Assembly: GCA_011525625.1 (NCBI GenBank)
Contig: WYAX01000017.1
Coordinates: forward strand, 1 to 64,000
DNA length: 64,000 nucleotides
Direction of reading: 5' to 3'
Source of the DNA: Nitrospira defluvii
Lineage (GTDB): Bacteria > Nitrospirota > Nitrospiria > Nitrospirales > Nitrospiraceae
In this document: positions 1-64,000 of the stretch, one piece after another
Layout: every line of letters starts with the position of its first letter
Numbering within the stretch: the first letter of the stretch is position 1
The notes under the pieces: generated by a model
Seen by the model: only the letters and a program-made list of their open reading frames with translations
Told to the model about the DNA's origin: nothing
Databases searched by the model: none
Position numbers and translations under genes: made by a program

Positions 1-2240
1 AGGAGTTCGAGTTCCTGTGGAACGCAGCCCGCCCCTTACCAGATGCCGTGATTCGGGAAGTCCGCCGGCGTGGATACCGCCGGGAGGTGCTATTCGACGA
101 GATTGGCGAGGACGAGGATCTGGCGCCCGCGGCGCTGATCGAATCGCCTCTCTACCGAGAAGGCCTCTCGCTCCAACCCTGGCAGCAAGGCTTCATCACA
201 GAATGTCTTCGGCACTACCATAACCATGGCATCGTGCGCCTGCTGCTGGCCGACGAGGTCGGGCTCGGGAAGACCCTTTCGCTCGCGACTGCTGCTCTGG
301 CTTTGTGCTTACTCAGCGACAAGGAGCGTCAGTCCCGTAAGCCGATCGTGATCTTCGCGCCGGCCACGCTGTGTGAACAGTGGCAAACCGAATTGATCGA
401 CAAGCTAGGTATCCCCTGCGCCCGTTGGGAGACCCAGAGAAAGGTCTGGCTCGATGTCGATGAGCGCACCATTTCCCCTGCTGGTCGCGAGCAGATTGCG
501 AAATGTCCCTTACGGATTGGCATTGTTTCGACTGGCCTGATGATGCGGGACTCCCAGGAGAAGCAACACCTTCTGGGATTGCGCTACGGTCTTCTCATTC
601 TCGATGAGGCACATAAGGCGCGCATCCGCCAGGGATTTGGCAAAGATGCCGGATCGCCTAACGAGTTGCTGGCCTTCATACGTGAGATTGCCGCTCGCTC
701 AGATCATGTGCTGCTCGGCACGGCGACTCCTATACAGACACGACCTGAGGACCTTTGGGATCTCATCGGCATTCTCCACCAGGGCGAAGGACGTTTTGTT
801 CTTGGAAATGACTTCGCCAAATGGCATCGCCCACAAGAGGTCTTGCCAATCCTTTCCGGTGATCAGGAGGTAACAGAGCCTTCCTTTGCCTGGGAGCTGC
901 TGAGATCGCCCCTGCCATTGGTTAATTCAACCCAGGAACCCAGAGCCCGGCGACTGTATAGCGCGATCCGCCAGGACCTGGGTCTGGCCGACTCCAAGTG
1001 GCAGTCAAACAATCCATTTACCGATCTCGACGACATCACGCGGGAAGGCCTCGAAGATGAATTGCAGCGGGAGATATCTGGCGCCACCTTCTTTCAACGA
1101 GAAAATCCCTTCGTGCGCCACATCGTATTGCGCAAACGATCAACCCTCGAGGATTCAGGACTGTTAGCCAGGATTGGTGTTGATGTTCACCCTGATCGTG
1201 ATCTGACAAAGGAAGTTCACCTGTTCAACGCCCTGTTCGAAGGCAACGCACTGCGGACCAGCGAAGATTTCCGCGAAGCCTATGCAGAAGCCAGGCGATT
1301 CGGGAAGGTGCTGGCCAAACGTGGCAGAGGCGGCGGATTCATGAAGAACCTGATGGAACAACGGATTTGCTCCAGCATCGTTGCCGGGCTGAATACGGCC
1401 AAGATGCTTCTTGCAGGCCGAACACTCGAAGTCGAAGAAGATGATACAGAGATCGAATTACAGCTTGCCCAGGATGAAAGCAACGCAGAAGAACGATCCG
1501 TGCTGGATCGAATGATTGTTAGGCTCGAAAAGATCACGGAAGATCCGAAGATGCAGGCAGTGGTCCACTATCTGGATAAAGAAAAGTGGCGTGAATTTGG
1601 CGTCATCATCTTCAGCCAGTACTACGACACGGCCAAGTGGGTTGCCGACTCACTGGCGGCTCGTTACCCCGATGAGGCGATAGGTCTCTATGCAGGTGCC
1701 GGTCGTAGCCGACTCTATCAGAAAGGTGACAGCGTCAATATCGAGCGCGAAACACTCAAGAAGATGGTCGCCGAACATGAGATCAGCATCATGGTGGCCA
1801 CCGACGCTGCATGTGAAGGCTTGAACCTGCAAACATTAGGAACATTGATCAACGTCGACCTGCCTTGGAATCCAACCCGGCTTGAGCAGCGCATCGGCCG
1901 CATCAAACGCTTCGGCCAGGTGCGTGAAAAGGTCGATATGCTGAATCTCGTCAATGAGCAGACCGTTGACGAAAAGGTCTATGAGCGCCTGTCTGAACGA
2001 ATGCGCGACCGCTACAACCTATTTGGCTCGCTACCCGATACCATCAAGGACGAGTGGATCGAAGACATCGAAACGCTGGGCGAAAAAATGGACGAGTACA
2101 TCAACGCCCAGAAAGAAGCGACCGGCTTTGACCTTCGCTATACCACAACAATGGCTCCCTCGGAAAAAGACTGGCGAGATTGCTCTGAAGTACTGTCACG
2201 AAGGGATTTTCTCGAACTAATGAGTAACGGTTGGAGTTAG
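1..2240 (+). CDS. SNF2/RapA-like DEAD/DEAH helicase, 5' end beyond the window
   Basis: The frame is open from base 3 with no stop, so the gene is cut by the window edge; the GTG at 48 is probably internal. Superfamily 2 motifs occur in order: Walker A LLADEVGLGKT, motif II LDEAH, motif III LGTATPIQ, then a C-terminal helicase lobe with FSQYYDTAKWVADSL, TDAACEGLNLQ and a motif VI-like QRIGRIKRFGQ. The ADEVGLGKT signature is typical of SNF2/HepA-type translocases. Proteins of this build often carry an N-terminal phospholipase D nuclease domain in phage-defence loci, but that part is not visible. It faces the IetS gene tail to tail with 29 bases between, so it is probably a separate defence unit. 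Substrate and partners are unknown. Confidence 0.85.
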   Translation, partial: EFEFLWNAARPLPDAVIREVRRRGYRREVLFDEIGEDEDLAPAALIESPLYREGLSLQPWQQGFITECLRHYHNHGIVRLLLADEVGLGKTLSLATAALALCLLSDKERQSRKPIVIFAPATLCEQWQTELIDKLGIPCARWETQRKVWLDVDERTISPAGREQIAKCPLRIGIVSTGLMMRDSQEKQHLLGLRYGLLILDEAHKARIRQGFGKDAGSPNELLAFIREIAARSDHVLLGTATPIQTRPEDLWDLIGILHQGEGRFVLGNDFAKWHRPQEVLPILSGDQEVTEPSFAWELLRSPLPLVNSTQEPRARRLYSAIRQDLGLADSKWQSNNPFTDLDDITREGLEDELQREISGATFFQRENPFVRHIVLRKRSTLEDSGLLARIGVDVHPDRDLTKEVHLFNALFEGNALRTSEDFREAYAEARRFGKVLAKRGRGGGFMKNLMEQRICSSIVAGLNTAKMLLAGRTLEVEEDDTEIELQLAQDESNAEERSVLDRMIVRLEKITEDPKMQAVVHYLDKEKWREFGVIIFSQYYDTAKWVADSLAARYPDEAIGLYAGAGRSRLYQKGDSVNIERETLKKMVAEHEISIMVATDAACEGLNLQTLGTLINVDLPWNPTRLEQRIGRIKRFGQVREKVDMLNLVNEQTVDEKVYERLSERMRDRYNLFGSLPDTIKDEWIEDIETLGEKMDEYINAQKEATGFDLRYTTTMAPSEKDWRDCSEVLSRRDFLELMSNGWS

Positions 2241-2269
2241 TCGCTATATGGCGAATAGTGCGTTTGTGA

Positions 2270-4798
2270 TCACACTTCGATTTCTACCTGCGTTTCAATC
2301 TGGGTTTCAACAATGGAATAGATATCGACGTTCTCATCGGGCACATCGATGCTTACGATAAGGCTGAAACGAACAGAATTTTGCCAGCGATCTAACGCAG
2401 TCCGATATTTCCACCATCCACCCACCGGGTAAACTGCAATTGTGTGCATATCGGCAAGCGAAGCAGCCGATCCCGTCCACGTATCCGAATGAAGAGAGCC
2501 TCGGGTGCGTAATTGGAACCCGAGCTTCCAGCCTTCATTGTCACCTTCCGGGCCACTGTAGTCTTCCGTCTCCTCGTTTGCCCTTTGGTTGATAAAGGCT
2601 CTGAAATTGGCCAACGTTTGCCCCGGCCGAATAACTTCAAAGCGTAATCCATGCGATTGGTAGCTATACCGCTTCCTGTATCCCCTTCGCCCCGGGTTGG
2701 GTTCGATGAAATAGGACAAAGTTACCCTGAGCTTGACCTCCAACTCTGGAGGAAGCTGCTGGAGCACCTCGATGGGCCAAGGCAACTGATAGAGCTGCAT
2801 TTCGTGCAACTTTGGATCTTCTGAAGTCCTGGCGTCAGGCTCTTTGAAGAACGGTTGCAACTCATCTTGTGCAATTAGCGTTAATGCATGACTTGCACTG
2901 TAACGGGCACGCTCGAGATCCGGTACACCATGCCCTACTGTCCTTAACATTGTCTCTTTCGCCAATTTCGGACTGTGTTGATCATATAGCAGTCCGAATC
3001 TCTCGGACATACGGGTAGTCCACTCTGCCGAATGCACAATCAGAGCACGAATTGTCTCTGGCCAATAATCTGGGTACTCAGCCATCAGGATCGCTGCCTG
3101 TCGAGAAACCAAAGCACAAGCGGCACTCGTGTCCCCATTGGTTTCAAAAAGTTGTCCGGCTGTTTTTCCAGAGGTTGTTAGAAGAGAAACTACATCGGCA
3201 TCGGTAACTTCAGTACTATCTGGAGAGAGAAGACGATTACCTCCTTCCTCGACAACATCAGGCTTATAAGGAGCATGTTTTCTCCAGCCCCAACTGACAG
3301 CCGAACGTGAAGACGGCGCAACGTCGCCGAACTCTGCAAGAGGTGACCAACCATCGAAGTCGGCATCATCGTTCGTCGTTCTTTCCGTAAATGCCCCCAC
3401 AGTCAGAGCATTCCATGACTGTGCGGGATCTTCTATTTGTGCCAAATTCACTTGATCCCAGTAGTCTGGCTGGGGTGCAACATTGGCATTATTGCCTGCA
3501 GAGATAACAAACAATCTCGATTCAGCATCATCCAGTGCGAAAGAAAAATCATCGATCTCGGCAGACCAGGAAGAGGGTTGCCCTCCCAACGCCTCAGGTT
3601 CAGAGGTGATTGCCAGAGAGTAAACACGCTTCCAGTCTGGCCTATCAATAGCAAGTTTCTCCGCTGTACCAACGGTAATGGCACCATAAAGCTCAGGATC
3701 GTTGTTGCCTGTTGGAGGAAGAATGCGGGCAGACTCGATTCGATGATCCACTGCAATTGGATCGTGACTCATTAAGGCCTCATGCAAGTCACCAAAGACC
3801 GCTAAACCTGCTTGCTTCGAACCATGGTCGTTATAGGGTGCGAAAGGGTTTGTCGGATCGTGGTTATCATATCTAGGCCATGCAGGATCCCATCGTTCCG
3901 CACTTTCCTCGTTGCAGAAATTCCCGATCAATGGGTGATTGTAGTTGACCCCAGTATCAAGGATAGTAATGGCCGTGGAGATGTCAGCATTGAGTTGCAC
4001 GCGTCCATTAAGATCTTCTGTCCATTGCTGTTGTTCTTTCGGGGAAGACCTGAGCAAGACATTGGGCGTCTCCTTCGCCCGCCTAAGCTCTTCGAGATTT
4101 GCGATCAATTCCGGCGCGCGTGAAAGTTGTCTGGATGATGCTCTAATCAAGACAACCAAACTATCGAAGAACGTTATGGATGTATTTCCCAGCTTCGCAT
4201 TGATTCGCTCAGCGAGTTGATGGGGAATATGAAGTGGATCCTCTGCATTAGGCTGTTTCTTCAGCCAGAGCTCCCACCAGACGACCTGGTCTTCATCCTG
4301 TGGAAAGAGACCACTCACATCAGTCCAGAACGACTGCAGATCAGCTAGTTTTATTTCGGCAATGCTATCAATGAGATTGTGATTTCTCGGGCCACCTTTA
4401 CCATCTTTATCAGGATCAAGGTACTGATCGAGTTTGCTCTGGAAAACACCACGCCGAGACTCTGGCACAAATACGACGGCGACTTCATGGTCATCCACCT
4501 TACGACAAGAACGAAGTTTAAAGTCCTTAGAGGTATCAAGACTGTCAAGCGGTAGCTCACAGTCAGGCATTCCGACAATTTCTACATAGATACCGACATC
4601 TTCAGTAATTGGGGGTGGAGCTTGAGCTCGCCGGGCATCATAACTTTGCATAACACCGGCATATTGCCCGGATATGGATTGACCATGCTGATGCCGGTCT
4701 TGTAGTGGAATGACTGGGTTTCGACCCCGCCTTCGTGAACTAAAGTCCTCGCGGTCAGCGAAGCCTTCGATGAGGATATGCGGCTTCCGTTCCGGCAT
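2270..4798 (-). CDS. ietS: Subtilisin-like serine protease, IetS-type anti-phage protein
   Basis: An 842-residue S8 peptidase. The catalytic triad is visible: Asp281 in ILDTGVNYNHP, His325 in NDHGSKQAG and Ser558 in GDTSAACAL, with an oxyanion Asn in ISAGNNANV near 436. No signal peptide is seen, so it should act in the cytoplasm. The N-terminal 260 residues look like the extra domain found in proteases paired with an AAA ATPase; the C-terminal 250 residues resemble a beta-rich tail. It lies 6 bases downstream of the AAA ATPase gene. The pair matches IetAS, described first as a plasmid toxin-antitoxin/stability unit and later as an antiviral system, with the protease as effector. Target proteins are unknown. 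Confidence 0.85.
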   Translation of the reverse strand: MPERKPHILIEGFADREDFSSRRRGRNPVIPLQDRHQHGQSISGQYAGVMQSYDARRAQAPPPITEDVGIYVEIVGMPDCELPLDSLDTSKDFKLRSCRKVDDHEVAVVFVPESRRGVFQSKLDQYLDPDKDGKGGPRNHNLIDSIAEIKLADLQSFWTDVSGLFPQDEDQVVWWELWLKKQPNAEDPLHIPHQLAERINAKLGNTSITFFDSLVVLIRASSRQLSRAPELIANLEELRRAKETPNVLLRSSPKEQQQWTEDLNGRVQLNADISTAITILDTGVNYNHPLIGNFCNEESAERWDPAWPRYDNHDPTNPFAPYNDHGSKQAGLAVFGDLHEALMSHDPIAVDHRIESARILPPTGNNDPELYGAITVGTAEKLAIDRPDWKRVYSLAITSEPEALGGQPSSWSAEIDDFSFALDDAESRLFVISAGNNANVAPQPDYWDQVNLAQIEDPAQSWNALTVGAFTERTTNDDADFDGWSPLAEFGDVAPSSRSAVSWGWRKHAPYKPDVVEEGGNRLLSPDSTEVTDADVVSLLTTSGKTAGQLFETNGDTSAACALVSRQAAILMAEYPDYWPETIRALIVHSAEWTTRMSERFGLLYDQHSPKLAKETMLRTVGHGVPDLERARYSASHALTLIAQDELQPFFKEPDARTSEDPKLHEMQLYQLPWPIEVLQQLPPELEVKLRVTLSYFIEPNPGRRGYRKRYSYQSHGLRFEVIRPGQTLANFRAFINQRANEETEDYSGPEGDNEGWKLGFQLRTRGSLHSDTWTGSAASLADMHTIAVYPVGGWWKYRTALDRWQNSVRFSLIVSIDVPDENVDIYSIVETQIETQVEIEV

Positions 4799-4804
4799 TT
4801 CGTA

Positions 4805-5788
4805 TTACTTTTTCCCTGTTTGGCGACGTTCAATTGCCCTAATCAGCAATGAAGAGGTAATTATTTCTTTATGGCTCAATACCGCTTCTTTTGCGGCATC
4901 TTCACAGGCCCTGGTTATCTCAGCCGAACTGAGATTCTTTGCCGTTGTACTTATCTCGCTCCATTCCAATTGGTCTGTATCGAACATTGACAGTCGATTT
5001 TCGACGAGCTGCTTTATCTGTTCTTGACCAGGCTTCTCGAAGCATATGATGTCATCAAAACGACGATAGAGCGCTTTGTCCAGTAGCTCAGAATGATTTG
5101 TGGCTGCAACGATGATGCTTTCCGAGGCATCTTGTTCGACAAATAGGAGAAAAGAATTCAGTACTCGCCTGATTTCTCCCACGTCATTCTGTGCGCCCCG
5201 TTGTGTACCAATCGCATCAAATTCATCAAACAGATAAACGGCCCTTGTCTGCTTGATATGATCGAAAATTAAACGGAGTTTTGACGCCGTTTCTCCCATG
5301 AAACGAGTAATCAAACTGTCTAGTACCACTGTATAGAGTGGTAACTTGAGCTCAGTGGCTAGAGCTGCAGCTGACATGGTCTTCCCTGTGCCAGGCGGGC
5401 CTGTGAATAACAACTTACGGCGAGGAAGAAGACCAAACTGAGACAATTTATCCTTTTGCCGCTGTTCGAGTAGGACTTGCTCCAAGCGAGTGCTGATGTC
5501 CACCGACAGAACCAGTTCGTTTTTGCGAACGGAAGCCGGAGTCAAATCCAATAAGCCTTTCAGTTCTCCTGCTGGCTGTTTCTTCAGCGGAGTCGGGCTT
5601 TGTACCGCGACACCTAGCTTTGAGGTCTTTTGAGAGCTCTCTACTAGGGCCTTTAGCTCATTAGCGAGTTTGTGGTGGCCTTGGCGAGCTTCTTTTGCGG
5701 CAACTTGCAACGCAATAGAGTAGAACCGCTGATCATCTCGATCCGCGTGGCTCTTCAAAAGCGCCTTGATTTGTTCTGCTGTCGCCAT
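4805..5788 (-). CDS. ietA: AAA-family ATPase, IetA-type anti-phage protein
   Basis: A 327-residue single AAA+ module. Walker A GPPGTGKT lies at about 130-137, Walker B YLFDEFDAI at 185-193, sensor 1 in VAATNHSELL, and an arginine pair in LYRRFDD is a probable trans-acting finger. The first 80 residues are helical and probably bind the partner. It is the first gene of a two-gene operon with the subtilase. In IetAS pairs the ATPase is thought to restrain or activate the protease; whether it unfolds substrates or senses phage is not established. The ATG at 5788 follows a 337-base gap to the divergent XRE gene. Confidence 0.85.
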   Translation of the reverse strand: MATAEQIKALLKSHADRDDQRFYSIALQVAAKEARQGHHKLANELKALVESSQKTSKLGVAVQSPTPLKKQPAGELKGLLDLTPASVRKNELVLSVDISTRLEQVLLEQRQKDKLSQFGLLPRRKLLFTGPPGTGKTMSAAALATELKLPLYTVVLDSLITRFMGETASKLRLIFDHIKQTRAVYLFDEFDAIGTQRGAQNDVGEIRRVLNSFLLFVEQDASESIIVAATNHSELLDKALYRRFDDIICFEKPGQEQIKQLVENRLSMFDTDQLEWSEISTTAKNLSSAEITRACEDAAKEAVLSHKEIITSSLLIRAIERRQTGKK

Positions 5789-6125
5789 GTTTCACTCATC
5801 CATTCTAATTTGCGATAATAGCTGGTTTGTTTGCCAAAATGAATAATTACTTCAACCTCTTAGGTAAGTCTTTGATGCCGCTGCGCGACGTATAGCCAAG
5901 CCCTTCGGACGATTGCCACCAGCCCAAATCCACCGCATCAACTGACCAAATAACTGGCCATGCTCTTCCCGATTCACCTTCCGCCTGAGAGTACACCGCT
6001 GCAACACCCCCACTTCCTTCTTGCCTTCACCAATGCCCCTTCCCCCGGTTAAGTAATTCTTACTTTTGCTGCTGTGTAGTATCCAAAGCCACTAATTACA
6101 CCCGCCAATACCCAGAAAGCTTGCC
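5789..6125. other. Intergenic region between ietA and the XRE gene
   Basis: A 337-base divergent gap without a convincing open frame. It must hold the ietAS promoter (minus strand) and, at its right end, the promoter of the XRE gene. The sequence TGTGTAGTAT at 6073-6082 exactly matches one inverted arm of the operator at 6137-6156, so it is a candidate second half-site. Confidence 0.5.
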
Positions 6126-6136
6126 TTGGGAAAATA

Positions 6137-6156
6137 TGTGTACTATATACTACACA
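6137..6156. promoter_or_regulatory. Imperfect palindromic operator overlapping the XRE start
   Basis: The arms TGTGTA and TACACA flank a TATATA centre; the 20-base site ends on the A of the ATG at 6156. A TATACT -10-like hexamer sits inside it. No Shine-Dalgarno lies before the ATG, so the transcript may be leaderless and repression direct. Confidence 0.55.
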
Positions 6157-6506
6157 TGACATTTGGAGAATACATCCGTGAACATCGCGAGGCTCTGAAG
6201 GAACAGGACCGGCGATTTTCTGTCCGGCAAGTCGCTCAGCGAATTGGTGTGGAACCCGCCTACCTCAGCAAAATAGAACGCGGGGATGTGGCGCCACCGT
6301 CCGAGGCAAAAATCCGGGCATTGGCCGAGGAACTCGGCGAAGACCCGGATGTGCTGCTGGCAATGGCTGGGAAGGTATCGTCGGATTTGCAGGAGATCAT
6401 TCGTAAGCGCCCGCAACTGTTCGCAGATCTGATCCGCCAGCTCAAATCCGCACCGGATCACGCTATTTTGCGTATTGCCCGGGATGTCCGCGATGGTGAC
6501 TGGTAA
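6156..6506 (+). CDS. XRE-family helix-turn-helix regulator
   Basis: A 116-residue Cro/CI-type DNA-binding protein. The helix-turn-helix covers about 15-65, with FSVRQVAQRIGVEPAYLSKIERG as the recognition region, and a short helical C-terminal extension. The ATG at 6156 was chosen because the domain begins there; an upstream TTG at 6126 would add residues that only translate the operator. It lies 17 bases before the next gene, in the same direction, and probably represses this small operon through the palindrome covering its own start. Regulators of this length paired with one uncharacterised protein are common in mobile elements. Function beyond autoregulation is not known. Confidence 0.8.
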   Translation: MTFGEYIREHREALKEQDRRFSVRQVAQRIGVEPAYLSKIERGDVAPPSEAKIRALAEELGEDPDVLLAMAGKVSSDLQEIIRKRPQLFADLIRQLKSAPDHAILRIARDVRDGDW

Positions 6507-6523
6507 TCTGTGGAGGAAAGAGA

Positions 6524-7522
6524 ATGATCGAACTATTGAATAAACAACTGACCTTCCGGTTTCCGGAGGTCCACAAAAAAGCGGCGTGTAGCATCGGCTT
6601 TCAACGCACCCTGCGGATCCCGGATGACAACCGGGAATACCCCCTCCCCCCGGGACTGGGTCGGTTTCCGGTGGAGCACGTGGACGACTTTGCAAACAAG
6701 TTGCCTGATACCTGGCGGACGCATGGTGGAGTCTTTATACCCATGTATCAGTCAGAGGCACTATGGATCAATTTCTCTGGTGACTACCCCTGCGCCGTCA
6801 AGATCGCCGCCGGCAAGATCAATGCCGTATCCGGGGAGACCTGGAGCAACGGACTTTCGGCTGATCCACAGGACTATGCGGTGATTCCGGAACAGCCTTG
6901 GCTGGATGGTTTCAACGTCTCGGAAGATTTCATTCGGCAGTTTGTCGCCATGCCCCTGGGTGAAGGCTTCACGGCCGAAGAGCAGATTACGGGTAAGGCT
7001 GAACATGGCGGACTCCAGATTATCGTCTACCCGATGAAGCATGACGTTTACGTCGAACATTTTGAGCGAACCGTCGAAGCAGACATCGACTACCTTGATA
7101 TGCCGATGTTCAGCCGCACGGTCTGCGAATCGGCTGCCCCGGATATGGGACTAGCACCAGGCGGCTTGATGCGGCAGGAGATTTATGAGGACGAGTACGG
7201 CATTGATGCATGGGATCAGGACAATGGTTTTCGGTGCTTCATCCACCTAGCCAACACTGAGCAATACCGGATGATTACCGGGCATCAACCACCACATAAA
7301 CCTGCGACTGCCAAGGATTACACAGAAGCCGGCCTACCCTGGTTTGACTATTATGATGACAGCAAAGCACTTGTCGGTTCGGACACATTAGGCAAGCTGA
7401 CCAGTGTCGCTGCCAAGGTGATTGAGAAAGGCAAAGGACTGCTGCCGGACAACGAACCGGTTCACCCAAAAACTGTCAAGATAATCAGCAAAGGTAATGT
7501 GGTCCGGGATGGAGAATTCTGA
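6524..7522 (+). CDS. Conserved hypothetical protein, 332 residues, partner of the XRE regulator
   Basis: Not recognised as a named family. The protein is soluble by appearance, with no signal peptide or membrane segment, rich in Trp, Tyr and Pro, with an acidic middle (YEDEYGIDAWDQDNGF at about 223-238). A regular spacing of aromatic residues suggests a mostly beta structure. A Shine-Dalgarno-like GGAGGAAAGAG precedes the ATG at 6524. It is translated right behind the XRE gene, and the pairing of an XRE protein with a larger effector-like partner suggests a toxin, a stress factor or a defence component, but no catalytic motif is visible to choose between them. Confidence 0.7.
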   Translation: MIELLNKQLTFRFPEVHKKAACSIGFQRTLRIPDDNREYPLPPGLGRFPVEHVDDFANKLPDTWRTHGGVFIPMYQSEALWINFSGDYPCAVKIAAGKINAVSGETWSNGLSADPQDYAVIPEQPWLDGFNVSEDFIRQFVAMPLGEGFTAEEQITGKAEHGGLQIIVYPMKHDVYVEHFERTVEADIDYLDMPMFSRTVCESAAPDMGLAPGGLMRQEIYEDEYGIDAWDQDNGFRCFIHLANTEQYRMITGHQPPHKPATAKDYTEAGLPWFDYYDDSKALVGSDTLGKLTSVAAKVIEKGKGLLPDNEPVHPKTVKIISKGNVVRDGEF

Positions 7523-7577
7523 AACGTTGGCACACGGAGTTCACCATGGGAGATGCGATAGATAGAGATTTATTGAG

Positions 7578-7829
7578 ATGGAAGATCAGCGCAAAGCTTT
7601 TACAGTGTTCATGGCATGCCTTGGAGGCATACTGACTGGCTCGAAGGCAATCGTTCGCGCCACGAGCCTGTTTGTCATGGGCCTCATCGGCCTGCTGGCC
7701 GAAACTGCGATTACATCCGAGGATGACGCGGATTCTGAAGACGGTGATCTAACCGGAGACTATAATTTCCGCACCCGCAAGTTTGACAATGGCACTGATC
7801 CGTACGGATGGTATGAAGAGGATCTGTAG
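7578..7829 (+). CDS. Small hypothetical protein with one hydrophobic segment
   Basis: 83 residues. Residues about 8-42 form a moderately hydrophobic, glycine-rich stretch (VFMACLGGILTGSKAIVR, LFVMGLIGLLAE) that could be one or two membrane helices, followed by an acidic, polar tail ending in YGWYEEDL. It lies 55 bases after the 332-residue gene, in the same direction, so it is probably the third gene of that operon. It ends 6 bases from the end of traG on the other strand. The family is not recognised, and the start is uncertain because no strong ribosome site is seen. Confidence 0.5.
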   Translation: MEDQRKAFTVFMACLGGILTGSKAIVRATSLFVMGLIGLLAETAITSEDDADSEDGDLTGDYNFRTRKFDNGTDPYGWYEEDL

Positions 7830-7835
7830 ATCCAG

Positions 7836-9401
7836 TTATCGCTTCGCCCCTTTTGTAACAACTGCCTTCCCAATACCTCCACCCTGCCTTCCGGCATCTT
7901 GAGCGGGCCGTGTGAATTCGCCTTGTACCGAATTGATCGAGCGCCCTACATGTAACCCCGCCCATGCCATCATTCCACTCCAGAGCAACGGTAGCCCGAG
8001 GTAGAGGCTCGTTGTGATCATATTAAGCAGAAGGCGTTTCATATCATGTTCACCGGGATTGGCGAAGATCTGAAGAAACACATTGACGTCTGGGTACATG
8101 GATTGAATGAGGTTCTGGTCTACCCACATCGCGAGGTACCAGAGCACGCTCCAAAACTTGACGGTGAAGATGGCCATGGCACCGATGACCATCATGGAAA
8201 TGGAATAGCGCGATAGCACTACTACCATGGGTAGCAGAGCGTAGACGCCGAGCAGCAGTACGGCCTGTACCATTGGAAGCGCTTGAAGGACCGCTGTCAT
8301 TGTTACGGAGAACAGTGCTGATGCGGAAACCACACCGCCTCCAGCCAAGCCGCCTTTAATAAAATTCTCCGCGGTGCTCAGTAAGCCCGTGCTACCGGAA
8401 TTGTTGGCCACCAGATCGTTGTTCGACCAACTGGGCGGGGAGTTGGTGAGCACGGTGCGGGCGACGGCATCGTTCTGCTGTTCACTGGCCAGTGCCGGTG
8501 CCACGGCAACGACGAGGCCGGAGAATCCGGCAGATGTGGCATCCGCCTCGTTGATCAGTTTCTCCCGCAAGCCGATGGTGCTGTCTTCCCACCATTGCTT
8601 GCAGTAAGGCTTACCCCAGGACGGTGGTGCGGCGGGATCGTATTCCGTGTCGCGAGCCGCATTGTAGGCCCAGCCCGTGATCTGCATGGCCGGTCGAAGC
8701 GTGTCGTAAAAACCCGGCGTGTCGCGATAGACGTGTGATCCCATCCAATCAGGATCGTCCGGTCCGTAGGTGCCTAGGAGAGCGCTGATCGAAGCCGTTG
8801 CCGGCCGCTCAGCCTGATATTTCGAGCGTGCTGGAATATAGCACTGGCTGAAAAAGTCACTGATTTCCTGACGGAGACGCGGATCGGCAATGGTAGCGAG
8901 ACGCGCTTGTTGTTCGTAGGTGCGCATATCCGCTGTTGTGGGGAGTCCTTCGATCACCGCGTGATTCAATCCCGATGTCATGGCTAGAACGGCATACCAC
9001 CACACCGGGATGTTCACCGTTGCCGGTGAACCGGTGAATCCCGTCGTGCCGTAGGTACTCTGGGAAGCGGCAACCGTCGCTGTGGCGGGTGTGGGATTGA
9101 TCAATGTCGGTGGCGGTGTGTAGCTGAGGGTGCCCGCATTCAATGGTGTCAGGGCAGCCGGCTGACCCGCCAGGACGACAACCAATAGAGCGATGAACAG
9201 CTCGATCTCCATGCGGCGGAGCGACAGCCCGGTGACGGTGCCGAACTCCCCTCCTTCGGCGGGCTCGCGCCAGTTGTCGATGAGAATCCCGAGAAACGGC
9301 AGAAACACGATACCTGTTCCCACCAATGCATCCCAAAGGATGCCGTAGAAGGCCCATCCGAACAGGGTCGTGAACAATTCAAGGTAGCTGTCGACGGTCA
9401 T
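7836..9401 (-). CDS. traG: TraG N-terminal-type mating-pair stabilisation membrane protein
   Basis: 521 residues from the ATG at 9401, which overlaps the previous stop by four bases (ATGA). Hydrophobic helices lie near residues 12-40, 60-75, and at the C terminus (ALPMVQAVLLLGVYALLPMV and the segment before the end), with a large polar periplasmic region between, as in the TraG N-terminal family of F- and SXT-type conjugation systems. In those systems the protein helps stabilise mating pairs and mediates entry exclusion. It is the last transfer gene seen in the operon. The long cytoplasmic C-terminal half of F TraG is absent, which is normal for type G elements. Confidence 0.85.
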   Translation of the reverse strand: MTVDSYLELFTTLFGWAFYGILWDALVGTGIVFLPFLGILIDNWREPAEGGEFGTVTGLSLRRMEIELFIALLVVVLAGQPAALTPLNAGTLSYTPPPTLINPTPATATVAASQSTYGTTGFTGSPATVNIPVWWYAVLAMTSGLNHAVIEGLPTTADMRTYEQQARLATIADPRLRQEISDFFSQCYIPARSKYQAERPATASISALLGTYGPDDPDWMGSHVYRDTPGFYDTLRPAMQITGWAYNAARDTEYDPAAPPSWGKPYCKQWWEDSTIGLREKLINEADATSAGFSGLVVAVAPALASEQQNDAVARTVLTNSPPSWSNNDLVANNSGSTGLLSTAENFIKGGLAGGGVVSASALFSVTMTAVLQALPMVQAVLLLGVYALLPMVVVLSRYSISMMVIGAMAIFTVKFWSVLWYLAMWVDQNLIQSMYPDVNVFLQIFANPGEHDMKRLLLNMITTSLYLGLPLLWSGMMAWAGLHVGRSINSVQGEFTRPAQDAGRQGGGIGKAVVTKGAKR

Positions 9402-9781
9402 GCGGCGGATCCTTGGATTGTGCTCAGGAACCGACCAATGAGGTTCTGCCCTAGCATCAGCTCGATCACGAGGAGCCAGGTAACGATCCGCCATCGCAAA
9501 GACAGCAACTGAGCCGCCGTAGCTTCATCGACGCGTCCCCATCGACAGAGGCCTTGCGTCACCACCGGCCATACCAATGCCACAGCGCTGATCACCAACA
9601 ACCGGATTGCCGTGAAGGCGGGCCTCAATAGATCAATCTGGTTCTGGATAGCGACGACCGATGAGGTTTGCACTGAGTGCCATAGGAATGCCCCGATGCA
9701 CAGCGTCATTCCGAAAGCCGACAGTGTCAGCAGGATGAACCAGCGTCGACGTCGGGTGATTCCGCTACGGAACGCGACCAT
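9398..9781 (-). CDS. Small ICE membrane protein upstream of traG
   Basis: 127 residues with three or four membrane helices: about 13-30 (WFILLTLSAFGMTLCIGAF), 52-70 (LLVISAVALVWPVVTQGL) and 90-108 (WRIVTWLLVIELMLGQNL). It sits between the PFL_4711-type gene and traG, overlapping both (17 and 4 bases), so it is translationally coupled. A short membrane protein occupies this place in related ICEs; its job is not known, and a scaffold role in the secretion channel is only inferred from position. Confidence 0.7.
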   Translation of the reverse strand: MVAFRSGITRRRRWFILLTLSAFGMTLCIGAFLWHSVQTSSVVAIQNQIDLLRPAFTAIRLLVISAVALVWPVVTQGLCRWGRVDEATAAQLLSLRWRIVTWLLVIELMLGQNLIGRFLSTIQGSAA

Positions 9782-11126
9782 TGGTCAGCGGCCTGGGGTC
9801 GATCGTTGGCACCGTGGGTGTATTCAAAGAGGCCTGGCGTCGCGCCGCGGCGCGCTGGAGCAACATGCTCACCGTGTCGGAGACGACCTCCTTGCGCACC
9901 CGGGTCTCGAACAAGAGATTTTCTATCTCCTTGTCGAGTTCAGCGATGGATGTGTCAGCATGCTCGCGGGCCACCTCGGTGGCGTAGACCTCCGGCACCT
10001 GTCGGCCGGTAAGTAGCAATCGTCGGGCGAACAACGCCTTTTCCACCGTACGTGCAGTGCTGATCTCCGAGACCAGCCGACCCATGATCAGGCTCTGTTC
10101 GGAGGCCGGCATCTCGCGAATCGCTTCGATGACCTGGCGGGTGATGGCCACTCCTGGGGCGGCGATGTTTTCCAGGTTGACAAGAGTTGGAGGTGTTGTA
10201 CCGCCGACTAGATTCTGAATCTCCACCGTTACTGCACTTGATTCTTGATACAGCTTTGGCAACAGGCCGGTGCCGGGAATACTGTCCTTGCGGCAGGTAT
10301 CGCAAGTGGTGACAATATTCTCGCCTACCACATCCACCACCCAGTTTCTGGCATCGACGGGTGTCGCCCAGACCTCGGACAGCCGGGTTGCCGCGGCCGG
10401 TGGTATTGGGCCGGTCGCAGTGACGGGTCGGTTCATGTTGAGGTTGTACCCTGCCCTCACGATGTCACCAGTGAATTCCAGGACCGGTTGCCCCGAGCCG
10501 CCGGCTTGACCGCCAACCCAGGGAACGCCGTTGTTGCCGTTCGAGGTCTCGACCGCGTCTTTCGCGGTCACGGCGTCGTTACCGCCTACCCCCATCTGCA
10601 GTTTCCAGTCGTTGCCTTTGGACAAGGAGATGAGATCCGCGTAGGGATTCTTGCCCTGGGCGATCTCGGCCTCCATCTGCTCGCAGGACTTGGTGGCAAG
10701 CTGCATGGTCTCTTCGGCCTTGAGCAGCGCGTTCTGGAACATGTCATAGAGTCCGGGATTCGCCCGTTGCAGGATAAGCGCCGGCAGGGCGGCAATGGCA
10801 GCACTCGCCGCGGCGGTCATGGCGTTCAGCATATTGTCGACACCGGAACCAATGTCGTTCAGCGTATTAGTAACCGCCGCGACAGGATCGAACTTGCCGC
10901 AGCTGTAGCCAAGCCCAAGCTGTGCCGAGCCACCCAGCGTGACGGAAGTAACCAGAGGATTGGCTGGCGCGGAGACTGGCTCTGCCCCACCGATCTCGTA
11001 ATACCACAGGCTATCTTCCGTGGGTGCCTGGGCAGCATCGGCGCTACCCCACATCGCCAATTGGACCAGTATCGATGCGACAGTGATTCGAAGATTGATC
11101 CGGGTGGATCGTCGTGGTTTGGTCAT
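9765..11126 (-). CDS. Integrating conjugative element protein, PFL_4711 family (TIGR03755)
   Basis: 453 residues from the ATG at 11126, chosen because AGGGG lies 8-12 bases upstream and an export signal starts there (INLRITVASILVQLAMWGSADA). The mature protein has a Cys-rich central segment (TTCDTCRK) and long helical C-terminal stretches, and appears periplasmic. It is the counterpart of TraH-like proteins in this secretion class, which act with TraG and the pilus assembly proteins in the periplasm. Order with the neighbouring PFL_4709 and PFL_4710 genes matches PFGI-1. Confidence 0.85.
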   Translation of the reverse strand: MTKPRRSTRINLRITVASILVQLAMWGSADAAQAPTEDSLWYYEIGGAEPVSAPANPLVTSVTLGGSAQLGLGYSCGKFDPVAAVTNTLNDIGSGVDNMLNAMTAAASAAIAALPALILQRANPGLYDMFQNALLKAEETMQLATKSCEQMEAEIAQGKNPYADLISLSKGNDWKLQMGVGGNDAVTAKDAVETSNGNNGVPWVGGQAGGSGQPVLEFTGDIVRAGYNLNMNRPVTATGPIPPAAATRLSEVWATPVDARNWVVDVVGENIVTTCDTCRKDSIPGTGLLPKLYQESSAVTVEIQNLVGGTTPPTLVNLENIAAPGVAITRQVIEAIREMPASEQSLIMGRLVSEISTARTVEKALFARRLLLTGRQVPEVYATEVAREHADTSIAELDKEIENLLFETRVRKEVVSDTVSMLLQRAAARRQASLNTPTVPTIDPRPLTNGRVP

Positions 11127-11146
11127 TACGTACCCCTGTTTGCCCC

Positions 11147-12172
11147 TCATGGTGGATAGGAGATCCAGTTGATGTCGAACAAGAACCACTGACCACGCCG
11201 CTGACAGCACTGATAGGGGCGCCAGAGATTCCAGACATAGTCACCCTCCTCGTCGACCCGTCCGCCGCCCCACCCGGTAAGACTCGCCAGATCGTTCGTG
11301 CCGAATGCTTCACAACTCGTCTCGGTACGCGGGATCAGCATTTGCCAAATGCCCGAGCGAGGATCGTTCTCCCTGAGGGGGCCAGGTGACCAGACTCTGA
11401 GCCCGGATGACGACGGCGTAATGGGAACGTAGAGGTGTGGTTGTGCCGTACGAGTTACGATATCTCCCGCTCGCTGGGCGTTTATGGCGGCCGCCTTGGG
11501 CTCTTCCGATTGGGTGGTCCACCCGGTACGGGGATGTACACCACCCCAGGTCTGTAGTGGCCAGGCGCCTATCTCGCGCAGTCCCGGGATGAAACTCGCG
11601 GGATAAAAGATCTCGGGGACTTCCTGACGCCACGCCAACGCATCGAGCCCGGATTGGAAGTACGGGACCAGGGAGGTAGTTTCAGACGGACACAACATTC
11701 CTGCACCGGCAACAATCCCAGAGAGCGAACTGAGTGGGTGGCCGATGGCATCCGACTCGCGGAAAACCAGGTTCTTGTGGTCGCGGTGACGGGAACTTCC
11801 CTCTGTGCGATTGCCAGCACTGTTGATGGGTACGGGCAGCAAAGACCCCAACAAGCCATTGGCGGCTGTCTGTTGGGCCAGGCCCAGTGTGGCTCGAATC
11901 TCTACCCAGGGATTGGCGCCCAGTTCGTTATAGCTGCTGATCACGAGATCCGGGTTGTAGTGACCGACCTTGAGGGAGGTTCTGACGCGACAACCCCTCC
12001 AGGAACAGCGCAACCAGAAACAGGCACCAACGGGCATCCAGCGCATACAGGTCAATGCGGCCGCGGTGGTATTGGAGACGATCTCCGCAGTTGTGATGGA
12101 ACCCGCCCGACCGGCGAGTGGCGTGATCAACAGGACTGCCAAACTGACCGACAAAAACCTCCGCCCGCTCAC
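11147..12172 (-). CDS. Integrating conjugative element protein, PFL_4710 family (TIGR03756)
   Basis: 341 residues with an N-terminal signal (FLSVSLAVLLITPLAGRAGS) and a following hydrophobic, Cys-containing stretch (TCMRWMPVGACFWLRCSW). Further cysteines near the C terminus (CEAFG, YQCCQRRGQWFLF) suggest disulfides in the periplasm. This is the TraU-like protein of type G systems, needed for pilus assembly or DNA transfer. It lies 17 bases after PFL_4709 and 20 before PFL_4711. Nothing is missing compared with the usual length. Confidence 0.85.
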   Translation of the reverse strand: MSGRRFLSVSLAVLLITPLAGRAGSITTAEIVSNTTAAALTCMRWMPVGACFWLRCSWRGCRVRTSLKVGHYNPDLVISSYNELGANPWVEIRATLGLAQQTAANGLLGSLLPVPINSAGNRTEGSSRHRDHKNLVFRESDAIGHPLSSLSGIVAGAGMLCPSETTSLVPYFQSGLDALAWRQEVPEIFYPASFIPGLREIGAWPLQTWGGVHPRTGWTTQSEEPKAAAINAQRAGDIVTRTAQPHLYVPITPSSSGLRVWSPGPLRENDPRSGIWQMLIPRTETSCEAFGTNDLASLTGWGGGRVDEEGDYVWNLWRPYQCCQRRGQWFLFDINWISYPP

Positions 12173-12189
12173 TATGTGCTACTTTCCTG

Positions 12190-12669
12190 TCACTGCTGGT
12201 AGCGATGCAGTGCTTCGCGGAGATGGGTCACACCGTAGATCGCCAGTTTCCCGTCGAACACGATGGCCGGATAGCGATCGACGCCATACTGCACCGCCTT
12301 CGCCAATCCCACGGCACTATGCTGTAGATCTACGCGCTCCGACGTCGGTAGCTGCTGGATACGCTGAAGGACGATGCGTTTGGAGTTTTCTGGGTCGTTT
12401 GGAAGATCGCGGGACAGGTTTGTCTGGATACGCTTTATGCCATCCACCCGATAGACTTGAAGCTCTGTTCCTGGAGGCAGTCCTAGACGGGCCGCGGCAG
12501 GCACCGTCACCTCCTTCGGGCCCACCGTAAATACTTCGATCCGATTCGGACCCGTGATGGGTGCCGCACCCACACGGATGAGCGCAAGGCTCAGACACAA
12601 CGACAGCAAGACCAACTGTACAAACCGGTGGCGGTCGATGCGATGAGCAAAGGGCAGAATCGAAGACAT
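12190..12669 (-). CDS. Integrating conjugative element protein, PFL_4709 family (TIGR03757)
   Basis: 159 residues with a signal sequence (VQLVLLSLCLSLALIRVGAA). The C-terminal YPAIVFDGKLAIYGVTHLREAL resembles the thioredoxin-like fold of TrbC/TraW-type proteins but lacks a CxxC pair. In F-like systems the equivalent protein acts with TraU in the periplasm. This is the first transfer gene after cargo block 2; the gene upstream in other elements (traC) is 5.5 kb away here, so it must have its own promoter, presumably in 12670-12814. Confidence 0.8.
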   Translation of the reverse strand: MSSILPFAHRIDRHRFVQLVLLSLCLSLALIRVGAAPITGPNRIEVFTVGPKEVTVPAAARLGLPPGTELQVYRVDGIKRIQTNLSRDLPNDPENSKRIVLQRIQQLPTSERVDLQHSAVGLAKAVQYGVDRYPAIVFDGKLAIYGVTHLREALHRYQQ

Positions 12670-12814
12670 GGCCGTAAGCCTGCACCAGGCTGGAAAGTCC
12701 TTCGATGGGAAACCAAGTCAACCCCTGTCGGGATTTCGGCCGTTAGCGGCTCATTGACTTGACTGAACTCACGGCAGATGCTTTGGCATATGTCTCCGAT
12801 TGGAGAGTACTCGA

Positions 12815-13057
12815 ATGACCGCCCCTGAACGGCGTGCGCGCCTATTCCGTAACGGGCGAAACCAGGCGCTACGCATCCCCCGCGAATTTGAACTGAAAGG
12901 CGAAGAAGCAGTTATCCGCAAGGAAGGTGATCGACTGATCGTGGAGCCGATCCGTAAGAGCAGGCTGCTGGCTCTGCTGGCTTCCCTGGAACCGCTAGAC
13001 GTGCCCTTCCCCAATGTGGACAAAGATCTACCCCCGCTGGATGACGTAGCCTTGTGA
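12815..13057 (+). CDS. vapB: AbrB/MazE-fold antitoxin, VapB type
   Basis: 80 residues from the ATG at 12815. The swapped-hairpin AbrB domain is at about 4-45 (RLFRNGRNQALRIPREFELKGEEAVIRKEGDRLIVEP split by loops), followed by a short toxin-binding tail ending PLDDVAL. The stop overlaps the GTG start of the vapC frame as GTGA. Because vapC is broken, this antitoxin may persist as a free repressor or anti-addiction factor. Divergent to the PFL_4709 gene. Confidence 0.85.
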   Translation: MTAPERRARLFRNGRNQALRIPREFELKGEEAVIRKEGDRLIVEPIRKSRLLALLASLEPLDVPFPNVDKDLPPLDDVAL

Positions 13058-13467
13058 GCACGTCAATGGCGTATCTGCTAGATACCAACATCCTCTCCAA
13101 TCTGGTTCGCGATCCATAGGGTGCGGTGGCGGGCTGAATTGAGAAGGAAGGTGAGGACGGTGTCTGCACCAGTATCGTGGTCACGGCGGGACTCCGCTAT
13201 GGCGCCACCAAATCGGGTTCGGACAAACTTGCAGACCGGGTTGATATGCTGCTCTCCGCGCTGGAGATCCTGCCACTGGAAGCACCGACCGACCGTCACT
13301 ACGCACAACTACGCCATCACCTGGCACTCCGGGGAACGCCCATCGGGCCGAACGATTTACTCATTGCTGCCCATGCCCTCGCTGCAGACCTGAAACTCGT
13401 GACCGCCAACGTCGGGGAGTTCTCCCGGGTGCCGGGTCTGAAAGTGGAGAACTGGTTACAGGAATAG
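13054..13467 (+). pseudogene. vapC: vapC PIN-domain toxin, inactivated by two in-frame stops
   Basis: In the frame starting GTG at 13054 (or ATG at 13066) the protein reads MAYLLDTNILSNLVRDP, then TAG (13117-13119), GAVAG, then TGA (13135-13137), and continues as a full PIN domain (EDGVCTSIVVTAGLRYGATKSGS, PIGPNDLLIAAHALA, LVTANVGEFSRV) to 13467. Both stops are one-base changes from codons expected in VapC (Gln and Arg). The acidic residues Asp6, and those of PNDLLIAAHA, are otherwise intact. A truncated second part from 13177 is unlikely to be active because it lacks the first Asp. Confidence 0.85.
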
Positions 13468-13601
13468 CGCGTGAGTTTGGGAAAAGGGGATTCATTTTCT
13501 GGATTTGTTTTTCGTAAGATCACTACGAAAACAAATCTTTCCCGTTTTCTTGCATACTAGTACTACGAACTAAGGGCACAAACGCAGGCTTAAATCTCTG
13601 T

Positions 13602-13907
13602 TTAGATTAGCCCTTTACTTCTCCAAACGAGCGGGCGGCATGTACTGTAAGTTCTTTGGGGTATCTCTGAAAGTACCTCAACCGCTCTCAAGATAATCCA
13701 GAGACCCAATAAAAAGAGACCAACGCTGGCAATGATCCAACTCACCAGGTGGGCGCGACCAAAACTCTCGTAGGCATTGAATTCATCCTGGATGATCCAG
13801 GAGAAGACAAAGATGTCTTCGCGCATGATCATCAATTTAACGATCACCAACGATATATAGATACTCAACAGTGCCCAGAACCAGTTTTCAATCAGATACG
13901 ATATCAA
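13602..13907 (-). CDS. Small membrane protein of unknown function
   Basis: 101 residues. Two clear membrane helices: 5-28 (LIENWFWALLSIYISLVIVKLMI) and 54-76 (LVSWIIASVGLFLLGLWIILRAV), joined by a short polar loop (DEFNAYESFGRAHL) and followed by a basic tail. The family is not recognised. It faces away from the conserved gene at 13973, with 65 bases between them. The AT-rich composition differs from the transfer genes, fitting acquired cargo. Could be a small immunity-like or stress membrane protein; there is nothing to decide. Confidence 0.5.
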   Translation of the reverse strand: MISYLIENWFWALLSIYISLVIVKLMIMREDIFVFSWIIQDEFNAYESFGRAHLVSWIIASVGLFLLGLWIILRAVEVLSEIPQRTYSTCRPLVWRSKGLI

Positions 13908-13972
13908 AATTGCTTTTCCCTTTCATAATGCGTAATAAGCGAATATTTGCACTTCCAATCTGAACCTTGGCC

Positions 13973-14614
13973 ATGTCCAGACAAAACCGAGTAGATCCAT
14001 TCGGGGAACTAATCATAACTCCCGCTCGCGGCCACTGGATGGGCAATCGGGGGTGTCTCCATGACCGAGAGGGACGGTTGACCGGAAAACAATGGTCGCG
14101 CAAACCCTGGATAACGTGCCTCCTAGAGTTCAAAGAAAGGCGGCGGACGATCATGACGCCGGGACAATACACTGAACTATTCTTCCTGGACGAAGTGACC
14201 GCGTTCGCGGCTGGTCACAGGCCCTGTGCTGAGTGCAGGCGTGATGCCTACAACCGGTTCAAGAAAAGTTGGCTCGCGGCCAACGCCGACCGGATCGATG
14301 GTTCCAGCATCAAACTGATTGATGATTATCTTCACGATGAACGAATTGACCCGCTAACAAAATTACGCCGTACCTGCTCAGGGCCACTCTCCGATTTACC
14401 CAACGGGACTTTTGTCCAACTTCCGAATTCAGGTGTCGCCTGGTTGTTGTTTAATGGACGTCTCTGGCGTTGGAGTGCTGAGGGATATTATGACTCACGT
14501 CCCTCAACGAAGATTAGCGAAGTACAGATTCTCACACCGCCCTCCATCTGCAGAGCGTTTCAATTCGGCTACCGTCCACAAGTACACCATTCAGCAAATG
14601 TGGCGGTCCAGTAA
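13973..14614 (+). CDS. Conserved hypothetical protein with HRPCAECRR motif
   Basis: 213 residues from the ATG at 13973. I recognise a widespread but unnamed family of proteobacterial proteins sharing NRVDPFGE, TPARGHWMGNRGCLHD, FLDEVTAFAAGHRPCAECRRDAYNRF (in parts), LPNGTFV and TPPSICRAFQFGYRP. The Cys pair in RPCAECRR recalls the metal-binding Cys of Ada-type N-terminal domains and may bind zinc. No secretion signal or membrane segment. It is usually a lone chromosomal gene, so its presence here is as a passenger. Function unknown; a nucleic-acid or repair role is only suggested by the Cys motif. Confidence 0.75.
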   Translation: MSRQNRVDPFGELIITPARGHWMGNRGCLHDREGRLTGKQWSRKPWITCLLEFKERRRTIMTPGQYTELFFLDEVTAFAAGHRPCAECRRDAYNRFKKSWLAANADRIDGSSIKLIDDYLHDERIDPLTKLRRTCSGPLSDLPNGTFVQLPNSGVAWLLFNGRLWRWSAEGYYDSRPSTKISEVQILTPPSICRAFQFGYRPQVHHSANVAVQ

Positions 14615-14818
14615 CTGTTCGCTTCTGCACAAACTCGACATTTTGTTTGGGTATATTTCTAACGGTACCATCAGCTTCGTAGAATCCAACCGGCGGTTAA
14701 CCTGAAACCCTATAATTTACTCCTACAATGGGATCCGAATCCTATTGTACTTTTCTTAGTACGTTAATCGCGAGGTCGTACAATCACACTTGCAACAATT
14801 CCGCGAAGCGAAACCAAC

Positions 14819-16033
14819 CTACTTGACATAGTCTCCCGCCCAGATTGTGTTAACCGTAGTGCTGTACTCCTTCTGAACCTCTCTGACATAGTTTTCCAGT
14901 TCAGGAGAAGCATCCGCAATAACCATGAGATACTGAATGCTCTTCTCTCGACGAATACCTTCGAGATGGGACTGCGCGTTGATGGCTGGCCTCAGCTCGT
15001 GATGCAGTTTATGAATGTCGTCATTTAGGAGCCTGATCTTATCTTCGATACTTCCCCCGTTAAAGCTCTTGCTTCCCTTAATTTCGATGACGGCTTCCAG
15101 ACTCTCGAGTTTTTCGAAGTCATTCTGCCTCTTTTGATCTCTATTGACTCCTAAATGAAATCGCCCATCGAAGTCTTTATCGAATACAGCCATATCAGGT
15201 AACCAATATGCTGCTCTCGAACCGGGTTTTTTCGCAAAATGAAAGAATACCTCACTCGCACACTGAGTTTCGCGCAAACCTGAACTTCTCAGGCAGTGGT
15301 ACAAGTTCCCTTGTGCGAAGGTTTCATCTTTGGGTTCAACGGTGGCTACTTCGGTGAAATAGGCTCGCCAATCAAAATTGTTGAAGTCAAAATTGGGGGT
15401 TTCTCTGATGTCAATCTTCGACTCATTGGAAACATCATATATTTCATCTCCACCTGTGCTGAACCAGCGTGCGTTATCACGGTATTCCGGTGTTCCGTAG
15501 ACGAACCCGATCGATTGTTCTTTCGCCATGGCGGAATAGTGCTCAATGTCACAATTCTCGAAACCTCTTCGCATGTAAGCGGGTTCAATGCATACTTGGA
15601 TTGCTCTGTGTATATAATCATTCCTCAGGCGATTAAACGTGTGCAGTTTATCTAAGTCTTTCAGAATTCCACCCGTCTTGTTCGCACCATGTTTTCCGTC
15701 GACTTCCTTTGCTTTTTTCAATGAATTGCGATAACTGTTCGCACCTGCCTTGAGTTCAATTGCATACTTTTCATTACCTACCGTTAAAACGAAATCCAAC
15801 GACCCCGTCTTTCCGTTATGCAGTTTGATCTTAACTTCACGATCGACCCGGCCGATCTCCGGATGCTGAAGTGCGTTGTTATACAGCATGCACTGATAGA
15901 GACCTTCTGATCCACAGATAGCGCGTGCTTCTGCGATCGTATCATTGATGACCTGCCTGATAGCCCGGTTGATTTCCATTATTCTATCCTTCATCCGTCT
16001 GATTGCTGGTGTGCTTTGCAGGTATTGCAGCAA
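14819..16033 (-). CDS. Putative nuclease with two PD-(D/E)XK-like repeats
   Basis: 404 residues. Two segments share the same plan. Repeat 1: LYQCMLYNNAL, a Glu at 66, GSLDFVL with Asp80, and YAIELKAG with Glu93 and Lys95. Repeat 2: LYHCLRSSGL, Glu261, LPDMAVF with Asp280, and AVIEIKGS with Glu317 and Lys319. Each has the E ... D ... ExK layout of a PD-(D/E)XK nuclease, so this looks like an internal duplication with two potentially active sites. Starts at 15994 or 15979 are also possible. It follows the DUF4258-like gene by 44 bases on the same strand, as the last gene of a three-gene operon. Family name unknown; restriction-like defence or DNA repair are the main possibilities. Confidence 0.7.
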   Translation of the reverse strand: MLQYLQSTPAIRRMKDRIMEINRAIRQVINDTIAEARAICGSEGLYQCMLYNNALQHPEIGRVDREVKIKLHNGKTGSLDFVLTVGNEKYAIELKAGANSYRNSLKKAKEVDGKHGANKTGGILKDLDKLHTFNRLRNDYIHRAIQVCIEPAYMRRGFENCDIEHYSAMAKEQSIGFVYGTPEYRDNARWFSTGGDEIYDVSNESKIDIRETPNFDFNNFDWRAYFTEVATVEPKDETFAQGNLYHCLRSSGLRETQCASEVFFHFAKKPGSRAAYWLPDMAVFDKDFDGRFHLGVNRDQKRQNDFEKLESLEAVIEIKGSKSFNGGSIEDKIRLLNDDIHKLHHELRPAINAQSHLEGIRREKSIQYLMVIADASPELENYVREVQKEYSTTVNTIWAGDYVK

Positions 16034-16077
16034 TTCAATATGGCTGCAAATTGAACTAGCAGCCCCATGAACACACG

Positions 16078-16371
16078 CTAATCTGCAGCGAGCAGTTTTT
16101 TCACTCGCCGTTTATCCGCCCAGTATGCGGTAATAATCACACCGCAATCGTCCACCACAACGGCATCGGTGAGTCGTTCGATCCGCTTGACTCTTTCCCG
16201 CAGCGACTTCAAGCAGGCACGCTGTGCACTCTTCGTCAGCATGTATCCGTCTGAAAAGGGCTCGCCATAGCGCAGAACGAGTTCGATGTCAGTCTTGTTA
16301 ATGGCACGCTGTCCCATTCGAACCTGGGCGTGTTCTGTCAGCCGATAGCTGCCTATCCTTTCTGCACTCAT
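16078..16371 (-). CDS. DUF4258-like small protein
   Basis: 97 residues with the pattern LTEHAQVRMGQRAINKTDIE, GEPFSDGYML, then VVVDDCGVIITAYW near the end. This matches the DUF4258 style of small proteins, which have been grouped with RelE/BrnT-like RNase folds; the conserved His in TEHA and the Arg residues would be the active-site candidates. Its start ATG overlaps the stop of the 509-residue gene by four bases (ATGA), so the two are translationally coupled. It may be a toxin or RNase subunit of the operon, but there is no direct proof of activity. Confidence 0.65.
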   Translation of the reverse strand: MSAERIGSYRLTEHAQVRMGQRAINKTDIELVLRYGEPFSDGYMLTKSAQRACLKSLRERVKRIERLTDAVVVDDCGVIITAYWADKRRVKKLLAAD

Positions 16372-17897
16372 GCGATTGTCTCCTCTTCCATGGTCATGAA
16401 AGCCGACTCGGCTGCTTCAAGTTCCTCTCCAATGCTCCACAGTGGACATTGATCAAGAGCGGTAGCTGTACTCCCCCAGTCTCGTTCGAGACTTCCGTCC
16501 TTGATGACTCGCATCAGGTACTTTCGCAACGAGTCGCACTGGTAGGGAAACTCGCGAGGGCGATCCTTTGCGAATACCGTCGCGTTTCCCCAAAGGCTGA
16601 GATGTGCTATGTCCAACGGAACCAGATTGGTGCCTTCGTCGTTGCCGATCTTCGCCAGTACTATCACTTCGTTTTCATCCGGGGAGGGATAGAGAAACAG
16701 CGCAAGATGGTCCGCTGCCAAAAATGCGCCATTACCTACGCTCATCAACTTTTCCGTGTCGGGTAGGAGTTCGGCGGAGAACAGTTTCAACTCCACCGGA
16801 TCGAATTCCTCCACACTACGGACCATCCGCTCGGAATGGTAAAGGTCGAATGCCTGTTGACCGGGATCGCTCCAGCTCGGCGCCTCTACGTTTAAAAAGC
16901 CGGCATAGTGGATCGGAAGCGATTCCAGCGCGTCCCCTATCCAGGACAAAACCAGGGTTTTTCCTGATAGATTGGCGATTCCCTGATCCATCGGATCCGT
17001 ATCACTGAAATAGGTATTCCTCGCAAGGCGCCGCCGTTGTGGTTGTTCTATAAAGATGTCTCGCAGGGTTACTGCCAATTCAGTGAGTTCGCTATCTTCC
17101 CCGGCGACACGTGCTAACTCCTGTAGGGTCGCGCTGCTCTGTTTTTCAGTAAGTTGTAGAAGCGCAGGGATGTTCAGTGCTCGGTACTGCTGCAGCGCAT
17201 CGGCCACAACCACATTGGGTTTCGGGGTGTAATACCCTTCTTCAAAGCTATATTCATCGTCCGGCCAGACGCACTCGCCCCCTAACCTCAGGTGCTGCTC
17301 GCGGACACTGGCGAGTTGACGGAACTTTTCGCGCAGTCCGTGTTTCCTGCCTACACGATTGGCGACGAGCCTGAGCTGCTGGTGAATTCGAAAGCACCAT
17401 TCCGGGATCCCCTCCACCGTTTCATCGATCTTCACACCAACGGTGAGTTCGCGAACGAGATCCAGCAGATTTTCCCCCGGTAGATTGCTGACGGCCTCTA
17501 CAATAGCGAGGTAATACTTATAATCCTTCAGTTGACGCGTACCCGGTTTGGAGAGCGCTGTTATAGCCTTGCTAAAAGCGTTCATGTCTTCCCAGAGCTG
17601 GCCTAGAAGACCATCTTGGCCGGCCCTGTAGATGTCCCGGGTCCGAACGCCGGAGGTTTTTAACCGTGCACGTATTGTGGCTACGTTGTCAGCCCACTGG
17701 GAGGCGCTGGCGTTAGGGATCTTCCCTTTTGCACCGGGAGACTCACTGCCCATGCGCAGTAGATGCAGCAGGCGTTCCGCACTTTCATTGATCTGCTTTT
17801 CCGCCTCTCGAGGCGTTAAGGACTTGTTCCCTGGTTTCCTTTTATCGCGTGGCATAACTGACGGTCGATCGAAGAAATATGCCCCCATGATAGACAT
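16368..17897 (-). CDS. Unknown 509-residue protein, first gene of the nuclease operon
   Basis: Not recognised. Mostly helical for residues 1-290, with a basic N terminus (MPRDKRKPGNKSLTPREAEKQ from the internal ATG at 17855, a plausible real start), then a mixed alpha/beta C-terminal half with TLVLSWIGDALESLPIHYAG and a hydrophobic strand ENEVIVLAKIG. No ATPase, nuclease or membrane signature could be found. The gene is AT-richer than the transfer genes. Coupled by ATGA overlap to the DUF4258-like gene, it probably works with it; a neutraliser, sensor or scaffold is possible, but no function can be assigned. Confidence 0.6.
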   Translation of the reverse strand: MSIMGAYFFDRPSVMPRDKRKPGNKSLTPREAEKQINESAERLLHLLRMGSESPGAKGKIPNASASQWADNVATIRARLKTSGVRTRDIYRAGQDGLLGQLWEDMNAFSKAITALSKPGTRQLKDYKYYLAIVEAVSNLPGENLLDLVRELTVGVKIDETVEGIPEWCFRIHQQLRLVANRVGRKHGLREKFRQLASVREQHLRLGGECVWPDDEYSFEEGYYTPKPNVVVADALQQYRALNIPALLQLTEKQSSATLQELARVAGEDSELTELAVTLRDIFIEQPQRRRLARNTYFSDTDPMDQGIANLSGKTLVLSWIGDALESLPIHYAGFLNVEAPSWSDPGQQAFDLYHSERMVRSVEEFDPVELKLFSAELLPDTEKLMSVGNGAFLAADHLALFLYPSPDENEVIVLAKIGNDEGTNLVPLDIAHLSLWGNATVFAKDRPREFPYQCDSLRKYLMRVIKDGSLERDWGSTATALDQCPLWSIGEELEAAESAFMTMEEETIA

Positions 17898-18241
17898 ATC
17901 CCGTGAATATAAAACCGGTATTCCGTTTTTATTGTAATTATTTTCCGTATTTTTATATGTTGTTTACCGGTTTTTGAATTTATTGGTAATCTCTCTACCC
18001 AGTAATCCCTCAGCAAATCTGGCTTGATACCAGATGTGGACGCCATTGTTATTCACTCGCGGCTCCGAGAGATGCTCGAAGGACATATGCCTGGCCTTGC
18101 ACTCACCGGTTACAACCTTCCATTGGCGCGGGACGCCGCGTCACGACCATGCTCTGGGGCTCACCGGATTCTCTACCGCGTCGCAAAGTTGGAGGGGATC
18201 GGTTTGCATCCCCGACAGACGGTGGATACGTGGCCGGGTCT
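17898..18241. other. Intergenic region between traC and cargo block 2
   Basis: The left part to about 18000 is AT-rich and should contain the promoter of the minus-strand 509-residue gene. Bases 18010-18241 return to the GC-rich style of the ICE. Short frames there have no recognisable product; this may be the eroded end of an ICE gene that normally follows traC. Confidence 0.4.
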
Positions 18242-20983
18242 CTAGGGAGTACGGCTCAGACCAATGCGGTGCGCGATGAAATAAGCAGCCTCGAGTTCAC
18301 TGCAGTCTCGCTCGTGCATGATGGCGGCGCGCTCTGCCTTTTCGTGCTTCTCGGTCATGGCGAGTGCCAGGGAAAGTGGTGGTGGGACGTTGCGGAATAG
18401 CGCTTCCAGATTGTCGGAGAGAACGACGCCCTCGACGTATTTACCGGGTTCTTTTCGCGCGGATAGCAGTAAGTTTCGCTGCACGTCGGTCAGGTCCTTG
18501 AAGCGCGCGATCTGTTCGACCTCTTCCTTGGGCATGACCAGGCAGAGCCACCACTCCATCATATTGAGCATTTTTTTGCTCGCATCGGGGAAGTCCTCCA
18601 GGTTCTGGGTGGCGATCCAGAACCAGGCACCGAGCTTGCGCCACATCTTGGTGATCTTGACCACGTAGCGGGCCAATAGGGGATTGGTGGTGATGATGTG
18701 ACCTTCGTCGGTCACTACCAGGGTAGGTCTGGCATCGTTCTGGTGGCGCTCCACCAGGTCGTTGATGTGGCTCATCATGGAGATGTAGGCGACGGTGAGC
18801 TGATCTTCGTAGCCCTCACGGGCCAGGATACCCATCTCCAGGACGGTGACATCGGCCTCGGGCCAGCGGGTGCCGGAACGGTTGAAGAAGTGACCGGCCA
18901 GACCGGAGCAGAACAGCGCCATGCCGTCTGCCATCTCGATGGCGCGGTTGCGACGGTGTTCGGGCAGGGATTGATCGTTGCCAATGGTCTGCAGGGCGGC
19001 GACCACGTCTTCGGTGATCACCTGTTCTCGGTGCGTTTCCTTGACGGTCTTGGCCGCCAGCAGTATGGCGTTGCGAATGACCAGGCGGTCGGCCCGGCTC
19101 AAGCGGGCGTCCTCGCGCTCGTCTCCGCCGGTGATCATGATCCGCGCGGCGATCTCCATCTCGCCCAGGATGTCCCGGCCGCTGCCCTCCTCGTCTCCTT
19201 CGTCGTCATCGTTGAGTTCATCCGGATCCTTGGCGAGTCGGGTTCGATGCTCTTTCTCCAATACGCGGAGGGCATCGGCAAAGGGCGGCAGGCTGACGTC
19301 CACGTTGGGGTTCAGGGTGACCTGATTGACCGACACGCCGTGCGCCTGAAATTGTTGTCCCAGGAGCGAGAATGAACCTCCAGCCTCGATGATGAAGATG
19401 CGCGGGCGGTGAACCGCCATCATCTGTTGCAGGAGATAGACCAGGAGTGCCGACTTGCCGGCCCCGGTGGGTCCGAGGATCAGCATGTGGGCGTTTTTCT
19501 TGCGGTCGGACCGGTGCAGCGGATCGAAGGCCAGGGGTTCGGCACCGCGGTTGAAGAACACCATTCCCGGGTGACCGGTACCTCGGGAGCGTCCGTAGAG
19601 GGGTAACAGGTTGGCGGTGTGACGCGAGAAGACCAGGCGGGAGCGGCGACTGGTCTTGTCCAGTGCTACGTCGTAGGCCATGGGCAGGTTGCGGAGATAC
19701 CCGTCCAATGCCAGGAGATCCGCCTCCTGCAGGATCGGTTGCAGGCCGTTGGGTAACAGCAGGGCGTTTAACTGGTTGACGTTGGTGCGTAGCGTTTTGG
19801 GATCGTCGCCGCGTACGTAGAAGGCGATGTTCAGCGGGTAGAGCTTGTTACCCTGGGCCATCTCGCGCTCCACCTGTTCCGCCTCTTCCCGGGTGAGTTC
19901 GGCCTCGGCGGTGTCGCCTACCGAGGCGCGTTTGATCTGGGCGATGTGGTTGCGGGTGTAATCCTGCGGCTTCACCGTCAGGGTGAGCGCCATGACGGTG
20001 TGCTCGGGCAGGCGGTCGAAGAGCGAGAAGACGTGATCGCCGGCCTGACGCTCGGCGGTCATATGGCCGATGTCCGGGGCCCGTCGGAGCCCCTGAACGG
20101 TCACCACGGTGTGCGGCAGGCCGTCGAACCACCAGGTGGCGGAGGTGTTGTCGGACCGGGGCATGGCGAGGGTGAGGCACTCGGCCAGGTCGTAGCCGAA
20201 GGGCAGCGCCGTGTCGCCCGGATAGGGGGCGATCTCCAGCAGCTGGTCGGGATCGCCGCCGGCGAGGGCCGGTCTGGGGTTGAACCACTTGAGGAGCCAC
20301 TCATAGAGATCCCGGCCGGTGCCGCGTTTGGCTTTTATGCCGGCCGAGGCCAGCGCGGCGATCCACTTGATCGCCACATCGTTCAGCGACTCCTCGACCT
20401 CGACGGCGGATGGGGGCCTGCCCTTGGGTTTCAAGCGGCGGTAGAGGGTGGCGCGGATGCGGCGCACCTGGCCGCGCCATCGGCTGCCGGTGACGGCGGT
20501 GTCCTCGAAGAGTCCTCCGGGACGGGTGATCTGATTGAGGTGCTGGGCAAAGGTCTCCCGGTAGTGACGGGTGAATGCGGTGTCTTGGGCACTGGGGTGG
20601 GCGTATTCGGCGACCTGGTGCTGGAAGGCTTTGAGGCTCGGCTCATCCTGCACGTAGACCTGCAGGACCCAGGGGGCGTCGTCCTCTTCGGGGATGGCGT
20701 CGGTGAGCGCGGTCTGGATGGCGTCACGCAGCTGCTGCATGAACTGCGGCGTCCGCGCCTCGGTCCCCGCTGGGGTGATTTCAAACAGCGCGCCCACGCT
20801 GATGCCGTCTTCGAGCAGGAAGGTGCGACTGTCGGGATGGTACTCGACCCAGGGGAGGAGATCGGTGAAAGATGGCGGGCGCTCGTAGAGGCGTTTGACC
20901 TCGGCTGTGGTGACCGGTGCGTCTTCCGAGTCAGGCACCTTCTGCTTAGGATGGTGTTGCGGGATCCCCGCCATGTTTATCAC
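18242..20983 (-). CDS. traC: Conjugative transfer ATPase TraC/VirB4, PFL_4706 family (TIGR03744)
   Basis: 913 residues, full length for the family. Walker A ILGPTGAGKSALLVYLL lies near 500 and Walker B TLVVTDEGHIITT near 770; an acidic insert (DDDEGDEEGSGRD) separates them. This is the cytoplasmic motor that powers pilus biogenesis and substrate transfer at the inner membrane. The GTG at 20983 overlaps the lipoprotein stop by one base; an ATG at 20974 (MAGIPQHHPK) is an alternative start. Downstream, where PFL_4709 would soon follow in PFGI-1, the operon is broken by cargo block 2. Confidence 0.95.
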   Translation of the reverse strand: MINMAGIPQHHPKQKVPDSEDAPVTTAEVKRLYERPPSFTDLLPWVEYHPDSRTFLLEDGISVGALFEITPAGTEARTPQFMQQLRDAIQTALTDAIPEEDDAPWVLQVYVQDEPSLKAFQHQVAEYAHPSAQDTAFTRHYRETFAQHLNQITRPGGLFEDTAVTGSRWRGQVRRIRATLYRRLKPKGRPPSAVEVEESLNDVAIKWIAALASAGIKAKRGTGRDLYEWLLKWFNPRPALAGGDPDQLLEIAPYPGDTALPFGYDLAECLTLAMPRSDNTSATWWFDGLPHTVVTVQGLRRAPDIGHMTAERQAGDHVFSLFDRLPEHTVMALTLTVKPQDYTRNHIAQIKRASVGDTAEAELTREEAEQVEREMAQGNKLYPLNIAFYVRGDDPKTLRTNVNQLNALLLPNGLQPILQEADLLALDGYLRNLPMAYDVALDKTSRRSRLVFSRHTANLLPLYGRSRGTGHPGMVFFNRGAEPLAFDPLHRSDRKKNAHMLILGPTGAGKSALLVYLLQQMMAVHRPRIFIIEAGGSFSLLGQQFQAHGVSVNQVTLNPNVDVSLPPFADALRVLEKEHRTRLAKDPDELNDDDEGDEEGSGRDILGEMEIAARIMITGGDEREDARLSRADRLVIRNAILLAAKTVKETHREQVITEDVVAALQTIGNDQSLPEHRRNRAIEMADGMALFCSGLAGHFFNRSGTRWPEADVTVLEMGILAREGYEDQLTVAYISMMSHINDLVERHQNDARPTLVVTDEGHIITTNPLLARYVVKITKMWRKLGAWFWIATQNLEDFPDASKKMLNMMEWWLCLVMPKEEVEQIARFKDLTDVQRNLLLSARKEPGKYVEGVVLSDNLEALFRNVPPPLSLALAMTEKHEKAERAAIMHERDCSELEAAYFIAHRIGLSRTP

Positions 20984-21390
20984 TACCGCTCGGTCGGAAC
21001 TTCGCCGGGCAGAGCGTACTCGACCCGCTCGTACATCGGGAAGGTCGTGACGTAGCCGGGTACCGGGACCCGCTCCTCTCCAGCCAGATGGGGAAATACG
21101 TACATCATCAGGGTCGGGTTGGGCAACCGGGGAAAGGTGGTGTCGAGCTCGTTGTAGGCCTCTCGTGTGTAGCCATCGAGGGCGCCGTCAGTATCGGGGA
21201 TGGGGCGGTTGCCGAGCTCTTTGTGCATCGCTAAGGTATCGTGCGCGCCCATCGCTTCGATGTGCTGCTCGTAGATCGTTTGCATCGACGGACCGTCTTG
21301 AGGCAACACCGCCTCCTTGGTGCTGGCGCAGCCGGTGAGTACGAGGCTAATCAAGCCGAGTGCGGTGATCGGGGTGAACAGCGGTCGCAT
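20983..21390 (-). CDS. Conjugative transfer region lipoprotein, TIGR03751 family
   Basis: 135 residues from the ATG at 21390. A lipoprotein signal is clear: MRPLFTPITALGLISLVLTGCAS, lipobox LTGC with Cys21. The rest is a short periplasmic domain with a typical YTREAYNELDTTFPRLPNP stretch. The start lies inside the end of the TIGR03752 gene (44-base overlap), and its stop overlaps the start of traC, so the three genes are tightly coupled. Likely the VirB7/TraV-like lipoprotein of the outer-membrane core, by position and lipobox. Confidence 0.85.
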   Translation of the reverse strand: MRPLFTPITALGLISLVLTGCASTKEAVLPQDGPSMQTIYEQHIEAMGAHDTLAMHKELGNRPIPDTDGALDGYTREAYNELDTTFPRLPNPTLMMYVFPHLAGEERVPVPGYVTTFPMYERVEYALPGEVPTER

Positions 21391-22744
21391 GGTGGAGTTT
21401 CCTGCCGTTGAGATCGAGATCGATGGGAAGTTCTTGATCGACGTGGATGGCAAGCCGAGTGCCGGCCGGGACGAAGACAGCGTCGAAGCTCTGGGATTGG
21501 CGTTCCATGAGCCACTGGGCGACTTCGTCGCTGCCGCCGGCGATGGTCTTGCCGAGCACGTAGTTGCCGGTATCGCCGGTGACGTTGCTGGTCGCCGCCC
21601 CGCTCTCGCTGACCACGGTGGTGGTCTCGGCCGCGGCCGCGGCTTCCGCCGCTGCCTGCATGGCCATGACGCCGATGCGCTGGCTGAGAAATGCCGGGGC
21701 GTTGGTCTTGCGTTCGCCGCTGACGCAGGGGATGCCCTGTTGATCGGAGATCCAGCCCAGGGGTTGGTTGGCACCGCCGCTCCGGCCGCCACGCTCGTCG
21801 CCGGCGATGGTGCGGATCGTACCATCGTCAAAGACGAAGGTGACCGAATCGAGCCGGCCGGTGACGCAGGACAATGTCCAATCGCCGATGGCCGTGCCGC
21901 TCCACACCATGCCCTGCACGCCGGGGACCGTGAGGCCGTTGGCGGCCAGGTTGGCGCTGCCGGTGATCACCTTGAAGGGCATCGGATCGCGCACTTGGCC
22001 CTGGATCGGCACCCGGCCGACCAGAGCAGTCATGGCGGTCGAGCCGATGAGGGTGGCGTTGCGAGGGACGGTATAGACGGGTCGCACGGTCTCCCGTTCG
22101 CGAGTGATGGCGCCGGTCTGTTCGCGGGCGCTGTCCAGCGCCCCGCTGGTGGTCTGGCGAACCTGTCGTAGTAGGCCGTTGCCGTTGGGCGCATTCGCCG
22201 CGGTCTCGATGGCGTCCAGCGGATCGATCCAGACCCATCCTCCCGGGGCGAGCATGCCCTCCCCGCCACTGTCGTAACCCAATCCGACGGGGATGTCGCC
22301 GTTGCTTGGGGTGGATTTCATCGGGGGGAGCGATTGCGACAAGGCATCCACGCGCGCTGTCAGTGTCGAGAGCACATTGGAATCCAGGCGCTCGCGCGAG
22401 GCGTGTTCCTCTTCCCGCGCCAGCAGTTCGCGTTTGATGCGGGCGGTCACGCTCTCCTCGATCTGGTTGCGATCGCTGAGGAGCCGGCGGTTCTCGTTGC
22501 GCAGGGTGGCGTTGTCGCGGCGCAGGGCTTTCACCTCATCGGTCATGGCGGCGACGTTGGCGGTGAGGGTCTTGATGGTGTCGGCCGGGGTATCGGCGTC
22601 CGGCACCGGCGCCTGGGGGACGGCGTCCATCAGCAGGGGATCATCCGCTTCCGTAGAGCACGATTTCAAGGTGACAAACGCCAGCATCAGTACCACGGCA
22701 CCGGCGAGGATGGGCAACAGTCGATTGCTGGTGGCGATTGCCAT
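21347..22744 (-). CDS. Integrating conjugative element protein, PFL_4705 family (TIGR03752, TraB-like)
   Basis: 465 residues. One N-terminal membrane anchor (LLPILAGAVVLMLAFVTLKSC), then a coiled coil (about 60-125: IKTLTANVAAMTDEVKALRRDN and onward), then a beta-rich periplasmic domain with ATLIGSTAMTALVGRVPIQG. This is the VirB10/TraB-type protein that spans the envelope and couples the inner-membrane ATPases to the outer-membrane core. It is 9 bases after the PFL_4704 gene. Confidence 0.9.
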   Translation of the reverse strand: MAIATSNRLLPILAGAVVLMLAFVTLKSCSTEADDPLLMDAVPQAPVPDADTPADTIKTLTANVAAMTDEVKALRRDNATLRNENRRLLSDRNQIEESVTARIKRELLAREEEHASRERLDSNVLSTLTARVDALSQSLPPMKSTPSNGDIPVGLGYDSGGEGMLAPGGWVWIDPLDAIETAANAPNGNGLLRQVRQTTSGALDSAREQTGAITRERETVRPVYTVPRNATLIGSTAMTALVGRVPIQGQVRDPMPFKVITGSANLAANGLTVPGVQGMVWSGTAIGDWTLSCVTGRLDSVTFVFDDGTIRTIAGDERGGRSGGANQPLGWISDQQGIPCVSGERKTNAPAFLSQRIGVMAMQAAAEAAAAAETTTVVSESGAATSNVTGDTGNYVLGKTIAGGSDEVAQWLMERQSQSFDAVFVPAGTRLAIHVDQELPIDLDLNGRKLHHATAVHPDHRTRLD

Positions 22745-22753
22745 CGTCTTACC

Positions 22754-23557
22754 CTAGCGCGAGGCCTCGAAGGGCCGGTTGGAGATCAGATACACCGCGG
22801 TGGTGTCGGCCTCGCTGCCGGCAGGCAGTAGGCGGTGGTGTTGAAAGGTCGCGGTCAGCCAGCGGCCGCGGAGATCCCGGGGATCCAGCGTCTGCGGTTC
22901 CTGGGTTCGGTTGGTCAGCTTGACGGCCGTGAGATACCGGTCCCCGGCGCGCCAGGCGACCAGCGGTTGGGCGTCGACCGAGCCACCGCGGAGCAAAGGG
23001 AGGGATTCGCGCGCTACGGGGATGCGTATGATGCTCGGCCGGTCGTGGAGCAGGCGCGCGGGGGCGTAGAGCTGTTGAGTGGCGAAGCGGGTCAGGGCGA
23101 CGTAGCTGTAGGGTGTCGTGGCCGCGTGACGGGCATCGGGGGATGCGGGGCGACCGGTCTTGGTCTCATCGACGGGGTTGACGAAGACCTGCACGGGATG
23201 GGTTGGGCCATTGCTCTCAGACGCCGAGACGTCGAAGAGCAGGACCTGACCGCCATCGAGGGTTCGTACCATGATGCGGGTGGCGTCGAACGGGGCGTGA
23301 GCGAGAAAGTAGATCGTGCCATCGACGCTCTGGGTGCGCAGCAGCGGTTCGAGCGATGCCGGCACCCCCACCTTGACCGACCCCGGCACGTGGACCATTC
23401 GCTCGTGGCCCACCTTGATCTGCAGGGTAATGGGGATCTTGTTCCACTCGATGCGCTCTATCGGTTCCGATGCGGCATGGAGGGACGGTTGGATCAGGAG
23501 CAATCCCAGTCCCAACCAAAGTGTGAATTGCCGTATGAGGGTGTGTGGTGTCCGCAT
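22754..23557 (-). CDS. Integrating conjugative element protein, PFL_4704 family (TIGR03749, TraK-like)
   Basis: 267 residues from the ATG at 23557, chosen because a signal peptide starts there (FTLWLGLGLLLIQPSLHAAS). The mature part is a beta-rich periplasmic protein (GHERMVHVPGSVKVGVP, then TIYFLAHAPF) as in TraK/VirB9-type secretins of the outer-membrane core complex. It follows PFL_4703 by 17 bases. No unusual features. Confidence 0.88.
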   Translation of the reverse strand: MRTPHTLIRQFTLWLGLGLLLIQPSLHAASEPIERIEWNKIPITLQIKVGHERMVHVPGSVKVGVPASLEPLLRTQSVDGTIYFLAHAPFDATRIMVRTLDGGQVLLFDVSASESNGPTHPVQVFVNPVDETKTGRPASPDARHAATTPYSYVALTRFATQQLYAPARLLHDRPSIIRIPVARESLPLLRGGSVDAQPLVAWRAGDRYLTAVKLTNRTQEPQTLDPRDLRGRWLTATFQHHRLLPAGSEADTTAVYLISNRPFEASR

Positions 23558-23574
23558 GTGTCGATCCGTTTTGC

Positions 23575-24228
23575 TCAATCGTCTGTCTTGGGTGAGTCGT
23601 TGAGCTCGGCTTCGCTCAACCGACGGGGGCCTTCTGCCGCGTAGCCATCCAACGCCAATCCCCAAGGATTCGCTTCTGGATCGACAGCGAGGCGCACGAC
23701 CCGCAACGGATAGCGGATGGTGGTCCTCTTCACGGTCATCCCTCGAACCGACTCATAGAGGTCGAGATCGAGCCATACCACCCAGACCCCAGCGGCGAGC
23801 ACATCGACGCGGCGCTCCTCGTAGCCGTGACCGGGCACCTCCTGGACACCACGGACGCGGTGGGCCAGTTCGCCCTGCTTTCCCTTGAGTTCCATGTCGG
23901 CGATGAGATCGGCCCGGTAGCGTGGCGTGACGTACGGCGCGATGCGAAAGATCGCCTTGCCGTAATCCTCGGCGCCGTCCTCGGGCCAGCGGTTGAGCTG
24001 TTGGAAGATGTAGAAGGCGAAGGCGTAGACATTGGCCGGTGGGATCTCATCGACGGCCAGCGTGGCCCCGGAGCGCAGGTCCGGTGGGACGTGTACTGTG
24101 AGATGCCGCGGTGACTGGCTCCAGCCGAACCACAGCGCGAAGATAACCAGGATCTGCACACCGATGATGATCCACAGCGAGCGCAGGTGGGCGCGGACGT
24201 TATCGATCTCGTAGCGGTAGCGTCGCAC
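23575..24228 (-). CDS. Integrating conjugative element protein, PFL_4703 family (TIGR03746, VirB8/TraE-like)
   Basis: 217 residues from a GTG at 24228, preceded by GGAAGG. The cytoplasmic N terminus is short (VRRYRYEIDNVRAHLRSLW), one membrane helix follows (IIIGVQILVIFALWFGW), then a periplasmic domain containing YAFAFYIFQQLNRWPEDG, as in the TraE/VirB8 class that nucleates assembly at the inner membrane. The start lies inside the end of the TIGR03750 gene (29-base overlap). Confidence 0.85.
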   Translation of the reverse strand: MRRYRYEIDNVRAHLRSLWIIIGVQILVIFALWFGWSQSPRHLTVHVPPDLRSGATLAVDEIPPANVYAFAFYIFQQLNRWPEDGAEDYGKAIFRIAPYVTPRYRADLIADMELKGKQGELAHRVRGVQEVPGHGYEERRVDVLAAGVWVVWLDLDLYESVRGMTVKRTTIRYPLRVVRLAVDPEANPWGLALDGYAAEGPRRLSEAELNDSPKTDD

Positions 24229-24580
24229 GCTGCGTCCTTCCGATGTCCCAGGTACCACTGCGGCGCACGAACCGCGAGCGACGCAGGCCACGGTCGTCCA
24301 ACCAGATCAGGAGTTGTTGCTGGTAATAACCGTCCGGGCGGCCGCGCTTGAGGCGTTGAAAGAGGCTCGCCATCACGATGACCGTGGCGACCACCCCGAC
24401 ACCGGCAATCCCGAAGCCCATGGTGACCGCGCCCATCAGCCCTGCCAGGAGGAGGCTGACAGGCAACCAGATGAGCGCGGCCACACCAACGATGAGCCCT
24501 AACTCGGACGATGAGCAGCCCTTGAAGATCGCCGGCTCGGCATTGAGCCGGGTCGCCAGGATGTCATCGCGAACGGGCAT
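24200..24580 (-). CDS. Conjugative transfer region protein, TIGR03750 family (TraL/VirB3-like)
   Basis: 126 residues with two adjacent membrane helices (LGLIVGVAALIWLPVSLLLAG and GAVTMGFGIAGVGVVATVIVMA) followed by a basic cytoplasmic tail with YYQQQLLIWLDDRGL. Size and topology match TraL/VirB3, which pairs with the VirB4 ATPase. It is 7 bases after the PFL_4702 gene and overlaps the next one. Confidence 0.88.
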   Translation of the reverse strand: MPVRDDILATRLNAEPAIFKGCSSSELGLIVGVAALIWLPVSLLLAGLMGAVTMGFGIAGVGVVATVIVMASLFQRLKRGRPDGYYQQQLLIWLDDRGLRRSRFVRRSGTWDIGRTQRATLPLRDR

Positions 24581-24587
24581 GGATGGC

Positions 24588-24935
24588 TTAGATGACGCCG
24601 GCGGCTTCGGTGAGCAGGTAGCTCGCGAAGATCAGCACCACGGCGCCGACGATGCCGAGCACGCCGACCTCGGCCCACTCGGCCTTGCCCTGACGGGCCT
24701 CGTTGAACTTGGCGAATCCGAGGTAGGCGATCCACAAAAAACCAAGGACGGCGATGGCCAGGCCGAGTACAAGACCGCCGTCGCGGATGTAGCCCTGGAT
24801 GAGCCCGATCCAATCACCCGCGCCCGGGTTGGTACTGGGGGGTACCGGCGTCGGCAGGACCGCCCAGACCGGGGGTGTCGCGAACAGCGCCAGCAACCCC
24901 AGGGCGGTTGCTCGTTGTTTGAGTCTCTTCATCAT
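24588..24935 (-). CDS. Integrating conjugative element membrane protein, PFL_4702 family (TIGR03745, pilin-like)
   Basis: 115 residues from the ATG at 24935. A signal peptide (ALGLLALFATPPVWA) is followed by a short polar loop and two hydrophobic helices (GGLVLGLAIAVLGFLWIAYLG, then GVLGIVGAVVLIFASYLL). This layout is that of VirB2/TraA pilins, so it is the likely subunit of the conjugative pilus. The gap of 83 bases to the PFL_4701 gene is larger than elsewhere in the operon and may contain an RNA-processing or regulatory site. Confidence 0.85.
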   Translation of the reverse strand: MMKRLKQRATALGLLALFATPPVWAVLPTPVPPSTNPGAGDWIGLIQGYIRDGGLVLGLAIAVLGFLWIAYLGFAKFNEARQGKAEWAEVGVLGIVGAVVLIFASYLLTEAAGVI

Positions 24936-25018
24936 GTGTGTATTGCCTCCGAGGTAATGGGGTTCCCCCCTATTGCCGGGGTCATGCCCCGAATCTGTGT
25001 CGCGGGACGGTGCATGCA

Positions 25019-25249
25019 TCACCGTAGATAAAATCCCAACACCATGAGCACGATGCTTGCGCGCAGCGCACTCCAGATCAGATCGAAGAGCACCGCCTGC
25101 CCGCTCTGCCAGGCGCGAAAGGTGCCCCAGATCACCCAGATCACCCAGACGAAGGCGAGCACGATCACCATGGAGGCGATGGCTGTGAGTAACGTAGCGG
25201 GTGCCGCCCCGGAGCCTGCCTGAAATGCCGTGTTCTGCGCGGGGGTCAT
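25019..25249 (-). CDS. Integrating conjugative element protein, PFL_4701 family (TIGR03758)
   Basis: 76 residues with two membrane helices (TLLTAIASMVIVLAFVWVIWVIW and WSALRASIVLMVLGFYL). The conserved place between RAQPRD and the pilin-like gene, and the small size, match the PFL_4701 family. Function in the channel is unknown; it may be a second pilin-like or inner-membrane component. Confidence 0.85.
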   Translation of the reverse strand: MTPAQNTAFQAGSGAAPATLLTAIASMVIVLAFVWVIWVIWGTFRAWQSGQAVLFDLIWSALRASIVLMVLGFYLR

Positions 25250-25258
25250 GAGGTGGTC

Positions 25259-25561
25259 TCACCGGCGGTAGTCACCGCGCAACGGTGGAAAGGTGCGTGG
25301 CTCGGCCCGCGGCCCATCGATGTGCGCCTGGATGCCTTCTTGAATGCGTACCAAATCCTGGCGTAGCCAGTCATAGCGAAAGCGAATACGGGCATCGGGA
25401 TTGGCTTGCGATGCCGCTTTGCGTATCAGTGGCTCGATCGCGGCGAGTTCGTGGTGGATGCGGGCGAGTGCTTCACGCTCAGCATCGCCATCGGCGATAG
25501 CACATCGGATGGGCACCATGGAGATCAACAGCCCCAGAGCCATGTAGCGGGTGATTTGCAT
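25259..25561 (-). CDS. RAQPRD-family ICE protein
   Basis: 100 residues from the ATG at 25561, where a signal peptide begins (YMALGLLISMVPIRCAIA). The mature part is helical and shows the family pattern PLIRKAASQAN, RIRFRYDWLRQDLVRI, ending FPPLRGDYRR. RAQPRD proteins are periplasmic, always in this place of type G transfer operons, and of unknown function. It is the first gene after cargo block 1; its own upstream partner TIGR03747 is 5 kb away, so a new promoter must drive it, or read-through from the cargo. Confidence 0.88.
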   Translation of the reverse strand: MQITRYMALGLLISMVPIRCAIADGDAEREALARIHHELAAIEPLIRKAASQANPDARIRFRYDWLRQDLVRIQEGIQAHIDGPRAEPRTFPPLRGDYRR

Positions 25562-25699
25562 CGCTGTCCTCGCCGAATTGCGCATGGGGTGCAATTTGCG
25601 CGATCAGCAGCGTGGATACTATGGAAAACCTATGCAGGGAGGTGCGGGGTTTCTGAGACGAGCAGAGATGCTGGCCCAACGTAAACTGGTGAACGATGG

Positions 25700-27502
25700 T
25701 TACGTACCCCCTCGCTTCCTAGCCGTTTTGTGTTTTTTACCCATGTACTTCGATGCTTGGTTGACTTCCCAAGTCTCGAGTGTCGTCGGCAGTGGATTAC
25801 GGGTGGCAAGACGCACCACTCGGACTAGTGCCTTGATAATCGGACGATTCTCTACTTTGCGCCGGGAATCGTTGGACAGCATATATTCGACCATGATCTC
25901 ATTCAGCTTAACTTTCGGCAGATCGTAGTTGGCCTTTTGCCGATACAGCCGTACAAGAGCAGCACTCGCATTGGTAGCCTTCTTACAGCCATTCACCTCG
26001 TTTCGTGAAAAACGTGCCCGGCCTTGCGCCAGTTCGTTCATTGCCGCTGCAATCTCCTCACATGAATAATTGTCGAATTCGAAGGAATCCTTCCAAATTC
26101 GGATATATTCCCCCCGCGTCACATACCGCCGGTCACTATGTTTGGACTTTGCCTTTCGCGCCTCGTCCTTGAGTCTTTTCGAGTAGTTTTCGTTGTCGAG
26201 AATGAGATATGTGATGGTCTGATGATGATGTAAGTAGTCAACCAGTCGCAGGATGGCTCGAAACCGGTCGTCCTTCTTGGTGCCGGTCGCGGTACCTACG
26301 CCGCCTAATACTAGGATCTCGATCCCGCAAGTACCCGGATGTACCCCAAAGTATCGCCAAAAGATCTTTCGAACTGCGGCGTCTTCGCTTTCACCTTCCA
26401 CAATGAGCGCAAGCTTGGGCTGGGGATTCACTCCGAATCGGTTGGCAACAAATTCAAGGAAGCGGCGAGTGTCCTGGCGAACTTCCAACTCGGGGATAGG
26501 ACGAATGACCTGTCTCGTTACTTCGTTCGGGTGGGGTAGTTCCTCCTCATAGAGGTCTTTGTACAGAAGCCGCAGCATGTGAGCCCCTGCGCGTAATGTT
26601 TCAGCACGCAGTGCCTCACCTTTCAGCTTCTTCCGCTCCTCGATCGACACGAATTGGATGAGTTGATACCAGTTTTCCAGTGGATCGCATGAGGCCTGCT
26701 CTATTGCCAATGTCTCGAAGGCATATTGCAGTTTCCTGGGTGTCAGCTCAAACCGTCGTTCCACCGCATGGGGTTCCCAATCTTGAACATATTCTCGCCA
26801 ATCCCAGCGGAACCCATCGACACTGATCCATTGATCCGCGAAATGTCCTCCACCTACTTGTATCGTCCGTCGATCTCCCCGTGTTAAAGGGTAATAGCGG
26901 TTGGATATGAGCTGGCATAGCAGCGCCACGCTACGCCGGTATCCGTGTACTCGCAGGCTTTTCAGGCGACTGTCCGCATACTGCATCCAACTCTCGCCAC
27001 TCTTCTGCCAATCGATGCACTGATCGTCATGTCGATCCAAATAGGTGTCCAACTGGATCGGTAACGTCATCTCTAACAGCACGAGATGAAGGTAATCAAT
27101 CTGAAATATGGAGTAATACCCCTCTTGCGTCCTATCGTGGGGGCTCGGAACGTCATAGTGTGGAGCAAGACCGGTGGTATCCCATGCCCAATTTTTTGTG
27201 AACCAATTGTTCCCCTTGCGCACCGGGATGAAAAAGGGCGGCGACTCTTCATTGGGTGTGCATACTCGAAACACCGGGGCGAACAGCCCCAGACGTTCAA
27301 GTCGTATCAGTCGTTCCCGGTCGATCGACAGACCGCGTTCGCAACAATACGAAACAAATCGGTCCGTCCCCAGTAGGGGACAAGCAATAACAGCTGCGGC
27401 TTCGACGATGGCGCGCCCGGCATTCGCTGGAAGAGTGAGCAGTTTGTCGTCAACGGCGGCTTTCTCTTTCATCCCAGGTTTTACCGATCTCCCTGACTTC
27501 AA
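25700..27502 (-). CDS. TOPRIM-domain protein coupled to hipA
   Basis: 600 residues. A large N-terminal region (1-360) of unknown type is followed by a TOPRIM-like fold: LALIVEGESEDAAVRKIF with Glu369, then TYLILDNENYSK with Asp436, and a long C-terminal helical part ending in a basic tail. This is the layout of OLD/RNase M5-type TOPRIM nucleases without an ATPase domain. The TTG start at 27502 overlaps the hipA stop as TTGA; an ATG at 27472 is the alternative. It therefore belongs to the hipBA operon, which is unusual. It may be a nuclease effector or a third toxin component. Not recognised as a described family. Confidence 0.7.
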   Translation of the reverse strand: MKSGRSVKPGMKEKAAVDDKLLTLPANAGRAIVEAAAVIACPLLGTDRFVSYCCERGLSIDRERLIRLERLGLFAPVFRVCTPNEESPPFFIPVRKGNNWFTKNWAWDTTGLAPHYDVPSPHDRTQEGYYSIFQIDYLHLVLLEMTLPIQLDTYLDRHDDQCIDWQKSGESWMQYADSRLKSLRVHGYRRSVALLCQLISNRYYPLTRGDRRTIQVGGGHFADQWISVDGFRWDWREYVQDWEPHAVERRFELTPRKLQYAFETLAIEQASCDPLENWYQLIQFVSIEERKKLKGEALRAETLRAGAHMLRLLYKDLYEEELPHPNEVTRQVIRPIPELEVRQDTRRFLEFVANRFGVNPQPKLALIVEGESEDAAVRKIFWRYFGVHPGTCGIEILVLGGVGTATGTKKDDRFRAILRLVDYLHHHQTITYLILDNENYSKRLKDEARKAKSKHSDRRYVTRGEYIRIWKDSFEFDNYSCEEIAAAMNELAQGRARFSRNEVNGCKKATNASAALVRLYRQKANYDLPKVKLNEIMVEYMLSNDSRRKVENRPIIKALVRVVRLATRNPLPTTLETWEVNQASKYMGKKHKTARKRGGT

Positions 27503-28755
27503 TGAATGGAAAGCGCTGCCAGCAAATCCTTGTGCTCAAAGGCCGAGGCCATGCGATCGGTCTCGGCCTGCGTAAGGCCGAGGCGCGTCGCCTCTTCGCG
27601 CCAAGCGGCTACGGCCTGACCGACCTCGGAGGCGATCACTCGTGCCTTCCCTTCATCGAGTTCGAAATACCTCACCACGCTCATCGCCAGATCCAGCGAC
27701 GCCGAGCCATCATCGAGATCGATGGCCGTGGTCAAGACGCGTGGCTTGATGTCCGTGGGGACCGGATTGAGGTCATAGGCCGGGGCGAGGCGCCAGCCAT
27801 CCGGACCGCTATAGAGAAAGGCGTGATTACGCAAATGATCATCCGTGTTGGAGATTAGGATATTGAAGACGATGCGCCGCCACAGCGCCTCCATGTCCTG
27901 TTTCGGGCTGGCACCATAGCGGCGCAGGGCATCGACAAATTCCAGATAGCTGCGTGATTCGTTGTCGCTAGCTCCGAGCATGCTCATGGCCGAGAGAAAC
28001 GGAATACGCTGACCCTGCACCCGATCAAAACGACGCAGCAGCAATACCGGTTTGTTCACTACGCGCTCCGTTCGCCAGTCGGACACGGGAATACCGGCCT
28101 TGGCCGCCAGCGCTAGCGCGACCGCCTCCCACAACACGGCATTGATCTCATCGTCTTTGTGCGTGAATTTGGCGATGGCGAGTTGCCCATCTCGATCCCG
28201 AACCGAGGCCTTGGGACGCGCGCCACCCAATGATGAGCCCGGAGCCAGAAGCAGGCGCAGGTCTTCGTCACTGTCCGTGTCACCCACGACATGCTCCACG
28301 GCCGCCAACAATCGGGGCAGATCGATCAGCGGTGGTATGCGCGTCGCGTCATGCTCGGCGAGAAACGGTCCGTCCTCTTGCTTGGCAAAACGCAGCGCGC
28401 CTTGCCTGGCTTCGTCATCGACCCTAAGCAGGTAATCGATCTCCATCAACGTACGCGGCGTCTCGCCAGCGCGTTCCGCGCGCCGGCGCTCGGCACGACG
28501 CATCAGTACACGTCCCCAGCGGTCAGGAGCGGAATCGCCGATGGCGCCGAATAGGGGTTTACCGGAAGGCGTGTGAAAGGGACCTGGACCGAGCGTCAAT
28601 GCCGGTTCCAGGGAGAAACGGTCGGCATACTCGAGCCAGTGAGGATCATACTCGAAGCTGGCACTTTCCCTACCCTTGCGTATGCGTGCCCAGAGTCGCC
28701 CAGCCAAACGCGAGGTGCCGGCGATATCCACGTAGACCAGCACTTCGGTTTCCAT
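27499..28755 (-). CDS. hipA: HipA-family serine/threonine kinase toxin
   Basis: 418 residues, normal length. N-terminal Couple_HipA-type domain (about 10-110) and C-terminal HipA kinase domain, with GARPKASVRD, LLLRRFDRV, ILISNTDDHLRNHAFLYS (catalytic Asp) and LAPAYDLNPVP (metal-binding Asp). HipA phosphorylates translation factors such as glutamyl-tRNA synthetase and triggers dormancy; related kinases may have other targets. The start overlaps the hipB stop (TAATG), and the stop overlaps the TOPRIM gene start. Confidence 0.92.
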   Translation of the reverse strand: METEVLVYVDIAGTSRLAGRLWARIRKGRESASFEYDPHWLEYADRFSLEPALTLGPGPFHTPSGKPLFGAIGDSAPDRWGRVLMRRAERRRAERAGETPRTLMEIDYLLRVDDEARQGALRFAKQEDGPFLAEHDATRIPPLIDLPRLLAAVEHVVGDTDSDEDLRLLLAPGSSLGGARPKASVRDRDGQLAIAKFTHKDDEINAVLWEAVALALAAKAGIPVSDWRTERVVNKPVLLLRRFDRVQGQRIPFLSAMSMLGASDNESRSYLEFVDALRRYGASPKQDMEALWRRIVFNILISNTDDHLRNHAFLYSGPDGWRLAPAYDLNPVPTDIKPRVLTTAIDLDDGSASLDLAMSVVRYFELDEGKARVIASEVGQAVAAWREEATRLGLTQAETDRMASAFEHKDLLAALSIH

Positions 28756-29129
28756 TACGACTTCTCCACTGGAGGTCCGGAGCGGGATGAGTTGCGCCCT
28801 GATTGTTTTTGGCGGGGTCTGCGGATACGTTGCGGCAAGCGCTCCTCTTCAAATTCCAGACCCAGTGTATCGGTCCTGACATCGGCGAGATCGCTCAACC
28901 GCTCCGCTAGCCCCAGGACGAAGAGCACGTTGGCGTAGTTGCCCAGCGCAACGCCGGGATCGCCCTTTTCCACTTTGTTCAGGGTCGTGCGGCTGATCGA
29001 GGCCCGTTCCGCCATGACAGTCGTAGGGATGCGCCGCCTGCGCCGTGCATCCCGGATATCCTGCCCGAGTTTGCGCAACGCTCGAAGGACCGGGATGGGT
29101 AACACCGACTCTACAGGAGACTTAATCAT
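28755..29129 (-). CDS. hipB: HipB-type XRE antitoxin
   Basis: 124 residues. The helix-turn-helix lies at about 22-75 (IRDARRRRRIPTTVMAERASISRTTLNKVEKGDPGV split), followed by a C-terminal tail rich in Arg, Gln and Pro (RLPQRIRRPRQKQSGR). It binds HipA and represses its own operon. Upstream a perfect 12-base palindrome (29137-29148) is the probable operator. Confidence 0.9.
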   Translation of the reverse strand: MIKSPVESVLPIPVLRALRKLGQDIRDARRRRRIPTTVMAERASISRTTLNKVEKGDPGVALGNYANVLFVLGLAERLSDLADVRTDTLGLEFEEERLPQRIRRPRQKQSGRNSSRSGPPVEKS

Positions 29130-29136
29130 CTAACGT

Positions 29137-29148
29137 CCAATATATTGG
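29137..29148. promoter_or_regulatory. Palindromic operator upstream of hipB
   Basis: CCAATATATTGG, a perfect 12-base palindrome 8 bases before the hipB start. Position and symmetry fit HipB autorepression. Related GGACG/CGTCC half-sequences recur at 29130-29190. Confidence 0.55.
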
Positions 29149-29478
29149 TCTGTATAATACATAGTGTCGATAATCATGGACGATAATGCAATACTATTTT
29201 CAGATAGATTCCAACCCGCTTCGTTTTCTTACGTCCACTATTCCGTGCATTAAAATCAATACTGTCCATTATGCTTGACGTTTTTTGATTGCCGTGACCG
29301 ACTCAGCGACGTAGAGGTAGATCCAGTGTGGAGGGCTCAGCCCTTGTCCCCTAACCTCAGTTGGTGCGCGGCCAGCCCCGGATAGGGAGTGCGATTTCCT
29401 ATCGGCTACCAGCTGGGCGAAATGGGCGGGCTCTGGGGTGACGATGCGGCGGTCCAAGCCGCCGTCTAGACAGTAGAA
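29149..29478. other. Intergenic region between hipB and the NYN gene
   Basis: A 330-base gap. The first 120 bases are AT-rich and should hold the hipBA-TOPRIM promoter. Bases 29280-29460 are GC-richer with no convincing product. Confidence 0.4.
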
Positions 29479-30090
29479 CTATTGCCTGGCGTCTTTCACA
29501 TACATTGCTGTGTTGTCGTTTCTCATCTCGATCTCGAATAGCTCGCTAACCCTGATCAGCTCGCTGAGCTTCCGGTAGCCAAAGTTGAGCGGCGAGAAGG
29601 AGCTGTTGTTCGAGATGTACTTGACCACTTTACTGAGATGCGACCAACCATCCTCTCCGGATGTCTGCTCCACGGCGGTTCTCAGGAGCCTGACGAGTGC
29701 CGTATCACCTCGAAGTTCATTGCGAGATCGTTTGGCCACCCCTTCGGTATTGCCTACTTCCTCTTCAATCTTGGATTGCAGGTTCTCCGTGTAGATGAAC
29801 TGCGAACACGCGTGGACGAAAGGTAACGGTGTCTTCTTTTCACCGAATCCGTAGACCGGCATCCCATTCTCGAGGATTCGCATGACGAGCGGCGTGAAAT
29901 CACTGTCGCTGGTCATCAGCGCAAAGGCGTCGACATTGCTGCTGTACAGCAGGTCCATCGCATCGATGATCATGGCAGGCCGAACGTTGACGGTTCCGTA
30001 CTTGGCTAACTCTTCAAGCACACCCTCGATCGAGGTGAAACTGACGTTGTCGCAATCAATCAGCAGCGCGATTCTAGTATTTACGCTCAT
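29479..30090 (-). CDS. NYN-domain protein with OST-HTH domain, internally deleted
   Basis: 203 residues. The N terminus is a LabA-type NYN (PIN-like RNase) domain: IALLIDCDNVSF with the first Asp residues, then LEELAKYGTVNVRPA, directly joined to MIIDAMDLLYSSNVDAF, TSDSDFTPLV and VYGFGEKKTP. In relatives about 40 residues, including a YGDW..P..KGW stretch and the KNATD segment, lie between the two. Here they are missing at residues 39-40 without loss of frame. Residues about 128-200 form an OST-HTH/LOTUS-like RNA-binding domain. The full-length family cleaves or binds RNA; the loss probably disables it, or alters it. Flanked by ICE genes. Confidence 0.8.
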   Translation of the reverse strand: MSVNTRIALLIDCDNVSFTSIEGVLEELAKYGTVNVRPAMIIDAMDLLYSSNVDAFALMTSDSDFTPLVMRILENGMPVYGFGEKKTPLPFVHACSQFIYTENLQSKIEEEVGNTEGVAKRSRNELRGDTALVRLLRTAVEQTSGEDGWSHLSKVVKYISNNSSFSPLNFGYRKLSELIRVSELFEIEMRNDNTAMYVKDARQ

Positions 30091-30228
30091 CTGTTCTTTG
30101 GTTTCCCGAGTACGGTTATCTCACCAACTGCCTCATTTAGCTTTTTATCCCTTATTGCGAGGACGCTGGCATTCTTTCCTGATCTTATATGATCGGTTTC
30201 GCCGTTTCTGCACGGTAAAGAGAGCCCC

Positions 30229-30513
30229 CTACTCCCCCGCCGCTCGCGACTGATAGTTTCGCTCATCACCAAGTATGCGGCGTATCCGATCAGCGACCGG
30301 GCACGTCGATAGCACGAGATCGCCGGCGGTGGCGGGAAGGTTGAATCCGCATGTAAGCGCCCCGGTACAGTGCTTGAGGGTGCCGTAAACATGCTGAAAC
30401 TCGGGACCGGGAATGGGGTTGCGGATACCGGTCATGGCAAGCGCTACGGCCACGCGGAATCCAGCAGTCCTGCAATCGAGGGTTTCGATATCCGTCCATT
30501 GCTCCACATCCAT
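30229..30513 (-). CDS. Small hypothetical ICE protein
   Basis: 94 residues from the ATG at 30513 (MDVEQWTDIETLDCRTAGFR); a longer start at 30561 exists. Contains four cysteines (LDCRTAG, HCTGALTCGF, STCPVADR), possibly a metal or redox site. No membrane segment. It lies between the NYN gene and TIGR03747 on the same strand, so it may be the last native ICE gene before cargo block 1. Family not recognised. Confidence 0.5.
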   Translation of the reverse strand: MDVEQWTDIETLDCRTAGFRVAVALAMTGIRNPIPGPEFQHVYGTLKHCTGALTCGFNLPATAGDLVLSTCPVADRIRRILGDERNYQSRAAGE

Positions 30514-30624
30514 GGGAAGTCTCCATATTGTTGTTGGTGTCCTGTCACTGAAATGTAACACGACAGGGTTGTGGGTGTGCAGGGTCTCGGTTCTTCGAGA
30601 TGGAGCTACTCTCCGTTTCTCGGT

Positions 30625-31359
30625 TCACAGGTACTTTTTGAAGGTACTTGCCGTCACCGTGACGGCAAGCGCGAACAGTGTGGCGAAGGGGATCACGATA
30701 AAGGTTGGGTGCAGACTGACGGGCAGCGCCAGGTAGACCACCCAGGTCAGTACCACCAGTGGGATGGCCGCTTTCTTAGCGTAGTGGTAGACGAAAGAAC
30801 TCTCACGCCCACCACCCCAGCGGCGAAGATCCCGTCGCACCAACCCGTCGACCAGGGCCACCAGACTGAACAGCAGAAACACCGGAGTCGCGAGCAGGAG
30901 TATCGCCAGGCGTACGGAGAACACCTGGGTGACCTGCATGGCCGCGATGACGAACTCGGCGAGGGGACGATAGATCCGGTGCAGGGTTGGCCGCAGGCCC
31001 TGTTCATCGGGGTGCGGTGGTGGCGAGACCCAGCGGATGAAACGGGTGAACTGCGTGACCTCGAAGAGGTAATGATAGGTACTATCGGCCACACGCTTGG
31101 CGAAGCGGGCGGGATCCGAGCTCACGATGCTGCGGCGAAAGTCGCTATCGAGGTAGCTGATCTCGTTGGCCAGCATGGTGCGGCTGTGTGCGATCCCCTC
31201 CTCCGGCCACCAGAGCACCATGCCCACCCATTCGATGACCAAGGAAAAGACCAGGGAGAAGAGCAGCCACTTGATCGCTTGCGCGGCGGCAGTCAGGCCG
31301 TTGGAGATGAGGCCCCGTCGGATGGCGGTGCGTCGGGGATCAGCGACCGCCTCAGCCAT
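30625..31359 (-). CDS. Integrating conjugative element membrane protein, TIGR03747 family
   Basis: 244 residues with helices at about 27-50 (AIKWLLFSLVFSLVIEWVGM), 150-175 (VFSVRLAILLLATPVFLLFSLVALV) and 205-240 (AAIPLVVLTWVVYLALPVSL, TFIVIPFATLFALAVTVTA). It is the conserved partner immediately downstream of TraD, overlapping it by eight bases, and is thought to help anchor the coupling protein. Function is not proven. Confidence 0.88.
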   Translation of the reverse strand: MAEAVADPRRTAIRRGLISNGLTAAAQAIKWLLFSLVFSLVIEWVGMVLWWPEEGIAHSRTMLANEISYLDSDFRRSIVSSDPARFAKRVADSTYHYLFEVTQFTRFIRWVSPPPHPDEQGLRPTLHRIYRPLAEFVIAAMQVTQVFSVRLAILLLATPVFLLFSLVALVDGLVRRDLRRWGGGRESSFVYHYAKKAAIPLVVLTWVVYLALPVSLHPTFIVIPFATLFALAVTVTASTFKKYL

Positions 31360-33466
31360 GGGTCTCTTGTTCGGATGCGCTTGGGACTTCGTTCACCGCC
31401 TGCCACCACGGCTCCTGGACGCGGTACCACTGGTCGTTGGTGATGTAGGTGCGTTCCATCTCGTTGGCGATCTCGGCCAACCCGACCGGTAGGGTGAGAT
31501 CACCGCGGATGTCGGGGAGCGGCATGCGGAGCTTCCAGAGCTGCCCGCCCTCCAGGAGCGCAAAAGCCTGGCCCTTGGGCAGGGCGACGAGATCCGCCGG
31601 GGTCAGCATGGGGACCTCGGAGACGCTGATGCGATCCTCGTTGCGGGAGCGGAAGTCGATGCCGGTGGTGGGATCGGAGGAGTCGTCCACCCCCGAGACG
31701 CTCATCAGGGTGAATACCTCCACCTTGGGGAGCTGGTCGGTCAGCATCTCGGCGGTAGCGAGCTCCTTGACCCGCAGCATGATGAGCGTATTGAAGTTGC
31801 CAGCCACCTGGCCCGCCTTGGCACGGTTGCCGATACGCGCCTCCACGTCGGACCAGGTTTGGGTGTAGGCCGTCACCTGAAAGCCCGCGCCGCCGGCCTT
31901 GTTCAGCAGCGGCACGAACTCGTCGCCGATCAGCTCGTTGAACTCGTCAGCGTGCAGGGAGATGGTGGGCAAAGAGCTCTGGGTAGTGGCGTTGAGGGGA
32001 TCGGTGTCCACGCCGTGCTTGTAGATATGCCCCGCCACCGAGACCAGGTCGGCGAACATGGAGTTGCCGACGGCGCTGGCGACCGTGGTATCGGTCAGTG
32101 CATCGAGACCGACGTAGACGATGCCCATGTTGCGGATGACCTCCATCCATTCGAAGATGGGGCGACCATCGGCTTCGTCCAGGTAGTCGGGGGAGATGAG
32201 TTCGGCGATCTTGCCGGTGGTGAGCTTTTCCATCAGCGGGCCGACGGAGCTCACGATCTTGTCGAAGTAGGTCTTGTCGTACTTGAACGCAGACACAAGG
32301 CCGTCGAGGACCGGGTCGTAGAGATCCTGCGCCTGCAGGTGGCGCATGAGGGCAATCGCTTCGACGTTGCGGCCGCGCAGCGAGGTCGGTAGGTTACGCT
32401 CCTTGATGGTGGTGGCGAGCTCGGCCACCTGCTCCTGCCACGCTTCTGCCCCGTGTTGGTTGAGGTGCGCGCGGGCGTACTCCATAAACAGCGGCTCGAT
32501 GTCGTTGATGTAACGGCGCACCTGCTGGTAGTCCGGACGACGACCCAAGGCGACCAGGGCGCGTGCGATGATGTTGACGAAGCGCCAGGCGAACTCCTTG
32601 AATGCAGCGGAGTTACCCTCGCTGGGAAGCTGATTTGCGATGCGGGTGGCCACCTCGGTGATGCGCGAGAAGTTGCCGATGGCGTTGTAACGCGCCGAGA
32701 TCTCAGGGTGGCCGAGATGGAACAGGTAAAAGTCCCGGGCGCGGCCCGCACGCTTGGCCTCGGCATAGACCCGCCGCAGCAGATCGGCATCGCCCTTGGG
32801 GTCGAAGACAATCACCACGTCACCGCGGCGGATATCTTGGGTGATGAGGAGTTCGGCCAGACGCGTCTTGCCGACCCGCGTGGTACCCAACACCAGGGTG
32901 TGACCGACCCGCTCGCCAATGTCCATCCAGACGGCTTGCTCGTAGGGCTCCACGGCGTGCAGCGCCAGTTTACCGCCCACGGGAGGGAGCGGCGCGAGGG
33001 GATTCCACCAACAGCGGGCGCGCAGGAATCTGGCCAGCAGGCTTGCGAGCGGTACCGCTTCCCAGGCCACCTCCTTGCGCCGCGCCCATTGGTAGAGCGC
33101 TCCCGGCTGGACGTAGCGCTGCACCTCGGGGCGAAGGGTGTCACGCAGGCGCTGGGTGTGTTGCTGGGTCCAGCGAAAGCCTTTGCCGAGAAAGAGCTTG
33201 TGCCGGCTGAGCGGGATTCGGTCGGCGCGCAGACAATAGGTGGGGAGCCGGCGCATGTTGCGTTGATAGCGCAGCACCCTCCCCGCCTGTCGAGCGCGGA
33301 CGATGCCGATCGCGGCCAACACCGCGGCGGCGCTGTAGGCAACTCCCGGCGGCATCATGAGCGCCCAGGGGGCGAGGACCGCAATGGCCGCCGTGGCGAA
33401 CGCCGCCACCGTCGACCACAGCTCGACCGGGGGGCGCAGCAAGGCCTCGATGGGATGCGCGCTCAC
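31352..33466 (-). CDS. traD: Conjugative coupling protein TraD, SXT/TOL type (TIGR03743)
   Basis: 704 residues from the GTG at 33466, which overlaps the stop of the PFL_4695 gene (GTGA). Two N-terminal membrane helices (WSTVAAFATAAIAVLAPWAL and VAYSAAAVLAAIGIV), then a P-loop ATPase with Walker A LVLGTTRVGKTRLAELL and Walker B region SLPTISLHADEFNEL. This inner-membrane hexamer passes the relaxase-DNA complex to the secretion channel. Full length. Confidence 0.93.
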   Translation of the reverse strand: MSAHPIEALLRPPVELWSTVAAFATAAIAVLAPWALMMPPGVAYSAAAVLAAIGIVRARQAGRVLRYQRNMRRLPTYCLRADRIPLSRHKLFLGKGFRWTQQHTQRLRDTLRPEVQRYVQPGALYQWARRKEVAWEAVPLASLLARFLRARCWWNPLAPLPPVGGKLALHAVEPYEQAVWMDIGERVGHTLVLGTTRVGKTRLAELLITQDIRRGDVVIVFDPKGDADLLRRVYAEAKRAGRARDFYLFHLGHPEISARYNAIGNFSRITEVATRIANQLPSEGNSAAFKEFAWRFVNIIARALVALGRRPDYQQVRRYINDIEPLFMEYARAHLNQHGAEAWQEQVAELATTIKERNLPTSLRGRNVEAIALMRHLQAQDLYDPVLDGLVSAFKYDKTYFDKIVSSVGPLMEKLTTGKIAELISPDYLDEADGRPIFEWMEVIRNMGIVYVGLDALTDTTVASAVGNSMFADLVSVAGHIYKHGVDTDPLNATTQSSLPTISLHADEFNELIGDEFVPLLNKAGGAGFQVTAYTQTWSDVEARIGNRAKAGQVAGNFNTLIMLRVKELATAEMLTDQLPKVEVFTLMSVSGVDDSSDPTTGIDFRSRNEDRISVSEVPMLTPADLVALPKGQAFALLEGGQLWKLRMPLPDIRGDLTLPVGLAEIANEMERTYITNDQWYRVQEPWWQAVNEVPSASEQETHG

Positions 33467-33987
33467 TGCTCGATGCCTTGGGCGGTCACCAGGACCGGGT
33501 AGTGGGTGAGCCCCAGGGCGGCCGCGATATCCGTCGCGGAAGCCGGCATGATGGAAAGTCCTTTCCCGAGATTTACGATGGCCTGCAGATCCTCGCGGGT
33601 CTCGGCCTGTACCAGCATACCCACGGCACCGATCGCTTTGAGGCGATCGCGATGTTGCATCAGCCATTGCCGGGAAAGGGTGTCGGATCCGATCAGAAAG
33701 AACGGGCGGGCAAACGGTCGTGCGTGTTTCCGCGCGGGAACTGTTCCGGGACTTATGCCCGGGGAGCGAATCGGTAATAGTGCTTTAACATCGGCCGCAC
33801 CGAGCCGGGGTCCATGCTGGGGTTTCAGATCCGGTGGCGGCGGGTCGCCTTCGAAGACCTCGAGAAACGGTGCCAGCGGTCGCGTGTCGCCGCTGTCGTA
33901 GATCACGGTGACGGCCGATCCGGCAACGAGCGGCACCAGCGTCAGCCCGATCAGTAGCCATCCTTTCACACAACGATTTATTACCAT
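33463..33987 (-). CDS. Integrating conjugative element protein, PFL_4695 family (TIGR03765)
   Basis: 174 residues from the ATG at 33987, where an N-terminal hydrophobic segment begins (GWLLIGLTLVPLVAGSAVTV). The conserved end (SDTLSRQWLMQHRDRLKAIGAVG, then THYPVLVTAQGIEQ) is diagnostic. A periplasmic or membrane-anchored protein of unknown function, always next to traD in type G elements. Confidence 0.88.
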   Translation of the reverse strand: MVINRCVKGWLLIGLTLVPLVAGSAVTVIYDSGDTRPLAPFLEVFEGDPPPPDLKPQHGPRLGAADVKALLPIRSPGISPGTVPARKHARPFARPFFLIGSDTLSRQWLMQHRDRLKAIGAVGMLVQAETREDLQAIVNLGKGLSIMPASATDIAAALGLTHYPVLVTAQGIEQ

Positions 33988-33994
33988 GGGCGCG

Positions 33995-34543
33995 CTATCC
34001 GCTGGTGGCCAGCCGCTGCCAATACCCAACGACACGTTGCCGATAGCGTTGCGCACGCGTTGAATTGTTGGGTGAGTGGTAGCAACCGACGCTGGCCCAC
34101 CAGTCGCGCCGCTTCGTGTAGCACTCCCGCAGGATGCCGGCGGCGACGCGCAGGTTATGATACGGCTCCAGTGCCAGCCAGGGATCGCCCAGCTTGTCCC
34201 GGTGGTAGCGCCAGTTGACCTGCATGATCCCGATATCGACGAAACGTTCACCACGTGCCAGAAAGCGGTTCAGCGCGCTCCATGCCGCCGCCCGGGAAGG
34301 ATAGACCCGACCGTGGCCGGCCACATTGAGCGTCCAGGGCCAGGGGCGATACGCTCCGCGAACGTTGGCCCCCACGCCGCTTTCCGTCATGGCGACGGCG
34401 TACAGCACCGTCGGTGGAATCCCGTACTGTGCCGCGACCACACGATAACCCTCGGGAACAACGTCATCGCTCGACGCGGCGGTCGCAGTGAGGAGTCCCA
34501 ACAGGGTTGCCATTCCGACGACGGCTTGAAGTAGCGGGCTCAC
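33995..34543 (-). CDS. Lytic transglycosylase (SLT-type)
   Basis: 182 residues with a signal peptide (VVGMATLLGLLTATAASS). Goose-lysozyme/SLT-like motifs are seen: YAVAMTESGVGAN with the catalytic Glu, DIGIMQVNWRYH, and NLRVAAGILRECY. It opens peptidoglycan so that the channel can cross the wall. 2 bases from the TIGR03759 gene and 7 from PFL_4695. Confidence 0.9.
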   Translation of the reverse strand: MSPLLQAVVGMATLLGLLTATAASSDDVVPEGYRVVAAQYGIPPTVLYAVAMTESGVGANVRGAYRPWPWTLNVAGHGRVYPSRAAAWSALNRFLARGERFVDIGIMQVNWRYHRDKLGDPWLALEPYHNLRVAAGILRECYTKRRDWWASVGCYHSPNNSTRAQRYRQRVVGYWQRLATSG

Positions 34544-34545
34544 CG

Positions 34546-35322
34546 CTATAACTCCGAGGGACGCAGCACCGTCACGTCGTCACCGCGGCGACGCAACAGG
34601 TAAGGGACCTCGCCCTTACCCTGGGTGAGCCGCTCCAGAACGCCCGCTTCGTGGTTGAGGGTGACCCGGCGGTTGTGCACCCACGCCGGATCGATTCCCC
34701 GCTCGATGGCCCAATGTCGGACGGCCTCATCGTCACCGGTGTCGACACCGGCGAGATAGATATCGATCACCGCGACCTTGTCGATGTGCGAGACCAGCTT
34801 TCGCCACAGCGCCTCGCAGGCCGGACACTCCGGTCGGGTGAAGAAGAGCACATGATCCTCGGGGCGTAAGGTGCTGGTCTTTTCGTTACGCAGGGGTGGG
34901 CGCTGAATATCAATGAGTGGCTCGTGCGGATACAGCCGTTTTCCCGCGGCGTCGTAGGCGCGCTGGAAGGCGAGAATACGCTCGGCATCCTCGCGCATCG
35001 CGCGCGCCCAACGCTCGGCGTAACGACGTCGTTCCTCGGCATCCCGGGCGTGAATGCCCAGCACCTCGATGGGTGAGAGGGTCGCGGGGCTGACGCTGCC
35101 GCGGATGCCCTGCATCAACTGCCGATAGCGACGCCATTCTTCTTCCGACAATCCCCAGATGCGGGAACGTGCCAACTCGGAGGGGGTTAAGACATTTCCC
35201 TTGGTCGTCGCTGTATCGGTGTCGGTTTCCTTGACTTGGGTATCGGATCGCTCGACAGCGAATACCGGTAGCGTCAGTGCCAGCGCCACAATGGCGCTGA
35301 TTGCGCTTGCGCGACTACTCAT
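34546..35322 (-). CDS. Integrating conjugative element protein, TIGR03759 family
   Basis: 258 residues from the ATG at 35322; a start at 35334 is possible. A signal peptide (SAIVALALTLPVFA) precedes the mature periplasmic protein. Residues around HVLFFTRPECPACEALW form a thioredoxin-like CxxC (CPAC) site, so a role in disulfide chemistry of pilus or channel proteins is likely. The typical family block SEEEWRRYRQLMQGIRG is present. Confidence 0.87.
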   Translation of the reverse strand: MSSRASAISAIVALALTLPVFAVERSDTQVKETDTDTATTKGNVLTPSELARSRIWGLSEEEWRRYRQLMQGIRGSVSPATLSPIEVLGIHARDAEERRRYAERWARAMREDAERILAFQRAYDAAGKRLYPHEPLIDIQRPPLRNEKTSTLRPEDHVLFFTRPECPACEALWRKLVSHIDKVAVIDIYLAGVDTGDDEAVRHWAIERGIDPAWVHNRRVTLNHEAGVLERLTQGKGEVPYLLRRRGDDVTVLRPSEL

Positions 35323-35611
35323 CGGGGCAGACACCGTGACACTTCGTGGAGTGGATCGATTCTGAGGTAACCGTAGCCGCGCCGGCGCGACTGAGATCCC
35401 GATAAATCACGCGACGATGACCCGGCGTGCAGTGAGGCGGAACTACGGTGCCAATCTCCATCTGATGGTGCATCGAATCGCGTCCTGTTTGAGGTTCACT
35501 CGTGGTTGTCTCTAGTGCCACTACCGAGTGATCGTCCCTCGTGCTGGTATCGAAGTTGGCCTCTTGCGAGAACACACCCAACAAGAGAAGTATCGCAAGC
35601 AGTGCTTCCAT
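35315..35611 (-). CDS. Small exported protein of unknown function
   Basis: 98 residues with a short N-terminal hydrophobic segment (ALLAILLLLGVFSQEA), then a polar tail with a CTPGHRRVIYRDL stretch and three cysteines. Overlaps the TIGR03759 start by eight bases and follows the coiled-coil gene by five. It is probably part of the transfer operon, but the family is not recognised. Confidence 0.55.
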   Translation of the reverse strand: MEALLAILLLLGVFSQEANFDTSTRDDHSVVALETTTSEPQTGRDSMHHQMEIGTVVPPHCTPGHRRVIYRDLSRAGAATVTSESIHSTKCHGVCPDE

Positions 35612-35616
35612 AACCG

Positions 35617-36363
35617 TTACCTCCTCACTGATGCTGAGTAGTGCTGTCCCGCAGGGCCTCGAAAACCGACGCGCCCTTTAACGCGGTCAATGGACTTCAC
35701 CCTCCACCCGGACTGCTGTTCGCCTACCCGTAGGAAAGCAACGTGCCCCGCGTGGGAGACCGCCACGTAGACCGTATCGTCCCAGCGATCGATGGCGTCG
35801 ACCTGGAATGGCGGCACTTTGGTGACTCGTGGTTTCGGTTTTGCTTTGAGCTTGCGCTGGAGGGTGTTGAGGGTTTGTACCTCCCGGGTGATCACCTCCA
35901 GCTGGTGTTCGGCGGTCGAGAGGCGTTCCTTGAGATCCCGGTTGCTCTCACCGATGTCGGTTAGCGTCGACTGGATACCTCGCATGCCCTTCACCATCAT
36001 CGCGATCTCGCGGTCAAGGTCCGACCCGTATGTCTTGAGCTCCTCGAGGCCTTCATCGAGGCGTTGTGCGAGCGCCGTCAGTTCGTGCATGACCGACTCG
36101 TAAAACGCGCTGCTGGGTTCCTTAGGTGGTGGCTGGGCTACGGCGGTTTCGCGCACGTGGATCGGGGGTTCCGATGCCGTTGCGTCGTGACTCGTGCTCC
36201 ACACCATAACTCGGAGAGCACCCATGGTGATCAAGCCGACCATGACGGCGGTGAGCGCGCTCTTATAGTTCATTCCTCGGGATGATTTCGCAGCGCGTGT
36301 CGTGGCCGGATCCGAATCGGGTATGGGGGGATTCGCTTGGCTTGCGGGCGACTCACTGTTCAT
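35617..36363 (-). CDS. Membrane-anchored coiled-coil protein of the pilus/transfer region
   Basis: 248 residues from the ATG at 36363, inside the end of pilL2. One membrane helix (SALTAVMVGLITMGALRVMVW, about 35-55), then a long coiled coil (about 85-175) and a beta-rich C-terminal domain (DDTVYVAVSHAGHVAFLRVG). It resembles PilP/PilN-like envelope proteins by layout, but no family name could be assigned. Gene overlap with pilL2 suggests a common function in the mating pilus or channel. Confidence 0.6.
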   Translation of the reverse strand: MNSESPASQANPPIPDSDPATTRAAKSSRGMNYKSALTAVMVGLITMGALRVMVWSTSHDATASEPPIHVRETAVAQPPPKEPSSAFYESVMHELTALAQRLDEGLEELKTYGSDLDREIAMMVKGMRGIQSTLTDIGESNRDLKERLSTAEHQLEVITREVQTLNTLQRKLKAKPKPRVTKVPPFQVDAIDRWDDTVYVAVSHAGHVAFLRVGEQQSGWRVKSIDRVKGRVGFRGPAGQHYSASVRR

Positions 36364-36853
36364 TCGGCGCGCCCTCCTTCGCTGTGTTGGCACTCAGTTC
36401 GGAAACGGCAGACCGTGGCGTCCCGCATTGCTCAAAGGTGATGAGCCGGTGGACAGGATCCTGCACCAGTTGAAACGCCGGTCCCGCTAGCGTCAGCAGC
36501 GCATCACGCAGCGACATCGGCCCAAGACTGCGATGGACGGCCGGTAGTGGTAGCGCAAACAAGACCCTTGTTTCGTCTTCGGCAATGTCGGGAGCTGCGA
36601 CTCGATAGCCGCTGCGCTGCAGGAGATAGCGAATTGACTCGCCCACGGTCTGGATTCGATCGGGGAACCGGAGGGTGACCGTGGCGGCCAGCAGATCCTT
36701 CTGTGCGGCGGTCGGTGTTGCTGAATACATTGAGTATCGATCGACCTGCAGCTCGCCGGCATGTAATTGGAGCGATGCGGCCAAGCAAGTCATGGCGAAA
36801 ACGCCCGCCACGCCGGTACATGTTCGACGGACAGCTGTTGGGTGTGGGGTCAT
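36353..36853 (-). CDS. pilL2: PilL2-type protein, PFGI-1 class ICE type IV pilus (TIGR03748)
   Basis: 166 residues. A signal sequence (CTGVAGVFAMTCLAASLQLHA) and a single PilL N-terminal domain with DLLAATVTLRFPDRIQTVGESI and LLQRSGYRVA are present. In related elements it is followed by pilN to pilV, which make the thin mating pilus. Those genes are absent here, so this copy is the only pil-like gene and may do a general job. First gene of the transfer operon; promoter should be in 36854-37030. Confidence 0.85.
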   Translation of the reverse strand: MTPHPTAVRRTCTGVAGVFAMTCLAASLQLHAGELQVDRYSMYSATPTAAQKDLLAATVTLRFPDRIQTVGESIRYLLQRSGYRVAAPDIAEDETRVLFALPLPAVHRSLGPMSLRDALLTLAGPAFQLVQDPVHRLITFEQCGTPRSAVSELSANTAKEGAPNEQ

Positions 36854-37051
36854 GTGATATCCGGCCTCGAGGGATGGTGACTCATTGGCCGGAATCGTTA
36901 CGCTGAATGGGGCTTCAGAAAACCGCTAATCCATACAGCCGTTGACGCTGTTTGGAACCGTCGCCATGAAATGAAGGTCAGCAACATCAACCCACGATGT
37001 GGTGCTAGAGAGCGGGATGGCTATCAGGATTTGGCTCGGCATTGACGGGCT

Positions 37052-37091
37052 TGCCCGACGCACTTACAGCGCGTAATAACTTTCGTTATAA
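37052..37091 (+). promoter_or_regulatory. Promoter and operator of the AbrB/Doc pair
   Basis: TTGACG (37052-37057), a 16-base spacer, then TAATAA (37074-37079) look like a sigma-70 promoter. The -10 lies in an inverted repeat, TAATAAC-TTTC-GTTATAA (37074-37091), probably the antitoxin-toxin operator. Confidence 0.6.
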
Positions 37092-37109
37092 CATTGTGAG
37101 GCGCCCGCC

Positions 37110-37334
37110 ATGCTCAAGGTGAAAGTTACCGCCATCGGCAATTCCATGGGGATTGTCTTGCCAAAAGAGGCCCTTGCAAAACTGCACGCCGATAAGGGCG
37201 ATGTGCTGTTCTTGGTCGATACTCCGGAAGGGTTGACGCTCACCCCCTACCAGCAGGACTTTGAGGTACAAATGGATGCCGCCAAAAAGGTGATGAAAAA
37301 GTACCGCAATGCGCTCCGTAAGCTGGCGAAGTGA
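37110..37334 (+). CDS. AbrB-family antitoxin of a Doc module
   Basis: 74 residues. The AbrB swapped-hairpin domain covers 3-47 (VKVTAIGNSMGIVLPKEAL, GDVLFLVDTPEGLTLTPY) and the C-terminal helix neutralises the toxin. The stop overlaps the toxin start (GTGA). AbrB antitoxins replace Phd in many chromosomal Doc pairs. Confidence 0.88.
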   Translation: MLKVKVTAIGNSMGIVLPKEALAKLHADKGDVLFLVDTPEGLTLTPYQQDFEVQMDAAKKVMKKYRNALRKLAK

Positions 37335-37723
37335 CGGACCCGGTATGGCTCCTTCCGGAGCTGGTATTGGCCATCCATCAGCAGCTGCTTTCCGAGCACG
37401 GCGGGTTACCAGGTATCCGGGACCAGGCCCTACTTGACTCTGCGTTAGCACGACCGAAACAGCGGGTGGCTTACGAAAAGGATATAACCGTATTTGAGCT
37501 CGCCGCGACGGACAGTTACGGGCTCGCTAGGAATCACCCCTTCATCGACGGCAACAAGCGCATCGCTCTGACGGTGGCCGCTGTCTTCTTGGAGCTCAAC
37601 GGATACTCGCTCGACGCACCCGAGGCAGAAACGGTGCTGATCTACCAACAACTCGCCGCGGGAAAACTTACAGAAGTTGAGCTTTCCCAGTGGATTCGAG
37701 ATTCATCCCTTTCGAACACCTAG
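37331..37723 (+). CDS. doc: Doc/Fic-family toxin
   Basis: 130 residues from a GTG start. The Fic-type motif HPFIDGNKRIAL is complete, with the catalytic His (about residue 65). Doc proteins phosphorylate elongation factor EF-Tu and stop translation. Length and neighbouring antitoxin are normal, so the pair should be functional. Confidence 0.9.
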   Translation: MTDPVWLLPELVLAIHQQLLSEHGGLPGIRDQALLDSALARPKQRVAYEKDITVFELAATDSYGLARNHPFIDGNKRIALTVAAVFLELNGYSLDAPEAETVLIYQQLAAGKLTEVELSQWIRDSSLSNT

Positions 37724-37831
37724 CTCAGCTCACCTGAGTTGTGAGTATCGCGAATAAGAGCGATCGAGAAGCGAATTCGCGACTTGGACTCTCGAGGTCG
37801 GGGGCTGTATATGTTGAGTGTCTTTCGACCG

Positions 37832-38242
37832 TCACTCCGGTTCATCCGGCCCGGCCAGCAGTTCCCAGAACTCGCGGGGAGAAATCACCGGCAGGCCTTC
37901 GACACGTTGCAGCTCCAGCAGTGCCTTGTCACCCGTGACGAATACCTGGGCCTGCCCGGCCAGCGCGGAAGCCACGACCGGTTCATCGTCCGGATCGGGC
38001 AATGAAGGAAAGGGGTGCTCGCCCTTCACCAGCATTCCTTCGGTGCGGAGCAGAGTCACGAACGTTGCCGTGATCGCCGTGGACAAACCCAGCTTGTCTG
38101 GAAGTACACGCTCCAGTTCCCGAAGAACGGGCTCCGAGATCAGCAATTCGTGTGACTGCAGTACAACCTCGAACAGCTCCGCGCAGAGTCCGCGGGTTGC
38201 GAGCGCGCTGGCCAGGACATTGGTGTCGAGGAAGACCTTCAC
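37832..38242 (-). CDS. PIN-domain toxin of a VapC-like pair
   Basis: 136 residues. Acidic residues fit a PIN RNase: FLDTNVLASAL (first Asp), a Glu-rich middle (EPVLRELERVL), and PDPDDEPVVASALAG with further Asp residues, then VTGDKALL. Overlaps the RHH antitoxin by four bases (ATGA). The pair likely stabilises the element by post-segregational killing. Confidence 0.85.
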   Translation of the reverse strand: MKVFLDTNVLASALATRGLCAELFEVVLQSHELLISEPVLRELERVLPDKLGLSTAITATFVTLLRTEGMLVKGEHPFPSLPDPDDEPVVASALAGQAQVFVTGDKALLELQRVEGLPVISPREFWELLAGPDEPE

Positions 38243-38454
38243 GAAATATCGCGAAAGATGTCTTCATCACTCAGGTAGCCGGCTGCCTCGGCCAGCGGCA
38301 GTGCCCTGTGCCGCAGCGCGCGGAACCGCTCCACAGCGACGCTCTTGCGTAACATCTCGCGGACCAGGTCGCTCTTGGTGCGGTGCTGGCCTTTGGCGAT
38401 CTGCTCCAGGTCGTGCTCGAGTTCGTCGCCGATGCGAATCGTCAGGGTACCCAT
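38239..38454 (-). CDS. RHH (CopG-like) antitoxin of the PIN toxin
   Basis: 71 residues. A ribbon-helix-helix at 3-45 (LTIRIGDELEHDLEQIAKG, SDLVREMLRKS) and a C-terminal toxin-binding part (YLSDEDIFRDIS). It should bind the palindrome at 38482-38498 upstream of its start. Confidence 0.85.
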   Translation of the reverse strand: MGTLTIRIGDELEHDLEQIAKGQHRTKSDLVREMLRKSVAVERFRALRHRALPLAEAAGYLSDEDIFRDIS

Positions 38455-38481
38455 GGGCTCCTCCCGATAAGTAATTTCATC

Positions 38482-38498
38482 GTACTACATTGTAATAC
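38482..38498. promoter_or_regulatory. Imperfect palindrome upstream of the RHH antitoxin
   Basis: GTACTACATTGTAATAC: arms GTA-n-TACA and TGTA-n-TAC around one base. It lies 28 bases before the antitoxin start, fitting an RHH operator. Confidence 0.5.
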
Positions 38499-38559
38499 AG
38501 GGTCCGGAATGAGGATAGATTGCACCGGGGATCTCGTCACTATCCGTCCAAGTGGACAA

Positions 38560-39426
38560 TCACGTGCCGCAATAAATGGCTACTATCTGCGGGCGTTCGT
38601 GCCCAAGTTCCCGACTGATTATCAAGCGAGCCTGGCAATCGATGGCCCCTTGCTCAGGCGTTAGCGTCTTTACGGCGGGTCCGCCCGCGGCCGGCGCAGG
38701 CCATCCCGTCAGTTCCTGGTAGCGCTGCTGGGCATAGGCGTGACGCAGACCGTGCAGTTTCGAGAGTCCGGCGTTGGCGGTGTGACGCTCGTAGATGCGA
38801 AGTTGCTGGCGATAGTTCCGAGCGCTTGGGATGAGCGAACCGTTATCCGTCAAAGCTCGCGCGCGATCAAGTACTGTTCGCTGAGCTTCGGTCCGCACCG
38901 GGATATCCCTCGCCTTCCCTCCCTTGGTCCAGCTGGCCTTCAGTATGAGGTGGTCACCGCGATCGGCAAAGCGCGGCTGAAACTTGATCGCCTCCTCGCG
39001 CCGCAGGCCAAAGGTCTGCTGGAGCTCGAGGCTCATGCGTACGTGCGGATCACGGATGGTGTCCAGATCTGACTCGGTCACCGTCCGTGCCTTTGATACA
39101 TTGGTCACGAATTGCCGGTCCGGGATCCCGTAGTGAGCGTTCGAACGGGCCACGACGTTCTGGCGGTTGACCTTGTGCGCCCACCAGCGCAGGACGCTCA
39201 ACCGATTCTTGATGGCGCCGATCGAGCGATTCTCGCTCTGCCAGTGCCTCACCAGGGCTTCGATGTGTTTCGGTTTCAAGGACCGGGCAGTCATTTTACG
39301 GTAGCCCAGGGCATGGAGTTGATTGGCGATCAGGGTCAACAGCCGTTCCCGATCGGCCTGGGTTCGATAACTGCCGTCGCGATTGTGCCGGCAGAGTTGT
39401 TTGAGTTGGTAGTTCAGCTCTCTCAC
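38560..39426 (-). CDS. Tyrosine recombinase, ICE internal integrase-domain protein
   Basis: 288 residues from a GTG at 39426. The N-terminal SAM-like domain is followed by a catalytic domain with FGLRREEAIKF (first Arg), KGGKARDIPV, LHGLRHAYAQQRY (His-Leu-Arg-His) and ELGHERPQIVAIYCG (Tyr near the C terminus). It matches the integrase-domain proteins found inside PFGI-1-type ICEs, in addition to the att-site integrase. Role unknown; it may resolve dimers. A long leader (39427-39783) and an overlap of a conserved palindrome-like site (39422-39432) suggest tight control. Confidence 0.85.
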   Translation of the reverse strand: MRELNYQLKQLCRHNRDGSYRTQADRERLLTLIANQLHALGYRKMTARSLKPKHIEALVRHWQSENRSIGAIKNRLSVLRWWAHKVNRQNVVARSNAHYGIPDRQFVTNVSKARTVTESDLDTIRDPHVRMSLELQQTFGLRREEAIKFQPRFADRGDHLILKASWTKGGKARDIPVRTEAQRTVLDRARALTDNGSLIPSARNYRQQLRIYERHTANAGLSKLHGLRHAYAQQRYQELTGWPAPAAGGPAVKTLTPEQGAIDCQARLIISRELGHERPQIVAIYCGT

Positions 39427-39432
39427 AGTGTG
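39422..39432. promoter_or_regulatory. Third, degenerate copy of the CTCACA-TGTG site
   Basis: CTCACAGTGTG overlaps the GTG start of the integrase. It is identical to the centre of the palindrome at 40324-40342 and differs in one base from the one at 46301-46331. Confidence 0.4.
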
Positions 39433-39783
39433 CTCGCTTTCCGGTAAGTGTTTCTAGCCATCCGGGGGCCGTAGCCTTCCGGAGCCGCTGACGCGGAACG
39501 GCTATGGGACACCACTCCCATCGACCTGAAAGTGCCTGGTCGCAGGCAACGCGGGTTCTCCCCGTGGGGATTGGTCCGCGTCGACCAACTTACCCATCGC
39601 TGGGCGTCGTACGATCGTGGTGAGACATCACCTCCTTTCAAATGAGCGGATACGCTGATCCGCGGGTGGTGGAAGAAGAGCTGCGACGGTAAGACCTTGC
39701 GTCCTCGTCACGGCTCATTGCATGGAGAAAGGCTTTCGCCTGTGTGGAAGGAGCGGACCTAACGGTCCGCTGAGGGGGGGAAG
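39427..39783 (-). promoter_or_regulatory. Long structured leader upstream of the internal integrase
   Basis: No convincing protein-coding frame. Contains a perfect 8-bp hairpin AGCGGACC-TAAC-GGTCCGCT (39752-39771), a GGAGG run (39629-39636 on the opposite strand), and further GC-rich repeats. The gene set of the neighbourhood (integrase, RadC, replication protein) resembles that near the STAXI RNA motif, but a covariance search is needed; no match is claimed. Confidence 0.4.
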
Positions 39784-39867
39784 ATGAACCCACGGCGAAT
39801 CGCCGCTGCGCCTTTCGGGGTTCGGGGACGCTCAGTTGCCACTTTGCCCGCAGTGGCCGCGGATGAA
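39784..39867. repeat. Conserved repeated element, copy A
   Basis: Begins ATGAACCC and ends GGATGAA, with the hairpin GCCACT...AGTGGC (39838-39843 and 39852-39857). Copy B is at 43816-43895 in the same orientation. Both have a purine-rich run shortly before the ATG. Confidence 0.6.
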
Positions 39868-40310
39868 TCTGTCGTGAGGGCGGATTTTAGGAACCCGTCA
39901 CGCACCGGTCACGGCGAAATCCATCCGCCAAGCCGCGCGGTTACCGGGATCGCCGCCCTCGTCACTACCCCGCTGCGCTCGCCAGTGACGAGGGCGCCTT
40001 CGGATCGAGCCAACCCTGCGCCAGGCTATGGCCTGTCACACGGCGGGCAACACCCGCTTGCGGCTGGCCTTTGGTGCTGGCGACCTGCCCACTGGGGCCC
40101 ACAGGCGCCGCGTTCCGCGGCCCCGCCCTTGGCGCGCGAGTTTGGGGCTCGCGCTGCCGTGGCGGGCAGGACCTGTGGACTCAGTGGACAGCTTGGTGCT
40201 TTCTTAGGCGATGCCTTCGGCGTTTTGGGACCCCGCAGATCTCCCGCGCTCTGCACCCACCGCATCCGGATTCACCGTATCCGGCTATTCCGGATGCGGT
40301 GGCGCTAACC
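39784..40310. other. Structured GC-rich stretch, probably non-coding
   Basis: An open frame of 174 residues exists (39784-40308, plus strand), but its product is Arg/Ala/Gly/Pro-rich without a recognisable fold. Three strong inverted repeats are seen: 39954-39966 with 39984-39996 (13 bp), 40134-40140 with 40148-40154 (7 bp) and 40258-40270 with 40289-40301 (13 bp). The first 84 bases repeat a conserved element also present at 43816-43895. A structured RNA, a transfer origin or a relic are possible. Confidence 0.45.
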
Positions 40311-40323
40311 GAGGCCTGGCTGG

Positions 40324-40342
40324 GTGCTCACAGTGTGAGCAC
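40324..40342. repeat. Palindrome GTGCTCACA-G-TGTGAGCAC
   Basis: A 19-base palindrome with a single central base, the same as the core of the site at 46301-46331 except for the centre. It lies upstream of the hipBA operon and outside coding sequence. Confidence 0.65.
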
Positions 40343-40386
40343 TACGTATGCTGACTCTTTACCTGCCCGTTTGACACTTATTTAGT

Positions 40387-40498
40387 TACCGTACGTGATT
40401 ATTTATGAGATAAAACCCAATGAAGTTCATTTTTTTTCACGTACGGTACGTTTCTCTTGAATATACCGAGTTGCGGTGATATTTTTTACCGTACGGTA
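40387..40498 (+). promoter_or_regulatory. Three TACCGTACGGTA-like operators before the second hipBA pair
   Basis: TACCGTACGT (40387-40396), its inverse ACGTACGGTA (40439-40448) and the perfect palindrome TACCGTACGGTA (40487-40498) lie in an AT-rich gap just before the antitoxin start. This arrangement is typical of cooperative autorepression by a HipB-type protein. Confidence 0.7.
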
Positions 40499-40515
40499 TC
40501 TTTTTGAGGTCACTC

Positions 40516-40809
40516 ATGCCGAAAGACGACATCAGCTACGGGGCGGTCCGCGACGCCGAAGCACTCGGCCGGTTGGCACGCGTTCATCGCAAGAGCCGCC
40601 GCCTGACGCTCGATACGGTCGCCGGGCTCGGCAATCTGAGCCCGCGGTTTCTGTCCGAGTTTGAACGGGGCAAAGAGACTGCCGAGATCGGCAAGGTGTT
40701 GAAGGCTCTCAGGACCCTGGGGTTGGAGGTAATCGTTCAGCCGCGCGGAAGCGTCTCCCCCGAATCGCCCATTTCCCGCCTCCCCACTTCCCGGGACGAG
40801 ACCTCGTGA
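40516..40809 (+). CDS. hipB: HipB-type XRE antitoxin, y4mF-like
   Basis: 97 residues from the ATG at 40516 (MPKDDISYGAV); an ATG at 40504 is possible. Helix-turn-helix at about 15-70 (LGRLARVHRKSRRLTLDTVAGLGNLSPRFLSEFERGK in parts). The start lies 18 bases after the palindromic operator. Its stop overlaps the hipA GTG by four bases. Confidence 0.88.
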   Translation: MPKDDISYGAVRDAEALGRLARVHRKSRRLTLDTVAGLGNLSPRFLSEFERGKETAEIGKVLKALRTLGLEVIVQPRGSVSPESPISRLPTSRDETS

Positions 40810-42053
40810 CCGATCCGGACGCACTCAACGTCTGGAACGAGCAGCGCCTGGTGGGCTATCTGTGGCGCAATCGGATCGGCGCCATCGGTTTCCGCTACGA
40901 TCCCGAGTGGGTGGACTCCGGTGGTTACGCTGTGTCGTGTACCCTACCCTTGAGCCGCGCAGAGTTTGCCCCCGATACCGGCATCGCTCATCGCTTCTTC
41001 GCCAACCTGCTGCCCGAGGGCGCCGTGCGGTCGCACATCGTCCGGGACCTAAAGATTTCTGACACCGACTTCGAGCTGCTGCGCGCCATCGGCGGCGAGT
41101 GTGCCGGCGCCTTGTCGATCCTGCCGGTAGAGCGGGTGCCTTCGATAGAACGTCAGTACCGCCCGATTACGGACGAAGAGTTGGCGCAGTTAGTCGCTCG
41201 GCGCGGCCAGATCTTGGCCTCGGGACCGGTAGACCAACGGCCCCGCCTCTCACTCGCCGGCGCCCAGGACAAGTGTCCGGTGCTGGTGCAAGACGAGCGC
41301 TTTTTTCTACCCCAGCGCGAGGCTCCCTCCAGCCATATCCTGAAATTCGAGTTGGCGGACTACCACCACCTCCCCGCCTATGAAAGCTTCACTACGCATT
41401 TGGCCGACTCGGTAGGACTGCCGGTAGTTGACATCGAGTTGCGCTCGACCGATCAATCCAGCTACGCGCTGATTGCACGCTATGACCGCGTGCTGGACGA
41501 AAACAGCGAGGTGCAGCGACTGCACCAAGAGGATTTTTGCCAGGCCCTGGGCTACGGACACGAGCGCAAGTACCAGGAGAGTGGCGGCCCCACCTTCGCC
41601 CAGTGCTATCGCTTGGTGCAAGAGATCTCCAGTGAGCCGGCGACCGACGCACAACAGTTACTCCGCTGGCAGATCTTCAACGTCCTCGCGGGCAACTCCG
41701 ATGGCCATGCCAAGAACCTCTCCCTGCTTTATCGGCCCGATGGGACGATTCGGTTGGCTCCCTTCTATGACCTGGTCTGTACGCGGGCGATCGAACGGAT
41801 CGACGATCACCTGGCCTTCGCGGTCGGCGGTGAACGCAATCCCAGCGTGATTACCACCCAGCATTGGGAAGCGTTCGCTCGACAGTGTGACGTGCGACCG
41901 CGGTTTCTGCTCCAGCTGGTGGAGGAGACAGCTGCGAGGTTGTTGGACAAGCTGACCGAGGTCGGTGCAGCCTTTGCCGCGCGGTTCGGCCCCTACCCGG
42001 CATTGCAACGCGTGGAACAGGTCGTGCGGCGACAGTGTCAGCGAGTGGCTTGA
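40806..42053 (+). CDS. hipA: HipA-family serine/threonine kinase toxin
   Basis: 415 residues from a GTG start. N-terminal Couple_HipA-type domain, then kinase domain: PRLSLAGAQDKCPVL (activation or P-loop region), LIARYDRVL, VLAGNSDGHAKNLSLLY (catalytic Asp) and LAPFYDLVCT (metal-binding Asp). It is a second HipA in the window, only distantly similar to the one at 27.5 kb. Complete. Confidence 0.92.
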   Translation: MTDPDALNVWNEQRLVGYLWRNRIGAIGFRYDPEWVDSGGYAVSCTLPLSRAEFAPDTGIAHRFFANLLPEGAVRSHIVRDLKISDTDFELLRAIGGECAGALSILPVERVPSIERQYRPITDEELAQLVARRGQILASGPVDQRPRLSLAGAQDKCPVLVQDERFFLPQREAPSSHILKFELADYHHLPAYESFTTHLADSVGLPVVDIELRSTDQSSYALIARYDRVLDENSEVQRLHQEDFCQALGYGHERKYQESGGPTFAQCYRLVQEISSEPATDAQQLLRWQIFNVLAGNSDGHAKNLSLLYRPDGTIRLAPFYDLVCTRAIERIDDHLAFAVGGERNPSVITTQHWEAFARQCDVRPRFLLQLVEETAARLLDKLTEVGAAFAARFGPYPALQRVEQVVRRQCQRVA

Positions 42054-42142
42054 TCGAGCGGAACGAGGCTTTGTTTCGGGAAGAGGAAGTGCCACTTTAA
42101 CCCAAGTGGCCAGGGGCAAGGTGCCGGGGGATTCCGGCGCGT

Positions 42143-42571
42143 TCAATCTTCATCAGGCAACAGGATGGTCACCACGGGTTCGCCGCGGTCTCCCGGTCCG
42201 ACGATGAGTTTCAGGGTCGTGAGTACGGCCTGCACGGCCTGCCCATCGCGGGGTACCCGGTAGAGTTGGAACTCCAGCCGGTCCCCGGAGCCAGACTGGG
42301 CCCGAATGGCGTAGGACGCCATAAAGAGCACGTCCCACAGGCGGCCCGACTCGTTCTGATAGCCCTGTTGGCGGTTGTCCTCATCCGACCAGGCCACACA
42401 ATCGGCCCATGCGGCCGCGGTCAACGCCACTGGCCATTGGAAACCGGCCTCAGCGGCCATGGGGCCCGCGTCGACCAGCACACCGTCCGCAAGGGCCTGC
42501 GTCCGGCTGTAAGTGGCAATGACCTCGCCGAAGAACGACTCGGCGGAGGATTTTTTTGAAGCGTTGGACAT
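42143..42571 (-). CDS. ICE-associated protein, DUF6573-like
   Basis: 142 residues. The pattern SRTQALADGVLVDAGPMAAEAGFQWPVALTAAAWADCV matches (from memory) a small family found near radC in ICEs and plasmids. No membrane segment, no catalytic motif. Its leader shares a conserved GC-rich motif with that of the STY4534-type gene (42618-42650). Function unknown; an anti-restriction or replication role is inferred only from neighbours. Confidence 0.7.
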   Translation of the reverse strand: MSNASKKSSAESFFGEVIATYSRTQALADGVLVDAGPMAAEAGFQWPVALTAAAWADCVAWSDEDNRQQGYQNESGRLWDVLFMASYAIRAQSGSGDRLEFQLYRVPRDGQAVQAVLTTLKLIVGPGDRGEPVVTILLPDED

Positions 42572-42617
42572 GGTGTTCTCCTTTCAGGAATAGAAGCCAG
42601 GTCACACCGCCTCCCCG

Positions 42618-42650
42618 ACCGGGGAAGTGGTGCCTTCCCCGGCAGGGTGA
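42618..42650 (-). promoter_or_regulatory. Conserved hairpin in the DUF6573 leader
   Basis: A perfect 9-bp stem: CCGGGGAAG at 42619-42627 with CTTCCCCGG at 42634-42642, followed by CAGGGTGA. The downstream 17 bases match 16 of 17 bases at 43748-43764 in front of the STY4534-type gene. Confidence 0.5.
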
Positions 42651-42667
42651 GTTGAAGATGCCGGTGC

Positions 42668-43183
42668 TCAGAGGAGCCCCCGTTGGGCAAACGAGACGCT
42701 CTCGCCGGCTGAGACCACGAAGTGATCCAGGACGCGTACATCGACCAAGGCCAGCGCGTCTTTCAGCCGTCGGGTGATCGCCTCATCGGCGTGGCTGGGC
42801 TCCGCGACTCCGGAGGGGTGGTTGTGAAAGAAGACCAGGGCGGCCGCGTTGGCCGCCAGGGCCTGTTGGACGACGACCCTGGGATGGATCGAAGCGCCAT
42901 CGATGGTGCCGTGGAAAAGCTCACGCACCGCAATGATTCGATGCCGGTTGTCGAGAAACAGACCGCCGAAGACCTCATTGCGGTAATCCGCGAGGCGCAG
43001 ACGCAAGTAGGCCCGCGTCTCCTCGGGACTGCTCAGACGCCTTCCGGCGCGGTGTTTGATCGCCAGCACTTTCATCGCCAGTGTGATCGCCGATTGCTTC
43101 TCTCTCTCACTCAGGTCGGAGGGTTTCAGGCCGGCCAGCCGGTCCTCGCCCTCACTCTCTACGGATAGCTCCGTGGGTTTCAT
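42668..43183 (-). CDS. radC: RadC-family JAB/MPN-domain protein
   Basis: 171 residues from the ATG at 43183. The metal-binding JAMM signature HNHPSGVAEPSHAD is intact, with VRELFHGTIDGASIHPRVV before it. Lacks the N-terminal HhH domain of chromosomal RadC, as usual for ICE and plasmid copies, sometimes labelled anti-restriction or repair proteins. Activity in vivo is not known. A structured leader precedes it. Confidence 0.9.
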   Translation of the reverse strand: MKPTELSVESEGEDRLAGLKPSDLSEREKQSAITLAMKVLAIKHRAGRRLSSPEETRAYLRLRLADYRNEVFGGLFLDNRHRIIAVRELFHGTIDGASIHPRVVVQQALAANAAALVFFHNHPSGVAEPSHADEAITRRLKDALALVDVRVLDHFVVSAGESVSFAQRGLL

Positions 43184-43286
43184 GACGGATCTCCTCGAAT
43201 TGCGGGGGGACCCGTCCCGCGGGGGAGAGTCCCCCGCTGGGTAGGAAGGTGGCCGGGTAACAAGGGTTACCCGACCGTGTGTGAAG
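43184..43286 (-). promoter_or_regulatory. Structured leader of the radC gene
   Basis: Two perfect 8-bp hairpins: GCGGGGGA-GAG-TCCCCCGC (43219-43237) and CGGGTAAC-AAGG-GTTACCCG (43254-43273). An AGGAG ribosome site follows 5-9 bases before the radC start. Confidence 0.5.
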
Positions 43287-43691
43287 TTACGTGGCGCTCT
43301 CTTGCGCGGTTTGAACCGGCTCGCCATCGACCTTGGCCCACGCGATGCGTAGGAGCCGGGCCTTCAGGCTGACACCGGTTTCGCCGGCCTTGTCACCGTT
43401 TTTAAAGGTGAAGGCTTCGCCGTAGAGATCGCTCAGGGTGAAGCCGATCAACACCTTCGCCTTGTCCTCGACGGCCGGTTTGAGCTCGCGCACGATTTCC
43501 TGCGCGGGCTTGCCGGACACGCGACACTCGAAGTGGGTGTATTGGACGTTGTCGACGCTGCCCCTAAGGGCGGCGATGGTGACGCTCAGAAAGGGGCTCC
43601 CCTCCTGTGGCGTCACTTCCCGAACCCGGTTGAGATAACCGATGCCGGTGGTGTGAAGGTCGAAATACTTCTGAGCTTCGTTGGTGGACAT
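43287..43691 (-). CDS. STY4534-family ICE replication protein (DUF3577)
   Basis: 134 residues. Strong family block: GIGYLNRVREVTPQEG, FLSVTIAALRGS, YTHFECRVSG, and LIGFTLSDLYGEAFTF. It resembles OB-fold single-strand DNA-binding proteins and is part of the PFGI-1 maintenance module. The ribosome site AAGGAG is 8-13 bases upstream. Confidence 0.88.
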   Translation of the reverse strand: MSTNEAQKYFDLHTTGIGYLNRVREVTPQEGSPFLSVTIAALRGSVDNVQYTHFECRVSGKPAQEIVRELKPAVEDKAKVLIGFTLSDLYGEAFTFKNGDKAGETGVSLKARLLRIAWAKVDGEPVQTAQESAT

Positions 43692-43717
43692 AGTGCTTTC
43701 TCCTTAAAGGTTGAAGA

Positions 43718-43764
43718 ACCGGGGAAAGCACGTCCCTGACGGGATGGCTTGCCCGGCAGGGTGA
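43718..43764 (-). promoter_or_regulatory. Conserved leader motif of the STY4534-type gene
   Basis: ACCGGGGAA (43718-43726) and CTTGCCCGGCAGGGTGA (43748-43764) repeat the arrangement at 42618-42650, with a longer spacer that holds its own small stem CCCTGACGGG. Confidence 0.45.
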
Positions 43765-43815
43765 TGGGAAGGGAAACGGGTCCCGCTCCCGTGAAGAGGG
43801 GCCGACGGCAATGGG

Positions 43816-43895
43816 ATGAACCCTCGCTGCTGTGCACCGGTTGCACGGCCCTTCGGTGCCTCGATTGCCACTGAACCGCAGTGGCCACGGATGAA
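43816..43895. repeat. Conserved repeated element, copy B
   Basis: Begins ATGAACCC and ends GGATGAA, with the hairpin GCCACTG...CAGTGGC (43867-43873 and 43879-43885). Second copy of the element at 39784-39867. It lies between parM and the STY4534-type gene. Confidence 0.6.
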
Positions 43896-43914
43896 ACCGA
43901 TTAGGTGTTTGTAC

Positions 43915-44937
43915 TCAGGCCGCATCGGAGGCCTCGCAGACGTAGCGCAGGTACTTGAGCATCCCTCGCGCGTTGGCGAAGGCCGGGTGTTCGGCGATCG
44001 CCTGGTGGGGAAACCAGTCGGTGATGTGTTCGCGCAGGGCCACGGTGCCGCCGCCGACGAACAGCACGCGGTCCAGCTCCACGCCCAGGCCCAGCTGGCG
44101 GCGGGTCTCGGCATGGATGCGCTCGACGACCTCGCGCTTGGCGGTATCGACCAGGGCCGACACGTCGTGGTCGGTGCCCTGCAGACGCACGCTGCCGCGC
44201 TCGACGGCCCGCGCGACCAGGGACTCGCTCAAGGTCTCCAGATCGAAACGCGCCTGGATGCCATCGGCGACTCGCTGCTTCACATCCAGCATCCCGCACT
44301 GCAGGGACCCGGACGAGTTGTGGAGCACACCCTGGTTCTTCACCACCACGTAGTCGGTGGTGCGACCGCCAATGTCCACAATGGCTACGGGGACCGCCAG
44401 ACGCGCCTCGTCCAGCCGGGCCTTGCCGTCGCTTTCGATGATCACGTCGTCGTACCAGGCGGCGAGCGCCTCGGGTACCACTTCGTGAAACGCGATGCCG
44501 GCCGGCAGCGTATCGGTCAGCGGGGTCACAGGGCGTTGGAGGCTGTGGCGTTTGCGCTCGATCGCGGCCTGGCGCTGCTCGCCCGTGGGATGGTAGAAGG
44601 CGCTCACCGGCAGACCGGAGACGGCATGCAGCGTGCGACCCGCGAGCCCCGCCTCCTGCAGGGCGTGCTGGATGATGACACGGTTCAGGCCCGACGCGGG
44701 GTAACCCTCGAAGTGGGTGGGCGCACCCTCCACCGCCCCCACCGAGTAGACGGTGCCCTCGGTTTCGTACTCGAAGATCCGGGGCCGGTCCTGGTGCACC
44801 CAGGTGACACCGGCGCGACCGATGCGGGCGCGCGATGGGGTGACGACCAGGCGGCCGTCCGGGAGCGCCACCTTGGTGTAGGCGTAACCGTCATCGAGTC
44901 CGATGGGGAGGGGAGTCACGGCGGAAGCGTCAGTCAT
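43915..44937 (-). CDS. parM: ParM/StbA-family actin-like segregation protein
   Basis: 340 residues from the ATG at 44937; an ATG at 44949 is alternative. Actin-fold motifs: IGLDDGYAYTKVALPDGR (phosphate 1), VPVAIVDIGGRTTDYVVV (phosphate 2) and LFVGGGTVALREH (adenosine). It forms filaments that push DNA copies apart. Located 47 bases after a small RHH-like gene (44985-45320) that could be its adaptor. Confidence 0.9.
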   Translation of the reverse strand: MTDASAVTPLPIGLDDGYAYTKVALPDGRLVVTPSRARIGRAGVTWVHQDRPRIFEYETEGTVYSVGAVEGAPTHFEGYPASGLNRVIIQHALQEAGLAGRTLHAVSGLPVSAFYHPTGEQRQAAIERKRHSLQRPVTPLTDTLPAGIAFHEVVPEALAAWYDDVIIESDGKARLDEARLAVPVAIVDIGGRTTDYVVVKNQGVLHNSSGSLQCGMLDVKQRVADGIQARFDLETLSESLVARAVERGSVRLQGTDHDVSALVDTAKREVVERIHAETRRQLGLGVELDRVLFVGGGTVALREHITDWFPHQAIAEHPAFANARGMLKYLRYVCEASDAA

Positions 44938-44984
44938 GGGTGCAATCATCCTTAGTGGTGTGGAATCGTCTTGGGGAAACCGTG

Positions 44985-45320
44985 CTAGCCGATCACCTTG
45001 CGTAAGGCCGCGAACGGCTTTGTCGTGTTCTCGGCAACGTGTGTTGTGGGGGTTACGACTGGTATTTCGGGTGCGGGCGGCGGGGCTGCGGCTTCGGTCA
45101 GCCACTGGGTGAAGGCTGTTGGCACTGTGCGCCGGCTTCCCTCGTTCCCCGCGCGCAACAGCTGGCACTCCGCCCGAAAGCCTTGCACCAGCAGATTCCG
45201 TAACCACTCCTGCCGACGGTTGGGCGGAAGGCGTTCCCACCGGTTGAGGAGAATGGCCTCGAGTCCCACGCGCGGATCGAGGTGCACCACGAGTTGGCCT
45301 TTGGTCTGGGTTCGTGCCAC
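44985..45320 (-). CDS. Putative ParR-like adaptor of the ParM system
   Basis: 111 residues. The N terminus has the form of a ribbon-helix-helix: a basic strand LVVHLDPRVGL, then helices LLNRWERLPPNRRQEWLRNLLVQG. The C-terminal 50 residues are Pro/Ala-rich and disordered-looking, as in ParR tails that bind filaments. Immediately upstream of parM in the same direction. The family is not recognised by itself, so the call rests on fold pattern and position. Confidence 0.55.
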   Translation of the reverse strand: MARTQTKGQLVVHLDPRVGLEAILLNRWERLPPNRRQEWLRNLLVQGFRAECQLLRAGNEGSRRTVPTAFTQWLTEAAAPPPAPEIPVVTPTTHVAENTTKPFAALRKVIG

Positions 45321-45400
45321 AAGCTATCGCCCCCACCGCGGTGGAACCGGGAAGCCCCGTGGAGGCGCTGCCGAGGGGTGGTCGAGGGACATTCACAGTC

Positions 45401-46186
45401 CTAACCGTTGTCGTCCGAGTACGCCGCCGGTCGCGGTGCCGTCGATGGTGGTTTGCCATCACCGGTGGATGTCTTTCGGGGAAAAAGAGGCGCGAGTCGC
45501 TCGCCACGGAGCACCGCCTCGGGGAGTTCCCCCATCGCCTGTCGGGCGCGGTCGCGTTTCGCCTCGTCGCTACGCAGGGTGGCGCGATCGATCTCCAGGC
45601 TGCGATACCCCTGCGCGATGGCGAAGGTGGAGCGCATCGTCTTGCCGCCCGAATGGATCAGGGTTCGGGCGAAGGTGTTGTCCAACAGCCCGATGTGATG
45701 GGCGGTCAGGATAGCGCGGACCAGGGTGTCGAACTCGGCGAGCAGTTGGGCACCGCGATAGGCGTAGGGATTGGCGAACTGCAGATGCACGCGATGGGGA
45801 CGCTCGGAATCCGCGACGCTCACCTCCAGGCCCGGCTGGTCGGCGAGGCGTCGTGCGACCTGCGTCTGCCAGGCGCGGATCAGCTGGCCGCCCTGCTCGA
45901 TGGCCTCGTGGATCTTGATCAGCCACCAATCGGCATAGGGGTCATCGCGACGCGCTGCCTGCCAGATCACCCGCAGCCGATCGGCAAAGCCGACCAATCC
46001 AATGATGGCCGGTTTTTGGGCGCTGCCGTTGCGACCGCGGATGAGTTGCTGGGCCTGGCGGGTCTGGACCGTCAGGGCGACCCGTCCGCGCAGCGCCCCG
46101 GGACCGGCTTCGGGTGGCAACGGGTGGGGATCTGGTGGGTTGACCCGTGGGACGTGGCTCGTTTCGAAATGTCGGGGGCTCGTCAT
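45401..46186 (-). CDS. Integrating conjugative element protein, PFL_4669 family (TIGR03761)
   Basis: 261 residues from the ATG at 46186. Diagnostic block: GRVALTVQTRQAQQLIRGRNG, IIGLVGFADRLRVIWQAARRDDPYADWWL (in parts) and MRSTFAIAQGYRSLEIDRATL. A conserved member of the PFGI-1 maintenance module next to the replication gene. Biochemical role unknown; a role in replication or partitioning is usually proposed. Confidence 0.88.
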   Translation of the reverse strand: MTSPRHFETSHVPRVNPPDPHPLPPEAGPGALRGRVALTVQTRQAQQLIRGRNGSAQKPAIIGLVGFADRLRVIWQAARRDDPYADWWLIKIHEAIEQGGQLIRAWQTQVARRLADQPGLEVSVADSERPHRVHLQFANPYAYRGAQLLAEFDTLVRAILTAHHIGLLDNTFARTLIHSGGKTMRSTFAIAQGYRSLEIDRATLRSDEAKRDRARQAMGELPEAVLRGERLAPLFPRKTSTGDGKPPSTAPRPAAYSDDNG

Positions 46187-46300
46187 GGGAGACTCGTCGC
46201 TGAAATCGATGCGCCCCATCAATCCACAGCTGGGCGAGCGAACCAAGGCGATAACCCGTCACGACGCGACGCGGTTTTTTTGAGACCTATCGGTGGGAGA

Positions 46301-46331
46301 AGCCAGGTGCTCACACTGTGAGCACCTGGCT
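46301..46331. repeat. 31-base palindrome with core GTGCTCACA-C-TGTGAGCAC
   Basis: Perfect symmetry of 15 bases each side of a single central base (46316). The core matches the palindrome at 40324-40342, and partly 39422-39432. It lies in the gap between the TIGR03761 and STY4528-type genes. Candidate binding site for ParB or another dimeric regulator. Confidence 0.75.
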
Positions 46332-46337
46332 CCGACG

Positions 46338-47624
46338 TCATTTGGGCGGTGATGGACGGGTAGGATCAGCCTTGGATGGCGGCTGGAGTGCCTTGCGAAC
46401 CTCGGCGATCTGCTGTCTGCCGGTCTCCCGAGAGCGGCGCTTCTGCAAATCGTTGGTCGCTGTACTGTGACTTGCAGCGGAATTTGATGATTTACGGCCC
46501 GCCCGAGCACGCTCGAGACGCTCTTCCCGTACGCGAATGCCGAGGTTGGGCACGAACTGGCCCTTGCGGGCGGCCTGACAGAGATAATTCAGGAAGCGAA
46601 TCTCGTCGTACACGGGCTTCATGCCCTTTTGCTCCGATCGAAACCGCCCCTCGAGTTCATCCAGGATGGCTTGACGGTCTGCTGCCGGCACGATGTCGAG
46701 ATAGCGATCTGCCAAATCTCGCTGGTTGTCACTCAGGCGGCGCGGATAGACCAGCGATGGCTCCCCTGCTCTGCCCCCTTCAATTTTTGTGTCGCCCGTT
46801 GTTGTAGTAGTTGTTTTTTTATTATTACTACAACTACTACTACGGACCCTCAAATTTTGAGGGTGCAAATTTTGTGGGTGCCCATTTCGGGATGGCGATT
46901 CCACCGCCGTTAAATTTTGGTCCCGGTGATCCGCGCCCGTTCCCCCCCTAAAATTCTGCAACCGGGGGATAAGCGCGGCGTCGAAGGCGAAGTAGCGCCC
47001 TGGCGTATCGGACTGGAGGGCGTCTACGGCCTGCACTCGCCGCTCGATGGGGTGCTCGGGCGCACACAGGTCGCGACCGGCGAGGATATCGGCATCGAGG
47101 GTGTCAAGGACGCCTTGGGCGACCTGGCGTACACCGGCGTGGTGATGGCTCAGCGAGGTCTGCACGAGCGCCATGTAATCGGGATCGAGATGCAGCGCAT
47201 CCGCCAGGGGCAGCGGTTCGTCGTGCAGCGCATAGGCGTTGCCCCGAAACCGCCCGCTCTTCGCCCGCAACCGGGCACACAGGGTGAGCCAGCGGGTGAT
47301 GCGCAAAATGGTGATGGCCCGCGAGACCGTGGTGGTAGACGCCACGTTGGCGGCCTGGGCGATGGTCTCGAAGGTGGGAAACGCCGTCGTGCCGCCCGTC
47401 TCCGCGGCCTGCATCATGATCACCATCCACACTACCTTGTCTACTGGTTCGAGGACCGGGTCGCGGACCATGAGCGCTGGAAAGGCGTGGTGGCGGTTCC
47501 CCAGGAACAGCAGGGAGTCACCCGGCGCCTGGTCACCCGACGCCAGGGTGTGGGCGATGGTCGCCTGAATCAGCGCATCCAGCGCCTCGGTTTCGGGGCG
47601 GACGCGGTGGGGTGCCTCATCCAT
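46338..47624 (-). CDS. STY4528-family ICE/pathogenicity-island replication protein
   Basis: 428 residues from the ATG at 47624 (MDEAPHRVRPETEALD). The N-terminal half has a winged-helix-like segment (FPTFETIAQAANVASTTTVSRAI). A low-complexity linker (NNKKTTTTTTGDTK) is followed by a C-terminal domain with LSDNQRDLADRYLD and LNYLCQAARKGQF. This layout resembles phage-type initiators such as lambda O. DNA repeats (HPQNL coding units) lie inside the gene, so it may bind its own sequence. Part of the PFGI-1 module. Confidence 0.8.
   Translation of the reverse strand: MDEAPHRVRPETEALDALIQATIAHTLASGDQAPGDSLLFLGNRHHAFPALMVRDPVLEPVDKVVWMVIMMQAAETGGTTAFPTFETIAQAANVASTTTVSRAITILRITRWLTLCARLRAKSGRFRGNAYALHDEPLPLADALHLDPDYMALVQTSLSHHHAGVRQVAQGVLDTLDADILAGRDLCAPEHPIERRVQAVDALQSDTPGRYFAFDAALIPRLQNFRGGTGADHRDQNLTAVESPSRNGHPQNLHPQNLRVRSSSCSNNKKTTTTTTGDTKIEGGRAGEPSLVYPRRLSDNQRDLADRYLDIVPAADRQAILDELEGRFRSEQKGMKPVYDEIRFLNYLCQAARKGQFVPNLGIRVREERLERARAGRKSSNSAASHSTATNDLQKRRSRETGRQQIAEVRKALQPPSKADPTRPSPPK
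46804..46840. repeat. Inverted repeat inside the replication gene
   Basis: GTAGTAGTTGT (46804-46814) and ACAACTACTAC (46830-46840) pair perfectly over 11 bases around an AT-rich loop. It encodes the Asn/Lys/Thr linker. The AT-rich core next to repeats could serve as an unwinding element. Confidence 0.6.
46851..46895. repeat. Tandem 15-bp iteron-like repeats in the replication gene
   Basis: CAAATTTTGAGGGTG (46851-46865), CAAATTTTGTGGGTG (46866-46880) and a degenerate unit (46881-46895). Two further AAATTTTGG / AAAATTCTG sequences are at 46911-46920 and 46949-46958. The first copy also forms the small palindrome CCCTCAAA-T-TTTGAGGG. Candidate replication-initiator binding sites. Confidence 0.65.
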
Positions 47625-48225
47625 CCGCGCACAGCGGCCCCGACGTGGTGCGATCCGGCGGGTCGCTGAGATCGCCGTAGTCGCACCACCGTTGGATGAG
47701 GATCCAGACCGCGCGGAGCGGTATATCGGTCTCACGATGCAAGGCGAGATAGTCCGGCGCGGACAATGTGGGAGCCTCGTCGTGGGCGCACTGGCGCGTC
47801 CAGGCGTGCCACAGGGTGTGAGTGCTCTCCTCGTCGAGTTCCGGAGGACGGCCCACCGAGGGGCTTACGGCCAGGCTGCGCCGCAACCGGGTGTACTCGC
47901 GGCAGCCCATGCCGAACAGCGTCTGCATCATCTCCAGGGGGGCATCGGCCGCGATCAGTGTCTGCTGCAACTCCTCGGACTCGCGCTGACGGCGCAGGTG
48001 CTCGATCATCGGCCAGTACACCTCACGGTTGAGCGCAATGTCGAGGCAGTGGGCGCGCAGGGTATCGATACGGTAGAGATCGGCGAGGTTCATTTCGCGC
48101 AAGGGCTCGATCTCGCGCGGACCGAAATTCATGTCCCGCAAGGCTGCGTGATCGCCCTCGGCGAGACAGCGGATCGCGTATCGCAGGATGCTGGTCACCA
48201 ACTCGGATTCCTTGGTTCCGTTCAT
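47617..48225 (-). CDS. DUF2857-domain ICE protein
   Basis: 202 residues from the ATG at 48225. Family pattern: YAIRCLAEGDHAALRDMNFGPREIEPLREM, LEMMQTLFGMGCREYTRLRR (in parts) and PPELDEESTHTLWHAW. Helical, probably DNA-associated, always between parB and the STY4528 gene in this ICE class. It overlaps the start of the STY4528-type gene by eight bases and lies two bases after parB. Function not established. Confidence 0.85.
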   Translation of the reverse strand: MNGTKESELVTSILRYAIRCLAEGDHAALRDMNFGPREIEPLREMNLADLYRIDTLRAHCLDIALNREVYWPMIEHLRRQRESEELQQTLIAADAPLEMMQTLFGMGCREYTRLRRSLAVSPSVGRPPELDEESTHTLWHAWTRQCAHDEAPTLSAPDYLALHRETDIPLRAVWILIQRWCDYGDLSDPPDRTTSGPLCADG

Positions 48226-48227
48226 CG

Positions 48228-49778
48228 TCAGCCCTCCCACAGTGGGGTGTGGGTATCGGCGGCAATCCGGTGAATGCGTCGATAGGTGGTCATCAGCTCC
48301 ACCAGGTCCTGCCAGTCGGGTTCGCTGAGGGTGCGCCACAGCCGGTAGCCGGTGTGGCCTGGATCCAGCGTCCAGACGCTGTTGAAAAGCAGCCCCGCGT
48401 CCTGGTGTTCCAACGCACGCCGCAGGACGGTGTCCTTGGCCAGCAGGGGCACGATCGCCTCCAGGGGCGCCACGGTCATCTCCGCACACGCCGCCAACTG
48501 CCACCACAGCAGAGAGATCTCGCTCAGGGCGTCGGGATCCAGTTGATCGGCCAGGGCCGCATCCGGCACATCGCGGGCGATAAATCCCAGGCCCTGGTCC
48601 GTCAGGGGCGCTATCAATTCACCCAGACCGTTGCGTTCAGCCAAGCCCGCCGCGAGGGTCGCGGCCCGTGCGCGCAACGAGGCGAGATCGTTGCGCAGGA
48701 TCTTGTCGCCAACGGCAACCGGTTCGACGGTGGGTGAATCTTCCTCCGCTTGAGATTGCGGTGGGTGTCGGGGTATCGAGGGTTCCACCTCGGCGGTGAG
48801 TTCGTCGATCGGATCCACGACGAGTGTGTCGGGCGGAGAAATGCTGCGCGCGGCATGTGAGCGATCGCCGGTCGGTGATGGCCCGGCAGCGTCGGTTGCC
48901 GTGTCGGCGGATTCCGACTCGATCACGGTAGGTTGGGATTTCGTGGCGCTGGGTGGATGGCCGGCCAGGCGGGCGTCCAACTCGAGACGAATCGTGTGGA
49001 GGTTGACCTCCAGGGCCTCGGCCATCTCGGTTTCCAACGCTCCGCGCAGCAGATCCAAATCCCAGTCGGGCCCGTCGTAGCGGCGGCAAAGTGTTTCGAA
49101 CACCGTGTCAAACGCCGCATCGTCGCCCAGTCCCCGCGCTTTCCAGAGTGTGCGCACCGTACGTTCCAGCTGGCGGATGCGATCAACCTGTGGTCGACCG
49201 AGACCGCCGTAGAGCGCCTGTGGCAGGACGGGTAACAAGGTCTGCACGGCGTAGGCCATCGGCGAGAGCAATCCGGGACTGGCGCTGTAACCGCGTTCTT
49301 TCAGCAGCACCTGCAGTTGGCGTTGCGAAAGCGCCTGGGTGCCCAACTCCTTTTCTAGAAGCTGTTTGAGATCGAACACGGCTTGCGCGCGGTCGATGAA
49401 GGTGAGATCGGCGCGCAGATCGTTCTCGCGCAGGTGTGCGAGCAGTACGTCGGATTCGCATTGCCAGGGCTTGACGAGACACGGAAGGTGATAAAACGCC
49501 GCGTCGCCGGTCTCGGCGTAGAGCTCTTTGATGGCACGCAGGCGCGTGTTGCCGCCGGCGTAGGTCATATAGTCGGTATCCCCGGGACGTTGCGTCACGA
49601 CCAGCGGCTGGTCCAACCCCTGCGCACGGATGGAGGCCTTGATGCGCAGAAACTCCGGATTCTCGCTACGCCGAGGATTGTGATCGTAGGTGCGGATCCG
49701 GTCGACGGGTATCTTGAGCGACGATTCCGCGGTTTCCTGCATAGCGACAATGGCGTTGCGATGGCTGTTGGTGCTCAT
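48228..49778 (-). CDS. parB: ParB-family protein, PFGI-1 class (TIGR03764)
   Basis: 516 residues. The N-terminal ParB domain has IPVDRIRTYDHNPRRSENPEF, QGLDQPLVVTQRPGD and GGNTRLRAIKEL in place of the usual GERRxRA. A helix-turn-helix region follows (LSQRQLQVLLKERGYSASPGLLS). The C-terminal half is long and disordered or acidic (residues about 290-370). No ParA gene is seen nearby. It may act in partition and in controlling transfer genes. Confidence 0.88.
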   Translation of the reverse strand: MSTNSHRNAIVAMQETAESSLKIPVDRIRTYDHNPRRSENPEFLRIKASIRAQGLDQPLVVTQRPGDTDYMTYAGGNTRLRAIKELYAETGDAAFYHLPCLVKPWQCESDVLLAHLRENDLRADLTFIDRAQAVFDLKQLLEKELGTQALSQRQLQVLLKERGYSASPGLLSPMAYAVQTLLPVLPQALYGGLGRPQVDRIRQLERTVRTLWKARGLGDDAAFDTVFETLCRRYDGPDWDLDLLRGALETEMAEALEVNLHTIRLELDARLAGHPPSATKSQPTVIESESADTATDAAGPSPTGDRSHAARSISPPDTLVVDPIDELTAEVEPSIPRHPPQSQAEEDSPTVEPVAVGDKILRNDLASLRARAATLAAGLAERNGLGELIAPLTDQGLGFIARDVPDAALADQLDPDALSEISLLWWQLAACAEMTVAPLEAIVPLLAKDTVLRRALEHQDAGLLFNSVWTLDPGHTGYRLWRTLSEPDWQDLVELMTTYRRIHRIAADTHTPLWEG

Positions 49779-50089
49779 GGGCGTTGGCCCGATCGCGCGC
49801 GCCGGGCACGCTGGCGCGGCTTGACGTGCGGCTTGGTTCGCCTCTTGTGCGTCGCCCCATCACCTTGATCGATAATCTCGGCGACCCGGCGCGCCTCGAA
49901 AAAGAGGCGCCTTCCTACTTGGCGGCGGCTCTGGGCCAGCGCTTCGGTGAGGGGTTGACGCTGGCGTGAGATTGCCATCCGCAGGGCATCGGGGGTGCTG
50001 TGCATCACTTCGGCCAGATGCTCCAGGGTCAACAGTGGGCCGTAGTGCGTCAGCAGGTAGTGATAGGTGTCCGAGTGGGACTCGGTCAT
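49775..50089 (-). CDS. Small helix-turn-helix protein upstream of parB
   Basis: 104 residues from the ATG at 50089. The segment LTLEHLAEVMHSTPDALRMAISRQRQPLTEA looks like a DNA-binding helix-turn-helix of the AlpA/excisionase size class; the tail is very basic (KRRTKPHVKPRQRARRARSGQR). Overlaps the parB start by four bases. Likely a regulator or DNA-bending protein of the maintenance module; family not recognised with certainty. Confidence 0.6.
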   Translation of the reverse strand: MTESHSDTYHYLLTHYGPLLTLEHLAEVMHSTPDALRMAISRQRQPLTEALAQSRRQVGRRLFFEARRVAEIIDQGDGATHKRRTKPHVKPRQRARRARSGQRP

Positions 50090-50235
50090 ACGCTGTGCTC
50101 CCGGGTTGGCAGAATTGCAGTGAAGCGTAGCCGGCGGGAGCGGGTTTATTAACGCCGAATGCACGCGTGTGGACCGGTGCTTTCCGTATCGATAATGGGG
50201 CGGTGTCGGGTCTATGAGGGGATTTGTCGTGTTGA

Positions 50236-50895
50236 CTACAAAGCGCCGGTTCCGCAGCCCTCCACCATCGGATCCAATCCGTAGCGCGTCGCGATCAGGC
50301 CGAGTTGGGCATCGGTGGTGACGCTGAGCTTTTGTCGAATACTGCGTCGGTGGTGTTCGACGGTCTTGCCCGCAAGTGACAGGGTCTGCGAGATCTCGGT
50401 GGCGGTCATGCCACGGAGCATCAATAATAAAACATCCATCTCGCGATCGCTGAGTCTGTCGATGGGGCTTGCTTCGCGGTGCAGATGATCCAATGTGATA
50501 CGTTGTGCCAGGGTGGCATCCACGTAGTGCTGGTCGGTGTAGACCTGGCGGATGGCGTGCACCACCTCGTCGAACGCGGCGCATTTGGTGAGAAATCCCC
50601 GGGCGCCCGCCTCGATGGCACGGGTGGCGATGCCGGCGTCATCCATCGAAGTGAGCACGATCACTCGTGTCTGCGGCAGTTGCCGTCGCAGGCGACGGGT
50701 CACCTCGAGACCCGAGATCCCGGGCAGCTTGATGTCGATCAGCGCGACATTGGGCGTTGTGGCGTGGGCGAGCTTGAGGGCGGCTTCGCCGCTTTCGGCC
50801 TCCCCCACTACGGTCATGTCTTCTGCCGCGTTGCAAACCCCCGCCAACAGGGTCCGGATCATTCCCTGGTCATCAGCAAGCAGGATAGTAATCAT
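50236..50895 (-). CDS. NarL/FixJ-type response regulator
   Basis: 219 residues. Receiver domain with LLADDQGM (acidic pair), ALIDIKLPGISG (phospho-acceptor Asp) and VLTSMDDAG; then a LuxR-type helix-turn-helix with LSDREMDVLLLMLRGMTATEISQTLSLAGKTVEHHRRSI (in parts). Overlaps the HDOD gene by four bases. No sensor kinase is in the window, so it must be served by a host kinase or act without phosphorylation. Confidence 0.9.
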   Translation of the reverse strand: MITILLADDQGMIRTLLAGVCNAAEDMTVVGEAESGEAALKLAHATTPNVALIDIKLPGISGLEVTRRLRRQLPQTRVIVLTSMDDAGIATRAIEAGARGFLTKCAAFDEVVHAIRQVYTDQHYVDATLAQRITLDHLHREASPIDRLSDREMDVLLLMLRGMTATEISQTLSLAGKTVEHHRRSIRQKLSVTTDAQLGLIATRYGLDPMVEGCGTGAL

Positions 50896-51677
50896 TGCAG
50901 GTACTCCGAAAAGAGCTGCTGATAGCTCTGGTAAAGTGCTTGTGCATCGACGCCGATCTGATCACCATCCAGTGCCTCTAGCGCCGCTGTCGTGGCAGGT
51001 GACAGCGCCTCATTGGCCAACTCATTGGCGGCAGCGACGATGGCTTCGGATGTTGTGAGCGCGTCGTGCACCACATGGTGTCGCCCAACACAGGTCGAGA
51101 TCACCTCGGGGAAACACCACAACCGGAACAATTGCTCGCCGGCCTCAGCATGCGTGAAGCCCAGTTGCTCCACCTCGGCCTCCAACAGCGGTATTCCTTC
51201 ATCGGTCCTGGCTAGGACCTGAGCGTATTCGGCGGGCGCCTGGCGCAGGAGCAGTAGCTTGCCGACATCGTGCAGGAGACCGCACATCCAAAGCGGTGCC
51301 ACGCAGGTGGCAGGATCGGACTCGGAGAGGACACGGCTAAAGCACGCGGTACGCAGGCTGTGCTCCCAAAAGGCGCTTAGGCTGAGCTGCGCTTCGGAGA
51401 TGCCGTGAAAACAGTTCACCACCTCGGTGGTGACGACGAGCGCAGCTACATCCACTGCACCCACGCGTAACACGGCATTGCGTACCGTCGCCACGGGGGA
51501 CTGGGGGTAGAAAGCGGAATTCGCCAAGCGTAACAGACGCGCCGACAGCGCCGTATCCGACTCGATGATCTTGGCGATCTCCGCAGCGCCACCGTGATCC
51601 AACACCTGGTAGAGCTCGAGCACGACCGGTGCCGGACTGGGTAGTCTGACATTTTGCAGCAGGCTACCGATATCCAT
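50892..51677 (-). CDS. HDOD-domain protein
   Basis: 261 residues. HDOD domain with LPSPAPVVLELYQVLDHGG, LSARLLRLANSAFY, VRNAVLRVG and LWMCGLLHDVGKLLLLRQ. HDOD proteins lack phosphodiesterase activity in most cases and work in signalling, often with response regulators and with CsrA/Gac pathways. Nine bases after the XRE gene and coupled to the response regulator. Confidence 0.88.
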   Translation of the reverse strand: MDIGSLLQNVRLPSPAPVVLELYQVLDHGGAAEIAKIIESDTALSARLLRLANSAFYPQSPVATVRNAVLRVGAVDVAALVVTTEVVNCFHGISEAQLSLSAFWEHSLRTACFSRVLSESDPATCVAPLWMCGLLHDVGKLLLLRQAPAEYAQVLARTDEGIPLLEAEVEQLGFTHAEAGEQLFRLWCFPEVISTCVGRHHVVHDALTTSEAIVAAANELANEALSPATTAALEALDGDQIGVDAQALYQSYQQLFSEYLQ

Positions 51678-51686
51678 GCCTCTCCC

Positions 51687-52061
51687 TTAAATCCCTAGCA
51701 GTCGATCCACTTCCCTGCGCCTGTCTCCGGATACCTTGAGATAGGCTTGCTGGACGGCGACCAGCCGATCGGCGTAGGCCGCCAGCTCCTCCGGGTTGTG
51801 CAGCAGCTGTGGCGCTTCTGTGAGCGCCTCGGCGACGGCGAAGAGCCCCACGGTACTGGTGCCCAACAACGCAGCTATCCGCTCCAGGTGGCGCGGATGG
51901 AGTCCTCCGGGTAATCCCCGCTCGGTGCGCGAGAGATTCGCCGCCGATACCCCCACCAGGCGGGCCGTTTCCTCCAGGGATAGGCCGCGATACTCGCGAA
52001 GCGCCCGCAGCACGCTTCCCATGGGGGAATCCCCTACCGTTTGTTTACTCCTTGGACTCAT
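51687..52061 (-). CDS. XRE-family regulator of the HDOD operon
   Basis: 124 residues. Helix-turn-helix at about 18-75 (LREYRGLSLEETARLVGVSAANLSRTERG in parts) and a helical C terminus. First gene of the HTH/HDOD/response-regulator operon. A perfect palindrome lies just upstream (52076-52092), the likely operator. A second ATG at 52022 exists but lacks a ribosome site. Confidence 0.85.
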   Translation of the reverse strand: MSPRSKQTVGDSPMGSVLRALREYRGLSLEETARLVGVSAANLSRTERGLPGGLHPRHLERIAALLGTSTVGLFAVAEALTEAPQLLHNPEELAAYADRLVAVQQAYLKVSGDRRREVDRLLGI

Positions 52062-52075
52062 TCTTATCGAGTAGC

Positions 52076-52092
52076 CTTGTAATTATTACAAG
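52076..52092. promoter_or_regulatory. Perfect 17-base palindrome before the XRE gene
   Basis: CTTGTAAT-T-ATTACAAG, 14 bases before the XRE start. Fits dimer binding and autoregulation. Confidence 0.65.
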
Positions 52093-52577
52093 TTTATTGA
52101 ATATTTTGCAACCAGAGTGTGCCCGCGGTTTATCGGAAACTTCCGGGGATTGTAGAGGATTGGAGTAAAAAAAGGGTTCGATAGACAAGCAGAATCCACA
52201 AGGATGCGTCCAGAAGACCACCAAATCCCGGTGTGTGGTCTCCCATGAATTCTGATGGCGGTTAATACGCCTCGCTCATGTCCCTAGCTGGAAAATACCG
52301 GCGATTCAAGTGCGAATGCCAGTCGCAATTCGTTCGCTTTCCGGCGTTATTCAGGATCAGCGAGACGCTAGGATGATCCGCACCTGAAGGCACTGCGGAG
52401 TCATTGCGATATACCGAGCGAACTACGACGTTACCGACCAGCAAGACAGTAGTACGCAATTCTCGTGGCGTGGATCACCCGTACTAGGGGTGACCATTAC
52501 AAGAATTGTCACTAGGACCCTTGAGGTGCCGCTGGGCTCAGAAAATACAGAACGATACTAACGATAAAGGATACGTG
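52093..52577. other. Regulatory gap between the HDOD operon and the FlhDC-like genes
   Basis: 485 bases between two diverging operons. No convincing coding frame. It should hold both promoters. AT-rich near 52100-52180 and near the FlhD-like start, where no strong ribosome site is seen (GATAAAGGATACGTG before the ATG). Confidence 0.4.
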
Positions 52578-52889
52578 ATGTCGGAAATCGACTTCTCACA
52601 TTTAAATCTGGAGTACCTCGTGCAGGCGCGAGACCTTGCGAGGGAAAATCCCCAATCCTGTGCGGTACTGTTAGGTATCTCACCAGCGCTTGCCAATCAA
52701 CTCGCTCAGGTGTCACCAGAAGGATTGTCTCTCGTTGCACAATTCAAACCTCCTTTGGTGACTCCACGCCTTACACAGTGGTGGTGGGAGCGACTTCTTT
52801 ATGCACTGAGCGATGGTGATCGCTTGGAACTCCAGTCCGTTCTTGAGCATGCCGGTCTTTTACCCGATCAATCAACACCATCAACGTAA
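52578..52889 (+). CDS. FlhD-like transcription activator subunit (SetC/AcaD type)
   Basis: 103 residues from the ATG at 52578. Strong resemblance to FlhD over residues 8-60: LNLEYLVQARDLARENPQSC matches [20 protein letters not shown] in style, followed by LLGISPALANQLAQVSPEGLSLVAQF. In SXT and IncA/C elements FlhDC-like pairs (SetCD, AcaCD) are the master activators of transfer. Thirteen bases upstream of the FlhC-like gene, so one operon. Target operators are not identified here. Confidence 0.8.
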   Translation: MSEIDFSHLNLEYLVQARDLARENPQSCAVLLGISPALANQLAQVSPEGLSLVAQFKPPLVTPRLTQWWWERLLYALSDGDRLELQSVLEHAGLLPDQSTPST

Positions 52890-52902
52890 TACATCAACGA
52901 GT

Positions 52903-53556
52903 ATGAATACTGCAGTTGCTACTCACACCGTATCGCCACAAAATTGGCCGAATAACCGAGCGCTATCCCGATTACCTGCCTGTCAAAAGGCCGTAGAGAT
53001 ACTCGATGCGAGCCGACTCATTCAATTGGGCGCTCGGGCCGGGCTGGTTTGTCAGTTAACTCACATCGACAAGACGACAGCCAATCGCCTCTATCGTCAG
53101 ATCCACGGGCGACCGTCCCCATCCGGTCAAATGCCCTTCACCGACGCCTGGTATTTAAAGAGCGACCGCCGAATGCTCCACGCGGCAGTGATCTGGCGTC
53201 TTTATAACTGTCTGGATCAGAAAGATTCAAAGAGTCCAGCGCGCCTATTGATCGAGGTGTACGAGACTTATCAATCGATATGTCTGGAACCGCTGCTCTC
53301 CGTTATTCAGGTTGCCTTTGTCCCGCAACTGATGGAGATGGGACTCTGGCATGAGTGTCGATGCGGTCGATGCGCGACCCCCTACCTCACGCCTTTGGAG
53401 GACACCGAAGATGAGTGCCCAGGCTGTAAACTCCATCGGCGCTTTCGGTGTCAACACTGCGGGGAACCTGCGGAGGGATTCCGCAGGGGTCGACGCAGCG
53501 CTAGCTGTTCTCGCTGTGGCGCTCTACGTGTCGAGGTTCGAAAACTGAACCCGTAG
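52903..53556 (+). CDS. FlhC-like transcription activator subunit (SetD/AcaC type)
   Basis: 217 residues from the ATG at 52903. The core RLIQLGARAGLVCQLTHID, then LYRQIHGRPSPSGQMPFTDAWYL, matches FlhC well. The C terminus has zinc-binding cysteines (CRCGRCATPY, CPGCKLH, CQHCGEPAEG, CSRCGALR), eight or more, more than FlhC itself, which suggests a second zinc ribbon. With the FlhD-like protein it would form the heteromer that recruits RNA polymerase to transfer promoters. Confidence 0.85.
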   Translation: MNTAVATHTVSPQNWPNNRALSRLPACQKAVEILDASRLIQLGARAGLVCQLTHIDKTTANRLYRQIHGRPSPSGQMPFTDAWYLKSDRRMLHAAVIWRLYNCLDQKDSKSPARLLIEVYETYQSICLEPLLSVIQVAFVPQLMEMGLWHECRCGRCATPYLTPLEDTEDECPGCKLHRRFRCQHCGEPAEGFRRGRRSASCSRCGALRVEVRKLNP

Positions 53557-53626
53557 AGACCACGGGTGGGTGGTGTGGTATTCTGACGGCTTGTATGGAA
53601 CGACGACTATCACATGGAGGTAACAC

Positions 53627-53806
53627 ATGCTAGCGCTGTCCCGCCGTACCGGCGAATCGATCCTCATTGGCTCCAATATCAAGATCACTCTGGTGCAGAT
53701 TAAAGGTCGCCAGGCCAAAATTTCCATTGAGGCACCCAGAGAAATCCCCGTCCTGCGCGAAGAGATCGCCAATCTTGAACCGGATGGCCCACCCCTGGAA
53801 TCTTAA
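53627..53806 (+). CDS. csrA: CsrA/RsmA-family RNA-binding regulator
   Basis: 59 residues. Sequence has the CsrA pattern: LALSRRTGESILIG, VQIKGRQAKISIEAP, and EIPVLREEI with the RNA-contacting Arg44. The ribosome site GGAGG is 8 bases before the ATG. It binds GGA motifs in mRNA leaders as a dimer to block or aid translation. Host GacA-type regulators normally control such proteins through small RNAs. Element-borne copies could rewire this control. 70 bases after the FlhC-like gene. Confidence 0.9.
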   Translation: MLALSRRTGESILIGSNIKITLVQIKGRQAKISIEAPREIPVLREEIANLEPDGPPLES

Positions 53807-54527
53807 GTCGCTCCTGCTGGTCTGGGTCTGTCTGGCGGCCCCGCCGCTACAGGCCCATGACCTGATCATCGAGCGCAATTCCAACTTCCGGGCGGAACCC
53901 TCCTCATCCTCGGAGTTACTCCTCAACCTCAAGCCGGGCGACCGATTGGAGCTCCTGGAGGTCGAGCCCGTGGGCGGGTACTACCGGGGGCTCCACCGGG
54001 AGGGCGTCGGCTGGGTCTGGGGCCGGAATGTCACCATCCTCCCCGAGTACGACCGCTCCAACTATCGACACTGGATCGATCAGGAAGACAGCTGCCACAA
54101 CGTCCGGGAAGCCGTTCTGGTTACCGAATCCGAAATCGAAGTCACGCTTTCGGCGGATGGGTGCCGTATCCTCTCCGGACGATGGACTGATCCGTATAGC
54201 GGAGAGACATTCACCAGTTCCAATCAACTCGATGTCGACCATATGGTTCCGTTGGGAAACGCTCATAAGTCTGGGGCATGGGAATGGTCCTATAAGCGGC
54301 GTGAAGAGTACGCCAATGACCTGACATATCCTGAACACCTCATTACGGTTAAATCTTCAGTAAATCGCTCGAAGGGATCCAAGGGTCCCGACGAATGGAA
54401 GCCACCGCGGGAAAGTTACTGGTGCGAGTACGCGACGAATTGGGAAGCGATCAAGGGGCGGTGGAAATTATCAATGACGGAGTCGGAGAAAAATGCCGTC
54501 ATGTCAATGAAGGCGAATTGTCCTTGA
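53784..54527 (+). CDS. Secreted HNH endonuclease with SH3-like domain
   Basis: 247 residues from the ATG at 53784, which overlaps the csrA end by 23 bases. A signal peptide (LLLVWVCLAAPPLQA) is followed by an SH3b-like domain (about 30-90: SNFRAEPSSSSELLLNLKPGD, VGWVWGRNV) and a GmrSD-C/DUF1524-type HNH nuclease: LDVDHMVPLGNAHKSGAW, EYANDLTYPEHLITV and NRSKGSKGPDEW. Exported, probably periplasmic or cell-wall bound. Candidate nuclease against incoming DNA or for nutrient use. Cysteines near 120 and the C terminus may form disulfides. Confidence 0.85.
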   Translation: MAHPWNLKSLLLVWVCLAAPPLQAHDLIIERNSNFRAEPSSSSELLLNLKPGDRLELLEVEPVGGYYRGLHREGVGWVWGRNVTILPEYDRSNYRHWIDQEDSCHNVREAVLVTESEIEVTLSADGCRILSGRWTDPYSGETFTSSNQLDVDHMVPLGNAHKSGAWEWSYKRREEYANDLTYPEHLITVKSSVNRSKGSKGPDEWKPPRESYWCEYATNWEAIKGRWKLSMTESEKNAVMSMKANCP

Positions 54528-54834
54528 CCGCGTTGAAACAAACGAAGGTTCCGCTAATGGTGCCTTCATACTGAGAACCGACATTCAGAGATTTTAATGG
54601 GCTGATATTCTGGTGCAGATAGCGGACGTTAGCGAATGTCAAGTGTAAGGCCCTTTACCCCTCTACCCTTTGACCCGCTAGCCTCTGATGTCAGTGCCTG
54701 CAAAAACCTGGAGACGCTGCGAAAGATTTTTGACACTACCAAAGGAATTTGAGCTGCGGCTCTACTATCAGCAATTCGAGATGAGCAAAGACGAGCTGGT
54801 GGGATAGGATGTTGCGATTTGAGCAAGCGGGAGT
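54528..54834. other. Gap between the HNH gene and the helicase remnant
   Basis: 307 bases of mixed composition with no convincing product. Nothing recognised. Confidence 0.4.
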
Positions 54835-55665
54835 TCACGTTCCCGGCTTCCATGAAGTGATGCCTGGCAGGCCGACCTCTCCAGCATAAGCAAAGGCAAC
54901 ACTGTATCGCGCCCTCGTGATCGCTACGTACAGCTTGTTTCTAGCCTCGTCGGATTTGTCCTTGTCAAAGACGGACAAATCGCCAGCGAGAAATTTCTCA
55001 TACTTTTCGGTCGGCAGGATCAAAACCCGCTCAAAACCAAGCCCCTTCGCCTCGCCGAAGTTGTAGGCCGTCCTACCTTTGCACAGTTCGGCTTTGGTGG
55101 TCTTCTTCCATCTGAGGATGACGGGCCCGTATTGTGCGATGTATGCGTCAAGATCGGCTTCCGATACGGTAAATGTGCCAACGTGCGACTGGTATGCGGC
55201 TGGGACTGGTCCAGCGCTTGACTCTGTGTGCGGAAACGCGGCTGTGCTGATATGTACCTGGTCGGCAAGATCGCAGATCGCCTGGTTGCAACGGTAACTG
55301 GTATTCTTGTATTCAATAGAGAAACTCGCCGCTTTGAAGCGGCTGAGCTTGTCCTCCAGCGACTGTGGCTTTTTCACCGCGCAAGAAGTTCTGTAGATTG
55401 TCTGCCGAAAATCGCCGACACAGCGAATACCGCCGCCAAATGCGCCAGCAAGCGCATCGATGATGTCAAAGTCCCAGCCAACCAAATCTTGCACTTCATC
55501 TATGAAGAGCGCCTGATAAATGCGGCTTAGTCTTTGTACTGGTTTGCCGCCGCTTTCGTTGTGAATGCGGCAAGCCAGCTTTGACAGGTAAGTCGTATAG
55601 GCCCGTCCCTGCTTCGTTAGAAAGTATGCAGGGTTGTACAGACCGGACTGAGACCACCGGGGCGT
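54835..55665 (-). pseudogene. UvrD/REP-type helicase, C-terminal remnant
   Basis: The frame is open from a stop at 55666-55668 to 54835 but has no start before 55494. It holds LFIDEVQDL (Walker B), CVGDFRQTIY, a helicase motif IV region and C-terminal NFGEAKGLGFERVLIL and KLYVAITRARYSVAFAY (motifs V and VI). The N-terminal Walker A is missing. The break coincides with the left side of the IS91-type element, which may have displaced the 5' half. It is not expected to be an active helicase. Confidence 0.8.
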
Positions 55666-56166
55666 CTAACTACAATGCCCTAGCTTATTTACCTACAAAA
55701 AGAGTATCGCGTAAGTTACTACGACCTTGAATTTCTATCAGCCGCACTGAAGGACCGCTTTGAGAAAAGGCTAGTTCCTCACAGGATTTGTTTGCAAGTT
55801 CCGTTACCGTTAAGGGTTGTAAGATGCCTGCCCCCAACCGCGGACGTAGCGAACCTGCACGCGCTCGGTGGCAGGCGTCTTACAAGCCTCGAGGGAGGAA
55901 ACCGCGGGGTTTGGCACTGCGTCCGCGGTGAACGATTGCGCTATGGCGATTTGAACAGCGCTGGTGCGGCGTGGAACCACCGAAGACCGCACGGTGGGCA
56001 CTGAGCTGTACGCTTTGGGCGTAGGCGGCATGCATAGAAGGTTGCTGCTGCGGTTCATGTGGGTGATAAAGACCCGCCTTTGAAAGCCACTGGCAACACC
56101 AACCCCGTACCGACGCTAGCCGATAACGCAACGTGCAGCAGAACGCGCTGTCAGTGGCAGCGGTTC
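55666..56166. other. IS91-adjacent non-coding stretch
   Basis: 501 bases without a convincing gene. It contains the strong inverted repeat at 55817-55885, and presumably the 3' (origin) end of the IS91-type element. The exact boundary cannot be fixed by eye. Confidence 0.4.
55817..55885. repeat. 16-bp inverted repeat with 37-base spacer
   Basis: TTGTAAGATGCCTGCC (55817-55832) and GGCAGGCGTCTTACAA (55870-55885) pair with one mismatch. It sits downstream of the transposase gene, where rolling-circle IS elements carry their replication origin. Confidence 0.6.
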
Positions 56167-57381
56167 TCATGAGGGTGTCACGCTCATCGGTGGGGCGCGT
56201 GGCAAATAGCTAGCCGTGAAGGTGTCGATGATGTGCATCGGTGCGCCGCAGTCCGGGCAGAGGTAGGTGGTGTGCGTGGACGCGGGGTTGTTCGCGTTGT
56301 CGCTACATTCGGTATCGTTGACGTCCGTAGGCGCTTCGGGCGGTGCCCACTGCAACAGTTCCCGAGCGCGCGCCAGTTGCGTTTTGCGTTGGGTGTTGGC
56401 GAGCAGGCCGTAGTGGCGGATGCGGTGAAAGCCGGTGGGCAGCACATGGAGCAGGAAGCGGCGGCAGAACTCGTCGGTGGCCAGTGTCATGGTCTTGTGG
56501 CGATACCGTTCCTGGCACCGATAGTCCTTGTAGCGGAAGGTGACGCCGCGCTCATCGAAGGCGATCAGTCGGCGGTTGGCGATGGCGACCCGGTGGGTGT
56601 AGCGCGAGAGGTAAGCCAGCACGGCGGCGGGACCGGCGAAGGGCCGTTTGGCGTAGACGACCCACTCGCACTGGCGCAGGGGCGCGAGCCACGCGTTGAA
56701 GGCGGTGGGCTCGGCGAGTGGACGCAAGGTGCCGAAGAAGTGCAACTGCCCGGCCTGATGCGCCGCACTGAGCTTGGCGAGGAACAGGCGGCGAAACAGC
56801 CGTGAGAGCACCCGCACGGGCAGAAAGAAGCCGGGCCGACACGCCACCCAGCGAGCGCCATCGAGCGACACCCCTCCGCCGGGGACGATGCCGTGCACAT
56901 GGGGGTGATGGGTCATCGCCGAGCCCCAGGTGTGCAGTACCAGGGTGACGCCGATGCGCGCGCCCAGATGCTTCGGGTCGGCCGCGATCGTGAGCAGCGT
57001 CTCGGCGGCGACCTGGAACAGCAGCCCATACACGAGCGCCGGGTTGTGGTAGGCGAGCGCGCGCACCGGCTCGGGCAGGGTGAAGACCACGTGATAGTAG
57101 TCGACCGGCAGCAGATCGGCCTCTCGAGCCTCAAGCCAGCGCCGCGCGGCGCTGGCCTGGCACTTGGGGCAATGGCGGTTGCGACAGGAGTTGTAGGCGA
57201 TCTGGGTCTGCGCGCAGGCCTGGCAGCGCAGCACGTGACCGCCGAGCGCCTCGCTGCGGCAACGCTCGATCGCCGCCATGACGCGCAGCTGCCCCCGGCT
57301 GAGGTGTCCGGCCTGGGCGCGGCGCCAAGCCGGCCCGTGGGCGCGGAAGATATCCGCGACCTCCAAGGTGGGGCGGGACAT
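56167..57381 (-). CDS. tnpA: IS91-family transposase
   Basis: 404 residues. An N-terminal zinc-binding part (LRCQACAQTQIAYNSCRNRHCPKCQ) is followed by the rolling-circle catalytic domain: HHPHVHGIVPGGG (HUH-like metal site), LSRYTHRVAIANRRLI (with a catalytic Tyr) and FRYKDYR. A C-terminal zinc ribbon (CPDCGAPM) is present. It nicks and moves the element by rolling circle. Complete, no frameshift. Confidence 0.9.
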   Translation of the reverse strand: MSRPTLEVADIFRAHGPAWRRAQAGHLSRGQLRVMAAIERCRSEALGGHVLRCQACAQTQIAYNSCRNRHCPKCQASAARRWLEAREADLLPVDYYHVVFTLPEPVRALAYHNPALVYGLLFQVAAETLLTIAADPKHLGARIGVTLVLHTWGSAMTHHPHVHGIVPGGGVSLDGARWVACRPGFFLPVRVLSRLFRRLFLAKLSAAHQAGQLHFFGTLRPLAEPTAFNAWLAPLRQCEWVVYAKRPFAGPAAVLAYLSRYTHRVAIANRRLIAFDERGVTFRYKDYRCQERYRHKTMTLATDEFCRRFLLHVLPTGFHRIRHYGLLANTQRKTQLARARELLQWAPPEAPTDVNDTECSDNANNPASTHTTYLCPDCGAPMHIIDTFTASYLPRAPPMSVTPS

Positions 57382-57391
57382 GCCCGCGGCC

Positions 57392-58270
57392 TTAAGCGGG
57401 CGGTCTCAACGCTTCCAGTGGGCTGACCACCTCGCGCAGCACATCGGTGGCCACCTGGGCATACAGGGCGGTGGTGTCGAGTCGCTTGTGCCCGAGCAAC
57501 ACCTGGATCACCCGGATATCGACCTTCTGTTCCAACAGGTGTGTGGCATAGCTGTGGCGCAAGGTGTGCATCGAGACGCGCTTGTCGATCTCGGCGGCGG
57601 CCGCGGCGGCGTGGCAGGCGCGGTTAAGCTGACGGGTGCCCAGCGGGTTGACGGGGTTTTGGCCGGGGAACAACCAGCCGCCGTCGAGCATCTTGCCCTG
57701 GGCGCGCGCGGTGCGCCACCACGCCCGCAGGCACTCCAGCAACACCGGCGAGAGCATGGCGTAGCGATCCTTACGGCCTTTACCCTGCTCGACGCGCAGC
57801 GTCATGCGCGCGCTGTCGACGTCGCCAACCTTCAGCCCTACGACCTCGCTGGCCCGCAAGCCCGCCCCGTAGGCTACCGACAGGGCGGCCTGGTACTTCA
57901 CGTTGCCCGCCGATCGAATCAGGCGCGCCACCTCCTCGCGGCTCAACACCACCGGCAACTTGCGCGGTTCGCGCACCGGGCTCATCTTGGCCATCGCCTC
58001 CGCGCGATCCAGCGTGACCTCGAAGAAGAACCGCAGCCCCGTGATGGTGGCGTTCAGCGTCATGCTGGAGGTCCCGCCATGGACCAGGTGCAGCTGAAAT
58101 CGACGCAGGTCCTCCGCAGTGGCGGCATCGGGGGAGCGGCTCAGAAAGCGGGTGAGCTTCTCGACCGCCCGGATGTAGGCCACCTGCGTTTTGGGTGAGA
58201 GTTTGCGCAACGTCATGTCATCGATCATGCGTTGACGCAGCGGGCTGATGGGCTTGCTAGTATGGGTCAT
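57392..58270 (-). CDS. Tyrosine recombinase of the IS91-type element
   Basis: 292 residues. Catalytic domain with YGAGLRASEVVGL (Arg), GKGRKDRYAML (Lys), MHTLRHSYATHLLE (His-x-x-Arg-His) and LLGHKRLDTTALYAQV (His and Tyr). It lies 10 bases before the transposase gene in the same direction, as often in IS91-like elements that carry an integrase. Its role in movement of the element is unclear. Confidence 0.88.
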   Translation of the reverse strand: MTHTSKPISPLRQRMIDDMTLRKLSPKTQVAYIRAVEKLTRFLSRSPDAATAEDLRRFQLHLVHGGTSSMTLNATITGLRFFFEVTLDRAEAMAKMSPVREPRKLPVVLSREEVARLIRSAGNVKYQAALSVAYGAGLRASEVVGLKVGDVDSARMTLRVEQGKGRKDRYAMLSPVLLECLRAWWRTARAQGKMLDGGWLFPGQNPVNPLGTRQLNRACHAAAAAAEIDKRVSMHTLRHSYATHLLEQKVDIRVIQVLLGHKRLDTTALYAQVATDVLREVVSPLEALRPPA

Positions 58271-58278
58271 GGGTCTGC

Positions 58279-58325
58279 TCCTGTGTGGTGTTGGGGATTA
58301 CTGCACCCAACACATCAGCACAGGA
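58279..58325. repeat. Interrupted hairpin upstream of the recombinase gene
   Basis: TCCTGTG...CACAGGA and, inside it, GTGTTGGG...CCCAACAC (58288-58295 and 58306-58313). A candidate terminus of the IS91-type element or a regulatory site. Confidence 0.5.
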
Positions 58326-58660
58326 CAGACCCTCCTGTTACACGCTGGAAAAAAACAATGGCCTAATCGGTTGGCGCGTCGCTCGCTACTCTTTACCGCG
58401 AGAGCGGTTTAGTCCACCGCGGCTTTCCGCCCATTCGTCAACCTACACGATCTCGACTGGCGAATAACGAATTGCCTCGTATTTCCCAGCCGGTTACTAA
58501 GGTCTACAACCCAAGGCGCCTACCGCCAGAGTCACCACCCTGTAGCCGATCCCCTCCCGGTTATCTAGTTCCATAGCGCCTCTCTTGAGCGCCTTTTTCG
58601 CTGTTTATTGGCGGACCTATCAAGACTATTGTGCTTATCAAAGCAAGGTATCCCATATTG
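58326..58660. other. Gap between the IS91-type element and the excisionase-like gene
   Basis: 335 bases without a recognisable gene. It must contain the promoter of the gene at 58661. Confidence 0.4.
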
Positions 58661-58939
58661 ATGAAAACACTTGATCTTGAACAGGCCGCCGATTTTCTGA
58701 AAGTCAGTCCGAGCACGGCTCAGGAGATGGCTGCTTCAGGCAAGCTTCCGGGCGCCAAGATCGGACGAGCTTGGGTGTTTTTGGTGGAAGATCTGGTCGA
58801 GTACCTGAGGGAACAGGTATGCATTCAACGGGAAGTTCGCCGTGAGCAAACCCAGTCAACAGCAATTGCGGTCCTTTTGCCTAAACGCTCCAGGCGCCGC
58901 GAACTACCCGAACTACCAGAGCTGCCCAGCCAAGTCTGA
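58661..58939 (+). CDS. Excisionase-like helix-turn-helix protein
   Basis: 92 residues from the ATG at 58661. The winged helix-turn-helix pattern MKTLDLEQAADFLKVSPSTA, then GKLPGAKIGRAWVFLVEDLVEYL, is that of the MerR/excisionase HTH_17 type. Proteins like this often direct integrases towards excision. The C terminus is Arg-rich with an ELPELPELP repeat and overlaps the integrase tail by 27 bases on the opposite strand. Confidence 0.75.
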   Translation: MKTLDLEQAADFLKVSPSTAQEMAASGKLPGAKIGRAWVFLVEDLVEYLREQVCIQREVRREQTQSTAIAVLLPKRSRRRELPELPELPSQV

Positions 58940-60064
58940 TCCCCGTAGGTTGGCATAGCGCCGCAGCATTTCCAGGTTCTTGTGACCCGTGATCCTTGAT
59001 ATCTGCAAATCAGACAGTGCGGTGCGCTCGTAGAACCGGCTCGTTGCCTCGTGACGCAGATCGTGAAATCTCAGATCTGGACATCCCGCATGATCGAAGA
59101 CACGGCTCCAACGTCTGGACAAGATACTGGTCGTAGCCGCCAATTCCTTGCGGTCCACTGCACCATTCCACCAAGGGAATACTAGATCACCGGGGCCACG
59201 ATCCCGTTTTGGCACCGTCTTGAGGTAGCGTTCAATAACGTCGATTGCCACTGTGGACAGTGGCACTTGCCGCTTATCACCGTTTTTGGTTTTTTCCAGG
59301 AAGATGGTCTTCCTGCTGATATTGATTTGACCTCGGTTAAGAGTAAAGATCTCTCGCATCCGCATCGCTGTCTCCAGCGCCAAATCGAACATCAAGGTCA
59401 TCGCGAGCCGATGATCCAACAACAGAGGGCGTTGCTTACCGTCTGGTTTGTATCCTCCCTTTAACACTTTCCGAATGCGCTCTTCTTCCTCGCCCTCCAG
59501 CCGCCGATCCCGTTCCACATCTTGTTTAGGTTCGACTAGTTTCTTGTCCCTGCCGGTATAGTTGGCGTACCCCTTGGGGAGCATCCGCAGCGGATTACTT
59601 GCCATGCGGTCCTTGCGATTGGCCCAGTCGAAGCATCGCGCCAGTGCACCCACATGATGCCTGATGGTGCTAGGTGCTAGATTCTTGATGAGCTTCATGT
59701 CAGAAACCCATTTCTCAGCCCAATTGTAATCGACTTGCTTTGCAGTAATAGGGCCGATCCGAGAATAGATAACCCACAGAAGGTGCTCGTCATCCGGTTT
59801 GATTGCAACCGTATCAATGTAGTCCTTAATGATCTCCCGAACTGGCTCCGACTTCTGCTCTACCTCAAGGAATTCCCGCGGGACAATTCCCTGATCTAGC
59901 AACGTCTCTAGGTGATCACAATAGGTCCTTCCCTCTTCCTCAGTATCGAAACTCAGATAGATCGGTCTTGGCAGCAGCCTGCTGCGCTTGATCACAAACT
60001 CAAAGCGGTTACCTCGCGGTCTACAAGTGGCCATCTGATCCCCCATACTCGCGTACACAAACAT
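58913..60064 (-). CDS. int: Tyrosine integrase of the element at tRNA-Cys
   Basis: 383 residues; starts at 60046 or 60034 are alternatives. The N-terminal and core-binding parts are followed by the catalytic domain: LALETAMRMREIF (Arg), KNGDKRQVPLS (Lys), RFHDLRHEATSRF (His-x-x-Arg-His) and ITGHKNLEMLRRYANL (His, Tyr). The gene begins about 150 bases from the tRNA-Cys, the usual place of an ICE or island integrase, so it should recombine at the tRNA or its 3' flank. Confidence 0.92.
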   Translation of the reverse strand: MFVYASMGDQMATCRPRGNRFEFVIKRSRLLPRPIYLSFDTEEEGRTYCDHLETLLDQGIVPREFLEVEQKSEPVREIIKDYIDTVAIKPDDEHLLWVIYSRIGPITAKQVDYNWAEKWVSDMKLIKNLAPSTIRHHVGALARCFDWANRKDRMASNPLRMLPKGYANYTGRDKKLVEPKQDVERDRRLEGEEEERIRKVLKGGYKPDGKQRPLLLDHRLAMTLMFDLALETAMRMREIFTLNRGQINISRKTIFLEKTKNGDKRQVPLSTVAIDVIERYLKTVPKRDRGPGDLVFPWWNGAVDRKELAATTSILSRRWSRVFDHAGCPDLRFHDLRHEATSRFYERTALSDLQISRITGHKNLEMLRRYANLRGSDLAGQLW

Positions 60065-60211
60065 AGTAGTCCGTTGCAGGTCATCTTGCCACCCGAAACC
60101 GGGTGGTTTTAGGCTGTTTTAGGCGGTTTTATGGGGATTAATTTGTAAAATTTACAACGAAAAAAGGCACCCGAAGGTGCCTTATATAACTGTTTTTATT
60201 TAATTTTTTAT
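60065..60211. other. Probable att region between integrase and tRNA-Cys
   Basis: Contains a stem CCACCCG-AAA-CGGGTGG-like hairpin (about 60091-60108) with a T run after it, then direct TTTTAGGC repeats, and the terminator at 60164-60183. The element boundary should lie here or in the tRNA 3' end. Confidence 0.45.
60164..60183 (-). terminator. Rho-independent terminator of the tRNA operon
   Basis: AAGGCACC-CGAA-GGTGCCTT forms an 8-bp stem; on the minus strand it is followed by a T run. It lies 28 bases downstream of tRNA-Cys. Confidence 0.8.
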
Positions 60212-60285
60212 TGGAGGCTGGGGTCGGAATCGAACCGGCGTCCACGGCTTTGCAGGCCGCTGCATAACCACTCTGCCACCCAGCC
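60212..60285 (-). tRNA. cysT: tRNA-Cys (GCA)
   Basis: 74 bases including the encoded CCA end. On the minus strand it starts GGCTGGG and ends CCCAGCCTCCA. The anticodon arm reads CCTGCAAAG with anticodon GCA. T arm GGTTCGATTCC is normal. Confidence 0.95.
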
Positions 60286-60300
60286 TATATTGGAACGAAA

Positions 60301-60320
60301 ACGGCCCGTGAGAGGGCCGT
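60301..60320 (-). terminator. Terminator-like hairpin between the two tRNAs
   Basis: ACGGCCC and GGGCCGT pair over seven bases; on the minus strand TTTTCG follows. It may end a part of the tRNA-Gly transcripts or serve as a processing signal. Confidence 0.5.
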
Positions 60321-60338
60321 GTTCAGAATACAAGAACT

Positions 60339-60414
<76 letters not shown>

Positions 60415-60474
60415 CCGAACAGAGGCCGCTTATTCTACCGGCGGTCCCCTGGTTGTCAAGCGCTTGCAACCTTT

Positions 60475-61062
60475 TCATTTTTCGTTGGAATCCGACTTTC
60501 CGTGACCTGCCAGAATAGGCCAGGCAGCGCGCAGATAAAGGTACATAGACCATAAAGTCAGCACGGCTGCTGCATAAAGCGAAATCACCCCTACATCATG
60601 AGTTGGAAACCCCCAAAGCGGTTCGCGGTAGATCAACAACAGTAGTGCGATCATCTGGAATGTCGTTTTGATCTTCCCGATAACAGAAACTGCGACCTTG
60701 GTACTTTCCCCTACTCCTGCCATCCACTCGCGCAGAGCGGATACGGCAATCTCACGACCGATGATGACCACCGCCGGTAGAATCAACAGCCCGCTATTGT
60801 CGAGCTCCACCAGCAGCACCAGCGCTACAGCCACCATCAGCTTATCCGCCACCGGATCGAGGAAGGCACCAAACACCGAGCTCTGACGAAGTCGCCGTGC
60901 GAGGAAACCATCCAGCCAATCAGTCGCCGCCGCAAGCCCGAACACCGCCGTGCTTACCAGATTTGCCCAACTGAAAGGCAGATAGAAGACCACCATGAAA
61001 ACCGGTATCAGCGCAATGCGCAGCAGGGTCAAGGCGTTAGGGATATTTAGCGGCAGGCTCAT
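60475..61062 (-). CDS. pgsA: CDP-diacylglycerol-glycerol-3-phosphate 3-phosphatidyltransferase
   Basis: 195 residues from the ATG at 61062. The CDP-alcohol phosphotransferase motif DWLDGFLARRLRQSS...GAFLDPVADK (DGxxAR-x8-GxxxDxxxD) is complete. Several membrane helices (LRIALIPVFMVVFYLPF, FGLAAATDWL, LPAVVIIGREI, LIALLLLIYR-like segments). Catalyses the committed step of phosphatidylglycerol synthesis in the inner membrane. 41 bases after uvrC. Confidence 0.95.
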   Translation of the reverse strand: MSLPLNIPNALTLLRIALIPVFMVVFYLPFSWANLVSTAVFGLAAATDWLDGFLARRLRQSSVFGAFLDPVADKLMVAVALVLLVELDNSGLLILPAVVIIGREIAVSALREWMAGVGESTKVAVSVIGKIKTTFQMIALLLLIYREPLWGFPTHDVGVISLYAAAVLTLWSMYLYLRAAWPILAGHGKSDSNEK

Positions 61063-61103
61063 CGGGTTTCTTGTTGGGGCAAGATATGGTCGCAGCGCCC
61101 ATT

Positions 61104-62939
61104 TCACTCCAGATGCAACGCATCGTAAATACGCTGCGCGAGGTTTTTGCTGATCCCCTGGATTCGAGCGAGATCTTCGACTCCCGCCCGGGTTACCCCG
61201 CGCAATCCTCCGAATTGCTTCAAGAGAACCTGGCGCCGTTTAGGACCGAGACCAGGGATCGCTTCCAGTGTCGATACCTGTCGACTCCGTCCGCGCCGTT
61301 GCCGATGTCCCGTGACGGCAAATCGATGCGCCTCGTCCCGGATCTGCTGAATCAGATGCAGGGCCGGTGAATCCGCTGGCAGTATAGTTGGGCCGGTGTG
61401 ACCCCACAAGAACAGCTTCTCCATCCCGGGCCTGCGGCCTTCGCCTTTGGCGACACCCGCAAGCACGAGCCCGGTGACCTGTAATTCTTCCAGAGTTTCC
61501 GCCACCCGGGTGAGCTGCCCCTTGCCACCATCAATGAACAATACATCGGGAATCACGCCTTCGCCCTGTTGCACCCGCTTGTAACGTCTGTGGACTGCTT
61601 CGGCAAGCGCCAGGTAATCGTCACCACCGGTGGCGGCACGAATGTTATATCGGCGATAGTCGCTGTTTACCGGTCCTTCCGGTCCGAATACAACGCACGA
61701 AGCCACTGTCGCCTCGCCCATAGTGTGGCTGATATCAAAGCACTCCATGCGCGTTGGATAGTCATCGAGGCCCAAAGCTTCCTGTAATGCCTCGTAGCGC
61801 TGCCGCATGCCGGTGCGGCTGGCCAGACGGCTCTTGAGGGCCTGCTCTGCGTTGGTGTTCGACATGGCCAGCCAACGCGCCCGTTCGCCTCGCACGCGAG
61901 TTGCAATTGCCACGCGACGGCCTTTCTGCTCGGCAAGGACTGTTTCCAATACTTTTTGATCAGCCACAGGATGACTCAGCACGATACAGTCGGGTATGGT
62001 CCGGTCCAGATAGTGCTGACTGATGAAAGCTGCCAGTATCTCTGCCTCGTCACTCGATTCCGGCAACTTGGGGTAGTAGCTTTTATTTCCCAACACACGT
62101 CCCTGACGAATGAAGAGCACTTGAATACAGGCCATTCCCAGCTCTTGATGGCAGCTGACGATATCGACATCGCCCTGATCGCCGCTGACATACTGCTTCT
62201 CCTGCACCTTGCGCAATGCGCTGATCTGATCCCGTAGTCGTGCCGCCTCTTCATAACGCTGGGCACCTGATGCCGCCTCCATGAGGCGCACCAATTCATC
62301 GATAATCTCGAGATTCTTACCGAGCAGGAAAAGCTCTGTGCGACGCACATCCTCACGGTAAGCGTCGGATTCAATCAATCCAACGCAAGGACCAGAGCAA
62401 CGTTTTATCTGATACTGGAGACAGGGCCGGGACCGGTTGCGGTAAAAGCTGTCCTCGCACTGCCGAACACCAAAAAGTTTCTGCAACAGCTGAAGGCTTT
62501 CACGAACCGCGTGAGAGTTGGGGTACGGGCCGAAGTAACGACCCTTTTTCCCCTTGGATCCGCGATGGAAACCGAGTCGCGGAAAATCGTCATCTGCTGA
62601 AAGAAATATGTAGGGATAACTCTTGTCATCGCGCAGCAGAATGTTATAGCGCGGGCGCAGAGCCTTGATCAGATTGTTCTCAAGAATCAGCGCTTCTGCT
62701 TCGGTGTGGGTAACGGTTATCTCGACGCTGCGTATCGACCCGACCAGGGCACGAGTCTTGGGGCTCGACAGATTGCGTTGGAAGTAGCTGGCTACGCGTT
62801 TTTTCAGATTGCTGGCTTTGCCGACATAAAGAACTTCGCCGTCGTCGGCAAGCATTCGGTATACGCCAGGGCGGGTCGTTAGCGATCTCAAGAAACCCCT
62901 GGCATCGAACTGTGCTGCTTGATCCGTTGACTGTCCCAT
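61104..62939 (-). CDS. uvrC: Excinuclease ABC subunit C
   Basis: 611 residues, full length. GIY-YIG nuclease domain at 20-100 (GVYRMLADDGEVLYVGKASN), UVR region in the middle (LMEAASGAQRYEEAARLRDQI), an RNase H-like C-terminal nuclease (MECFDISHTMGEATVASCVV, DVLFIDGGKGQL) and a final HhH pair (LEAIPGLGPKRRQVLLKQFGG). Makes both incisions in nucleotide excision repair. Confidence 0.97.
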   Translation of the reverse strand: MGQSTDQAAQFDARGFLRSLTTRPGVYRMLADDGEVLYVGKASNLKKRVASYFQRNLSSPKTRALVGSIRSVEITVTHTEAEALILENNLIKALRPRYNILLRDDKSYPYIFLSADDDFPRLGFHRGSKGKKGRYFGPYPNSHAVRESLQLLQKLFGVRQCEDSFYRNRSRPCLQYQIKRCSGPCVGLIESDAYREDVRRTELFLLGKNLEIIDELVRLMEAASGAQRYEEAARLRDQISALRKVQEKQYVSGDQGDVDIVSCHQELGMACIQVLFIRQGRVLGNKSYYPKLPESSDEAEILAAFISQHYLDRTIPDCIVLSHPVADQKVLETVLAEQKGRRVAIATRVRGERARWLAMSNTNAEQALKSRLASRTGMRQRYEALQEALGLDDYPTRMECFDISHTMGEATVASCVVFGPEGPVNSDYRRYNIRAATGGDDYLALAEAVHRRYKRVQQGEGVIPDVLFIDGGKGQLTRVAETLEELQVTGLVLAGVAKGEGRRPGMEKLFLWGHTGPTILPADSPALHLIQQIRDEAHRFAVTGHRQRRGRSRQVSTLEAIPGLGPKRRQVLLKQFGGLRGVTRAGVEDLARIQGISKNLAQRIYDALHLE

Positions 62940-62957
62940 AAGGTGTGATTCTATACT

Positions 62958-63605
62958 TCAGCCACTGGACTGGAGCCGTTCGCCAGCGAGGCGAAAGATC
63001 TCGCGGAACATCGATACGGTCAATCGCCGCGTTTGCGTGTTGTAGCGGCTGCAATGATAGGAATCGATCAGCCAATGTCCCGATCCAAGAGCGTGCTGAT
63101 GTCCGTGACCGAACTTGAACTCGGAAACTTTGTGCCCACTGGCGCGCAACACCGCGTTGTGGGCTATCGTCCCGAGCGCGATCACCACGCTTGAACCGGG
63201 CAATTGCCTCAACTCGACTCCAAGATAGTCATTACATTGCGTGATTTCCCCCCCCAGCGGCTTGTTCTCCGGGGGCAGGCACTTGACTGCGTTGGTTATG
63301 CGACAGCCCCGCAGCTGCAAACCATCTTCACGACTCACAGATACCGGTTGGGTGGCGTAGCCAAAGTCGTACAGCGTCTGGTAAAGCAGTATTCCGGCAT
63401 GATCTCCCGTAAAGGGGCGACCTGTGGCATTCGCACCATGCATGCCCGGTGCGAGCCCCACAATCAGCAGTCGTGACTTCACATCCCCAAAAGGGGCTAC
63501 CGGCGCGCAGTAATAGGAGGGATGTTGCTTTTTTACCTGTTTAAGGAAGGCGGCGAGCCGAGCACATCGGGCACAGTTGGGATCGAATTGCGGCGCGTCA
63601 ATCAT
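62958..63605 (-). CDS. Uracil-DNA glycosylase, family 5-like (UdgB)
   Basis: 215 residues from the ATG at 63605; a GTG at 63611 is alternative. Iron-sulphur cysteines in CARCARL, CRITNAVKCLPPENKP and SYHCSRYN. Motif A GLAPGMHGANATGRPFTGD lacks the catalytic Asp of family 1, as in UdgB. Motif B is YHCSRYNTQTRRL. Removes uracil and related lesions from DNA. Lies between the regulator gene and uvrC; in many relatives these two are adjacent. Confidence 0.85.
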   Translation of the reverse strand: MIDAPQFDPNCARCARLAAFLKQVKKQHPSYYCAPVAPFGDVKSRLLIVGLAPGMHGANATGRPFTGDHAGILLYQTLYDFGYATQPVSVSREDGLQLRGCRITNAVKCLPPENKPLGGEITQCNDYLGVELRQLPGSSVVIALGTIAHNAVLRASGHKVSEFKFGHGHQHALGSGHWLIDSYHCSRYNTQTRRLTVSMFREIFRLAGERLQSSG

Positions 63606-63702
63606 GGGCACTGAGGAAATAGCTAACAGGCACGGAGCTGCAACATTCTAGCGCAGAACGTGTGGCGGCTGTGGCGGGCGGGTAGCGGGGTGCCGGATAC
63701 GC

Positions 63703-64000
63703 TCAGGCCGAGCGCATTCCTTCGATGATCCCATGGCTGATGGCCAATCGAATCAGCTCCACATCGTTTTCGACATCGAGCTTGTCATACAATCTGTAAC
63801 GATAAGTGCTCACCGTTTTGGGACTGAGACACAGACGATCCGAAATTTCCTGAATGCCCTGCCCCTCGGTGAGCATCAGTAGTACTTGCATTTCGCGCTG
63901 AGAAAGCGTGTCGAAGGGCGAGGATTCGGCACCGGGCAGCAGTGCCAACGCCAGATCCTGAGCCACGTCTGTTCCCACATAGCGCTGCCCGGCGTAAACG
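63703..64000 (-). CDS. gacA: GacA/UvrY-type response regulator, 5' part beyond the window
   Basis: Only the last 99 residues are visible. The linker VYAGQRYVGTDVAQDLALALL is followed by a LuxR-type helix-turn-helix: FDTLSQREMQVLLMLTEGQ, IQEISDRLCLSPKTVSTYRYRLYDKL. The gene next to uvrC in this order is GacA/UvrY, which activates small RNAs that sequester CsrA/RsmA. The receiver domain lies past base 64000. Confidence 0.88.
   Translation of the reverse strand, partial: VYAGQRYVGTDVAQDLALALLPGAESSPFDTLSQREMQVLLMLTEGQGIQEISDRLCLSPKTVSTYRYRLYDKLDVENDVELIRLAISHGIIEGMRSA

Follow-up and report, generated by a model that had tools for sequence, protein, structure and literature searches.

A predicted pair of PD-(D/E)XK-like domains in an orphan protein encoded in the TraU-TraC cargo slot of a Nitrospira integrative conjugative element

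The TraU-TraC interval carries AT-rich orphan cargo

The window analyzed here, a stretch of 64,000 nucleotides, contains genes for conjugative transfer on both sides of a 5.6-kb cargo block of lower G+C content (positions 12670 to 18241). The block is bordered on one side by a gene matching the TIGR03757 profile (12193-12669), next to the gene encoding TraU (11150-12172; PF06834, E = 4e-58), and on the other side by traC (18242-20983; TIGR03744, 1367 bits). The product of the gene considered in this study (14819-15979, minus strand) is an orphan protein in which two PD-(D/E)XK-like domains are predicted. Upstream and on the same strand lies a gene for a DUF4258 protein of 97 residues (16078-16371, minus strand; Pfam PF14076, E = 2.9e-7), which overlaps by 4 bases the gene for a second orphan protein, of 509 residues (16368-17897, minus strand), for which the collections searched contained no relative. 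No methyltransferase was seen among the open reading frames of the cargo block.

The remainder of the block includes an open reading frame on the plus strand (13967-14614) that adjoins the candidate nuclease gene in the opposite direction and matches the PADLOC candidate defence family PDC-S40 at 2.5e-81. It also includes a decayed toxin-antitoxin pair, in which a MazE/AbrB-type antitoxin gene (12800-13057) precedes a gene for a VapC-like PIN toxin (13066-13467, plus strand; Pfam PIN) whose reading frame is broken close to the 5' end by two stop codons.

The interval between TraU and TraC corresponds to GI-Hotspot 3 of the PAPI-1 islands of Pseudomonas, which is enriched in type II restriction-modification systems and in PD-lambda-5 (PMC12629846). 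Genes of the TIGR03757 and TraU side overlap traC directly in two Methylophaga plasmids and in Marinobacter nauticus pMAQU02, and the matching junction in Pseudomonas, Enterobacter, and Klebsiella records holds thioredoxin-domain, RadC, restriction-endonuclease, and toxin genes. The orphan gene occupies the same interval of the transfer operon as the cargo of GI-Hotspot 3 but differs from that cargo in matching no PADLOC model (PMC12629846). The gene is AT-rich orphan cargo, and the TraU-TraC slot that it occupies belongs to an integrative conjugative element of the PFGI-1/PAPI type. Among 121 relatives searched, no other genome yielded a traC of this type, and the element therefore looks foreign to this lineage.

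Further genes were observed outside the cargo block. A pair encoding a subtilase and an AAA ATPase similar to IetS and IetA (IetAS-like; 2270-5788, minus strand) belongs to the same element. A helicase gene (48-2240, plus strand) matches PADLOC PLD_Helicase from position 186 of the 905 positions of the profile, the first part of which is absent from the match; its open reading frame begins 48 bases into the window. The region 25703-28755 (minus strand) encodes a protein of 600 residues with a weak OLD-like TOPRIM match, for which no other family was found; its gene overlaps, over a few bases, one whose product matches the HipA family. Another open reading frame (29482-30090, minus strand) joins an NYN nuclease domain to an OST-HTH/LOTUS domain. 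A tyrosine recombinase gene (58913-60414, minus strand) is located beside tRNA-Cys and tRNA-Gly genes, and the element probably has its attachment end here.

Two PD-(D/E)XK-like residue sets in one chain

The open reading frame of the orphan gene is intact and specifies 404 residues if read on the minus strand from a TTG codon at position 16033 to position 14819. The sequence AAGGA (15987-15991, minus strand), a probable Shine-Dalgarno motif, stands seven bases upstream from an ATG codon at position 15979 (M19). Translation therefore probably starts at M19, giving a protein of 386 residues (14819-15979); the 404-residue numbering is used throughout. The G+C content of the gene is 0.454 vs 0.584 for the whole window.

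The first-pass annotation had named LY-x-C, Glu, Asp, and ExK residues in both halves of the protein, and all were present at the positions given in the 404-residue numbering. The N-terminal half contains L45-Y-Q-C48, E66, D80, and E93-L-K95. The C-terminal half contains L244-Y-H-C247, E261, D280, and E317-I-K319, with a literal P279-D280. Each half displays the residue order of the PD-(D/E)XK superfamily, with (E/D)-x-K in the predicted strand that follows the one holding the Asp, and a Glu ahead of both. The putative domains extend over residues 43-180 (15494-15907, minus strand) and 241-399 (14837-15313, minus strand).

The frequency of such a signature was estimated with a regular expression requiring an Asp in a hydrophobic stretch followed, 5 to 45 residues later, by two hydrophobic residues and Glu or Asp, a hydrophobic residue, and Lys. 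The background comprised 347 proteins (117,043 residues) translated from open reading frames in 20 stretches totaling 400 kb of a genome of the same genus. Three of the 347 proteins contained the signature once, and none contained it twice, corresponding to a rate of about 0.026 per 1000 residues. The orphan protein contains two signatures, and all other open reading frames of at least 120 residues in the window lack it. Shuffling the residues of the orphan protein generated two signatures in 0.16% of the trials. Since the expression was chosen after the protein had been seen, and was fitted to this case, these figures are indicative and do not amount to a clean P value. They nonetheless support the conclusion, drawn from sequence, that the double occurrence of a PD-(D/E)XK-like site in this protein exceeds chance.

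The arrangement of predicted secondary structure following the ExK motif was similar in the two halves. Each contains a predicted helix with the motif D-[LI]-x-K-L-H (residues 126-131 and 339-344), followed by further predicted strands at 144-151 and 175-180 in the N-terminal half and at 365-372 and 392-398 in the C-terminal half, the last strand of each domain being the second listed. The distance from the Lys to the next strand is 49 and 46 residues in the N- and C-terminal halves, respectively, and the distance from there to the last strand is 31 and 27 residues. Secondary-structure propensities offered weak support for this order of segments. No nuclease family match was obtained for either half in the Pfam, NCBIfam, PADLOC, and PHROGs profile libraries. 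A weak match of the C-terminal half to DUF4164 covered the helical stretch following the ExK motif and was discounted as being of the coiled-coil type. Of the earlier proposal of two complete sites in one chain, the double occurrence of the residue sets stands above chance according to the signature statistics, and neither half has a significant match to the profile of a member family of the superfamily. Taken together, both halves are probably PD-(D/E)XK-like.

No relative of the protein was recovered. Scans of genome contigs and viral contigs, some of them with pseudo-alignments allowing conservative substitutions at the motifs, detected none, and none was found among PDB sequences. None was accepted in overlapping sets of 198, 270, and 396 whole genomes (relatives, class, and phylum, respectively) or among plasmids and phages (tblastn up to E = 10). 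Two candidates were discarded: a match in one genome (G159) overlapped a 786-residue open reading frame in another frame and contained a stop codon, and a match in Pseudomonas phage Pori-4 (E = 2) had no D...ExK pattern.

Because no relatives were found, AlphaFold2 was run on the single sequence. The full-length and N-terminal-half models had pLDDT values of 34.7 and 34.5, respectively, and were unusable as structures. At this very low confidence (pLDDT of about 35), E66-K95 was modeled in both as three neighboring strands with helices on either side, a placement that would fit the proposed core and proves nothing. A Foldseek search with the model of the N-terminal half (pLDDT of about 35) gave no match at E < 0.001, and there was no restriction-type nuclease among the best 50 matches listed; the dsRBD-like and other short folds present in that list were considered as noise.

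Relatedness of the two halves

The two halves had been proposed to result from a tandem duplication. Alignment of one half against the other by the Smith-Waterman algorithm (BLOSUM62, gap penalties 11/1) produced a score reached by 44 of 1000 shuffles (p of about 0.04), a marginal similarity; with very loose gaps (7, 0.3), the score was reached by 2 to 5 shuffles in 1000. The residues that aligned best between the halves differed from the catalytic ones, and hhalign, comparing the halves as single sequences, returned a probability of 0.4%. In a segment-wise comparison, suggestive likeness was confined to the region following the ExK motif (RLRNDYIHR vs RLLNDDIHK; p = 0.07 with standard gaps and 0.03 with looser gaps). 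This match is out of structural register: the two halves have a similar spacing between ExK and the following strand, whereas the matched segments are shifted by about 25 residues.

With little in common between the halves apart from the pattern of motifs, descent by duplication appears weak and is not established, and the sequences do not support a recent duplication. Two fold-related domains located side by side would fit as well. Owing to the marginal similarity and to the suggestive segment being out of register, it is safer, at the level of sequence, to speak of a tandem pair of PD-(D/E)XK-like domains.

The same marginal similarity is compatible with a protein in which one half only is a working nuclease, the other half being degenerate or unrelated and serving for DNA binding or dimer formation. 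Double-strand cutting would then require a dimer, which is how most restriction enzymes work. In the PD-(D/E)XK superfamily, partner domains that are catalytically dead occur commonly, as in XPF-like and EME1-like pairs. Against a single working half, the full set of E, D, and ExK is present in both halves and the double signature is rare; we regard this explanation as somewhat unlikely.

Other readings of the protein

The protein might also be a toxin or a regulator partnered with, and controlled by, the products of the DUF4258 and 509-residue genes rather than a stand-alone restriction enzyme. The three genes are in line on one strand, the DUF4258 and 509-residue genes overlapping, and the remnants of the PIN-type toxin-antitoxin pair are close by. 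The candidate nuclease gene is nevertheless set apart from the pair by a gap of 98 bases to the DUF4258 gene and by its lower G+C content (0.45 vs about 0.53), and a partnership of this kind is unlikely.

A third reading stems from a match of residues 79-153 to Pfam PF18730 (HEPN_Cthe2314), with E-values of 3e-5 for the whole protein and 9.5e-6 for the N-terminal half alone. According to this reading, the N-terminal half would be, or would contain, a HEPN-type RNase, and the protein would be a toxin directed at RNA that carries a fused PD-(D/E)XK domain. The R-x4-6-H motif of HEPN domains is present as RNDYIH (R-x4-H; residues 137-142; 15608-15625, minus strand). HEPN domains joined to restriction-endonuclease-fold domains have been documented, and the HEPN_Cthe2314 family has an active HEPN motif with no fusions described (PMC3710099). 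The score of 24 to 26 bits (at most 26.2) is nonetheless below the curated cut-off of 27.1, the match is partial (profile positions 61-129 of 174), and masking the six residues of RNDYIH abolished it; deletion of the D80-K95 stretch lowered it to about 15 to 17 bits. HEPN domains are all-helical, whereas the matched stretch begins in strand-like segments (LDFVLTV and YAIELKA). A comparable RLLNDDIHK occurs in the C-terminal half, and the motif may simply sit in a helix following the ExK strand. Because the match is partial and its starting segment reads as beta strands, the HEPN reading is kept as a rival of rather small likelihood.

Finally, it is very unlikely that both ExK segments are fortuitous and that the protein is no nuclease: this would agree with the empty searches of family libraries, the lack of a confident structure, and a motif pattern chosen post hoc, but the signature is rare in the background and the order of the segments fits both halves.

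Discussion

The reading that we retain is that of a nuclease whose single chain holds two PD-(D/E)XK-like catalytic domains one after the other and whose gene is cargo of the TraU-TraC slot; we give it an even chance of being correct. Taken separately, catalytic activity of both sites is slightly favored over its contrary, and DNA as the target is favored to the same slight extent. That one chain makes a double-strand break is possible but doubtful. The most far-reaching proposal, a new family of defence enzyme that acts alone and breaks both strands as a monomer by means of two diverged PD-(D/E)XK sites, with no companion methyltransferase, is improbable as a whole.

In the proposed mechanism, each domain would bind a divalent metal through its Asp and Glu (D80 and E93; D280 and E317) and would use its Lys (K95; K319) for hydrolysis of one phosphodiester bond, such that one chain could nick both strands of foreign DNA. 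The role most likely to be served by this activity would be defence of the host or of the element against phages or competing elements. This suggestion is based on the slot collecting defence genes, on the PDC-S40 neighbor, and on the IetAS and PLD_Helicase matches in the same element. The protein could be a restriction enzyme that spares self DNA, through modification dependence or by other means, or a toxic effector restrained by a further factor.

What the protein has in common with members of the PD-(D/E)XK superfamily is that E, D, and ExK follow one another, twice, in segments that resemble strands; the protein differs from them in that no family profile matches either half and its fold is a putative one. 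In the type IIS/IIT restriction enzymes Mva1269I, BsrI, BtsCI, and AciI, a single chain contains two distinct catalytic domains, and a monomer can cut both strands (PMC4081073). The orphan protein may resemble enzymes of the Mva1269I and BsrI type in having the residue sets twice in one chain, a likeness of layout, sequence comparison having been made with family libraries only. In contrast to these enzymes, it has no methyltransferase in the cargo block and no identified recognition domain.

Two catalytic domains in one restriction-enzyme chain are an established principle, which limits the surprise; the unusual features here are the lack of relatives in the collections searched and a cargo block with no methyltransferase gene. 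The earlier observation is a reasonable one and is borne out in part, as is its interpretation. We consider the orphan protein as a candidate of moderate interest and not as a surprise. If both sites are active, it would be a compact, unstudied double-strand cutter acting without a neighboring methyltransferase and residing in a slot for defence genes, and hence a candidate for a new nuclease directed against phages or acting between elements.

Follow-up and report, generated by a model that had tools for sequence, protein, structure and literature searches.

What function resides in the GC-rich DNA at 39784-40310, which lies between the leftward gene of a tyrosine recombinase (INT2) and a hipBA pair, and how does it serve the mobile element around it? 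The window, i.e. the whole stretch of DNA that was analysed, comprises bases 1-64000 (64,000 nucleotides) of the 65,181-base contig C5 in the 35-contig genome of Nitrospira defluvii. Profile searches revealed in it a TIGR037xx-type ICE that encodes TraD, TraC and DUF3577 (Table 1). The contig opens with part of a gene for a phospholipase-D-like anti-phage protein (48-2240; NF042964, 929 bits, cut-off 1100), which is likely defence cargo.

The original prediction, made from the letters alone, described a long GC-rich stretch with three strong hairpins beside a repeated element, without a plausible protein, which could be a structured RNA, the transfer origin or a recombination site. The composition was borne out (GC 0.686 over 39750-40249), and all three inverted repeats are present within 349 bases: the first has perfect 13-bp arms (39954-39966/39984-39996), the second 7-bp arms (GCGCGAG/CTCGCGC, inside 40122-40166) and the third 13-bp arms (CCACCGCATCCGG/CCGGATGCGGTGG, inside 40257-40302). 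The adjoining element is real as well, since a second copy of 39880-39779 is found at 43902-43794, likewise on the minus strand. That the stretch is a protein-coding gene is close to inconceivable. A plus-strand open frame of 174 codons (39784-40308) does exist, but every one of the 23 aligned relatives interrupts it with 1-6 stops and with frameshifts, and it has no Pfam family. A tblastn search of plasmids with this frame gave no match, and its piecewise tblastn matches to relatives track DNA homology, with frames shifted. Thus no conserved protein homologue appeared, while the repeats inside the unit described below did prove to be conserved in relatives.

Table 1. Features of the window discussed in the text.
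Feature	Position	Strand	Remark
TraC ATPase of the ICE T4SS	18242..20983	-	TIGR03744
TraD coupling protein of the ICE	31352..33667	-	TIGR03754
INT2, tyrosine recombinase, MpsA homologue, proposed atypical relaxase	38560..39426	-	PF12834 + PF12835
Conserved non-coding block, ~770 nt, candidate INT2-sense structured RNA	39427..40193	-	Sharp upstream edge at ~40193
3' RNA domain, R1 match (the window is a training row)	39443..39589	-	Position comparable to the SGI1 sgm-sRNA core beside mpsA
Repeated element, copy 1 (GGCCACTGCGG..AGTGGC hairpin), within the RNA block	39779..39880	-	
Proposed oriT hairpin: 13-bp perfect stem, 17-nt loop, core GTCACT..AGTGAC	39954..39996	-	Conservation
Hairpin, both-side changes in 18 cells (mean of shuffles 5.3)	40009..40048	-	Covariation
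5' RNA domain, closed by the 20-bp helix 40193-40171 x 40106-40083	40083..40193	-	Holds the 40122-40166 hairpin
Third hairpin of the original prediction	40257..40302		Outside the conserved block, not in the unit
Repeated element, copy 2, upstream of the DUF3577 gene	43794..43902	-	

Comparison with relatives showed that the predicted extent, 39784-40310, is off-centre. By blastn and by a profile over relatives, the conserved unit runs on the minus strand from 40193 to 39427 and stops where the INT2 gene starts, so that the third hairpin is left outside. When 84 upstream stretches (87 minus three that were too short) were searched by blastn, 16 single alignments of at least 700 nt were obtained, and 16 of 16 end at 40191-40195. 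A profile built from 24 regions matches 78 of the 87 upstream regions, some in part only; L095 and L007, which are the same contig, were counted once among the 87. The nine misses are three loci with at most 207 nt of upstream sequence (L037, L057 and L093), the plasmid loci L010-L014 and the viral contig L096. A scan for promoters picked out a single sigma-70-like site, which falls within the block (39912-39884); the vicinity of 40193 gave none. Several TACCGTACG repeats at 40387-40501, in the gap separating the block from hipB, are perhaps hipBA operators.

No DNA relative of the block was found in plasmids, in E. coli or in any of the 99 other relatives of the host that were searched. The best 80 of 558 INT2 relatives are 64-83% identical and are labelled mostly as Gammaproteobacteria, plus one Binatia bin; four of these 80 are bins labelled Klebsiella pneumoniae, which we judged to be mislabelled. 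This distribution suggests that the block and INT2 were acquired from far outside the host's group. A TraD of the same ICE type accompanies 33 of 80 genome loci and the plasmid locus L010, many loci being cut by contig ends. At some loci with full 8-kb flanks (e.g. L031, L043 and L072), tblastn detected INT2 and no other window proteins; therefore, the module extends beyond this ICE.

The proposal of a structured RNA was supported by covariation. An alignment of the 3' domain (A2), consisting of the window and 40 of about 80 loci picked for length and diversity, contains 28 pairs with 92.1% paired cells, as compared to 80.4% in shuffled alignments; 19 pairs show changes on both sides, and the covariation score is 0.395 vs. 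0.170. None of 500 shuffles reached the observed value in any of five measures, and sliding the partner collapses the signal. In 21 non-redundant full-length rows, many further helices exceed the shuffles in compensatory cells; some, for example 39928-39922 x 39885-39879 and 39605-39602 x 39595-39592, do not. Counts on the two strands lean to the sense strand (131 G-U vs. 67 A-C, and 21 vs. 2) because the structure or the filter admits G-U, and the sense consensus is slightly more stable (-84.0 vs. -79.4). These analyses, all of them computational, support a large structured RNA that lies outside Rfam 15. At gathering score, Rfam 15 gives only two tRNAs in the whole window, and a known RNA family was rejected on this basis; matches below threshold, such as mir-595 at 40240-40322, were dismissed because a long palindrome was judged to produce them. 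In our literature search, no title describes this RNA on ICEs. On the RNA strand, 39627-39638 reads AAAGGAGGUGAU, which we take to be the complement of the 16S rRNA 3' end; it is kept in many relatives, and no conserved reading frame was noticed behind it.

A covariance model of the 3' domain (R1; 31 rows, the window included) found the domain again upstream of INT2 genes. It gave 46 matches in 17 of 35 genomes, six of these matches being training rows, and in 40 of the 46 an INT2 gene or fragment follows at a distance of 18-55 nt. There was no R1 match in 11 genomes with traC and without INT2, nor in 7 genomes with a more diverged or partial INT2. Over 37 further sources, 11 matches were found at E 0.001 or better: six from a class-wide draw of genomes, L113-L115, and the plasmids L010 (E 3e-4) and L011 (E 4e-4). 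The plasmid L012 scored E 0.52, L013 and L014 gave nothing at E up to 1, and nothing was found in eight stretches of two MOBH ICEs.

Six R1 matches have no INT2 match. By tblastn, two of them (L162 and L163) retain only the start of INT2 and L161 has no significant remnant; L163 also has no hairpin of the conserved type described below by the strict criterion. The other three (L164-L166, genome G527), whose surroundings are partly shared, have no INT2, yet they retain the GGCCACTGCGG element, AACACTTACC and the hairpin, which stands at -213 relative to the domain; the AAAGGAGGUGAU segment appears as AAGGAGGTGAA in these orphan cassettes. From their sequences, L164-L166 resemble natural cassettes reduced to oriT and RNA, which could undergo mobilisation in trans, possibly as satellites using the relaxase of an ICE.

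These orphan copies bear on the possibility of a long cis-regulatory leader, in which case the RNA would belong to the INT2 mRNA, control expression of the recombinase and have no role in transfer. The RNA does abut INT2 in the same direction, and 40 of the 46 R1 matches lie shortly before INT2 or a fragment, as described; however, three copies without INT2 retain the conserved modules, and ~770 nt is long for a leader. Moreover, the sgm-sRNA of SGI1, encoded between oriT and mpsA, is reported to be essential for transfer and to act in trans, and mpsAB expression does not substitute for it (PMC9299015). For these reasons, we regard the leader as an unlikely explanation.

The repeated element deserves a separate comment. 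An exact 16-base search of viral contigs returned 23 stretches, of which 8 fit the element's profile, over about 30 nt. By eye, this ~30-nt version lies directly before an ATG in viral contigs such as L121, L122, L124, L127, L128, L130 and L132, and an Rfam search of two contigs, L121 and L119, gave no match. The GGCCACTGCGG..AGTGGC element may be a small independent leader RNA. Its use as a general ICE oriT, which we also considered, is unsupported because neither of the two MOBH ICEs that we examined has it in the stretches analysed (L102-L109).

Within the block, the first hairpin is conserved at the sequence level. By a pattern designed after several loci had been seen ([7 bp]GTC[ACT][CT]T ... 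A[AG]NGAC[7 bp]), 70 of 77 upstream regions, the window among them, contain it, as compared to 0 occurrences in 1,966,386 control bases (the remaining sequence of these loci, on both strands). The loci bearing it include the plasmids pSIO1 (L013), pHS-Rec (L014) and pRR3-57 (L010); the seven without it are L048, L051, L061, L072, L096, L011 and L012. Among 21 further loci the hairpin was present in 12, lying 1.37-1.40 kb upstream in L149, L150, L157 and L158 (L150 and L158 denote a single genomic place), at -893 in L145 and at -178 in L146. The nine without it are L140, L147, L148, L151, L154, L155, L156, L159 and L160, and L151 has no upstream sequence to scan. In some of these loci a diverged INT2 was seen as two tandem adjacent matches, one of them shorter (G321:C12/C13 for L157 and L149, G462:C1 for L150 and L158, G309:C44 for L147). 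One of the plasmids, pSIO1 (NC_006860.1), is a 4.9-kb Vibrio plasmid typed as non-mobilizable; it has an INT2 relative and the hairpin, and also carries a gene annotated as T4SS conjugative DNA transfer family protein, so that it may be mobilizable.

Where one arm of the hairpin varies, the other arm matches the change. The spacer between the arms ranges from 11 to 29 nt, the commonest length being 17, and this varying loop favours a folded strand over a duplex site of fixed spacing. In lox and dif sites the spacing between the arms is fixed; a fixed spacer of this type was not observed here. For this reason the third option of the original prediction, a recombination site, is disfavoured.

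In a single comparison INT2, the enzyme encoded next to the block, is 36% identical to MpsA of SGI1 over 175 aa (E 7e-24), with the catalytic residues aligned, and R141, K167, H224, R227, H228 and Y284, i.e. the R, K, H-x-x-R-H and Y set, are invariant in 20 sequences. The protein has 287 residues and ends three residues past the catalytic tyrosine, as compared to two in MpsA. An N-terminal SAM-like domain (PF12834) occupies residues 1-86. TcpM, MobK and MpsA are reported to be without a core-binding domain (PMC8152469), a trait that INT2 does not share. Searching the PDB by sequence gave no match; the predicted model (pLDDT 90.3, pTM 0.65) found the integron integrase 2a3v as its best PDB match by Foldseek (E 3.3e-6, TM 0.46), followed by XerA, Tn1549, lambda and Cre recombinases. 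The target of the integron integrase, attC, is likewise hairpin-like with a variable loop; given the weak structural similarity, this is a resemblance only.

Such a fold and such a match, together with a near-symmetric inverted repeat as the site, would also suit an accessory recombinase (for resolution, inversion or integration) acting at the hairpin. This is rather improbable in our view, and somewhat more so than the leader: the spacers differ from the constant ones of lox and dif, the window has another tyrosine recombinase (58913-60064) adjoining two tRNA genes, and the homologue MpsA is essential for SGI1 transfer (PMC6414798). INT2 is thus better read as a candidate tyrosine-recombinase-type relaxase, a kind to which MobK of pIGRK and TcpM of pCW3 belong. 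The oriT of MobK lies in the intergenic region before its gene (PMC8152469), an account in which no mention of an RNA was found.

The comparison with SGI1 was extended to DNA with the 3.1-kb record OR851053.1 (L140). It contains a 321-codon ORF with R162, H247, R250, H251 and Y319, the residues published for MpsA (PMC6414798), followed by a 99-codon ORF like MpsB; the ORF list of the window started at 100 aa, so that a protein of the size of MpsB could be missed. The 125-bp oriT was placed on this record via two 6-bp repeats at the published position 17987-18017 (PMC6414798), and its GC content is 60.8%, the published value being 60% (PMC6414798). Inside it lies a 12-bp perfect stem, CCCCGTCTCTGT/ACAGAGACGGGG, of the same type as the window hairpin; having 4 of 7 outward pairs, this SGI1 stem falls short of the strict criterion for the hairpin. 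By our own assignment, this stem is part of the 19-bp imperfect IR3, and deletion of the IR3 right arm is reported to have cost 40-fold in SGI1 transfer (PMC6414798); were it IR2 instead, the published change there had no effect. The same source describes IR1 as essential (PMC6414798), and the comparison shows no counterpart of IR1 in the window.

The two systems have in common a homologous tyrosine-recombinase-type relaxase, a GC-rich region of inverted repeats upstream, an RNA region between oriT and the gene with the same reading direction, and a CACTTACC motif upstream of the gene. They differ in that the window module sits on an ICE with a T4SS whereas SGI1 is an IncC-dependent island, in the SAM-like domain fused to INT2, and in the window RNA of ~770 nt with its own fold. 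On L140, with filters off, the best R1 match was at E 0.1; R1 is blind to the SGI1 RNA, and homology with sgm-sRNA is therefore not shown. SGI1-like islands of Vibrio and others, which are mobilised by IncC plasmids, carry mpsA with an upstream oriT, and three stem-loops are conserved over 39 oriT loci (PMC8409611). The SGI1 module was itself described as seemingly unique (PMC9299015). With a related stem in a mapped oriT beside the MpsA homologue of INT2, and with the MOBH relaxase missing as detailed below, the transfer origin named in the original prediction is supported as the likely reading.

The search for a classical relaxase in the own genome, which covered PF07514 (TraI_2, MOBH) and PF03432, detected neither. 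MOBH ICEs of the PFGI-1/ICEclc kind share with the window the TIGR037xx T4SS genes, TraD and DUF3577, but their TraI_2 was not found here. We therefore asked how INT2 and TraI_2 are distributed around traC in 13 genomes (12 reached via INT2 loci, plus the own) and 22 from the class-wide draw of 369, in which 24 genomes were above the TIGR03744 cut-off, two being already in the first set; only two traC candidates per genome were scored in that draw. Among 42 traC loci, 23 have INT2 within 65 kb, 4 have TraI_2 at >100 bits in that range, 0 have both and 15 have neither, several of the latter being on short contigs. The exclusivity gives a Fisher p of 0.035 over the 42 loci, with genomes partly chosen by INT2 and of non-independent descent, and the limit of 100 bits was set after the scores had been seen. 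Weak TraI_2 matches (18-79 bits) were left uncounted in G279, G331, G372, G309, G439, G511, G462 and G321 and, as a second one, in G503; that of G309 (18.5 bits) is about 9 kb from traC. Three genomes (G542, G626 and G559) do have a strong TraI_2, either distant from traC or on a different contig.

It could be argued that the ICE is a classical one whose MOBH relaxase exists and is missing from the assembly, INT2 and the RNA doing something else. The far end of the ICE did not come to light: window base 1 is where the contig starts, and the genome is split into 35 contigs; otherwise the element belongs to the TIGR037xx family, two examined members of which carry TraI_2. Against this, all 23 traC loci linked to INT2 lack a TraI_2 above 100 bits within 65 kb, and G269 and G278 each hold at least one ICE of each kind, INT2 and TraI_2. 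We consider this explanation very improbable.

It is likely, on the computational evidence, that the region is the oriT together with a structured transfer RNA of an MpsA-like relaxase, which on this ICE would replace the classical one. What was observed is the conservation of the block, covariation of the RNA type, the conserved hairpin, the homology with MpsA, the stem in the SGI1 oriT and the lack of a MOBH relaxase among the matches; from this we infer transcription of the RNA, nicking at this site by INT2 and a role of the RNA in transfer. In the proposed mechanism, the ~770-nt structured RNA would overlap the ICE origin of transfer and be read toward INT2, and INT2, as a relaxase of the tyrosine recombinase type, would recognise the 39954-39996 hairpin and nick near it. 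Assembly of the relaxosome, or its delivery to the T4SS via TraD, would depend on the RNA and chiefly on its 3' domain, a role modelled on the need for sgm-sRNA in SGI1 transfer.

A broader idea, which we put forward tentatively and hold to be possible rather than probable, is that conjugation is started here by an RNA-dependent relaxase, with the RNA serving a structural or guiding function within the relaxosome while INT2 acts on the folded hairpin. It would then be a general RNA-assisted system that replaces classical relaxases across an ICE lineage, with SGI1 as one of its branches; if true, this arrangement would be common to plasmids and to satellites without a relaxase of their own. If ICEs that have their own T4SS carry a related module, the transfer of ICEs without a known relaxase would be explained, and mobility typing based on relaxases could miss such ICEs. 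An alignable, covarying RNA family also offers a means to probe the role of the RNA in SGI1. In a group of bacterial mobile elements, transfer may thus begin with an RNA-assisted enzyme and not with a classical one.
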